A program made the position numbers and the translations under genes. Below, in pieces: positions 1 through 38,187 of a DNA stretch of 38,187 nt (position 1 is its first letter; the number at the start of each line of letters is the position of its first letter). Under the pieces are notes generated by a model, which saw nothing but the letters and a program-made list of their open reading frames with translations, ran no database searches and had not been told where the DNA came from. The stretch is from contig NATV01000089.1 in NCBI GenBank assembly GCA_003094535.1, positions 1 through 38,187 on the forward strand, in the 5' to 3' direction. The stretch is from a gamma proteobacterium symbiont of Ctena orbiculata (GTDB lineage: Bacteria > Pseudomonadota > Gammaproteobacteria > Chromatiales > Chromatiaceae).

Positions 1-1091
1 TTTTCGGCGTTGTAGGTAAAGTGTAAAAAAGCACCGAATCGATTCCGGATCTCTTCCACCAGACCATTCGCGAAGTAAGTATAGGTATAGCGTTGAACAC
101 CCCTGTCATCAGTGGCCTCGGTCTGTCCGATGTTATTCAGATGATAAACTTTTCCATGATAGGCGATACTGCCCATACCCCCCGTTGTAGTGTCAAAACC
201 AATGGGGTCCATATAGGGATTAGAGGACCAGCCACCACTACCGCTATCGTCAAACAATACCCGCTTGACATGGTGTCCAATGGTGAATATACCGAGCCGG
301 GCGCCATCTTCAAAAGTCTGTAAAGAAAATCCCGGTTGACCTGTATTAAACCAAGGTAAGCCGCTTGTAGGCGGACCATTAGGGTCATCGCTTAATGGGG
401 ATTGATAGACACGAGTATAACGAAGTGGGTCAGCGCCAGCGCCCTGGTAGTCGGTTTCGATTTGGACCTTCTGACCGGAGGCACAATCAATGGGATTACC
501 AAATTCAGTATTACTCTTCTTGCAGTCGCGCTCAGAAATATTTATAGGTGGGCACAATTGACCTTGGTTGTTTACACGATACTCATAGATTTTTGTAACA
601 TTCGGCTCATATTTAGCCCAGGTCGATGTTTCCATAGGAGCGCATTCATTACCCTCGAGATTTTCAGCGCAACCACAGACCTTGGGTACTGCACATTTTA
701 ATTCGCCATTTATTAGAGTAGGTGAGCCAATTGTTATCAATTCACTTCCTAAATTGTAACTACAGTGATCTAAAATCACGTCATGCAAAGTTATACTGCC
801 ATGCTCTGGGTGGTCTGGATCATCATTAGTTTCACAATACTCTCTAAATACTCCATATTCATCTGTGTCCGACCAATAGTACATTGTTGTAACTGGGAAG
901 AGCCACCAGTAAGGTTGATCTTCAATAACTTTACTAAATGCTTCACTCTGGGTAAGCCATTTCCCTGTTCGATAGTTATTTCTTTGGCATTCATATGTAA
1001 GAACAGGTGGTAAGTATTCAGTTGCGTAAAGTATCTCAGAGAAAACTATAATAACTAATAGTAAATATTGTTTATTAGACAATGAACGCAC
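1..1091 (-). CDS. Rhs-repeat protein, N-terminal part (3' end beyond left edge)
   Basis: I read one uninterrupted minus-strand frame of about 363 codons from a GTG at 1091-1089 to the left edge. An AGGAG lies a few bases upstream of the GTG. The N-terminus has a short hydrophobic stretch (YLLLVIIVFSEILYA), consistent with a signal peptide, then a Cys-rich segment. Around residue 199 comes NPIDCASGQKVQIETDYQG followed by LRYTRVYQS, the conserved entry into Rhs/YD proteins. After it come YD-type segments such as RYTYTYFANGLVEEIRNRFG. Rhs proteins are large secreted or surface shells that often carry a toxin at the C-terminus. That end is outside the window, so no toxin can be named. Base composition is AT-rich compared with genes after 2167, suggesting acquisition. 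Confident in the family, not in the role. Confidence 0.85.
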   Translation of the reverse strand, partial: MRSLSNKQYLLLVIIVFSEILYATEYLPPVLTYECQRNNYRTGKWLTQSEAFSKVIEDQPYWWLFPVTTMYYWSDTDEYGVFREYCETNDDPDHPEHGSITLHDVILDHCSYNLGSELITIGSPTLINGELKCAVPKVCGCAENLEGNECAPMETSTWAKYEPNVTKIYEYRVNNQGQLCPPINISERDCKKSNTEFGNPIDCASGQKVQIETDYQGAGADPLRYTRVYQSPLSDDPNGPPTSGLPWFNTGQPGFSLQTFEDGARLGIFTIGHHVKRVLFDDSGSGGWSSNPYMDPIGFDTTTGGMGSIAYHGKVYHLNNIGQTEATDDRGVQRYTYTYFANGLVEEIRNRFGAFLHFTYNAE

Positions 1092-1691
1092 GACACATTC
1101 TCCTAGAAAGTTATTTGTCTTGTCCTTTCTTGCAAATCCGCTAGCTGATAACAACTGTTCATACTCTTTCCAATTCAACAACATCAGTATTAAGCACTGA
1201 CCAATCTACAACACTGTAGATCGATAAGAGAAGTAAAGCCTACTTAGCAGAATACGACTTGAAACTGTAATGTGATTGAGACGGAAGTTTGAGTGGATAC
1301 TCCCTTGTTTTTTTGTACATAGTCATTCCTTTACGAGTAACGTACCATTGGTATGTCGCGTAGCCTATCCTAATTGGTTTTTTTTAATCAATGTTTATCA
1401 GGGGCACAATTAATGATAAATTGACTTAAATCATGTCTCGAATATATGACGAATCTGTCAACTAGGGAAATATCACAAAGTGACAGGAACAGTTCAGCGG
1501 ATAATCTGAAACCCCACCCCAAGATACCTATTTTCACACTCGACGGGTATTTAAACGCAATACCACCGAATTTATATATAGAGTATATGGAGAATAAGGG
1601 GCACCTGTTAAATGTTTTTACTTACGGATATCCAAAGTTGTAACTTATACAAATGGCTTAATGATCCAGCAGCTTTTTTATACTTGGAAAG
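1092..1691. other. AT-rich stretch without a convincing gene
   Basis: This is the upstream region of the Rhs gene plus spacer. Two short plus-strand open frames here (1446-1643, and 1612-1893 running on) have no recognisable family, no good ribosome binding site and atypical composition. I see no repeat array, integrase or direct copy of the tRNA 3' end. Confidence 0.5.
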
Positions 1692-1900
1692 TCAGATTTT
1701 GCCAAGGAGATCAGTGCCGAATAGCCATGCGGCAGCAGGGATTGGAGCTGGATCAATTACAGTGAATATTTACCGTATCGCTCCCAAGATAGAAACCAGA
1801 AACAGTCGATGTAACACTACCTTGAAGATCATTATTATAAATACGCGCATACATAATATGGGACATCCACAACAGGCAAACAGAACAGAATAGATGACCA
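1692..1900 (-). pseudogene. Decayed end of a PEP-CTERM-like exported protein
   Basis: Reading the minus strand, one frame gives ARIYNNDLQGSVTSTVSGF and stops at a TGA. The next frame, between stops, gives PAPIPAAAWLFGTDLLGKI and then a TGA at 1694-1692. After that stop the same frame continues LSKYKKAA. The pattern P-x-P-x-A-A-x-W-L-F-G-(S/T)-x-L-L-G followed by a short basic tail is the signature of PEP-CTERM (exosortase/archaeosortase) sorting signals of the VPVPAAAWLFGSGLLG kind. The frame change and in-frame stop argue for a remnant rather than a working gene. It could be chance in AT-rich DNA, but the match is long. No exosortase gene is in the window. Confidence 0.4.
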
Positions 1901-1964
1901 TTGAGGGTTCATCCTATTTGGCGCTGAAAAACTTCCCGGTCTCCCCAAATTTCCCGTCCAAATT

Positions 1965-1998
1965 AAAAAAGGCCTAGCAGAAACCCGCTAAGCCTTTG
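1965..1998 (-). terminator. Rho-independent terminator of tRNA-Lys
   Basis: On the minus strand AAAGGC-TTAGC and GCTA-GGCCTTT pair across a short loop with one mismatch. They are followed by a run of T (TTTTTT) at 1970-1965. It starts eight bases after the encoded CCA of the tRNA. Confidence 0.8.
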
Positions 1999-2005
1999 AT
2001 TTATA

Positions 2006-2081
2006 TGGTGGGTCGTATAGGAATCGAACCTATGACCACCTGATTAAAAGTCAGATGCTCTACCGACTGAGCTAACGACCC
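2006..2081 (-). tRNA. tRNA-Lys (anticodon TTT)
   Basis: This is a 76-nt cloverleaf including an encoded CCA. The acceptor stem is GGGTCGT/ACGACCC. The D arm contains AGCTCAGTCGGTAGAGC. The anticodon arm CTGACTTTTAATCAG places TTT at 34-36. The T arm carries GGTTCGATTCC. Its 3' end faces the AT-rich Rhs-containing block, the usual side for integration of mobile DNA, although no second attachment copy was found. Confidence 0.95.
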
Positions 2082-2166
2082 GAAAATTCGAACGCGCAAT
2101 ACTACCCTAGAATCATCCCCGAGTGAACCCCATCTTGTATCAATAATGCTCATTTTCCCGGCGGGG

Positions 2167-3207
2167 CTATTTCATCAGGTCGACCGCTTCGCCGCGGGCA
2201 CGCAACTCATCCGCCCTGGCCTGGACGAAGCGCTGGAAGTTGGGTTGCTCGCGGTAGCTGCCGGAGAGGACATAATCCATCACGGCATGGGTGTGAAAGG
2301 TTCGCAGGTAGGCCTCGGAGCGGAAGACCTCGCTGCCCCCGCTGTCGAAGAAGAGCATGCTCGGGGCGTATTGAATCCCCAGACGCTCGGCCCAGTCAGT
2401 CGCCTTCATTCTTTCGCCGTTCGGCGTGATCAACTCTTCGCCGGACCAGATATCCACCAGCGCCACATCGAATCCCTCCAGGGCCTCCCGCAGCGCGGGT
2501 TGCGGCAATATCTCCTGGTGCAGTTCATCGCAGGGTGGGCACTGTTTCATCTCCATCAAGACCAGCAGCGGCTTCGCGCTGCCCTGCCCGGTGCGACGCA
2601 GATCCATCGGCGGCTGCAGGTAGTCCGCCTGGCGATGCAGCCTGCCGCTCGAAGCCACCGGCTGCCTGTGCGCAAGATAGTCGCGGAAGGAGAGCCTGCG
2701 CTCCTCGCCATCCGCGACATAGTCGAGGGCCGCCAGAAAGCGATGGGGTGCGTAATAGCCGTTGATCCGCAACACCCGCTGCCCCTGCTCGTTGAGAAAG
2801 AGCAGCGTGGGGGTGTACATCACCTTCATCGATGCCGCGAAGGCCTTTTCGGTGGTGCTCTCACCCCGCAGCCCGGTTACCTCCCTGTCCCCCCAGATAT
2901 TGATCGCGATCAGCTGGAAGGCCTGTTTCGTCTTGTCCACGATCGCCTTGAGGGAGAAATTCTCATTCAGCAGTTTGGCGCAATAGGGACAGCCGTCCTG
3001 GTGAAAATAGAGGACCAGGCGTTTGCCCTCATCCGCCGCCTCCTGCAGATCCTCCTGAAGATCGAGAAAGGAGTTTTTGAACCAGACCGGTTTTTCATGG
3101 AAGCCCGGATTGACCAGGCCCTGATCCAAGCCCTTCCCCTCCCCGGCTGCCTGCAGCTGTGACGCGCCGAAGAGCAATGAAATCGATAGTGCGATGTGCT
3201 TCAGCAT
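2167..3207 (-). CDS. Exported protein with two tandem thioredoxin folds (SoxW-like)
   Basis: The protein has 346 residues. An N-terminal signal peptide (about residues 1-20, ending QLQA) sends it to the periplasm. The first thioredoxin-like domain has CPYC at 73-76 and the cis-Pro loop YTPTLLF near 132. The second has CPPC at about 223-226 and YAPSMLFF near 292. Both redox pairs are intact, so a thiol-disulfide role is likely, for example reducing or shuttling electrons to periplasmic proteins. Similar paired domains occur in SoxW/thioredoxin_2-type proteins of sulfur-oxidising bacteria. The gene stands alone between tRNA-Lys and a divergent diguanylate cyclase. Its promoter region carries a dyad at 3252-3271. 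The partner substrate cannot be told from sequence. Confidence 0.8.
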   Translation of the reverse strand: MLKHIALSISLLFGASQLQAAGEGKGLDQGLVNPGFHEKPVWFKNSFLDLQEDLQEAADEGKRLVLYFHQDGCPYCAKLLNENFSLKAIVDKTKQAFQLIAINIWGDREVTGLRGESTTEKAFAASMKVMYTPTLLFLNEQGQRVLRINGYYAPHRFLAALDYVADGEERRLSFRDYLAHRQPVASSGRLHRQADYLQPPMDLRRTGQGSAKPLLVLMEMKQCPPCDELHQEILPQPALREALEGFDVALVDIWSGEELITPNGERMKATDWAERLGIQYAPSMLFFDSGGSEVFRSEAYLRTFHTHAVMDYVLSGSYREQPNFQRFVQARADELRARGEAVDLMK

Positions 3208-3251
3208 CTCTTGTGTCTCTTTCTTGTACCCGGGTAAACAGGAGTAAGGAT

Positions 3252-3276
3252 TTCGACAGATTTTTGTCGAATTATA
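3252..3276 (-). promoter_or_regulatory. -10 box and operator-like dyad of the thioredoxin-fold gene
   Basis: On the minus strand a TATAAT (3276-3271) is followed at once by TTCGACA-N6-TGTCGAA (3271-3252), an inverted repeat with 7-base arms. The dyad would cover the transcription start, a repressor-like position. No clear -35 box was seen. Confidence 0.4.
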
Positions 3277-3376
3277 GTCTCTGAGAGGGGTAAACGACCC
3301 TGGAATGGATGACGTATTTTTGGCGCTAGTGGGATTTTTATGATTTATACCATTGTATTTATTAACTTTTTGTAAA

Positions 3377-3393
3377 TTGGCACGCCTTTAGCA
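3377..3393 (+). promoter_or_regulatory. Sigma-54 (-24/-12) promoter of the diguanylate cyclase
   Basis: TTGGCACGCCTTTAGCA matches the consensus YTGGCACGNNNNTTGCW with one mismatch in the -12 element. It has the diagnostic GG-N10-GC spacing. The predicted start near 3404 leaves a leader of only about 15 bases before the ATG at 3419. Confidence 0.6.
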
Positions 3394-3418
3394 TCAGTAA
3401 GATTGAGATTAGCCTTGA

Positions 3419-4354
3419 ATGAGCTTTTTTACCATGAGCGGCATCTACAGCACACCACAGAAACCTTCCTCCTCTTCCGGGCGGATGTCACACCAATCAG
3501 CGGTGATGGATAGCACCCTGGGTCTGGTATTGGAACTGAGTGGAAAACTGCAGACCACCCTCGAGGTGGATAGTGTGATTGAACTCTTTGCCGATCTCAT
3601 CCTGAGACAATTTCAAACCGATACCCTCAACTATCGTTCCAAGGATGGCGCTATTGCCATCCAGTACGGTGAGAATCCGGAAAGGAACAGGCTGGAATAC
3701 GATCTGAATGTGATGGACAGCGCACTCGGCACGATCTCCGTGAGCCGCAAAAAGCGTTACAAGAAGATCGAGATCCAGCAGATCGAGAATCTTCTCTCCG
3801 CTCTGCTCTATCCTCTGCGTAATGCACTGCTCTATCGGGCAGCCATCGAAAGCGCCTTTATCGACTCATTGACAGGCGTGAAAAACCGCAGCGCCTTCGA
3901 TGCCAACTTCAGTCGCGATATCGAGTTCAACCGTCGCAAGCAGAGCGACCTGTCGCTGCTGGTACTGGATATCGATTTTTTCAAACGAATCAACGATCAG
4001 TACGGCCATGCAGTGGGTGACATGGTGCTGAATGAGATCGCCGCCACCGTGGAGCGGACCATTCGCAGCAGCGACGCCCTCTACCGCTACGGCGGCGAAG
4101 AGTTCGTCGTCGTCCTTAACGATACCAACATCGAAGGCGCCAAGCTTTTGGCAAGGCGTATCCGCCGCAATGTGGAGAACCTGCGCATCAAGGGTCTTAA
4201 GGATCTCCGCATCACCCTCAGCGTGGGCGTCACCGCCTTGGTTGAGCAGGACACGCCGCAGAGTCTCTTCGAACGCGCGGACGGCGCACTCTACCAGGCC
4301 AAGGAAAACGGACGCAATCAGGTGGTCACCGCGGAGATTCCGTTACTGAGCTGA
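3419..4354 (+). CDS. Diguanylate cyclase (GGDEF) with N-terminal GAF-like sensor
   Basis: The protein has 311 residues and no membrane segment. Residues 25-140 form a GAF-like region. The C-terminal half is a GGDEF domain opening with DSLTGVKNRSAF, with the active-site loop YGGEEFVVVL. An RSSD sequence five residues before GGEEF is a canonical product-inhibition (I) site. It should make c-di-GMP from two GTP in the cytoplasm and be feedback inhibited. The start at 3419 lacks a strong Shine-Dalgarno; ATG codons at 3434 or 3486 are alternatives. A sigma-54-type promoter lies just upstream. Its 3' end overlaps the convergent glycosylase gene by 29 bases. The input signal is unknown. Confidence 0.88.
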   Translation: MSFFTMSGIYSTPQKPSSSSGRMSHQSAVMDSTLGLVLELSGKLQTTLEVDSVIELFADLILRQFQTDTLNYRSKDGAIAIQYGENPERNRLEYDLNVMDSALGTISVSRKKRYKKIEIQQIENLLSALLYPLRNALLYRAAIESAFIDSLTGVKNRSAFDANFSRDIEFNRRKQSDLSLLVLDIDFFKRINDQYGHAVGDMVLNEIAATVERTIRSSDALYRYGGEEFVVVLNDTNIEGAKLLARRIRRNVENLRIKGLKDLRITLSVGVTALVEQDTPQSLFERADGALYQAKENGRNQVVTAEIPLLS

Positions 4355-5000
4355 GTGTCGGATAGACACAGAGATCGAACAACGGACAGTCTCCGCAAAC
4401 CGGTCTCGTCCTGCAATACGCCTTGGCATGGACCACGATCAGGGCATGATATTCATTGAAGAGTTCGCTTTCGCTGTCGAGTGCCGCTTCAAAACCCTCA
4501 CGCAACGCATCGTAGCCGTGCTTGCCATCGACCAGTCCCAGACGGCTGAACAGCCTGCGGGTATAGGCATCGATGACAAACACCGGCCGGTCGAAGGCAT
4601 AGAGTAGGATATCGTCTGCGGTCTCCGGTCCGATGCCGTGAACCGTGAGCAGGGATGCGCGCAGCTGTTCCGTCTCCAGCCGCTCCAAGCCCTGATGCTG
4701 TTGCAGAAAGCGGCAAAGGTTGAGCAGGCGTTTCGCCTTGATATTGAAATAGCCCGCCGGACGCAGGGCTGGAGCCAATCTCTCCACCGGCATGGCGAGC
4801 AGGGATTCGAGCGCAAGCCCCCCATCCATCGCCTTGAGATTGGCGATTGCCTTCTCAACATTCGACCAGGCCGTGTTCTGGGTCAGGACGGCCCCCACCA
4901 TCACCTCGAAAGGGGTCTCCGCCGGCCACCAGTGCTGGGTGCCGTAACGCTCGAGGAGTCGACCGTAGATCAGCATCAGGGAGTCAGTCCCGAACTTCAC
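4326..5000 (-). CDS. Endonuclease III-related DNA glycosylase (COG2231 type)
   Basis: This is a helix-hairpin-helix GPD base-excision protein. The HhH is [16 protein letters not shown] and the catalytic Asp lies in [12 protein letters not shown]-terminal 4Fe-4S loop reads [16 protein letters not shown]. The position of the AP-lyase Lys of E. coli Nth (GRKTA) is Glu (GPETA), as in the COG2231/MagIII-like branch. That suggests a monofunctional glycosylase for damaged bases rather than a true Nth. I chose the GTG at 5000 because it overlaps the rluB stop as GTGA. A GTG at 5036 (236 residues) and an ATG at 4976 are also possible. It is the last gene of the rluB operon and convergent with the diguanylate cyclase. 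Confidence 0.82.
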
Positions 5001-5938
5001 CTCGATCGACCGGGTCCGCTGCGTCTGCCTTTCCACGGACTCTTTTCATCGCTCCCGGAGCGCTTGCCCGGTCCCGTTTTCCTGCCTTTCCCACCCTCGG
5101 CAGACTTGGCCGGTTTTGCCACTTTGCGTTCCTTGCGTCGACGCTGCGGGGCGCTGGCTCGAGATTTGGCCGGCTTGACGGCCTTGTGGCCCATGGTGGC
5201 GAGCAGTTCGTTGATCTCCCCTTCACCGAGGTAGCGCCAGCGCCCCACCTTCAGCGCGCTTTCGAGAAACACACTGCCGTAACGCACCCGTTTGAGCCGG
5301 CTGACCCTGGCGCCCACCGCCTCCCACATCCGTCTCACCTCCCGTTGTCTGCCCTCCATGATCACCACGTGAAACCAGCGATTGATTCCCTCGCCCCCCG
5401 ATTCCACGATCTCCTCGAAACGGGCGGGACCATCCTCCAGCTCCACCCCGTGGGTCAATGCCTTCAGCTGCTCCTCGGTGACTTCGCCCATCACCCTGAC
5501 GGCATATTCGCGCTCAACCTGGCGGCTGGGGTGCATCAGTTGATTGGCCAGTTCGCCGTCGGTTGTCAGCAGCAGCAGACCGGAGGAGTTGAGATCGAGG
5601 CGGCCCACCGGGATCCAGCGTCCGTGCTTGAGCTTCGGCATGCGGTCGAACACGGTGCGCCGGCCTTCCGGATCCTTGCGGGTCACCAGCTCGCCCTCCG
5701 GCTTGTTGTAGACGATCACCTCGCGGGTCGGCGTCTCGAGCAGGCGTTTCGCGATCCGCTTGCCATCCACGTAGATGACGTCGCTGGGCTCGATCCGCTG
5801 TCCCAGCTCGGCGACCACGCCGTTGACCTCAACCCGGCCCTCCACAATCCACCCCTCGATCTGGCGCCGCGAACCCATGCCTGCATTGGCCAGGACCTTT
5901 TGCAGGCGCTCGCCGCTCCGCCCGCTACTCTGACTCAT
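4997..5938 (-). CDS. rluB: 23S rRNA pseudouridine(2605) synthase
   Basis: The protein has about 313 residues. The N-terminal S4 RNA-binding domain starts [19 protein letters not shown]. It is followed by the RsuA-type catalytic domain with the nucleophilic Asp in [15 protein letters not shown] long Lys/Arg-rich tail of about 55 residues ([18 protein letters not shown] and onward) follows, typical of RluB and probably rRNA-binding. It modifies helix 89-93 region uridine in the large subunit. The frame is open further upstream but the true start is the ATG at 5938: it matches the family N-terminus and overlaps the scpB end by 14 bases. The scpB-rluB arrangement is common in gammaproteobacteria. 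Confidence 0.92.
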
Positions 5939-6743
5939 GGGCCGCGGGCTTGGACGAAGGCTGATCCTCGGCAGCGGGATCGATCGGCTGCTCCTCGGAT
6001 AGGTTCTCACCTGTGTTTGCCGGGGCATGCCCTTCCGCCGTCTCGTCGCCGTCGGATCTCTGGTCAACGAGAGGGATTGTGTCTTCATCCTCGACCGACT
6101 CGAGTCCCTCTTCGTGAACCGCGGTATCGACAGCTGTTGCCTCTGGATGCAGGTCGGACTCCCCCTCCTGCCGCTTGTCGGGATCGACAAGCTCGAGTTC
6201 CCGATTGATCGATTCGAGATCCCTGATCTCGGCCAGGGTCGGCAGATCGTTGAGGCTCTTCAGGTTGAAATAGTCGAGAAACTCCTTGGTGGTGGCATAG
6301 AGGGCCGGTTTGCCGGGCACGTCGCGATGGCCGACCACCCGGACCCACTCCCGCTCGGTCAGGGTCTTGATGATGTTGGTGCTCACCGAAACCCCGCGGA
6401 CATCCTCGATCTCGCCACGGGTTATCGGCTGCCGATAGGCGATCAGCGCCAGGGTCTCCAACAGGGCGCGGGAGTATTTCGGCGGCCGCTCCGCCCAGAG
6501 CTTGGAGATCCAGGGCGAGAGCTCCGCCCGTACCTGGATGCGAAAGCCGTTGCCGACCTCGGTGATCTCAATCCCCCTGCCCTGGTAATCGGCGGTCAAC
6601 TCGGTCAGCACCGCTCTCAGCCGTTTCTTCTCCGGTTCTTCGTCGTCGGGGAAGAGCTGCTGTAGCTGATCGAGATTGAGGGGTCGTCCCGCGGCCAACA
6701 GCGCCGCTTCGACTATCTGTTTTAATCGCTCTTGGTCTGTCAT
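5925..6743 (-). CDS. scpB: SMC-associated segregation and condensation protein B
   Basis: The protein has 272 residues. The N-terminal two-thirds is the paired winged-helix ScpB fold ([58 protein letters not shown]). The last 90 or so residues are an acidic, probably disordered tail, common in proteobacterial ScpB. It binds ScpA and helps load and gate the SMC complex on DNA. scpB starts one base after the scpA stop (TGAAATG), so the two are surely co-translated. smc itself is at 20213-23719. Confidence 0.95.
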
Positions 6744-6744
6744 T

Positions 6745-7569
6745 TCAGGCTGCTTTCGCTTTCACGTGAATGGGGGCGAAGTCCTCCGACTGGACCAGTT
6801 CGAGCAACGAGGCCTTCATCAGCTCGAGGATCGCGAGAAAGGTCACCACCACCCCGAGACGGCCCTCGGTGATATCGAAAAATTCGTTAAACGGGATGAA
6901 GTCCTTGCCGTTCACCAGGTGCATGACATGGGACATCCGTTCCCGCACCGACAGCGGCTCCCGCTCCACCCGGTGGCTGGAGAACATATCCGCGCGCGCC
7001 AGGACATCCTGCAGCGCCAGCAGGATCTCACGCAGGTTCACCTCGGGCTCCCGCTTCTCCACATGCCGTTCCACCAGCTCCGCGTGCCCCTGAAAGGTAT
7101 CCCGGTGCATCTGTTCCAGTCCGTCCAGATCCTCCGCGGCCTGCTTGTAACGCTCGTACTCCTGGAGGCGCCGGATCAGCTCCGCCCTGGGATCCTCGCC
7201 CTCCTCCTCCTCCGTACTCGGTCGCGGCAGCAGCATGCGGGACTTGATCTCCGCCAGCATCGCCGCCATCACCAGATACTCCGCCGCCAGTTCCAGGCGC
7301 AAATCCTTCATCATCTCGATATATTGCACATACTGGTCGGTGATCTCAGAGATGGGGATATCGAGAATATCGAGATTCTGCCGCCGGATGAGATAGAGCA
7401 GCAGGTCCAACGGCCCCTCGAAGGCATCGAGAAAGACCTCCAGGGCATCGGGGGGGATGTAGAGATCGGTGGGCGGCGTCGCCAGCGGCTCGCCCATGAC
7501 CATGGCGAAGGGCATCTCCTCCTGCTCGGGATGGTAGTGGGGATGTTGTTCGACCTCTTCTGCCATCAT
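6745..7569 (-). CDS. scpA: SMC kleisin subunit ScpA
   Basis: The protein has 274 residues. The kleisin N-terminal domain is clear in ALEVFLDAFEGPLDLLLYLI followed by NLDILDIPISEITDQYVQYI. A charged middle (RPSTEEEEGEDPRAELIRRL) leads to the C-terminal winged helix that binds the SMC head (VVTFLAILELMKASLLELVQ). The first 35 residues are a His/Glu/Pro-rich extension. It bridges the two SMC heads in chromosome condensation. It lies 25 bases downstream of trpS and one base before scpB. Confidence 0.95.
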   Translation of the reverse strand: MMAEEVEQHPHYHPEQEEMPFAMVMGEPLATPPTDLYIPPDALEVFLDAFEGPLDLLLYLIRRQNLDILDIPISEITDQYVQYIEMMKDLRLELAAEYLVMAAMLAEIKSRMLLPRPSTEEEEGEDPRAELIRRLQEYERYKQAAEDLDGLEQMHRDTFQGHAELVERHVEKREPEVNLREILLALQDVLARADMFSSHRVEREPLSVRERMSHVMHLVNGKDFIPFNEFFDITEGRLGVVVTFLAILELMKASLLELVQSEDFAPIHVKAKAA

Positions 7570-7594
7570 TGCCCCTCCTGGATACCGCTGTACA

Positions 7595-8812
7595 CTATTC
7601 GAATCCCCCCAGTGACATCGCCTGACGAACCTCCCGCATGGTCTCGCAGGCCACCTCGCGGGCGTGCTCGCAACCCTCTTTGATGATGCGTCGCACCAGG
7701 TCGGGCTGGGCCTCGAACTCGGCGGCCCGCATCTGCATCGGCTTCAGCTCGTTCAGCACCGCGTCGATCACCGGTCCCTTGCAGTCGAGGCAGCCGATGC
7801 CGGCGGAGCGGCACCCCTCCTCGACCCAGTGCTTGGTGTCGTCATCGGAATAGACCAGATGAAACTGCCACACCGGACAACGCTGGGGATCGCCGGGGTC
7901 GGTGCGCCTGACCCGGTTGGTATCGGTGGGCATGCGCTTCAGCATCTCCTCCACATCCTTGGGTTTCTCGCGCAGCGAGATGGTGTTCTGGTAGGACTTG
8001 GACATCTTCTGTCCGTCGAGCCCGGGCATCTTGGAGGCCTTGGTCAGCAAGGGTTGGGGCTCGGTGAGGATTATACGCCCGCTGCCCTCCAGATAACCCA
8101 GCAGGCGTTCACGCTCTTCGGTATTGATGTTCTGTTGTAGCTGCAGCAGCTCGCGGCCGTTATCCAACGCCTCAAGATCACCCTGTTCCTGGTAGGCGCG
8201 CTGCAGCTGGGTAAACTGTTTCGCCGCCTTCTTGCCCATCTTCTTGCGCGCCTGTTCCGCCAGCTCCTCGAAACCGGCTTCCCGCCCGAAGAGGTGGTTG
8301 AAGCGGCGGGCGACCTCCCGGGTCAGCTCCACATGGGCCACCTGGTCCTCCCCCACCGGCACCTGGGCGGCGCGATAGATCAGGATGTCCGCCGACTGCA
8401 GCAGCGGATAGCCGAGGAAGCCGTAGGTGGCCAGGTCCTTCTCCTTCAGCTTCTCCTGCTGATCCTTGTAGCTCGGGACCCGCTCCAGCCAGCCCAGGGG
8501 CGTGATCATCGACAGCAACAGATGGAGCTCGGCATGTTCGGGCACCAGGGACTGGATGAACAGGGTGGCGGCCTCGTTGTCCACCCCGGCCGCCAGCCAG
8601 TCGATGACCATCTCCCAGATGCTCTCGGGAATGACGCTCGGATCATCGTAGTGGGTGGTCAGGGCGTGCCAGTCCGCGACGAAGAAGAAACACTGATGCT
8701 GATGCTGCAGCTCCACCCAGTTCTTCAGCACGCCATGGTAGTGGCCAAGATGCAGACGCCCCGTGGGGCGCATGCCGGAGAGCACGCGGGATGAGCTTGG
8801 CGACTGATTCAA
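7595..8812 (-). CDS. trpS: Tryptophan-tRNA ligase (long form)
   Basis: The protein has 405 residues. It is a class I synthetase with the HIGH-like signature RLHLGHYHG near residue 20 and DGQKMSKSYQN as the KMSKS loop. It is about 70 residues longer than the E. coli enzyme. The extra length sits before KMSKS (QARKKMGKKAAKQFTQLQ to about GSGRIILTEPQPLLTKASKM), an insertion known from Pseudomonas-type TrpRS. It charges tRNA-Trp in the cytosol. It is packed two bases after the site-2 protease gene, so the genes are probably one transcript. Confidence 0.95.
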   Translation of the reverse strand: MNQSPSSSRVLSGMRPTGRLHLGHYHGVLKNWVELQHQHQCFFFVADWHALTTHYDDPSVIPESIWEMVIDWLAAGVDNEAATLFIQSLVPEHAELHLLLSMITPLGWLERVPSYKDQQEKLKEKDLATYGFLGYPLLQSADILIYRAAQVPVGEDQVAHVELTREVARRFNHLFGREAGFEELAEQARKKMGKKAAKQFTQLQRAYQEQGDLEALDNGRELLQLQQNINTEERERLLGYLEGSGRIILTEPQPLLTKASKMPGLDGQKMSKSYQNTISLREKPKDVEEMLKRMPTDTNRVRRTDPGDPQRCPVWQFHLVYSDDDTKHWVEEGCRSAGIGCLDCKGPVIDAVLNELKPMQMRAAEFEAQPDLVRRIIKEGCEHAREVACETMREVRQAMSLGGFE

Positions 8813-8814
8813 AA

Positions 8815-9507
8815 TTAACTCCTCGCAGGACTGAGAATCACAGGAATAAGTTCCGCAACTATATCACTGGCGGGCAGAATCATGATGGTCAGTCCCACCA
8901 CGGGGCCGAGAATCACGCTCAACAGCCCCGTGACGAGCAGGAACAGTACGATAAAGAGACCGAAGGATTCCAGCCTGGAGTAGGCCTGCGCCTGTTTCGG
9001 CGGCAGCAGTGAATAGACGATCCTGCCGCCATCCAACGGAGGCACGGGCAGCAGATTCAAGGCCATCAATATGGCATTGAACAGCACCCCGGCGACCCCC
9101 ATCAGGATCAGCGGCACAGCCAGCCACTGGAAGTGCGCCAGCATCAGGGCACCGGCGTAGACCAACAGCGCCCAGATCAGCGCCATGATCAGGTTTGCAC
9201 CGGGTCCGGCCAGGGCCACCAGTCCCATATCCCGCTTCGGCTGGCGCAGGTTGTTCCAGTTTACCGGCACCGGTTTGGCCCAGCCGAACATGAAGCCGGT
9301 CATCACATAGACCCCCAGCGGTACCAGGATGGTCCCTATCGGATCGATATGTTTGATGGGATTGAGGGTAACCCGCCCCAGCATCTCGGCGGTCTTGTCA
9401 CCCAGTCGCTTGGCCATCCAGCCGTGAGCCGCCTCGTGTACGGTGATCGCGAAGATCAGCGGCAGGATGAAGATCGCCAGCTTTTGAATCAGAGTAAGCT
9501 CTTGCAT
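8815..9507 (-). CDS. Site-2 protease family (M50) membrane metalloprotease
   Basis: The protein has 230 residues and about five to six hydrophobic segments. The zinc motif HEAAHGW is in the first helix (residues 24-30). The third ligand motif, NLLPVPPLDGGRI, is near residue 150. The family is the short M50 type (Rv-/YwhC-like) without a PDZ domain; it cleaves substrates inside the membrane. The substrate is not known. The gene neighbours trpS and scpA in many gammaproteobacteria. The 84-base gap before it, on the yciO side, contains a TATACT-like box, so it may have its own promoter. Confidence 0.9.
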   Translation of the reverse strand: MQELTLIQKLAIFILPLIFAITVHEAAHGWMAKRLGDKTAEMLGRVTLNPIKHIDPIGTILVPLGVYVMTGFMFGWAKPVPVNWNNLRQPKRDMGLVALAGPGANLIMALIWALLVYAGALMLAHFQWLAVPLILMGVAGVLFNAILMALNLLPVPPLDGGRIVYSLLPPKQAQAYSRLESFGLFIVLFLLVTGLLSVILGPVVGLTIMILPASDIVAELIPVILSPARS

Positions 9508-9591
9508 TGAAAACAGGTCCTAAAGTATAGATATCGTCTTTTCTTCAATGAGTTGAGACAGCCATTCCGTACAAGAGTTAAAAACAGCTGA

Positions 9592-10215
9592 TTATACATC
9601 GAACATCGAGTTATCGCCCTTCCCGGCCCGCACCACCTCGGGCAGCTCCTCGGTCATCACCACCACGGTGGTGGGCTCGAAACCGCAGTAGCCGCCGTCG
9701 ATGATCAGATCGACCTGATGGTCGAGCAGGTCGCGCATCTCGTAGGGATCGGTGAGCGGCATATCCTCCCCCGGCATGATCAGGGTGGTGCTCATGATCG
9801 GCTCCCCGAGTTCCTCCAGCAGGGAGCTGACGATGGCGTTGTCGGGCACGCGGATACCGATGGTCTTCCGCCTGGGATGCATCAACCGCCTGGGAACCTG
9901 CTTGGTGGCCTTGTGGATAAAGGTATAGGGGCCGGGGGTCAAGGCCTTCAGCAGGCGGTAGTCGCGGTTGTCGATCTTGGCGTAGTTGGAGATCTCCGTC
10001 AGGTCCCGGCACACCAGGGTGAAGTTGTGGGATTCGTCCACCTTGCGGATGCGCCGGATGCGCTCCATCGCCCCCTTGTCGCCGATGTGGCACCCCAGGG
10101 CGTAGCTGGAGTCGGTGGGGTAGATCACCAGGCCGCCCTCGCGAATGATCTCCACCGCCTGCGTGATCAGACGCGGCTGGGGATTATCCGGGTGTATCTG
10201 GAGGAACTGGGCCAT
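9592..10215 (-). CDS. yciO: YciO, YrdC/Sua5-fold protein
   Basis: The protein has 207 residues and very close to E. coli YciO along its length (QFLQIHPDNPQPRLITQAVE; YPTDSSYALGC; KTIGIRVPDN; QVDLIIDGGY). The YrdC fold binds ATP and threonine in threonylcarbamoyl-AMP synthesis for tRNA t6A. YciO is a paralogue of TsaC with weak or uncertain activity of this kind. The family SxN site reads STT here. It follows rnm after 17 bases, the same pairing as in E. coli. Confidence 0.9.
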   Translation of the reverse strand: MAQFLQIHPDNPQPRLITQAVEIIREGGLVIYPTDSSYALGCHIGDKGAMERIRRIRKVDESHNFTLVCRDLTEISNYAKIDNRDYRLLKALTPGPYTFIHKATKQVPRRLMHPRRKTIGIRVPDNAIVSSLLEELGEPIMSTTLIMPGEDMPLTDPYEMRDLLDHQVDLIIDGGYCGFEPTTVVVMTEELPEVVRAGKGDNSMFDV

Positions 10216-10232
10216 CGGGTATGCCTGGCTGT

Positions 10233-11102
10233 CTACACAGCCTTGCGGGATGCAGATCTATCGCTATCGATTACCCAGTTCGACCACAGGGGTGTGCAGT
10301 TGTCGGGCAGCATCGGCAATCGTCCCAGCTCGATCCAGGGATTCTCAGGGGAGTGAAAATCGGAGCCCGCCGATGCCAGCAGGCCGAAGTCCCCGGCATG
10401 CTTGGCCATGGTGAAATAGTCGTCCCGGTTATGGCTGCCGGAGACCACCTCGATCGCCTCGCCGTTGAGTTCGGCAAACTCGGCGAATAACCGCCGCAGC
10501 TTCGTCCGGGTCATTCGATAGCGCGCGGGATGGGCCACCACGGCCACCCCCCCCGCCCCATGGATCCACTCCAGGGCCTGATCCAGTTTGGCCCATTGGC
10601 CGGGAACGAAACCGGGCTTCCCCTTCACCAGGTAGTGTTTGAATACCTTGCGCTCATCGCTCACCACACCCTGTTCGACAAGGTAGCGGGCGAAATGGGT
10701 GCGGCTCACCAGGGTACCGTTGGAGCGGGCGAGCGCGCCTTCGTAGGCATCGCTGATGCCGGCCTTCTCGAGTCGCTTCGCGATCTCCTTCGCGCGCCAA
10801 TCGCGAAAGGACCGCAATCCGCTCAAGCCCTGTTGCAGGGCGGGATTGTCACGATCCACGTTGAGACCGAGGATATGCACCGTCTGGCCGTTCCAGGTCA
10901 CCGAGACCTCCACCCCCGGAATCAACATCAGGCCACAGTCGAGCGCTGCCGCCGACGCCTCCTCCAGTCCGGAAGTGGTATCGTGATCGGTCAATGCCAA
11001 AACCCGTACCCCCGCAACGGCTGCACGGCATACCAGTTCCGCCGGACTGAGGGTTCCATCCGAGGCGGTTGAATGGCTGTGAAGGTCGTATACGCAAAAC
11101 AT
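10233..11102 (-). CDS. rnm: PHP-domain phosphoesterase / 5'-3' exoribonuclease (RNase AM)
   Basis: The protein has 289 residues from ATG 11102 (MFCVYDLHSHS). PHP metal motifs are DLHSHSTASDG, LTDHDT, the PGVEVS strand, VVAHPARY and AGSDFHSP. E. coli Rnm/YciV removes nucleotides from the 5' end of short RNAs, matures the 5' ends of rRNA and hydrolyses 3',5'-bisphosphonucleotides. All metal-binding motifs are present. A longer frame back to 11132 would need a TTG start and is unlikely. The ATG has no Shine-Dalgarno; a TACAAT ends eight bases before it, so the mRNA may be leaderless. It heads the operon towards yciO. Confidence 0.9.
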   Translation of the reverse strand: MFCVYDLHSHSTASDGTLSPAELVCRAAVAGVRVLALTDHDTTSGLEEASAAALDCGLMLIPGVEVSVTWNGQTVHILGLNVDRDNPALQQGLSGLRSFRDWRAKEIAKRLEKAGISDAYEGALARSNGTLVSRTHFARYLVEQGVVSDERKVFKHYLVKGKPGFVPGQWAKLDQALEWIHGAGGVAVVAHPARYRMTRTKLRRLFAEFAELNGEAIEVVSGSHNRDDYFTMAKHAGDFGLLASAGSDFHSPENPWIELGRLPMLPDNCTPLWSNWVIDSDRSASRKAV

Positions 11103-11110
11103 GGGGGCGG

Positions 11111-11116
11111 ATTGTA
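11111..11116 (-). promoter_or_regulatory. -10 box of rnm (possible leaderless start)
   Basis: On the minus strand TACAAT is followed by eight bases and the ATG of rnm, with no ribosome binding site between. Confidence 0.4.
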
Positions 11117-11188
11117 CCCATAGTGGGGTCAAACCGATAGGCTTGTTGAAAAAATCCCCGGACAGCCCCGGACGCCGGCAAAACAGGC

Positions 11189-11197
11189 TGATACAAT
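11189..11197 (+). promoter_or_regulatory. Extended -10 box of the 11205 gene (possible leaderless start)
   Basis: TG-A-TACAAT is an extended -10 element. It ends seven bases before the ATG at 11205, leaving no room for a Shine-Dalgarno. Confidence 0.4.
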
Positions 11198-11204
11198 AGC
11201 GCCC

Positions 11205-11945
11205 ATGCTATTTCCCATTCTCGATCTCACCTATATCGGAGAGCGTTTCGACGCCATCGCTCCGGCGCTGGTATCGGCTGGAAAAGAGGCCGGGGTCAAA
11301 GATCCGGACCGCTCTCCATGGGCACTGCAGCAGGCGATGCATCGGCTGATGGAACTGATGGGAATACTGGTCGGGCAGCTCGAGTCCGGCAGCGAGACAA
11401 CCGACGGATCACTGGATGAGCTGAGCGAGCTCGGTGACTACGGCATCCAGCTCCTGGTGGATTTCTCCACCGTCGCCGCCGGTCTGGAGATGCCGCAGGA
11501 GAGCGAGGAGATGGAAGACATTACCCTCCCGCTGGCGTTGTGGATCGTTCGCCACAGAGGCGAACTGCGTACCCTGGCGCCTGTGATCAACTCCCTTGCC
11601 AGACTCGCAAACAGGTTTCGGGAACCATCTCAACTGCAGCAACTCTATGTCCTGTCGGTTGAGTTGATTGAGGCCCTGGAACCGCTGATGCAAGCACAAC
11701 GCCCGGATAAGGCTCACCCCTGGAGTATCCTGTTGATGAATCAGGCTATAATTGCCACCCGCAGCCACCAGCCGGAATTGATCGATCAGGCCTATGAGAC
11801 ACTTTGCCGTCTGCTTCCTGATCAGGCGTCCGATTTTTTTCGTGAAGGAATGGAACAGATGGACGCTTTGAACTATCCACAAAAAGTCAGGGAAGTTGTT
11901 GAAAAATATTATAATCTTTGGAGTCAGCCCAGGATATTGCACTAG
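11205..11945 (+). CDS. Conserved alpha-helical protein of unknown function
   Basis: The protein has 246 residues and I do not recognise a family. It is predicted soluble, almost wholly helical, and rich in Leu, Glu and Gln, with no signal peptide, membrane span or catalytic motif. It begins MLFPILDLTYIGERFDAIAP and ends NYPQKVREVVEKYYNLWSQP, a structured-looking terminus. It is divergent from rnm with about 100 bases between start codons. Both genes have a TACAAT box seven to eight bases before the ATG. Composition matches its neighbours, so it is probably a native lineage gene. No function is proposed. Confidence 0.75.
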   Translation: MLFPILDLTYIGERFDAIAPALVSAGKEAGVKDPDRSPWALQQAMHRLMELMGILVGQLESGSETTDGSLDELSELGDYGIQLLVDFSTVAAGLEMPQESEEMEDITLPLALWIVRHRGELRTLAPVINSLARLANRFREPSQLQQLYVLSVELIEALEPLMQAQRPDKAHPWSILLMNQAIIATRSHQPELIDQAYETLCRLLPDQASDFFREGMEQMDALNYPQKVREVVEKYYNLWSQPRILH

Positions 11946-12145
11946 GTTGCGTCAGCCTCGGGAGAACCCCTGGGCGAGGATTGCCTCATTCGCGATCATT
12001 AGCGCGTGCGGCTGAGCATCGAGCCGGCTTCAGAACATCCGCAAACTGTCGATCCTTAGAGACGATCACTATATAGAGCAGAGAGTTGGTGTACTATGCA
12101 TGCAGTCGCCTGTATGGAGCTATTTTTCAAGATACTGATCCCGTA

Positions 12146-12811
12146 ATGAAATTTCTTGCCGATTTCTTCCCCGTCATTCTCTTTTTCGTGGCCTACAAGG
12201 TCTACGACATCTATGTCGCCACCGCCGTGGCCATCGTCTCATCCATGGTTCAGGTCGGCTACGGCTGGCTGCGCAAGCGGCACGTGGAGAAGATGCACCT
12301 GATTACATTCGGTATCCTGGTGCTGTTCGGCGGCCTCACCATCCTGCTCCAGGATCGCACCTTCATCATGTGGAAACCCTCGGTGATCAACTGGCTTTTC
12401 GGTGCGGTCTTTCTCGCCAGCCAATTCATCGGCAAAAAGCCCCTGGTGCAACGCATGATGGAAAGCAGCATCTCGGTACCCGATCCGATATGGAAAAGGC
12501 TCAATCTGACCTGGAGCCTCTTCTTTATCCTCCTGGGCTTTCTCAACCTCTACGTGGCCAACGATTTCTTCGTCGCCGAACATCAGCTGATGCAGCTAAC
12601 CGGCCTGCAGCAGATCGATTTCGACAATTGCAGTCAACACTTCAAGGGGAGTGAGCTGGAGATGTGTGATGCCGCGCACTCCCTGGAGGAGAGCTGGGTC
12701 AATTTCAAGTTATTTGGCATGATGGGCCTGACCCTGGGATTTATTGTCCTGCAGGCCTTTTACCTTGCGCGTCATATACGCGATAACGAACTGGAAACCG
12801 AGGGGGGTTGA
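12146..12811 (+). CDS. yciB: Inner-membrane septation protein YciB (IspZ) with a loop insertion
   Basis: The protein has 221 residues from the ATG at 12146 (MKFLADFFPVILFFVAYKVY), the normal family start; the frame also opens 60 bases upstream without support. Five hydrophobic segments and the conserved GKKPLVQRMM and WVNFKLFGMMGLTL motifs identify YciB, which interacts with divisome and elongasome proteins. The family is usually about 180 residues. Here about 39 extra residues, including two Cys, separate NLYVANDFFV from WVNFKLFG. yciI begins directly after its stop, and the YciB-YciI pairing is common in this class. Confidence 0.92.
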   Translation: MKFLADFFPVILFFVAYKVYDIYVATAVAIVSSMVQVGYGWLRKRHVEKMHLITFGILVLFGGLTILLQDRTFIMWKPSVINWLFGAVFLASQFIGKKPLVQRMMESSISVPDPIWKRLNLTWSLFFILLGFLNLYVANDFFVAEHQLMQLTGLQQIDFDNCSQHFKGSELEMCDAAHSLEESWVNFKLFGMMGLTLGFIVLQAFYLARHIRDNELETEGG

Positions 12812-13114
12812 GTGTATTACGCAATAATCGCCGAAGACCGGGATGACAGTCTTGAGCAGCGCCTGAAGGTGCGCGAGAAACACCTGGCAAGACTCAAACA
12901 GCTGCAGGATCAAGGCCGCCTTTTACTCGCCGGCCCCCACCCGATGATCGACAGCGATGATCCCGGCCCTGCCGGTTACTCCGGCAGCCTCATCGTCGCC
13001 GAATTCGACAGCCTGGAGAGCGCCAAGGAGTGGGCCGACGCGGATCCCTACCTCGAAGCTGGGGTCTATGCCCGGGTAAAGGTCAAACCATTTAAGAAAG
13101 TGCTGCCTGCCTGA
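12812..13114 (+). CDS. yciI: YciI-family protein
   Basis: The protein has 100 residues. The GTG start at 12812 follows the yciB TGA without a gap, and GAGGGGGTTGA just upstream provides the ribosome binding site. It begins [18 protein letters not shown] and contains REKHLARL, the GPHP segment with the conserved His of the ferredoxin-like YCII fold, and DPYLEAGVY. The family's enzymatic role is unresolved (a His/Asp pair suggests catalysis, and some relatives are hydrolases). It is certainly co-transcribed with yciB. Confidence 0.92.
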
Positions 13115-13167
13115 TACCAGTAGCAGTTGCTAAACCAATCAACGATTCAATCACAACTAGGTATTCA

Positions 13168-14214
13168 ATGATGAAAAAGAAGATCATATTAGCTGCGGTT
13201 TGCAGCGCGGTGCTGCTGACTGCTTGTAACCAATCCACGGACCAGGCGCCCGTCGCAGCCACCGAGGAGAGTGAACGCTCGGTCACCGTACCCGCGGTAA
13301 ACGAGCCCTCTTCCACCGAAATGGATATCGAGACACTGCTCACCGTCAACAGCGAGCCGATCACCCGGACCATGTACAGTCTCTACTTCCAGGACCGCAT
13401 GCGCAGCGTCCCCGATGCGCAGAACTCGCCCGAGATGCAGATGAGCGTGCTCAATGAGCTGGCCAACATCTTCATCGTGGCGCAGGATGCGGAGAAGCAA
13501 GGACTACAGAACAGGCCGGAGGTTTCGGCCTCGATCCAGCTGTTGAAGGCCAAGCTGCTGACCCAGCTTGCCATCCAGGAGTTTGCCAACAGCCATCAAC
13601 CGACTGACGAGGAGATCCAGAAGGCCTACGACGAGCAGTTCGCCGGACAGTCCGGCACCGAGTACAAGGCCAGGCATATCCTGGTAAAAGAGGAGCAGGA
13701 TGCGGCCGGGCTGATTGAAAAGCTCGATGGCGGCGCCGATTTCGCTGAACTCGCCAAGGAGCACTCAACCGGGCCCACCGGCAAGGACGGAGGCGACCTC
13801 GGTTGGTTCGACGCCGCGCAGATGGTAAAGCCCTTCGGCGATGCCCTGAAGACCATGGAGAAGGGTAAATACAGCTCGGCGCCGGTGCAGACCCAGTTCG
13901 GCTGGCATGTCATTCTGCTGGAAGACACCCGTCAGACCGAAGCGCCGACGCTGGAGAGCGTCAAGCTCAATATCGTCAACAAACTGAAGCAGACCGCCCT
14001 GTCCGAATATATGCAGGGCCTGCGCGACTCCAGCAAGCTGGTCTTCAATGAGAAGAATGCGAAACCCGCACCCGCCCCAGAAGAAACGCCTGCTGCCGAT
14101 CAGGGCACTCCGGCACAGACCGAAGCCCCTGCCGCCGGCAACGAGCCCCCTGCAATGGAAACAAACGCCGAGATGGAGAAACCGGCTGAAGAGAGCATGG
14201 AAACCAAAGAGTAG
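13168..14214 (+). CDS. Lipoprotein parvulin-type peptidyl-prolyl isomerase (PpiC/PrsA-like)
   Basis: The protein has 348 residues. A lipoprotein signal ends in the lipobox LLTAC at residues 16-20. A SurA_N-like helical region (60-150) precedes a parvulin domain at about 165-260 with ARHILV, LGWFDAAQMVKPFGDAL and TQFGWHVILLED. The last 50 residues are an Ala/Pro/Glu low-complexity tail. It should assist folding of exported proteins at the membrane. It follows yciI after 53 bases, a familiar yciB-yciI-parvulin run. A strong hairpin terminator follows the stop. Confidence 0.9.
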   Translation: MMKKKIILAAVCSAVLLTACNQSTDQAPVAATEESERSVTVPAVNEPSSTEMDIETLLTVNSEPITRTMYSLYFQDRMRSVPDAQNSPEMQMSVLNELANIFIVAQDAEKQGLQNRPEVSASIQLLKAKLLTQLAIQEFANSHQPTDEEIQKAYDEQFAGQSGTEYKARHILVKEEQDAAGLIEKLDGGADFAELAKEHSTGPTGKDGGDLGWFDAAQMVKPFGDALKTMEKGKYSSAPVQTQFGWHVILLEDTRQTEAPTLESVKLNIVNKLKQTALSEYMQGLRDSSKLVFNEKNAKPAPAPEETPAADQGTPAQTEAPAAGNEPPAMETNAEMEKPAEESMETKE

Positions 14215-14223
14215 TCAAACCGA

Positions 14224-14253
14224 ATGATGCCCGCCGGGGATGGCGGGCATCAT
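14224..14253 (+). terminator. Terminator after the parvulin gene
   Basis: A perfect 12-bp stem (ATGATGCCCGCC / GGCGGGCATCAT) with a 6-base loop begins nine bases after the stop codon. The T-tract is short (TTT), so it may act mainly as an mRNA 3' end. Confidence 0.7.
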
Positions 14254-14326
14254 TTAGATAAGTCCACATCACAATTCCCCCGTTTCAGCATTCATTCACG
14301 GCCGGTTTTCTCCTAAACTTTTCATC

Positions 14327-14380
14327 GGGTGCAAAATTGCGCATCTGAGAAAGAAATAAAACAGAAAAGCAATTGCACCC
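14327..14380. repeat. Imperfect inverted repeat in the leader of the 14445 gene
   Basis: GGGTGCAAAATTGC (14327-14340) and GCAATTGCACCC (14369-14380) are inverted copies differing by two bases, with an A-rich 28-base loop. They could form a leader hairpin or bind a regulator. No known riboswitch was recognised. Confidence 0.35.
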
Positions 14381-14444
14381 GCTTGTGTGGAACACCCTGT
14401 ATCCCAATTTTTTGTCGTTGCCAAGCAAACAGGAGTCGGGCCTT

Positions 14445-14912
14445 ATGCTGCAGTGGATCAAGAACCTATTTTCACCCCCAAAACCTGCCGGACCACCGGA
14501 GATCATCAAACGTTTTGAGGGACCGGAAACCCCCATTTCTCAAGATGTGACCGCTACCAGTGAGGGAGGTTGGCAAATAGATTCCAGGGAAGCGCAAACG
14601 ATCAGACTGTTTGAAGTAGAGATCGCGAATATCGACAATTGCATGTTGACCTATCGTGCAGATTTGAAATCTGAAAATCTCCAGGGCCGGGGATATCTTG
14701 AGATGTGGTGCCGGATACCGGGCGGGGGAGAGTTTTTTTCAAAAGGATTTCAGAACGCCCTGAAGGGGACAAACGATTGGGCATCCTACGAGGTCCCATT
14801 CTACCTGAAATCGGGACAGCAGCCTGATCTGATAAAACTCAATCTTACCGTTGAGGGATCAGGGAAAGTGTGGATAAAGAAGGTCGAGCTCTCCTACACG
14901 CCCTTCGAGTGA
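14445..14912 (+). CDS. Conserved beta-rich protein of unknown function
   Basis: The protein has 155 residues from the ATG at 14445, which has AGGAG 11 bases upstream; a longer frame from 14373 has no such site. It opens with a short amphipathic segment (MLQWIKNLFSPPKPAG). Then comes a beta-sandwich-like domain with IANIDNCMLTYRADLKSE, GYLEMWCRIPGGGEFFSKG and KVWIKKVELSYTPFE. The shape recalls carbohydrate- or ligand-binding jelly rolls, but no specific family is claimed. There is no signal peptide or transmembrane segment. The acyltransferase-like gene follows about 160 bases later, and a shared role is possible. Confidence 0.7.
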   Translation: MLQWIKNLFSPPKPAGPPEIIKRFEGPETPISQDVTATSEGGWQIDSREAQTIRLFEVEIANIDNCMLTYRADLKSENLQGRGYLEMWCRIPGGGEFFSKGFQNALKGTNDWASYEVPFYLKSGQQPDLIKLNLTVEGSGKVWIKKVELSYTPFE

Positions 14913-15072
14913 TTTGAGAAGTTAGCAGTTGATGTGACAGGGAAAAACACGATATATGTCATATATACCTCAATGGGAGTAGGAGCGATACTCTTTACTA
15001 GCGAATCTTGACCAAATGAGAGATGTTGGCTTGTATGGATATCATGTGATCCATTTTCTGATGTGATATTGC

Positions 15073-15804
15073 ATGCGATCGACATCCATGGCCTATTTTT
15101 TCAAAATTCTGTTGCTGATCGTCTTGATCGTCCCGGTAAGTATCTGGGCATGTTCGACCGCTCTTTTCAACTTGAAACGAGCCGCTGGTATTTCCGCCTG
15201 GTTTAACCGTTTTGCCTTGCACTCATTGGGTGTTGAAATCGTAGTTGAGGATGACAACGGCCCTGACTTCGAATACAAAAACTGCGTCCTGACCCTGCTC
15301 AATCAAACCAGCCTTTTGGATGGCGCCGTCGGTATTTTGTCCCTCCCTCGCCCGCTAATCGGGATCGCGAATATTGAGTTCGCGCTGCTGCCTTTTTATG
15401 GCTGGATGATCATGATTCACAGCTTCGTCATCATTCGTCAGTGGCCCAGGCAGGCCTTGCGCACCATTAAAAGAATGGAGTCTTATCTCTCCGCCGGCGG
15501 CAACGTCTATGTCTCCATTGAAGGGAGACGGTCTGCGGATCGTCAGATACTGCCCTACAAGAAGGGCCCGGTGGTGATGGCGCTGAATACCCAGGGCCAT
15601 ATCGTACCGATTTTCCATGAAAAGGTCCGGGATGCTTTGCCCTACGGCTCTCTCCGTGTTCGCCCTACCCGAGTCAAGGTCCATCTATTAAAGGCAATCA
15701 GTATGAAAGGAAAAAAATACAGGGAACGCGACAAAATAGTAACCGATTTGGAATCTCTCGCTCGCAAAATGAATAATAATTTGATGTTATCACCATCAGA
15801 CTAA
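15073..15804 (+). CDS. Acyltransferase-like (LPLAT/PlsC fold) protein lacking the catalytic His
   Basis: The protein has 243 residues. One N-terminal membrane helix (about residues 8-30) precedes a glycerolipid acyltransferase-like region. Motif I reads NQTSLLD (77-83) in place of NHxxxxD. Motif III is present as IEGRRS, and motif IV as IVPIFHEK. The His-to-Gln change removes the general base of this family, so it may be inactive, regulatory or of changed chemistry. The start is ambiguous between 15073 and 15088; neither has a clear ribosome binding site. It would act at the inner-membrane face. Confidence 0.72.
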   Translation: MRSTSMAYFFKILLLIVLIVPVSIWACSTALFNLKRAAGISAWFNRFALHSLGVEIVVEDDNGPDFEYKNCVLTLLNQTSLLDGAVGILSLPRPLIGIANIEFALLPFYGWMIMIHSFVIIRQWPRQALRTIKRMESYLSAGGNVYVSIEGRRSADRQILPYKKGPVVMALNTQGHIVPIFHEKVRDALPYGSLRVRPTRVKVHLLKAISMKGKKYRERDKIVTDLESLARKMNNNLMLSPSD

Positions 15805-15846
15805 AGTGGACTCGGCTTAATTCTTAAACAAACACAAGGCGGGAAC

Positions 15847-16290
15847 GTGCAAACTATCCTAGGTTGGTTACTCATCATTTTCCCGGGCATACTCTATACA
15901 GGCCAGGTAGTTTCGTCGGTTAATTTCCCCCTTGCCCAGAGAATCGGGCTGCAGGAGGATCCGGATGATGCCGACCCCCTGCTGCAGCGAGTGGAGAGGT
16001 ACACGGCATACTGGGATCTTCTTACCCTGGTATGGCTGCCGGTATCAGGCATCCTCATGGTAGTGGACCACGCTGCCTGGCCCCTGTTTGCCCTAGCCGG
16101 TGGCGCGATCTATCTGGACGCCGCCGGTCGTGAAGCGGTTAAAATCTTGAGCTTTAAACATGAAAACATTCGCTTGGGATCGCCAGTACAGCAGAGGTTC
16201 TTCTTTTCTACTTACCTGGTTATGGCCTTGTTGGCAATTGCCACGCTCAGCTACGCTATCAGCGCCTTACGCGTTTCAGCAGCTGTTTGA
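15847..16290 (+). CDS. Small four-helix membrane protein, unknown function
   Basis: The protein has 147 residues with a GTG start at 15847; AAGGCGGG lies just upstream. Hydrophobic segments are near residues 3-22, 55-73, 76-90 and 120-140. A charged loop (GLQEDPDDADPLLQRVERY) lies between the first two. No motif was recognised. It sits 42 bases after the acyltransferase-like gene and 51 before a DUF3592 gene, so the three may form an operon. Confidence 0.65.
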   Translation: MQTILGWLLIIFPGILYTGQVVSSVNFPLAQRIGLQEDPDDADPLLQRVERYTAYWDLLTLVWLPVSGILMVVDHAAWPLFALAGGAIYLDAAGREAVKILSFKHENIRLGSPVQQRFFFSTYLVMALLAIATLSYAISALRVSAAV

Positions 16291-16341
16291 GGAGTAACCA
16301 TGGTTAACGCGCATGCACGCTGAGAGAAGTGTCGAACAGCC

Positions 16342-16914
16342 ATGAATAGAAACGCAGTCGCATTCACGGCAAAACTAATCGCACTTCTGTGTATAGTATC
16401 GATTTTCTTTTTCTTGGCACCCGAATACGCTCACTACATTTTGCTGCTTGTGGCCGCGATACTGATCGTGGTCGGTGCGGGTTCACTTCTCAACTACAGA
16501 TCACAATCAAGCTGGCTAGAGAGTAAAGCCACACTGGTATCCATTGAGGAACATGAGGAAGCGGTAGCGATATCCCAATACTCAAGACTGAAATATTACT
16601 ACCCAACCATCGAATATGAATATACGGCCAATGGCAAGTTCTACTCAGGAAACAGGGTTTCAGTTGAAAAGGAGAATGTCTGGATACCCGAGGTGAACGC
16701 CTGGGGTGATCCCACCCCGGTGGAGGAGCGATGGTGGTTATCACTAAAACCCGGTGACGATCTGCCCGTCTACATAAACCCCCGCAATCATGATCAAGCG
16801 GTACTCATCAAAGGTGCATCAAAGGCAAGAAGTTCACACCATCTCGCCCTCTTATTGGGTGGAATGCTGGTCGGGCTGATATGGTTGACAGTGGTCAGTT
16901 TCAAATTCACTTGA
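16342..16914 (+). CDS. DUF3592-type membrane protein
   Basis: The protein has 190 residues. Two adjacent N-terminal hydrophobic segments (about 10-50) and one near the C-terminus (165-185) flank a beta-rich region. The DUF3592 features are YYYPTIEYEYTANGKFYSGN and LPVYINPRNHDQAVL. The ATG at 16342 fits the hydrophobic start. The role of the domain is unknown; it is often found in exported or envelope-facing proteins. It converges with the small gene at 16952. Confidence 0.75.
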   Translation: MNRNAVAFTAKLIALLCIVSIFFFLAPEYAHYILLLVAAILIVVGAGSLLNYRSQSSWLESKATLVSIEEHEEAVAISQYSRLKYYYPTIEYEYTANGKFYSGNRVSVEKENVWIPEVNAWGDPTPVEERWWLSLKPGDDLPVYINPRNHDQAVLIKGASKARSSHHLALLLGGMLVGLIWLTVVSFKFT

Positions 16915-16951
16915 GTTGAACCTCTACCCGCTGCCGGCAGCTAAAGCGTGC

Positions 16952-17245
16952 TCAATCATCCTCATCCTTTTTGACCTTGCCGATCTTGGTTATCGGTACG
17001 ACCTTGGTGGCGGGGGGCTCATCGACGAAGTAGGGCCGTTCCTGGGCGGTGCGACCGGCGGCATCGGCCAGCTCCTTTTCCCGCGCGGTGATCAGGCCGA
17101 GGCAGGCACGGATATCCTGTATGGTTTGATCGGAAAGGGGATGTTTGAGGCTCTTGTGCTCCGGTGTCACCTCGCGCACGATGGTGGTGAGCAGTTTGCG
17201 CATCACCATCATGATCTCCCGTTCTTTAGCGGTTTCGTCGTTCAT
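16952..17245 (-). CDS. Small conserved protein downstream of ligA
   Basis: The protein has 97 residues. It starts MNDETAKEREIMMVMRKLL after AGGA eight bases upstream. The first 70 residues are helical (TTIVREVTPEHKSLKHPLSD), and the end is polar and basic-acidic (KIGKVKKDEDD). No motif is known to me. It follows ligA by 78 bases on the same strand and is probably carried on the smc-zipA-ligA transcript. Confidence 0.65.
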   Translation of the reverse strand: MNDETAKEREIMMVMRKLLTTIVREVTPEHKSLKHPLSDQTIQDIRACLGLITAREKELADAAGRTAQERPYFVDEPPATKVVPITKIGKVKKDEDD

Positions 17246-17323
17246 TTTTTTCCTGCAAACCTCTAGTTATATCGCCAGAAACTACCACGAATGGCGAGGT
17301 GAATAAACGTGACAACGGAAGCG

Positions 17324-20208
<2,885 letters not shown>

Positions 20209-20212
20209 GAGA

Positions 20213-23200
20213 TTAAATTGCGGCCAGTTGTGCCGCCTCCTCCACGTCGACAGTGACCAGGCGCGACACGCCCGGTTCGTGCATGGTGACCCCCGAAAGC
20301 TGATTGGCGATCTCCATGGTGATCTTGTTATGGGTGATGAAGATGAATTGTACCTGATCAGACATGTCCCTCACCAAATCGCAATAGCGACCCACGTTGG
20401 CATCGTCCAGCGGCGCATCCACCTCGTCGAGCATGCAGAAAGGGGCGGGGTTGAGCTGGAAGATGGCGAACACCAGGGCCACCGCGGTAAGCGCCTTCTC
20501 ACCACCGGAGAGGAGATGGATGCTGGTATTGCGCTTGCCAGGGGGCCGGGCCATCACCGTCACCCCGGTATCGAGCAGATCCTCGCCCGTCAGCTCCAGG
20601 TAGGCGTGACCGCCGCCGAAGAGCCGGGGGAAGAGCTCCTTGATACCCGAATTGACCTTGTCGAAAGTCTCCTTGAAGCGGGTTCGTGTCTCGCGGTCGA
20701 TCTTGCGGATCGCATTCTCCAGGGTCTCCAGGGAGCGGGTGATATCCTCGTGCTGTTCATCCAGATACTTCAGCCGCTCTGACTGCTCCTGATACTCGTC
20801 GATTGCCGCCAGGTTGATGGGGCCCAGGCGCTGGATACGGTTCGCCAGCCGCTCCGCCTGTTCCTGCCAGGCCTCCTCGGTAGCCTCCTCGGCCATCCCC
20901 TGGAACAGCTCCTCCGCGTCCAGCCCTCCCTCATGCAGCTGCTCCTGCAGGGTCATGCAGCGGACATTCACCTCCTGACTCTGCAACCGCGCCTGGTTGA
21001 GTCTCTCCTGTCGCGTCTGTACCTCCTGCTCCGCGGTGTGGCGCTGCTGCTCCTTGTCGCGAAGATTGGCATCCACCTCTTCAAGCAGACGGCGGGCCTC
21101 GTTCAGGCTCTTGTCGACACCGCTGCGATCGGAGAGTTTCTGGTTCAACATCACCAGCTGCTGCTGCAGCGGCGCCTCGCTGTTGTCCAGGGTGGTCTTC
21201 AACTCATCCCGACGATGGCTGAGCTGAGTCAGCTGACTGCCGGCCCGTTCCAGGTTCTGCACCAGCGCGGTATGGGCGGTACGCATCGATTCGACCCGCA
21301 GCGCCACCTCATGGGTCGAGGAGCGCTGCCGGTTGAGGCGTTCTCTGGCCTGGGCGACCTGTTCACGCAGTTCATCACGGCGCTTCACCAGCGATTCGCG
21401 GCGACTGCCCAGATTCTCGATCGCCTCCAGCGCCTCGTGGAGCCGCAGTCGCGTCTCCTCCATCAGCTCTTTATCGTTGCTGATCTGTTCGGCGATCTCC
21501 CTCTGTTCCTGCTGCAGCTGTTCACGCCGCTGCCGGAGGTGATCGGCACGGGTTCGTTTACTGCTCAGATTGGAACCTATTTCCGAGAGTATCCGATTGA
21601 CCTGGTTGAAAGCACCCTGGGCCTGCTCCCGGTTGTGCTCGGATTGTTTGAGCATCTCCCTGCCCTGTTCCAGGCTTGCGGCGAGTTCGGAGACCGTCTG
21701 TTCCTGTTCCACGAGGGCCTGTTTCAGGTTGCGCAGTTCCTCCTCTCTGGCCAGGACACCGGCGCGCTCATCGGATTCACGACTGACTTTCAGCCAGTCG
21801 GGGCCGATCCAGAAACCGTCGGGGGTGACCAGTGTCTCACCGCTCCCGAGCGATTGACGCCGGGCAAGGGCATCGTGGAGATTGTCCGCCAGCCTCACCC
21901 CCCCCAGCAGGGACTGCAGGTTCCAGGGCGATGCGACCTTGGCGATCAGGGTATCCCCGCCAGCGGGGTCTGCGTCTCCGCGATGGCCGCGGCTCTGCCA
22001 AAAGTTGAGCGAGCCCTTTTCGAGTTGAGGCAGCTGCGCCTGCAGCCGTCCGATGTCATCCACGCAGACCGCCTGCAGGTGAAAGCCCAACACAAGCTCC
22101 ACTGCCTGCTGCCAGCGCGGTTCCACCTTGATCTCCTGGGCCAGGCGTTTGGCGCTGTTCAGCTGGCTTCTCTCGAGCCACTCGACGGTTTCGTCCTGTT
22201 GACCGAGGGCCGCCTGCTGCAGGGCCTCAAGGGAGGCCAGGCGTCCTTTTTTGGATTGTAGATCGACACGGGCCTGATCGAGACGGTTCGCGGTCTGACT
22301 GTTCTTTTCCCGCTGCTGATTGATCAGCTCAACGGCCTGATCGAGTTGACCGTGCAGGGTATCGGCTTCTCCTTTCTGTCGGTTTTCATCGCTTTCAAGG
22401 GCGGTGATTTCACTCAATAGCTGGCTGTCATCCAGGCGTCCCAGCTCCTCGTCCAGGCGTTGCAGACGCCGTTCCAGATTGCCTCCCTGCTGTTCCAGGT
22501 GGTTGATGCGGGTTCGCTCAACCTGGGCGGTTTGCGCCGGTTCAGCGGCCTTCTGGTTGAACTCTTCCCATTCCTGCTGCCAGGCCTGCATTGCCTGTTC
22601 GGCCTCGTGCAGCGCCTGGGACAGCTGCGCCTCCTGGCTGTGTGCTTCATCGAGTTTCGGCTGCTCCTGCTGCAAGCTGGCATTGAGTTCCTGCAAGCGC
22701 TCCTCGTCCTGGGCCTTGTGGGCCTCGGACTCCTGCAGCGCCTGCTCGACCTGTTGCAGATCCTGTTGCTGCTGATGTTGCGAATCCCGGGCAAACTGGA
22801 TCGCCTGCTCAAGGCCGCTTATCTCGGCCCCGAGACTGTAGAACTGCCCCTGCACCTCGTTGAACCGATCGTTCGCTTCGGTATGCCGGTCGCGTTCAGA
22901 CTCTATCTCCGATTCCAACTTTCGCTGTTCGGCAACCGCGGCCTCCAGCTTGTTCTGCAGCTCGGCGATGATGCGCTGACGCTGCTGCAGATCCTGGTTC
23001 AGGGTTCGCCAACGCAGGGCGAGCAGCTCCGCCTTGACCTGGCGTTCCTGTTGCTTCAACTCCTGATACTTTTCCGCGGTGGCGGCCTGGCGCTTGAGAT
23101 GCTGCAGCTGCTTGGCCACCTCTTCGCGCAGATCGGTGAGGCGTTCCAGATTCTCCCGGGTATGGCGGATGCGGTTCTCGGTCTCGCGCCGCCGCTCCTT

Positions 23201-23719
23201 ATATTTCGAGATGCCCGCGGCCTCCTCGAGAAAGCTGCGCAGATCTTCAGGACGCGCCTCGATCAGACGCGATATCATTCCCTGTTCGATGATTGAGTAG
23301 CTGCGGGGTCCGAGACCGGTGCCAAGAAACAGATCGGTGATATCCCGGCGCCGGCAGCGTACACCGTTGAGGTAGTAGAGTGACTGGCCGTCGCGGGAGA
23401 CCTGACGTTTGACCGAGATCTGATTGTATTGGGCATACTGACCGCCCGCCCTGCCATTGGCGTTGTCGAACATCAGCTCAATGGTCGCCGCCCCCACCGG
23501 TTTGCGCACGCTGGAGCCGTTGAAGATGACATCCGCCATCGATTCGCCACGCAGCATCTTGGCCGAGCTTTCACCCATGACCCAGCGCACGGCATCGATG
23601 ACATTGGATTTTCCACATCCATTTGGCCCAACGATTCCGACCAGATTGCTAGGGATCGGCACGGTGGTTGGATCGACGAACGACTTAAACCCGGCGAGCT
23701 TGATTTTCTCCAGACGCAT
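20213..23719 (-). CDS. smc: Chromosome partition protein SMC
   Basis: The protein has 1168 residues, full length. The head has Walker A GPNGCGKSNVIDAVRWVMGE (31 on). Two long coiled coils flank a hinge near residues 515-640. The C-terminal head holds the signature LSGGEKALTAVALVF and Walker B FCMLDEVDAPLDDANV. It is the ATPase that extrudes loops and organises the chromosome, working with ScpA/ScpB encoded at 5925-7569. So the lineage uses SMC-ScpAB, not MukBEF. It starts the operon smc-zipA-ligA. Confidence 0.97.
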   Translation of the reverse strand: MRLEKIKLAGFKSFVDPTTVPIPSNLVGIVGPNGCGKSNVIDAVRWVMGESSAKMLRGESMADVIFNGSSVRKPVGAATIELMFDNANGRAGGQYAQYNQISVKRQVSRDGQSLYYLNGVRCRRRDITDLFLGTGLGPRSYSIIEQGMISRLIEARPEDLRSFLEEAAGISKYKERRRETENRIRHTRENLERLTDLREEVAKQLQHLKRQAATAEKYQELKQQERQVKAELLALRWRTLNQDLQQRQRIIAELQNKLEAAVAEQRKLESEIESERDRHTEANDRFNEVQGQFYSLGAEISGLEQAIQFARDSQHQQQQDLQQVEQALQESEAHKAQDEERLQELNASLQQEQPKLDEAHSQEAQLSQALHEAEQAMQAWQQEWEEFNQKAAEPAQTAQVERTRINHLEQQGGNLERRLQRLDEELGRLDDSQLLSEITALESDENRQKGEADTLHGQLDQAVELINQQREKNSQTANRLDQARVDLQSKKGRLASLEALQQAALGQQDETVEWLERSQLNSAKRLAQEIKVEPRWQQAVELVLGFHLQAVCVDDIGRLQAQLPQLEKGSLNFWQSRGHRGDADPAGGDTLIAKVASPWNLQSLLGGVRLADNLHDALARRQSLGSGETLVTPDGFWIGPDWLKVSRESDERAGVLAREEELRNLKQALVEQEQTVSELAASLEQGREMLKQSEHNREQAQGAFNQVNRILSEIGSNLSSKRTRADHLRQRREQLQQEQREIAEQISNDKELMEETRLRLHEALEAIENLGSRRESLVKRRDELREQVAQARERLNRQRSSTHEVALRVESMRTAHTALVQNLERAGSQLTQLSHRRDELKTTLDNSEAPLQQQLVMLNQKLSDRSGVDKSLNEARRLLEEVDANLRDKEQQRHTAEQEVQTRQERLNQARLQSQEVNVRCMTLQEQLHEGGLDAEELFQGMAEEATEEAWQEQAERLANRIQRLGPINLAAIDEYQEQSERLKYLDEQHEDITRSLETLENAIRKIDRETRTRFKETFDKVNSGIKELFPRLFGGGHAYLELTGEDLLDTGVTVMARPPGKRNTSIHLLSGGEKALTAVALVFAIFQLNPAPFCMLDEVDAPLDDANVGRYCDLVRDMSDQVQFIFITHNKITMEIANQLSGVTMHEPGVSRLVTVDVEEAAQLAAI

Positions 23720-23832
23720 GGGCGGCTAAGATACACCAAAGAGGGGGATTGTTACAGAGCGCAATTCAATTTTTTACACATTAACTATATGCTGTAACTT
23801 ATTGTTTTTAATGATTTATGGAAGCAATGCTT

Positions 23833-23859
23833 TTGACTGGGTCAAGGCTCGAGTATAAT
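23833..23859 (+). promoter_or_regulatory. Sigma-70-like promoter of queF
   Basis: TTGACT (23833-23838) and TATAAT (23854-23859) lie 15 bases apart, or 16 if TTTGAC is used. The spacing is short but both boxes are strong. The queF ATG is at 23894. Confidence 0.5.
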
Positions 23860-23893
23860 TCATCGCCATTTTAGCGACGAGACGAAGAAGACC

Positions 23894-24283
23894 ATGCCCA
23901 GTCAGCCGAGCAAAGCACTTGAAACCTTCGACAACCCCCAGCCGGAGAGAGACTATACCATCCGCATCAGGATCCCGGAGTTCACCTGTCTCTGCCCCAA
24001 GACCGGGCAACCCGACTTTGCCGAAATGACCCTGGAGTATGTGCCCGATAAGCGCTGCGTGGAGCTGAAAGCGTTGAAGATGTACGTCTGGTCCTTTCGC
24101 GATCAGGGCGCTTTCCACGAGGCGGTCACCAATGAGATCCTCAGCGACCTGGTCAGCGCCACCCAACCCCGCTTCATGCGCCTCACCGCCGAGTTCAATG
24201 TGCGGGGTGGAATCTACACCACCGTGGTCGCCGAACATCGAGCGGAAAATTGGACCTCGCCCCCCGCGGTAAGCCTGCCCTGA
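23894..24283 (+). CDS. queF: NADPH-dependent 7-cyano-7-deazaguanine reductase (preQ0 reductase), short form
   Basis: The protein has 129 residues, the unimodular type I (Bacillus-like) form. The catalytic Cys34 and Asp41 lie in [13 protein letters not shown]. The QueF motif is [21 protein letters not shown], and [10 protein letters not shown] is near the end. It reduces the nitrile of preQ0 to the amine preQ1 for queuosine in tRNA. The following kinase starts nine bases later, so the two are probably co-transcribed. Confidence 0.95.
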
Positions 24284-24292
24284 CAGCCGTCG

Positions 24293-25570
24293 ATGAAAAT
24301 CTACATCGGTATCGACCTGGGCACCTCCGGTTGCCGTGCCGTCGCCATCGATGAAACCGCCACCATCCGGGCTAGCGCAAGCAGATCCCTGCCGAAACCT
24401 GAAACACCGCTGCAGAATCAACACCAGCAAGATCCAGAAATCTGGTGGCAGGTCCTGTGCGAAGTGCTTACGGAGATCGCCAGGGTCTGTAGTGAAGAGA
24501 GTCCGGTGGCGATTGCCGTGGACGGCACCTCCTCCACCCTGCTGCTTGCTGACCACCAGGGTAACCCCCTGACCCCCGCGCTGATGTACAACGACAACCG
24601 CAGCCATGATGCGCTGCCGTTGCTCGAAGGGATCGCCCCTGATGGGAGTCCTGTATTGAGCCCCTCTTCCAGCCTCGCCAAGCTGCTCCATCTGCGACGC
24701 AAGATCGCCACCGATCGCTATCGCGCCCTCCACCAGGCCGACTGGATCGTCGGCAGGCTGTGTGGCGACTATCGCCATAGCGATGAGAACAACGTCCTGA
24801 AAATGGGGTACGACCCGATCAGCAGGGCCTGGCCCACCTGGTTGGCCGAGCTGCAGCTTCCGGATGGCGCCCTCCCCGAAGTGGTACCGAGTGCGTCCCC
24901 CGTCGGTCGCCTCTGTCGGCAGGCCGCGGAAGCCACCTCGCTCCCACCTGGGATAGCGATCGTTGCCGGCACAACCGATGGCAATGCGGCCTTCTTGGCC
25001 ACCGGCGCCCGTGACATCGGCGAGGCGGTGACCTCTCTCGGCAGTACCCTGGTGGTAAAGATCCTTTCCGAGGAACCGGTATTCGCCGCCGAATATGGTG
25101 TCTATAGTCATCGCCTGGGAGCGCGTTGGCTGGTAAGCGGCGCCTCCAACAGCGGCGGCGCGGTCTTGGCGAGCTTTTTCAGTTGCGATGAGATGGCGCG
25201 AATGACCCGGGATCTGCAACCGCAGCGGGCCACCGGGCTCGACTACTATCCCCTGCTCGCAGCCGGTGAACGCTTCCCAGTCAACGATCCCGACTACCCG
25301 CCCCGTCTGCAGCCGCGACCGGCAAATGATCGGCTCTTCTTTCAGGGGATGCTCGAAGGCATCGCCAACATCGAGGCGGAGGGATACCGCCTGCTGCAAA
25401 GGCTCGGGGCAGCGAGATTAAAACATGTCTATTCCGTCGGTGGCGGTGCGAAGAATGAGCCCTGGCGCCAGATTAGACAACAGCGGTTGCAGGTACCGGT
25501 GATCCCGGCAGCGCATCATGAGGCTGCCTACGGCACTGCCCTGCTGGCGATGCATGGCGTTACGGAGTGA
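24293..25570 (+). CDS. FGGY-family sugar kinase (D-ribulokinase-like)
   Basis: The protein has 425 residues with an actin-like ATPase fold. The phosphate-1 region is GIDLGTSGCRAVAID, followed by AVDGTSSTLLL and MYNDNR. The catalytic Asp is expected in AGTTDGNAAFLATGA. The adenosine motif SVGGGAKNEPWRQIR is near the C-terminus. The shorter size and MYND segment resemble the cyanobacterial/plant SePSK/AtXK-1 branch, which phosphorylates D-ribulose rather than D-xylulose. Substrate assignment is inferred. It may supply ribulose-5-phosphate. Confidence 0.82.
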   Translation: MKIYIGIDLGTSGCRAVAIDETATIRASASRSLPKPETPLQNQHQQDPEIWWQVLCEVLTEIARVCSEESPVAIAVDGTSSTLLLADHQGNPLTPALMYNDNRSHDALPLLEGIAPDGSPVLSPSSSLAKLLHLRRKIATDRYRALHQADWIVGRLCGDYRHSDENNVLKMGYDPISRAWPTWLAELQLPDGALPEVVPSASPVGRLCRQAAEATSLPPGIAIVAGTTDGNAAFLATGARDIGEAVTSLGSTLVVKILSEEPVFAAEYGVYSHRLGARWLVSGASNSGGAVLASFFSCDEMARMTRDLQPQRATGLDYYPLLAAGERFPVNDPDYPPRLQPRPANDRLFFQGMLEGIANIEAEGYRLLQRLGAARLKHVYSVGGGAKNEPWRQIRQQRLQVPVIPAAHHEAAYGTALLAMHGVTE

Positions 25571-25595
25571 CAACCCACAGACCCTGGTCTATATA
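25567..25595 (+). promoter_or_regulatory. Promoter of the DUF2235-MBL-CHAT block
   Basis: GTGACA (25567-25572), 17 bases, then TATATA (25590-25595). The -35 box overlaps the stop codon of the kinase. This gives the block its own start about 45 bases before its first gene. Confidence 0.5.
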
Positions 25596-25644
25596 AAATG
25601 GAACACTGAAGAATAAATCGATAACAGACCACGGAGCAGGCAGG

Positions 25645-26802
25645 ATGCGAAGAATCATAATTTGTCTCGACGGAACCTGGGCAAGTCCCGACAACCAGGT
25701 GGAGAGGGGGGACGGCACCGAGGTCCACAAACCCTCCAATGTGCTCAAAACCTACCGCGCCGTCCTGCCCCGCTCAGAGGATGGCATCGATCAGATCTCC
25801 TACTACGACGAAGGCGTCGGCGCTCTCTCGGCGCAGCGTGGATTGCGCAACAGAGCCCTGGCCAAACTCGACTCCCTGCTGGGCGGCGCCTGGGGCGCGG
25901 GATTTGAGCAGAACATAGAGGCCGCCTACAGCTTCATCGTCGGTAACAAACTGCCCGAGGATGAGATCTTCGTCTTCGGTTTCAGCCGAGGCGCCGGCCA
26001 GGCGTGCAGCCTCTGTCGTTTCATCGACTGGATGGGCGGCATGCTGCACAAGCGAGACGCCTATTTCATTCCCGACTTCTTCAAGCACTATATCGACACC
26101 GAGGGTGGCGCCGACGCCGCGCAGGATTTTAGGCAGGCGCTGATCGCCGGCGGCAAAAAGATCGAAGCGCCCATTCCAACCCGGGTACGCTTTCTCGGCG
26201 TCTACGATACCGTGCTTGCACTGGGTTCGCGTCTACGCGCCGACTTCGACAGAGAGGAGCGAACCACGGCCCCCGGTCTCGGTTTTCACGTCGGCGATAA
26301 ACCGCCCGCTATTGTCGACATGGCCAGGCAGGCCCTGGCCATCGACGAGCGCCGTACCGATTTCCGTCCCGAGATCTGGCGCCACACCCATCCCGGTCAA
26401 TCGGTGGAACAGCGCTGGTTCCCCGGTGTGCACACCAGCATCGGCGGCGGCTATGCCAACGACGGCCTCGCCAACGGGGCATTGCACTGGATGGTCAATG
26501 CCGCGAAGCAGGAGGGGCTTGAGGTTGATGATCAATTCCTCGGCTTCTACAAGCCCTGGTTCGGCGATACCCGAAACGACTCCTTTACCGGCTTCATGAA
26601 GCTACGTGGCTGGATTCGGGAGCTTGTGGGCGAGAGCGGCGACCGCGACCTGGTCGCCACCGCGGACCATGCCGGCATCGATGTCCACGATTCGGCGATC
26701 AAGCTGCTTGTCCACGACGACAGCTACCGGCCCGACAACCTGCTTGCGCTGATCCATCAGCGACCGGATCTGCTGGCAAGACTGCCGGCGGGCATCATCT
26801 AG
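25645..26802 (+). CDS. DUF2235 alpha/beta hydrolase (Tle1-like phospholipase fold)
   Basis: The protein has 385 residues. It begins MRRIIICLDGTWASPDN, the typical DUF2235 opening. The nucleophile elbow is GFSRGAGQA with Ser114. Candidate Asp is in GVYDTVLALG, and the His lies in PGVHTSIGGGYAND. All three triad members are in place. The fold is that of Tle1 phospholipase effectors. Here it has no signal peptide, no PAAR/VgrG neighbour and no immunity gene next to it, so type VI delivery is not supported. It precedes the metallo-hydrolase by 53 bases. A ribosome site (AGCAGGCAGG) precedes the ATG. Confidence 0.85.
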   Translation: MRRIIICLDGTWASPDNQVERGDGTEVHKPSNVLKTYRAVLPRSEDGIDQISYYDEGVGALSAQRGLRNRALAKLDSLLGGAWGAGFEQNIEAAYSFIVGNKLPEDEIFVFGFSRGAGQACSLCRFIDWMGGMLHKRDAYFIPDFFKHYIDTEGGADAAQDFRQALIAGGKKIEAPIPTRVRFLGVYDTVLALGSRLRADFDREERTTAPGLGFHVGDKPPAIVDMARQALAIDERRTDFRPEIWRHTHPGQSVEQRWFPGVHTSIGGGYANDGLANGALHWMVNAAKQEGLEVDDQFLGFYKPWFGDTRNDSFTGFMKLRGWIRELVGESGDRDLVATADHAGIDVHDSAIKLLVHDDSYRPDNLLALIHQRPDLLARLPAGII

Positions 26803-26855
26803 GCCGGTCTCTGCTGTTGGATATCGAACAATGAAAATAATGAGGAATATCGGTA

Positions 26856-27953
26856 ATGTTCAGGCTTGAGATCCTCCCCGCGCGCTACGGCGACTGCATA
26901 TTACTGGAGTACGGCTCCGATCCGGTGCGGCGCATGCTGATCGATGGCGGTGCACCCGGTGTCTATAAAAGGGCGCTGAAACCCAGGCTGAAAGAGCTTG
27001 CGGATGATGAGCGCGATTTTGAACTGCTGGTGATCACTCATGTTGACTATGATCATATACGCGGCATCATCGAGCTGGCCCATGATGACTCCTTGCCATT
27101 CAAGGCCAAGGATATCTGGTTCAATGGTTTTCGCCACCTTCCGAAACCGCCGGGCCCCAAGATATTGGCCGGGAAACATGGCGAGGAGCTCACGGACCTC
27201 ATATTGAAAAACGGTCACAGTTGGAATAGTCATGGCTTCAATGGCAATGCGGTTGTGATACCGGAAAATGGAGATCTCCCCCGCATCGTGTTCGATGATA
27301 TGACGGTCACCCTGATGGCGCCCACGCTGCCCATGCTCGCAGATCTGCGCAAAGACTGGGAAAAATCATGCGAGGATATCGATATCACACCGGAAGAGTT
27401 GGAGAAAGCAAGGTCGGAGGGAAAGTTCGCGTTGCTCGGGGATGAGGAGCAAAAGGCGCCTGAAAAGGCGCGCCCGGACATTGAGCAGCTGCTGAGGGAA
27501 GAGTATACAGAGGACAACTCATCCGCCAACGGCAGCAGTATCGCCTTCCTTGTTGAATATGCCGATTACCGTGTGCTGCTTGCAGGTGATGCACATCCGA
27601 GTACGTTGGTGGAATCGATCAAGCGACTTGGAGAGGAAAGGCTAAAGCTTGATTTCTGTAAACTTCCCCACCATGGCAGCCGGGGCAGCGTCAGCAGCGA
27701 GCTGATACAACATCTTGATTGCGAAAACTATATCTTTTCCAGCAATGGCGATCAGTTTCGACACCCCCACCCCGAAGCGGTTGCGCGCGTTATCGAATAC
27801 GGTGGCGAGTGTCCCAATCTGCTGTTTAACTACAGGACCCGGTGGACGGAAATATGGGATGACAAGCCCCTGCGCGACGCCTACGGTTATGAGACTCGCT
27901 ATCCCAAGAAAGAACAGGACGGCCTGACTATCGTGAACGGTGAATGCCAATGA
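26856..27953 (+). CDS. ComEC-like metallo-beta-lactamase-fold protein
   Basis: The protein has 365 residues. The metal motif HVDYDH (62-67) is the HxDxDH variant of the usual HxHxDH. It is followed by LLAGDAH (Asp245) and LPHHGSRG (His272/273), as in the C-terminal domain of ComEC. A charged insertion (about residues 165-220) lies between. There is no membrane segment, so it is soluble. Such proteins occur beside caspase-like and CHAT proteins, where they may hydrolyse a nucleotide or nucleic acid signal; that is inference. A GAGGA site lies before the ATG. Its stop overlaps the CHAT start as ATGA. Confidence 0.85.
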   Translation: MFRLEILPARYGDCILLEYGSDPVRRMLIDGGAPGVYKRALKPRLKELADDERDFELLVITHVDYDHIRGIIELAHDDSLPFKAKDIWFNGFRHLPKPPGPKILAGKHGEELTDLILKNGHSWNSHGFNGNAVVIPENGDLPRIVFDDMTVTLMAPTLPMLADLRKDWEKSCEDIDITPEELEKARSEGKFALLGDEEQKAPEKARPDIEQLLREEYTEDNSSANGSSIAFLVEYADYRVLLAGDAHPSTLVESIKRLGEERLKLDFCKLPHHGSRGSVSSELIQHLDCENYIFSSNGDQFRHPHPEAVARVIEYGGECPNLLFNYRTRWTEIWDDKPLRDAYGYETRYPKKEQDGLTIVNGECQ

Positions 27954-29692
27954 AATCCGTGCTAGTTGAATTTACCCGCTTCAACGATCTGGCTACCGGC
28001 GTGCTGCGTAGCGGGGATGAGTATCTGAGGACGATCAAAGACAATCCTGTTCAGCAGGTGCGCATGGAGATCGACCAGATAGATTTCAACGACACGATCA
28101 AAAAGCTGCGCTACGCCACCCACGATGAAACGGAGCGTAAACAGGCGTTGAACAAGCTTTCAACGCTTGTCTCAAATCTACTAAGACGCCACGAAGACCG
28201 AAAACAACAACAGAAGCTGCTTGAACTTGTCACCGGCAACCCCGATGCCGAAGCGGAAGATCTGCTGCGCTTGGTCAAAGAGATTCAACAACGCGAGAAA
28301 AGTAATACGCTCGAAGAAGGCCCCTTGTTAGCAGAGCTGGGCAAGGACAGCGATTCACTCCTGCAGGTCGATCTGGTTACCAACTCGGCGGAACTTTCGG
28401 CGCTTCCCTTCGAATCTGCTCTCTCCGAGGACGGTACACCCTTGTTCCTGCAAGGCAAGGGGGTTGTCCTGACGCGCCGGGTACGTGGTGAATTCAATGA
28501 AACTCTACCCGAATGGCAGGAAAAACCTCGAGTACTGTTTGCCTGGTCTGAAGCGGGGGGCGCCGTACCTCATGACCTCCACTATGAAGCGTTGTTGCAA
28601 GCCCTCGAGATGTGGTTACCGAAAACAGATGTCGAATCGGTACTTTTTGAGGTAGGCAACGCCAAACTCAGGCAGATCGAAGCGGCTGCAAAGGAGGGAA
28701 ATTTCACGCATATTCATTTACTGGCACACGGCAGTCAACTAAAGCATGACGACGACCAACGCTTCGGTATCGCGCTGGACCACCCCATTGAAAAAGCCGA
28801 TGTGGTATCGCCGGAACAGTTGTCCAAGGCACTTGCCGGTTCGCGATCCAGCGCAGTCGTCGTTACATTGGCCGCATGTGACGCAGGCAATGAAAATGAT
28901 GTAATCAATCCCGAGAAGAGCCTTGCCCGACAGCTTCATGTCTCTGGCTTTCCGGTGGTGATAGCCTCGCAGCTACCGCTAACGGTGCCTGGCGCGAATA
29001 TTCTGGTAAAACACTTTTATGAGGATCTTTTCGAGGGACTTGATCTACGGGAGGCATTGCATCGAACCCGCGTCCAGCTCTACAGACAGAGTGAAGACAC
29101 AGGACATGACTGGGTAAGTCTTGTGGGGTATGTCCAGTTGCGTGAAGGCTATGCTGATTACCGGCTCAAAGCCCAATTCAAGATTCTGCGAAACCTGAGC
29201 GCCAAGGCTGAGGCATTAGCCGGAAGCGGCGCTCCCCTCGAACAGTTTTCAACCATCGTCGAGAAGCTGAAAATTCGAATCCAATCCCTGAACAGTCTAC
29301 TCCAGGAGACACACAACCTCCAGGCCCTGGACGAAAATCGTGGACTCCTGGGGAGTGCGGAAAAGCGTAGGGCTGAGGTTTTGTTCAGGCATCTCGGAGA
29401 CGACGACAGCATGCGGGAATCGCGCCACGCCCTTGCAGAGGCGTACAGATGGTACGAGGAGGCGTTTGCCGCCAACCCGTCCCATCATTGGAGCGGTGTG
29501 CAGTATCTTGCCCTGCAGGCGGCACTGAAAGGCACGGTGGACCGAAATGACTGGAAAACCGCCTATCGCGCCGCCGAGGTAGACCGAAAGCGTCCCGATG
29601 AGTACTGGGCACTGGGCTCGCTAACGGAGCTTGCGTTGCTGAGTCGTTTAATTGACGAACCGACGGACGATACCGCGGAAGTCTACCTGTAG
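27950..29692 (+). CDS. CHAT-domain caspase-like protease with C-terminal helical region
   Basis: The protein has 580 residues from the ATG at 27950 (ATGA overlap with the upstream stop; GGTGA six bases before). An ATG at 27944 is less likely. The first 140 residues are helical. The CHAT domain spans about 140-400 with the catalytic His in IHLLAHGSQ (about 260) and the Cys in TLAACDAGNEND (about 310). The expected FPVVIASQLPLTV follows. The C-terminal 180 residues are helical, with HHWSGVQYLALQAAL and RPDEYWALGSLTELALL resembling the TPR-like TRAFs-binding region of other CHAT proteins. CHAT proteins are cysteine peptidases in bacterial conflict systems. An amber codon ends it 59 codons early. 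Confidence 0.88.
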   Translation: MKSVLVEFTRFNDLATGVLRSGDEYLRTIKDNPVQQVRMEIDQIDFNDTIKKLRYATHDETERKQALNKLSTLVSNLLRRHEDRKQQQKLLELVTGNPDAEAEDLLRLVKEIQQREKSNTLEEGPLLAELGKDSDSLLQVDLVTNSAELSALPFESALSEDGTPLFLQGKGVVLTRRVRGEFNETLPEWQEKPRVLFAWSEAGGAVPHDLHYEALLQALEMWLPKTDVESVLFEVGNAKLRQIEAAAKEGNFTHIHLLAHGSQLKHDDDQRFGIALDHPIEKADVVSPEQLSKALAGSRSSAVVVTLAACDAGNENDVINPEKSLARQLHVSGFPVVIASQLPLTVPGANILVKHFYEDLFEGLDLREALHRTRVQLYRQSEDTGHDWVSLVGYVQLREGYADYRLKAQFKILRNLSAKAEALAGSGAPLEQFSTIVEKLKIRIQSLNSLLQETHNLQALDENRGLLGSAEKRRAEVLFRHLGDDDSMRESRHALAEAYRWYEEAFAANPSHHWSGVQYLALQAALKGTVDRNDWKTAYRAAEVDRKRPDEYWALGSLTELALLSRLIDEPTDDTAEVYL

Positions 29693-29872
29693 GAACTGAA
29701 ACAAAGGGCAGTGAAGGTTCTCGGTGATGCGGATGCCGCCAACGGCCCCCTACTCTCTACCGGGTTACAGCTGCGCCGCTATGCTGAGTGGTGGCTACCC
29801 AGCAACGGCTTTTTTCCAGGCGGTTCCGGTCTTGCCGATGATGCGCGGAAACTGGTTGCGTTGTTAGCGTAG
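29693..29872 (+). pseudogene. In-frame continuation of the CHAT protein after an amber codon
   Basis: After TAG (29690-29692) the same frame stays open for 59 codons to TAG at 29870-29872. It gives helical, protein-like sequence: ELKQRAVKVLGDADAANGPL, then LQLRRYAEWWLPSNGFF. A single C-to-T change (CAG to TAG, Gln) would explain it. It could be a real truncation, a sequencing or assembly error, or a readthrough codon. Confidence 0.7.
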
Positions 29873-29952
29873 AATCGAAGGCCCATTGATCGGCTCATTC
29901 ACGAATTGAACGACCGCTGTCATGGCTTCCCGTTTGGAGTGGTGAATTTGAC

Positions 29953-30414
29953 TCAATGACGGATATCCGCGTGATTGGAGTTGAGCTGACTGAATCTCAA
30001 CAAAACACGTAACTGACGCATCTCATCTTCGCTCAGGGATCCAGGAATCAACAGCAATGCGGGCTGGCGCCACCCCCGGTCGAGATCGAAACGCAACAGG
30101 ATCAGCCAGGGGGTAACCAGCGTATCCTGGCGGATTCGGGCGACCAGTTTTCGCCCGTCCCCCATGGTGATCCTCGATCTGCCGTCGGGCCTGATTCTGG
30201 CCAGTAGAATCCGACTGCCGCTGCCCTTTCGCGTCTGCCGGTAGGAGAGATAGCTCTGCAGGGTCAGGATCAGCAGCAGCATCGCTCTGTGCCAAGGCAG
30301 CATGGGAGCCAGGAGAATCACCAGTAGCGCCAGCAGATGGATGGCGACAAGCCATGCATGGAGTTTCCGGGACGGCTTGGGCTGTAGCGTTACGGTTTGG
30401 ATATTCCCTGACAA
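29953..30414 (-). CDS. YgfX/CptA-like membrane protein
   Basis: The protein has 153 residues. Two close N-terminal membrane helices (about 19-55: HAWLVAIHLLALLVILLAPM, then AMLLLILTLQSYL) are followed by a small beta-rich domain with RKLVARIRQDTLVTPWLILLRF. The family is linked to SdhE (FAD assembly of succinate dehydrogenase) and, in E. coli, described as a cytoskeleton-affecting toxin. No sdhE is found beside it here. The protein ends near the CHAT tail with about 80 bases between. Confidence 0.7.
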   Translation of the reverse strand: MSGNIQTVTLQPKPSRKLHAWLVAIHLLALLVILLAPMLPWHRAMLLLILTLQSYLSYRQTRKGSGSRILLARIRPDGRSRITMGDGRKLVARIRQDTLVTPWLILLRFDLDRGWRQPALLLIPGSLSEDEMRQLRVLLRFSQLNSNHADIRH

Positions 30415-30571
30415 GATCGACGCCTCCTTGCGTACTCTGAATCGACCTCGAAGTCTATCATGAAGCCTGGCATCAGGTTAAAAATGACCCGCCGCCGTCT
30501 CCAGGTTGATTAATGACTCTCGGGGTCTGCCGCGGAAATCCAGCGCCAGCCCTTCTACCTAGACGGCAGCA

Positions 30572-30592
30572 TTCCCACGCAGGGCGTGGGAA
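30572..30592. repeat. REP-like palindrome
   Basis: TTCCCACGC-AGG-GCGTGGGAA is a perfect 9-bp inverted repeat with a 3-base loop, within ATTCCCACGC...GCGTGGGAACGAT. This exact palindrome is a dispersed intergenic element in many gammaproteobacterial genomes. Only one copy is in this window. Confidence 0.6.
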
Positions 30593-30605
30593 CGATTGAT
30601 CGGGT

Positions 30606-31190
30606 CTACTTGAAACGCTGCTGCCGATGGGCAATCTGCGCAGCGCTGAACTCGTCCGCTGTCACCACACCGTCGCCGTCGCTGTCGATCGAGGCGAAAC
30701 TGGGGGCGTTCGCCAGGTTTCTCATCAGATAGCCCTGGCTGGCCCGCTCGCTGATCCGCTTTGCCCGCGCCTGCTCGAACTCATTCTGTTCCAGAATGCC
30801 ATCCCGGTTCAGGTCGAAGTCGCTGAACGCCGGCATATCGGGCCCACCTCTAACCCTTCTGCCGGGACCCATTCCGCCCCCTCTCATGAGTTGATTTCTA
30901 TGCTGTCCGGCGAGCAACTCCCGCTGCGAAAGCCAACCGTCGTTATTGCTGTCGAAGCTGTGGAACGGAGGTGCCGATACCCTGCCCATGGGATAGCCCA
31001 GTTCAGCTCTCAGCGCCCTTCTTTCCTCATGCACCGACGCAAACTCCTGTTGACTGATCGCTCCGTTTCCATCCCGGTCGAAGAGCGCAAACGGAATCGG
31101 CCCCCCGGCCGTGAGTTGATTTTGCGCAACCAGCAATCCGGGAACCGCCAACAACATACCCAACACAACTGCTTTATCCAACTTCAACAT
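30606..31190 (-). CDS. Exported EF-hand protein (four calcium-binding loops)
   Basis: The protein has 194 residues from the ATG at 31190 (GAGG nine bases before). A frame from 31205 has no ribosome site. The signal peptide covers about residues 1-24 (AVVLGMLLAVPGLLVAQ). Four EF-hand loops follow: DRDGNGAISQQEF, DSNNDGWLSQRE, DLNRDGILEQNEF and DSDGDGVVTADEF, with a Gly/Arg/Met-rich linker (RGGGMGPGRRVRGG) between the second and third. It probably binds calcium in the periplasm. Partners are not evident. Confidence 0.85.
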   Translation of the reverse strand: MLKLDKAVVLGMLLAVPGLLVAQNQLTAGGPIPFALFDRDGNGAISQQEFASVHEERRALRAELGYPMGRVSAPPFHSFDSNNDGWLSQRELLAGQHRNQLMRGGGMGPGRRVRGGPDMPAFSDFDLNRDGILEQNEFEQARAKRISERASQGYLMRNLANAPSFASIDSDGDGVVTADEFSAAQIAHRQQRFK

Positions 31191-31474
31191 GGCTGCAATC
31201 CTCATAGTTTCTGTGTAGAGATGCCATCCTGCACCTGGTGCACAAAGCCAGCGGCAGCCTCCATGCCACCCCGCTACTTTAAGTCTAACGACAGAAGATT
31301 AATCCACGCTGAAAATCGAGAACCCATTGAACTTTGTGACGCTCCATAACCAGGATCGAGGGGTGTCAACCAGTATGATGAATTGGGCAGGAAAGCCGCC
31401 GATTGCGAAAGATGGATTCTCAAATCATCGGCGAAAATTTGCGGTGATTAGCGTTTATTTGCGGCTTGAATCTT

Positions 31475-33562
31475 TTAGTTGACCACTTTGTCAAACGACA
31501 GATTCTCTTTCATGTATTCGGTAAATTGCTCGACCGGCATGGGCCGGCCAAAAAGATAGCCCTGTGCATAGTCGCAGCCGCGCCTTTGCAGGAATCGCAG
31601 TTGTTGATGCGTCTCCACGCCTTCCGCCACCACACCCAGCTTAAGATGGTGCGCCATTGCGATAATCGCCTCGCAGAGAGAGGCATCCTCCGGGTCGATG
31701 GTCACATCGCGAATGAAAGAGCGATCGATTTTTATTTTGTCTACCGGGAAGCGTTTCAAATAGCCCAAGGATGAGTATCCCGTGCCGAAGTCGTCTATGT
31801 CTATGCCTATGCCCTCCTTACGCAGCTTCGCCAGCCGCGCCCCGGGCTCAGTGCCCTCGTCGATGAAGACGCTCTCTGTAATCTCGAAAAAGAGACGGGA
31901 GCGGAGATGGGGTTGGCTGTCGAGAAACTCCAGTATCTTTCTGGTAAAGCCCTTGGCCTGAAACTGCAGGGTGGAGAGATTGACTGACAGCTGCTCCATC
32001 ACAAGACCCATTTCATCCCAGCCTGCGAGGTCAGCCGCCGCCCGTCGCATTACCCAATCCCCCATGGGTACTATCAGACCACTCTCTTCCGCCAAGGGGA
32101 TGAACTCATCGGGCCCGACAAGGCCCCGCTTGGGGGAGATCCATCGTATCAATGCCTCGGCACCGATAAGGCGACCGTCTAAAGTATTCAGAATAGGCTG
32201 ATAGTAGAGTTCAAACTCCCCCCATTTCAAGGCATGGCGCAGATCCGCTTCCAGTGCGGCACGTCCACCTGCCTCCCTGTTCATCTCCCAGGTAAAATAG
32301 CGAAAGGTGTTGCGACCATCCGCCTTGGCCCTGTACATCGCGGTATCCGCGTTCTGCAGCAACATACCCGGATCTTCGCCATCCTGAGGATAGATGGTGA
32401 TGCCGATGCTGGCCGAGAGCTTGGTCTCCTGGCCATCCAATTTGTAGGGACGCGACAGGGATGTCAGGATGGTACCGGCAACCGTGGCAGCTGATGTATT
32501 CTCAATCATCTCCGGTAAGATCACGGTAAACTCATCACCGCCGAGACGAGAGACGGTATCCATCTCCCTGACACAATCCTGCAGGCGTTTTGCCGCTTCT
32601 TGCAACAGCAGGTCGCCATGGGCGTGGCCCAGGGTATCGTTGACATCCTTGAACCTGTCGAGATCGATGAAGAGCAGAGCCAGTTTATAATCATGCCGGC
32701 GCGCATAGGCAAGAGCGCGATCCAGCCGGTCCATGAACAGGCTGCGGTTGGAGAGGCCGGTCAGGGTATCGAAGTTGGCCTGGCGCCAGATCTCCGTCTC
32801 ATAGCGCTTGCGCTCGTCAATACGTTGCCTGCTGTGGTTAGTCAGACTGAAGATACCCACCATGCCCACACTCCATATGAAGCTGAGTACAAGCAGGAAA
32901 ATCTGTTTGCGCTCACCGGTAACCTTGTAGTAGTTGGCAAGAGGTACCGATACGCCCACACCACCACGGACTTCCCCAACCATGTAGCCTTGCTGGAGAT
33001 GGCACTTAAGGCAGCCCGCCTGCATGCGCATGGGACGGATCAGGCGCAAATAGGGCTGGCCGTTGATCTCGGTAATTTCGAATCGCTCCGTCTCTCCGGC
33101 GTCGAACGCCATCAGGGCCTCGCGTTCCCACTCATCCGGTGCATTGGCCGGGTTGAGGGGTTTGAGGCTGGTAATCCTGCCCTTTACGCCGTAGAGCTCA
33201 TTATAGTCATCCATCATCTGCCGCAGCATGAAAGCCGGGTTCATCAGGGTCAGCTGGCGGCCTGATGGTGTTACCAGGTCACGCTCTGGGATATGGCTGA
33301 GATAGGGGCTCGGCTGGGTATGGTCGCTGACCGGCACATAGACACCGCCATGCTTGGTGCCCCAATTGCGGAAGGCCTGATCCTTGTTGAAGTTGTCCAC
33401 CGCCTCCTGGCGCGCCAACTCCAGCATATCGGCATCCTCGTTTCTGACTGCCCAGAAGAGCAGCACCAGCACCAGGAATGTCCAGGCGATGATCGACGCC
33501 CACAACTGGAGTTGCAAGCGCCTTACGTCATCATGGGTCTTTAAAAAGGGAATCCTGTTCAC
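31475..33562 (-). CDS. Membrane GGDEF-EAL protein with haem-binding Tll0287-like sensor
   Basis: The protein has 695 residues. A membrane helix (about 22-43) leads to a periplasmic Tll0287-like (DUF3365) domain with a c-type haem motif CLKCH in MQAGCLKCHLQQGYMVGEVR. A second helix (about 220-240, IFLLVLSFIWSVGMVGIF) precedes the cytoplasmic part. GGDEF reads RLGGDEFTVILPE with REMD at the I-site position. EAL reads GAEALIRWISP, with EITESVF and DDFGTGYSSL also intact. Both activities look possible, making and breaking c-di-GMP. The sensor may report redox state or a haem ligand; that is inferred. It is a lone gene. Confidence 0.9.
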   Translation of the reverse strand: MNRIPFLKTHDDVRRLQLQLWASIIAWTFLVLVLLFWAVRNEDADMLELARQEAVDNFNKDQAFRNWGTKHGGVYVPVSDHTQPSPYLSHIPERDLVTPSGRQLTLMNPAFMLRQMMDDYNELYGVKGRITSLKPLNPANAPDEWEREALMAFDAGETERFEITEINGQPYLRLIRPMRMQAGCLKCHLQQGYMVGEVRGGVGVSVPLANYYKVTGERKQIFLLVLSFIWSVGMVGIFSLTNHSRQRIDERKRYETEIWRQANFDTLTGLSNRSLFMDRLDRALAYARRHDYKLALLFIDLDRFKDVNDTLGHAHGDLLLQEAAKRLQDCVREMDTVSRLGGDEFTVILPEMIENTSAATVAGTILTSLSRPYKLDGQETKLSASIGITIYPQDGEDPGMLLQNADTAMYRAKADGRNTFRYFTWEMNREAGGRAALEADLRHALKWGEFELYYQPILNTLDGRLIGAEALIRWISPKRGLVGPDEFIPLAEESGLIVPMGDWVMRRAAADLAGWDEMGLVMEQLSVNLSTLQFQAKGFTRKILEFLDSQPHLRSRLFFEITESVFIDEGTEPGARLAKLRKEGIGIDIDDFGTGYSSLGYLKRFPVDKIKIDRSFIRDVTIDPEDASLCEAIIAMAHHLKLGVVAEGVETHQQLRFLQRRGCDYAQGYLFGRPMPVEQFTEYMKENLSFDKVVN

Positions 33563-33843
33563 TGCCTGACTTCTCGCAATCCGTCTCTCCTTAGATAGTC
33601 ATACAATCAAGTAACGACCAAAGCCAAATCCACTTTAGGAATCCTGTTTCGTTTTTAGGATGTTGAGAAGTAAATGACTGCTGTCGGTTTTTTAAACCTG
33701 CCTGGGAGTGAAGTCAATTATCAACAATGGTAAGCGCCGAAATAATCCCGGCATCTAAATATGTCGTGTTAACAGTTATCCGTATCGGCTTGTATTTCAA
33801 GCCAGTTCCATTTCAGGTCAGGCACAATTCCAGGAACGACCCA
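33563..33843. other. Intergenic, no gene seen
   Basis: AT-rich spacer between the GGDEF-EAL gene and the porin gene. A weak dyad (GGTTTTTTAAACC, near 33690) may terminate transcription. Nothing else is recognised. Confidence 0.4.
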
Positions 33844-34977
33844 TTAAAACTCCACGGTCAGCTTCGCACTCATAGTGTTGACATGCCGAATCGCGATCTC
33901 TTCCTTTTTTTCGATCGCAAACGAATCTGTCTCGAACTGACCGCGTAGATACTCCATGGTCAGGATTATCCGTCGATCCAGATACCAGATTATTGCAGCC
34001 CCGTAACGGAATTCGGGCTCCTCATCCAATTCCCGGCTCTTCTCCAGACGAATGATCAGATCAAGATCCTGATCCGGGAAGAAATAGGCTACCTCCGCAT
34101 TCCATGCCAGAGGCCTGTCCAGCTCTTTTTCCAGCTCCCTAAAGTCATCCAATGCTGCCACGATCTCGAGAGAGAACTCGAATTCATCGGTAATCCCCAA
34201 CAGATAAGCGCTGGCGACCGGAACCCGTTTGATATAATGGTCGTCCTCCAGCAGCCGCTCGTCGGCGTCTGAAAGATCCGATTGATAACTCAAGCCAAAT
34301 GAGAACCGATCCGACGGCCAGGCCTCGAAGCCGATCGCCCAGTCCCATTCATCGTCCTCTCCCAACTCGCTGGAGCGGCCCTGATAGGCGGCAATTGTGA
34401 GATCGAAGTCATCGTTCGGCCCATAGGTCAGCAGTGCGCTTTTCCTGGCGCTTGTCTCCCCGAACTCCAGCATGGGTCCAGTCACGAAGCGACCGAAATA
34501 GAGACCGAGGGGGGTGAACTGTTTTCCCAGACTCAATTCCCATGGCTCATATTCGAAGGTAACAAAAGCCTCTTCCGAGAAGAATTTGTCCGGATCGGAA
34601 TCGTATTCCACGACTGCCTCGCCCTCCGCCAGACCAAACAGATCGACCAGGAATCCCACCTGCAGAGTGGCGCTGTCAGATCTCGCTTTTAGCGCCGGTC
34701 CTCTATCCCGGGGGATAAAACGCTCGGTTTCAATCTCGCCCTCCAGCAGTCCGGACAGAGTAAGCCAGGGGGTGATCTCCGTCTGCAAGCCCGCCTCGCG
34801 CTGCTCTTCCCGCGTACGGTAGATTCGCGGCGCCTCTATCTCCTCTGCCGCGTCGGCTTCGGGCTCATCGTCTTTCTCGGTTTCCGCCATTAACTCCGCC
34901 ATTGCCGACAAGGAAACAGCCAGCATCAGACAGCGTGCCACAAATCCGGAAAAAACAGGATGCGAGTGCAGAGACAT
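33844..34977 (-). CDS. LbtU-like outer-membrane porin
   Basis: The protein has 377 residues. The signal peptide runs to about residue 31. An acidic spacer and RIYRTREEQREAGLQTEITP lead into alternating amphipathic beta strands ending in VEF, the C-terminal Phe typical of outer-membrane barrels. The sequence pattern (GLYFGRFVTGPMLEFGETSA; DDEWDWAIGFEAWPSDRFSF) fits the LbtU siderophore-porin family of Legionella and relatives. The substrate is not known and there are no siderophore genes nearby. A 22-bp palindrome lies about 100 bases upstream of the start. Confidence 0.78.
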   Translation of the reverse strand: MSLHSHPVFSGFVARCLMLAVSLSAMAELMAETEKDDEPEADAAEEIEAPRIYRTREEQREAGLQTEITPWLTLSGLLEGEIETERFIPRDRGPALKARSDSATLQVGFLVDLFGLAEGEAVVEYDSDPDKFFSEEAFVTFEYEPWELSLGKQFTPLGLYFGRFVTGPMLEFGETSARKSALLTYGPNDDFDLTIAAYQGRSSELGEDDEWDWAIGFEAWPSDRFSFGLSYQSDLSDADERLLEDDHYIKRVPVASAYLLGITDEFEFSLEIVAALDDFRELEKELDRPLAWNAEVAYFFPDQDLDLIIRLEKSRELDEEPEFRYGAAIIWYLDRRIILTMEYLRGQFETDSFAIEKKEEIAIRHVNTMSAKLTVEF

Positions 34978-35406
34978 AGCGGAGCGCTCCTAGCGATCAA
35001 CAGGTTCACGGCTGTATTGGAACCCTACATCGTGCCAGGTGCAAGCGTAACCAAGTGGAAAAGCATGTTTTGTTATAGAACATATGTTCTATAAAAGGGG
35101 GATACCCTGCCCACTCCTTCCATGTTTCTTTCCCCATCACAATATTGAAACCCCTGAATGCCTTTCGGGAGACGTTGGACTCAGGCGCGAAACGTTAATA
35201 TTTTATCATTATTTTCAATTAGTTAATCATTGACAACCGGATCGTATGACATCAATTCTATAGTCCGGTGACGGCTCTTCTCTTACCTTCAGGGTAACTC
35301 ACTGCACATACCGATAGCTTCCGAGCCAAATGGGGTATGGCGGCCGGTGAGGATCAGTTTTTCGTAACTTGATTGAAAAAATAGCGACAATTCGGGAGAG
35401 AAACCT
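34978..35406. other. Divergent intergenic region with operator-like palindrome
   Basis: AT-rich region between the porin (minus) and the acidic secreted protein (plus). Apart from the palindrome and a GGGAGA ribosome site before 35407, no gene, riboswitch or clear sigma-70 pair was found. TTGACA at 35229 has no -10 at normal spacing. Confidence 0.5.
35073..35094. promoter_or_regulatory. 22-bp perfect palindrome, candidate operator
   Basis: TTATAGAACAT and ATGTTCTATAA are exact inverted copies with no spacer. The core GAACATATGTTC equals the Gram-positive LexA/DinR box, unexpected here. It lies upstream of the porin gene and more distantly of the 35407 gene. Confidence 0.55.
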
Positions 35407-36519
35407 ATGAAAAAGAGACGCCTGATGATGTACACGCTGCTCTTCGCCACATCATCGCTGCTCGTACCCTATGAGCTTCTTGCCGGGGGTGATATCCACT
35501 CACCCTGCGAGCGAACCGCGAAGCAGATGTTTGCGGCCTGCCATGCCGACGTCAAGGATGACTACAAGACCACCCTGGCGAACTGCACCAACCTGGCCAC
35601 CAGCAGTGAACGGGGCGCCTGTCGTGAAGAGGCGAAGCTGGTGCGCATGGAAGAGGCCGACTACTGTTCCGATCAGCTCGATGCCAGAACCGATGCCTGT
35701 GAAATCCTCGCTGAGCATCGCTACGATACCGATCCCCTCCTCGATCCCACGATTGCCTTTGTCGACCCCGACGACGTGAATCAGTCCAGTGCCAATCCGT
35801 ATGTTTCGGTTGTGGCCGGTCACACCTATGTGCTTCGAGCGGGCGAGGAAGGCGAAGAGACAGTGGTTGTCCATGTGACCGGGGAGTCCCGGGATATCCA
35901 GGGGGTTCTCTGCCGGGTTGTGGTCGATGCCGTGGTCGAAACCGAGGAGGATGAAGCCACGGGCGAGATCGAGTATCTCCCGGTGGAGATTACCGACGAC
36001 TGGTTTGCCCAGGACACCGAGGGCAATGTCTACTACTGCGGTGAGGTGGCACGCAACTTCGAGGATGACGTGCTGGTCGATCTCGACGGTTCCTTCGAAT
36101 CCGGGAGGGAGTTTGCCAAGGCAGGTCTGCTGATCATGGCGATGCCGGAAGTAGGACTTGCCCATCGCCAGGAGTTCGCCCTGGGTGAGGCCGAGGACAT
36201 CGTTCAATACGTGGATCTGGCAGGGATACCCGGCATCGAAAACGAGAACTTTCCCTGTGCCGATGCCGGCGGCTGCCTGATGACATTCGAATTCGCGCCC
36301 CTTGAGCCTGAATCCACCGAGTTCAAGTACTATATTCCCGGTATCGGCTTTGTCCTCGCGGAAGCGATGGAGGACGGGGAGTTGACCGGAGAGACGGAAC
36401 AGTTGGTCTGCGTCGGCGACTCGCTGGATATCCTGGAAGATCCGGCCTGTGAGATCGATGATCCCGAGGAGCTGCTCGAGGAGCTGTGCGAATACGCGCC
36501 GGATGCCTTCTGCGATTGA
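35407..36519 (+). CDS. Acidic secreted protein of unknown function
   Basis: The protein has 370 residues. A signal peptide ends near residue 26 (LLAGG). An N-terminal Cys-containing helical part (about 30-105) is followed by a beta-rich domain with the conserved DDWFAQDTEGNVYYCGE and VTGESRDIQGVLCRVVVDAV. This beta domain is recognisable in many exported bacterial proteins but has no known activity. The protein is strongly acidic, with about twelve Cys that could form disulfides. GGGAGA lies seven bases before the ATG. It may be a surface or periplasmic calcium- or metal-dependent protein; that is speculation. Confidence 0.75.
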   Translation: MKKRRLMMYTLLFATSSLLVPYELLAGGDIHSPCERTAKQMFAACHADVKDDYKTTLANCTNLATSSERGACREEAKLVRMEEADYCSDQLDARTDACEILAEHRYDTDPLLDPTIAFVDPDDVNQSSANPYVSVVAGHTYVLRAGEEGEETVVVHVTGESRDIQGVLCRVVVDAVVETEEDEATGEIEYLPVEITDDWFAQDTEGNVYYCGEVARNFEDDVLVDLDGSFESGREFAKAGLLIMAMPEVGLAHRQEFALGEAEDIVQYVDLAGIPGIENENFPCADAGGCLMTFEFAPLEPESTEFKYYIPGIGFVLAEAMEDGELTGETEQLVCVGDSLDILEDPACEIDDPEELLEELCEYAPDAFCD

Positions 36520-36578
36520 GTCAGGCTACCGTGACTGCAGCCGATTGTGTTTGACGATCTGAGAAAAGGGTAAGATAG

Positions 36579-36614
36579 GCAGTGTGCACGGCCAAACAAG
36601 GCCGCGCACACTGC
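36579..36614 (+). promoter_or_regulatory. Strong leader hairpin before the LuxR-type gene
   Basis: GCAGTGTGCACGGCC and GGCCGCGCACACTGC form a 15-bp stem with one A-C mismatch and a 6-base loop. It ends right before an ATG at 36615 and has no T-tract, so it is not a normal terminator. A TAAGAT box at 36571-36576 lies just upstream. Confidence 0.6.
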
Positions 36615-36644
36615 ATGCAGACAACCAACAAAATCGGGCTGAAC

Positions 36645-37193
36645 ATGAACGGTTTCGTAAAAAAAATGGGCAGTTGGAGCAACCTGTTGCTCATCGTATT
36701 GGGCAGCATCTTTCTCATCGCCCTGGAGATACTCGAGGACCCCGAGCTGACGCTTGGTGAAATTCTCCTGGAGATGATTCAACCCACCTTGATCGTCATA
36801 ATCGCGGTAGGCATGGTTCGTTTGACCGAGCAATTCAAGATCCAACACGAGACACAGATGCTGTTGATCAGAGACCTGGAAACAGCCCGTGTCGAGGGCA
36901 TGCAGTGGCGCAGCGGCATGAGTGAGCTGATAAAGGGACTGAGTCATGGCATCGCAAAACAGTTCGGCGAATGGTCCCTGACCACGGCTGAACGGGAAGT
37001 GGGCCTCTTGATACTCAAGGGCATGAGCTATAAAGAGATCGCGGTGATGCGCGATGTCAGCGAAAAGACAGTCCGTCAGCAGGCCCACGCCATCTATCGC
37101 AAGGCCAAGCTGAGCGGCAGGGCCGCCCTCTCCGCTTATTTCCTGGAAGACCTGCTGCTGCCCCCGACTTCCAATAATTCTCGGGAGCGTTGA
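36645..37193 (+). CDS. Membrane-anchored LuxR-type HTH regulator
   Basis: About 183 residues from the ATG at 36645; 36615 (193 residues) and 36582 are alternative starts in frame, but the leader hairpin leaves them no ribosome site. Two hydrophobic segments (WSNLLLIVLGSIFLIALEIL; PTLIVIIAVGMVRL) anchor it. They are followed by a coiled helix and a C-terminal LuxR/GerE HTH (LTTAEREVGLLILKGMSYKE; VSEKTVRQQAHAIYRKAKL). No receiver or autoinducer-binding domain is present, so it probably senses the membrane state or a partner. Target genes are unknown. Confidence 0.8.
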   Translation: MNGFVKKMGSWSNLLLIVLGSIFLIALEILEDPELTLGEILLEMIQPTLIVIIAVGMVRLTEQFKIQHETQMLLIRDLETARVEGMQWRSGMSELIKGLSHGIAKQFGEWSLTTAEREVGLLILKGMSYKEIAVMRDVSEKTVRQQAHAIYRKAKLSGRAALSAYFLEDLLLPPTSNNSRER

Positions 37194-37212
37194 GACCAGG
37201 GCACGCCTGTGT

Positions 37213-38187
37213 TCACTGTTCAAACTCCTGACGCAATCTAAGCTGCAGCAGTCTTGCCTGCTTGAAGGCCTCTTTCAGCATCAGCCGTTGGCTTGAACTG
37301 AGGTGCGAGGGATTGACCCGGTTGATCTCATCATAATCTCCGCCGGCCAGTTGACGCTGCATGCGTATCCGTTGGATCAGATCGAACGCCTCTATGGCGG
37401 CCGCGGTGTCGGCGGGGGAACGCTTCATATCGGCGGCGGCCGCGCGCAGGCGTTCTGCGCTGTTGGTCGACCAGACGCCGTGTTTCAAGGCCCAGATACG
37501 CGCCGCATCGATGAATGGTCGCGCACCCCGTTTTTTCAGATCGATGGTATGGGGATAACGATGGCCGCCGTCATAGGAAAATTGACCGAACCATCCGAGG
37601 GCGGGCGAACAGGTCAGGGCTTCGGTCGCCATGGCGCGCAGGAAGCGCGGGTGTTCCGCGGGCCTTGGCAGCAACCAGTTGTGCAGCTCATCGACCAGCT
37701 CATCTTGGCCATAGAGCGGACGAAAATCGAAAAAGATGGTTGCATTCAAAAGCGCCTTCGGATCCGGGGTTGCGAGCCAATGATGAAACCTTTCGCGCCA
37801 CTCGCTGACAGAAAGGCAGAGATTTGGATTGCCGGCCATGATGTCACCGCGGCAGAGCGTGAAACCGCAACGATCGAGGGCCTTGTTGACGGCTTTTGCG
37901 AACGGCACCAGGGCATTGCGAATCCGAGCGGTCTCCTCTTCATTATCGGGCTGAAAGATCAAACCGTTATCCTGGTCCGCGGCGAAGGTCTGTTCGAGCC
38001 TGCCCTCGGATCCGAAAACCATCCAGCACCATGACACCGGGGGCAGATCGAATTCGTTGGCGATCAGCTCGATAACCCGCATACAAAGCAGGTCGTTCAA
38101 TCCCGACATCCACTGGCACAGGGACTCCACCCCCATGCCGTTGACAAAGAGCTCCTGTCCCCTCTGCCGAATGGCATTGGCGGCGGC
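37213..38187 (-). CDS. DUF294 nucleotidyltransferase-like protein (5' end beyond right edge)
   Basis: The frame is open through the right edge (AANAIRQRGQELFVNGMG), so at least 325 residues are seen. The DUF294 nucleotidyltransferase-like domain has the motif MVFGSEGRLEQTFAADQDN (GS...R...DxD-type metal site), followed by the DUF294 C-terminal helical domain (ATIFFDFRPLYG; FIDAARIWALKHGV). Full-length relatives carry cyclic-nucleotide and CBS sensor domains ahead of this part and resemble GlnD uridylyltransferases. Those domains would lie outside the window. Confidence 0.88.
   Translation of the reverse strand, partial: AAANAIRQRGQELFVNGMGVESLCQWMSGLNDLLCMRVIELIANEFDLPPVSWCWMVFGSEGRLEQTFAADQDNGLIFQPDNEEETARIRNALVPFAKAVNKALDRCGFTLCRGDIMAGNPNLCLSVSEWRERFHHWLATPDPKALLNATIFFDFRPLYGQDELVDELHNWLLPRPAEHPRFLRAMATEALTCSPALGWFGQFSYDGGHRYPHTIDLKKRGARPFIDAARIWALKHGVWSTNSAERLRAAAADMKRSPADTAAAIEAFDLIQRIRMQRQLAGGDYDEINRVNPSHLSSSQRLMLKEAFKQARLLQLRLRQEFEQ

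Follow-up and report, generated by a model that had tools for sequence, protein, structure and literature searches.

Three genes lie in tandem in the window, as we call the whole 38,187-nucleotide stretch of DNA analysed here, and encode a Tle1-like (DUF2235) hydrolase, an MBL-fold protein and a CHAT peptidase (Table 1). Do they form a single conflict-type module and, if so, on which of its two companions does the peptidase act? The initial annotation had proposed that the peptidase may cleave and activate the lipase, with a signal being made or removed by the MBL protein.

The three genes and their setting

The three open reading frames are real, all on the plus strand, and the active-site motifs are intact as claimed (GFSRG in the DUF2235 protein, HVDYDH and HHGS in the MBL protein, HG (H262) and AC (C312) in CHAT), as is the ATGA overlap of the last two genes. 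The same kinds of genes adjoin one another in distant taxa, in other orders, and the order DUF2235-MBL-CHAT recurs among sister species. The association is more than chance, which supports the view of a linked conflict-type module, as opposed to a secretion cassette, and VgrG, PAAR and immunity genes were indeed absent from the nine proteins scanned (17324-31205). The promoter that had been assigned to the cassette fared worse: region 25571-25644 contains zero promoter-like matches, and the two found within 25400-30000, both outside that region, compare with 2.3 in shuffled sequence. The proposed cassette end at 29872 could not be retained either, because the span crosses an in-frame TAG at 29690-29692.

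Table 1. Features of the cassette in window coordinates.
Feature	Position	Strand	Basis
Tle1-like (DUF2235) alpha/beta-hydrolase, 385 aa	25645..26802	+	PF09994 3.3e-62
Nucleophile motif GFSRG of the DUF2235 protein	25978-25992	+	
MBL-fold protein, likely gated pro-nuclease, 365 aa	26856..27953	+	PADLOC profiles, ComEC relative
Divergent block, most of MBL plus CHAT	26969..29968	+	250-base windows versus nearest sister L047
HxDxDH of the MBL protein	27039-27056	+	
First low-confidence MBL loop, residues about 95-106	27138..27173	+	AlphaFold2 pLDDT <50 at 101-105
Second low-confidence MBL loop, residues 179-198, with Leu-Gly	27390..27449	+	pLDDT <50 at 179-183, 189-198
HHGS of the MBL protein	27669-27680	+	
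CHAT peptidase with TPR-S, 582 aa	27944..29692	+	PF12770 1.4e-24, PF20308 1.8e-9
ATGA overlap, MBL stop/CHAT start	27950..27953	+	Sequence and sister starts
CHAT catalytic His; Cys	28727-28729; 28877-28879	+	Dyad invariant in 12 proteins
TPR-S match in the CHAT protein	29276-29515	+	PF20308
In-frame TAG, then a stretch similar to the C-terminal end of full-length sister CHAT	29690..29872	+	

The CHAT protein carries a TPR-S domain that the initial annotation did not name, and its catalytic H262 and C312 are invariant across the 12 CHAT proteins aligned. As the aligned sister proteins begin at the second methionine (MKS...), position 27950 is the likelier start. In sister species, the intact CHAT proteins reach 645-654 amino acids and have a tail similar to the sequence that follows the TAG of the window, which falls about 60 codons short of their end. 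Pyrrolysine decoding of this codon was considered and rejected: the two weak PylS matches in the genome (G000) are both below the PylS cut-off, so the TAG should be a genuine stop. With its CHAT shortened, the window copy of the cassette may be dead. The CHAT proteins of Paraburkholderia and Methylobacterium plasmid loci (L006-L008) are similar, aligning with that of the window over nearly the whole length at 28-31% identity, but the upstream gene there is a metallophosphoesterase (annotated in L007, recognised by eye in L006 and L008) in place of an MBL gene.

The idea that the cassette had simply been inserted into an empty site was likewise rejected, as a clean empty site was not found among the 11 sister genomes that lack a close MBL homologue. 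SMC-kinase is kept in these genomes, and other genes follow the kinase wherever the stretch continues.

A putative gated nuclease and its likely protease

The MBL protein matches Lactamase_B (PF00753, 3e-10) and, among PADLOC profiles, LmuA (5.7e-71), RTasMBL (2.3e-47) and Avs1a (1.4e-45), and its nearest solved relative, by sequence and by fold, is the ComEC nuclease. Between the two blocks that align with ComEC lie about 130 residues, compared to about 60 in ComEC 9ic4. The AlphaFold2 model, computed from an alignment of the window protein with 72 of 78 listed rows (L053, L101, L106, L108, L116 and L121 were left out), has a pLDDT of 89.8, which drops below 50 only within two loops (counting stretches of at least three residues). 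Because ComEC is the nearest solved relative, the model is confident overall and its lowest confidence falls in these loops, the protein is best read as a predicted gated pro-nuclease of the Avs1a, HamM and Canu CanC kind, combining intact metal motifs with two disordered insertions relative to ComEC that would cover the active site. Low-confidence loops of a like kind are described for HamM, Avs1a and CanC in the Canu report (PMC12799240). A hydrophobic residue followed by glycine, a candidate cut site, occurs in the second loop of 59 of 73 sequences, compared to 35.4 upon shuffling; the 14 without it include L049, L050 and L052 from the window's own CHAT clade. Near the first loop, G109 is present in 71 of the 73.

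The MBL and CHAT proteins vary together. Their pairwise distances correlate at 0.96 across 15 loci and at 0.95 across 10 thinned loci, and in neither case did any of 2000 permutations reach as high. On the MBL tree (100 rows; L026-L033, L057 and L069 left out), the type of the protease changes 19 times as opposed to 57.2 times upon shuffling, with 0 of 200 shuffles as low. Furthermore, CHAT and MBL are fused in two other bacteria (L100 and L112). Compared with the nearest sister, L047, identity is 56-82% within a block that takes in CHAT and most of MBL, whereas the preceding DNA is 88-96% and the following DNA 84-92% identical, so that, judging by the sequences, the two genes look as if they had been exchanged as one block between these strains; relative to sisters L046 and L182, the unusual divergence is confined to CHAT and does not include MBL. 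Considering (i) the co-variation, (ii) the apparent block exchange and (iii) the fusions, the protease that activates the MBL protein is most likely CHAT. The window family has, in other words, a candidate pro-nuclease with an adjoining, co-evolving protease gene. Cleavage of the lipase by CHAT, as initially suggested, is possible, but the co-variation, the single divergent block and the fusions point first to the MBL protein as the target.

The nuclease-protease part is a variation on a kind of system published in 2025. In Canu (CanABC; Tuck et al. 2025, PMC12799240), the same gated MBL family stands beside a cysteine protease, and many loci on our MBL tree are of this Canu-like caspase-CanB-MBL type. 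The window differs in having a CHAT with TPR-S instead of a caspase and CanB, a protease that lies downstream of MBL and a Tle1-like lipase upstream; no caspase or CanB match was found near the window MBL, whereas Canu is defined by CanA and CanB upstream of CanC. AVAST type 1 (Avs1a and Avs1b), protease Hachiman and protease Lamassu likewise combine an MBL pro-nuclease of the gated kind with a protease partner, which is trypsin-like in these systems according to the same paper (PMC12799240) and a CHAT in the window. Against the Avs1a NCBIfam model the window MBL scores 226.7 bits, below the cut-off of 420, and so falls outside AVAST type 1. The terms CHAT, lipase, patatin and DUF2235 are all absent from the main text of the Canu paper (PMC12799240), and the literature searched, a scope that excludes bioRxiv, yielded neither the CHAT version nor the recurrent lipase linkage.

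Proposed mechanism and trigger

Combining these findings, we propose that the cassette is an abortive-infection module, a suicide-type defence against viruses: a single protease would control the nuclease, and an exchangeable lipase would serve as a second executioner, a reading that we hold to be fairly probable. The N-terminal part of CHAT and its TPR-S domain would sense an infection cue, which might come from a TIR protein as a nucleotide signal or consist in assembly with a STAND protein. The activated His/Cys peptidase would then cut both loops predicted to lie over the MBL active site, and the loop-cut MBL protein would be set free to degrade DNA as a ComEC-like DNase. The Tle1-like lipase would attack the membrane lipids of its own cell once either this protease or this cue had released it.

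The nature of the cue bears on a somewhat doubtful version of events, in which an NAD-derived signal made by a TIR protein opens CHAT and the window copy has lost, or never had, the TIR gene. This would resemble type IV Thoeris, where the NAD-derived signal comes from a TIR enzyme and the effectors are caspase-like. TIR or STAND genes adjoin CHAT in some relatives of the window locus: TIR matches lie near CHAT-MBL in L112, L114 and L118, in L181 the gene directly after CHAT encodes a TIR-Tle1-like lipase fusion, which has a homologue in L176, and TIR genes are annotated near caspase-MBL in L015. No TIR was found, however, among the nine window genes scanned, where no sensor gene stands beside CHAT, nor did visual inspection of the genes listed for L045-L047, L182, L183 and L050 reveal one (of these, only the NACHT-FGE protein of L047 was scanned with profiles).

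A recurrent and separable lipase

The initial annotation assigned the DUF2235 protein to the Tle1 fold. This is borne out by its match to the Tle1-like catalytic domain and by its nearest solved folds, 4o5p and the phospholipase TleB (9j3f). The Tle1/TleB phospholipases of type VI secretion share this catalytic domain and these folds, but the window lipase is linked to nuclease-protease genes and not to the secretion partners sought among the nine scanned.

A lipase gene lies within 5 kb of MBL in 26 of 80 loci, DUF2235 in seven (from four lineages) and patatin in 19, never both together. Genome densities from one bacterial class, with genomes assumed to average 2.75 Mb, would predict about 0.06 and 0.56 such neighbours, respectively. 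No lipase was detected near the other 54 loci; 15 of the 80 have less than 4 kb of upstream sequence, and 25 of the remaining 65 have a lipase. A remnant (L049) and a DUF2235 gene more than 6 kb away (L115) were excluded from the DUF2235 loci. Among loci on viral contigs (17 MBL and 10 DUF2235), none was seen with both, and no labelled protease or lipase was seen beside the viral MBL genes (L017-L033).

It is conceivable, though unlikely, that the nuclease-protease pair is the entire defence and that DUF2235 is a separate co-travelling lipase that answers to a trigger of its own, as other cargo genes in defence loci do. The gene is separable: two sister cassettes (L044/L180 and L181) lack it upstream of MBL, L049 keeps only a remnant matching residues 1-57, the copy in L048 is damaged, and it is situated outside the divergent MBL-CHAT block. 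Against this reading stands its linkage to MBL-protease pairs of three protease types (CHAT, caspase and subtilase), a linkage that changed at least five times, by gain or loss, on the DUF2235 tree (L048, too short, was omitted). Also against it are the short gaps (7 to 56 bases, same strand) in L013, L045-L047 and the window, the 15 further loci where a patatin gene stands immediately before the protease gene, and the absence of the MBL family from all 21 control DUF2235 loci. A reading built on the initial proposal, in which MBL makes or removes a small-molecule signal, the CHAT TPR-S reads it and CHAT then activates the lipase as sole executioner, is highly improbable: Pfam does name TPR-S a sensor domain and the MBL fold includes phosphodiesterases, with phosphorylcholine esterases as the next-best folds, but a protease-activated pro-nuclease fits the profiles better, ComEC nucleases are closest in fold and sequence, two unstructured loops suit gating better than signal turnover, and many loci retain MBL and protease with no lipase detected.

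The two-executioner reading may extend further. In a large unnamed group of patatin-X-MBL loci, the X protein has conserved H491 and C539, spaced as in CHAT; since its profile comparison with CHAT or caspase was not significant (best P 0.1), it is these two residues that suggest a protease. We only tentatively suggest, at somewhat less than even confidence, a widespread and as yet undescribed architecture built on a single sensor protease, of the caspase or CHAT kind, that would activate a membrane lipase together with a loop-gated DNase, the lipase slot being filled by a Tle1-like or a patatin enzyme, and to which the patatin-X-MBL group and the TIR-Tle1 fusions would also belong.

Given the alternation of patatin and Tle1-like enzymes and the fusions of protease and nuclease, a few active-site mutants would suffice to test the idea, and a Tle1-like gene alone is no proof of a secretion effector. 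If the proposal is true, the cell attacks its DNA and its envelope together, phospholipases of the type VI secretion kind can serve as suicide enzymes within their producer, and protease-activated bacterial immunity reaches beyond a single nuclease target, in parallel to eukaryotic caspase cascades with their several substrates.

The cassette in the window and in its genus

The window, which holds the cassette (see the table), is contig C89 of a 4.29-Mb assembly in 182 contigs (G000). Among named records, the best matches come from Candidatus Thiodiazotropha and from symbionts of Ctena orbiculata, a clam. The DUF2235 and metallo-β-lactamase-fold (MBL) genes are 53 bases apart, and the MBL and CHAT genes share an ATGA overlap. 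The initial annotation ended the cassette at 29872, which is in fact a second stop codon: a TAG at 29690 comes first, and no PylS over the cut-off was present in G000. The CHAT gene is unbroken in eight sister genomes (645–654 amino acids), so intact copies exist. The window protein retains its whole catalytic part and lacks the last ~60 residues beyond the TPR-S match. This copy may thus be impaired, which has no bearing on the family as a whole. The CptA-like gene adjoins the cassette in two sister loci (L046, L181) too.

Genes of the cassette and its flanks in the window
Gene	Position	Strand
FGGY-type kinase (flank)	24293-25570	
Tle1-like DUF2235	25645-26802	+
MBL	26856-27953	+
CHAT-TPR-S	27944-29692	+
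CptA-like, PF07254 (flank)	29953-30414	opposite to cassette

A close MBL orthologue is present in 10 of the 22 genomes of the genus, G000 counted. The order DUF2235-MBL-CHAT recurs in sister loci L045–L047, L176, L182 and L183; the upstream DUF2235 is absent from L044/L180 (one record) and L181. Directly after CHAT, L181 encodes a fusion of TIR with a Tle1-like lipase (9107-10513, identified by Pfam), and L176 a homologue of this fusion (3636-5042). The same slot of L047 holds a NACHT protein with an FGE-sulfatase domain (11099-14167), a candidate sensor. L048 has a damaged DUF2235 and a split CHAT, perhaps through faulty assembly; in Accumulibacter L049, MBL is preceded by a stretch resembling DUF2235 residues 1-57. 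The TIR link, found in five CHAT loci (L112, L114, L118, L176, L181), is not universal. In L112 (Bradyrhizobium sp. ARR65; 558-5783 and 10745-11803), TIR-type genes lie upstream of the fused CHAT-MBL gene: one exceeds the Pfam cut-off, another falls below it and a third was recognized by eye. The opposite strand of L112 carries a second MBL gene.

Probable shared history of MBL and CHAT

Aligned to its nearest sister, L047, the window is 88–96% identical in DNA up to ~26968, 56–82% from 26969 to 29968 and 84–92% thereafter. Identities of the encoded proteins are 95% for SMC, 88% for kinase, 95% for DUF2235, 81% for MBL and 60% for CHAT, and the first 126 residues of CHAT are 45% identical. From this pattern, MBL and CHAT look to have been swapped jointly in one strain or the other, or to have evolved fast together, and the lipase stands apart from their divergence. 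Against L046 and L182, only CHAT exceeds its upstream neighbours in divergence; MBL does not. The divergence of the CHAT N-terminus is as would be expected of a sensor under arms-race change. Among five close relatives, CHAT residues 1-126 are 42–48% identical and neighbouring proteins 62–95%.

Disagreeing phylogenies were to count against the cassette as a unit. MBL and CHAT agree, as their distances correlate at 0.96 over 15 loci and 0.95 over 10 thinned loci, values that none of 2000 permutations reached. For MBL against DUF2235 the correlation is 0.97 over nine loci, a figure driven by near versus far loci. Their agreement is only local because the linkage has arisen or disappeared repeatedly: on the DUF2235 tree (47 rows) it changed at least five times, by gain or loss, and all 8 rows that make up the window clade together with Miltoncostaea are MBL-linked.

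Proteases and lipases beside related MBL genes

A search of the species-genome collection based on the MBL alignment yielded at least 509 confirmed relatives; the best 80 are considered here. Within 5 kb, 26 of these 80 have a canu-type caspase (L062 counted by CanB alone), 23 a protein designated X, 13 CHAT, six a second caspase type and 12 none or other. L108 is counted as other, although Pfam identifies CHAT in a gene on its opposite strand. The labelled protease type tracks the MBL tree, and L100 and L112 are CHAT-MBL fusions. Protein X, mostly 630–970 amino acids (for example L081, 5181-7982), lies directly upstream of MBL and is fused to it in L116. Pfam gave no match in three members examined, nor PADLOC or NCBIfam in the one member run. 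It has a conserved His separated by 48 residues from a conserved Cys (50 in window CHAT), which suggests a divergent CHAT-like protease.

Subtilase genes of one family adjoin canu-type caspase-MBL loci L009 (8087-10579), L085 (1-1101) and L086 (3177-5588), directly upstream of the caspase in the latter two. On Paraburkholderia and Methylobacterium plasmids (L006–L008), a metallophosphoesterase gene adjoins related CHAT proteins in place of MBL.

Lipases recur beside these MBL genes. DUF2235 is within 5 kb in seven of the best 80 loci (L045–L048, L088, L100, where it is on the opposite strand, and L118), spanning four lineages; patatin is near 19, on the same strand in 18. In 17 loci patatin is upstream of MBL on its strand, in 15 of them directly ahead of the protease gene. 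No locus of the 80 has both lipases. Across 114 genomes, patatin gave 198 matches, and PF09994 (DUF2235) occurred in 19 of the genomes (22 genes besides the window's, by our count). At these densities, 0.56 patatin and 0.06 DUF2235 loci of 80 would be expected, assuming 2.75 Mb per genome and an 11-kb window. Within one MBL clade, the slot upstream of one and the same caspase type holds patatin in L089 and L117 and DUF2235 in L088; clade members L063 and L090 have neither. Two plasmid loci show the orders DUF2235-caspase-CanB-MBL (L009, Bradyrhizobium; selected by MBL match and for its presence in both lists) and subtilase-MBL-DUF2235 (L013, Miltoncostaea; selected by DUF2235 match). Among 21 control DUF2235 loci (the 20 best-scoring places of the class scan outside G000 and the second DUF2235 of G000), several cut by contig ends, none had this MBL family, CHAT, caspase, X or this patatin type.

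Patatin accompanies 10 of the 23 X loci, an unnamed patatin-X-MBL group. In control L201 (5861-8512), DUF2235 adjoins a different MBL-fold protein, by eye of β-CASP type. The second DUF2235 gene of G000 (L187; contig C111, 6291-7391), nearest on the tree to that of L088, has no MBL or protease neighbour.

MBL loops and a proposed mechanism

The window MBL matches the PADLOC models LmuA (5.7e-71), RTasMBL (2.3e-47) and Avs1a (1.4e-45). ComEC nuclease domains are the first PDB matches of the MBL profile (73 sequences), and ComEC 9ic4 is the first structural match of the AlphaFold2 model (E 1.8e-16; pLDDT 89.8, pTM 0.90). Counting stretches of at least three residues, model confidence falls below 50 at 101-105, 179-183 and 189-198. 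Tuck et al. (PMC12799240) describe Hachiman HamM, Avs1a and Canu CanC as pro-nucleases that each carry two disordered insertions, on which a partner protease acts; the residue conserved there is Ile with a trypsin-like protease and Gly with a caspase. Between W168 and D220, Leu, Phe, Met or Ile precedes Gly in 59 of the 73 sequences, the window's included, versus 35.4 in shuffles (maximum 47); minus five sister rows, the count is 54 of 68 versus 33.1. The motif is missing in 14 sequences, among them three near relatives of the window's (L049, L050 and L052). This enrichment in the second loop is no more than suggestive of a putative cut-site residue.

Further protease families are mentioned by Tuck et al., with CHAT unnamed in the main text (PMC12799240). 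Neither CHAT as an MBL partner nor the recurrent lipase was found in the literature covered, a scope that leaves aside most subscription journals, bioRxiv and the supplement of PMC12799240.

The initial annotation proposed that CHAT may cleave and activate the lipase, with MBL making or removing the signal. The nuclease-protease pair is already known in kind. In type IV Thoeris, a TIR enzyme signals to caspase-like effectors through an NAD-derived molecule. The analysis shows the make-up of the loci, the motifs, the loops and the co-variation; every activity, the trigger and the antiphage function of the module are inferred. On the best reading, it would act in abortive infection, with the CHAT protease as the switch, the gated MBL DNase as the arm governed by that protease, and the Tle1-like lipase (compare 4o5p, which we take to be Tle1) as a second arm.
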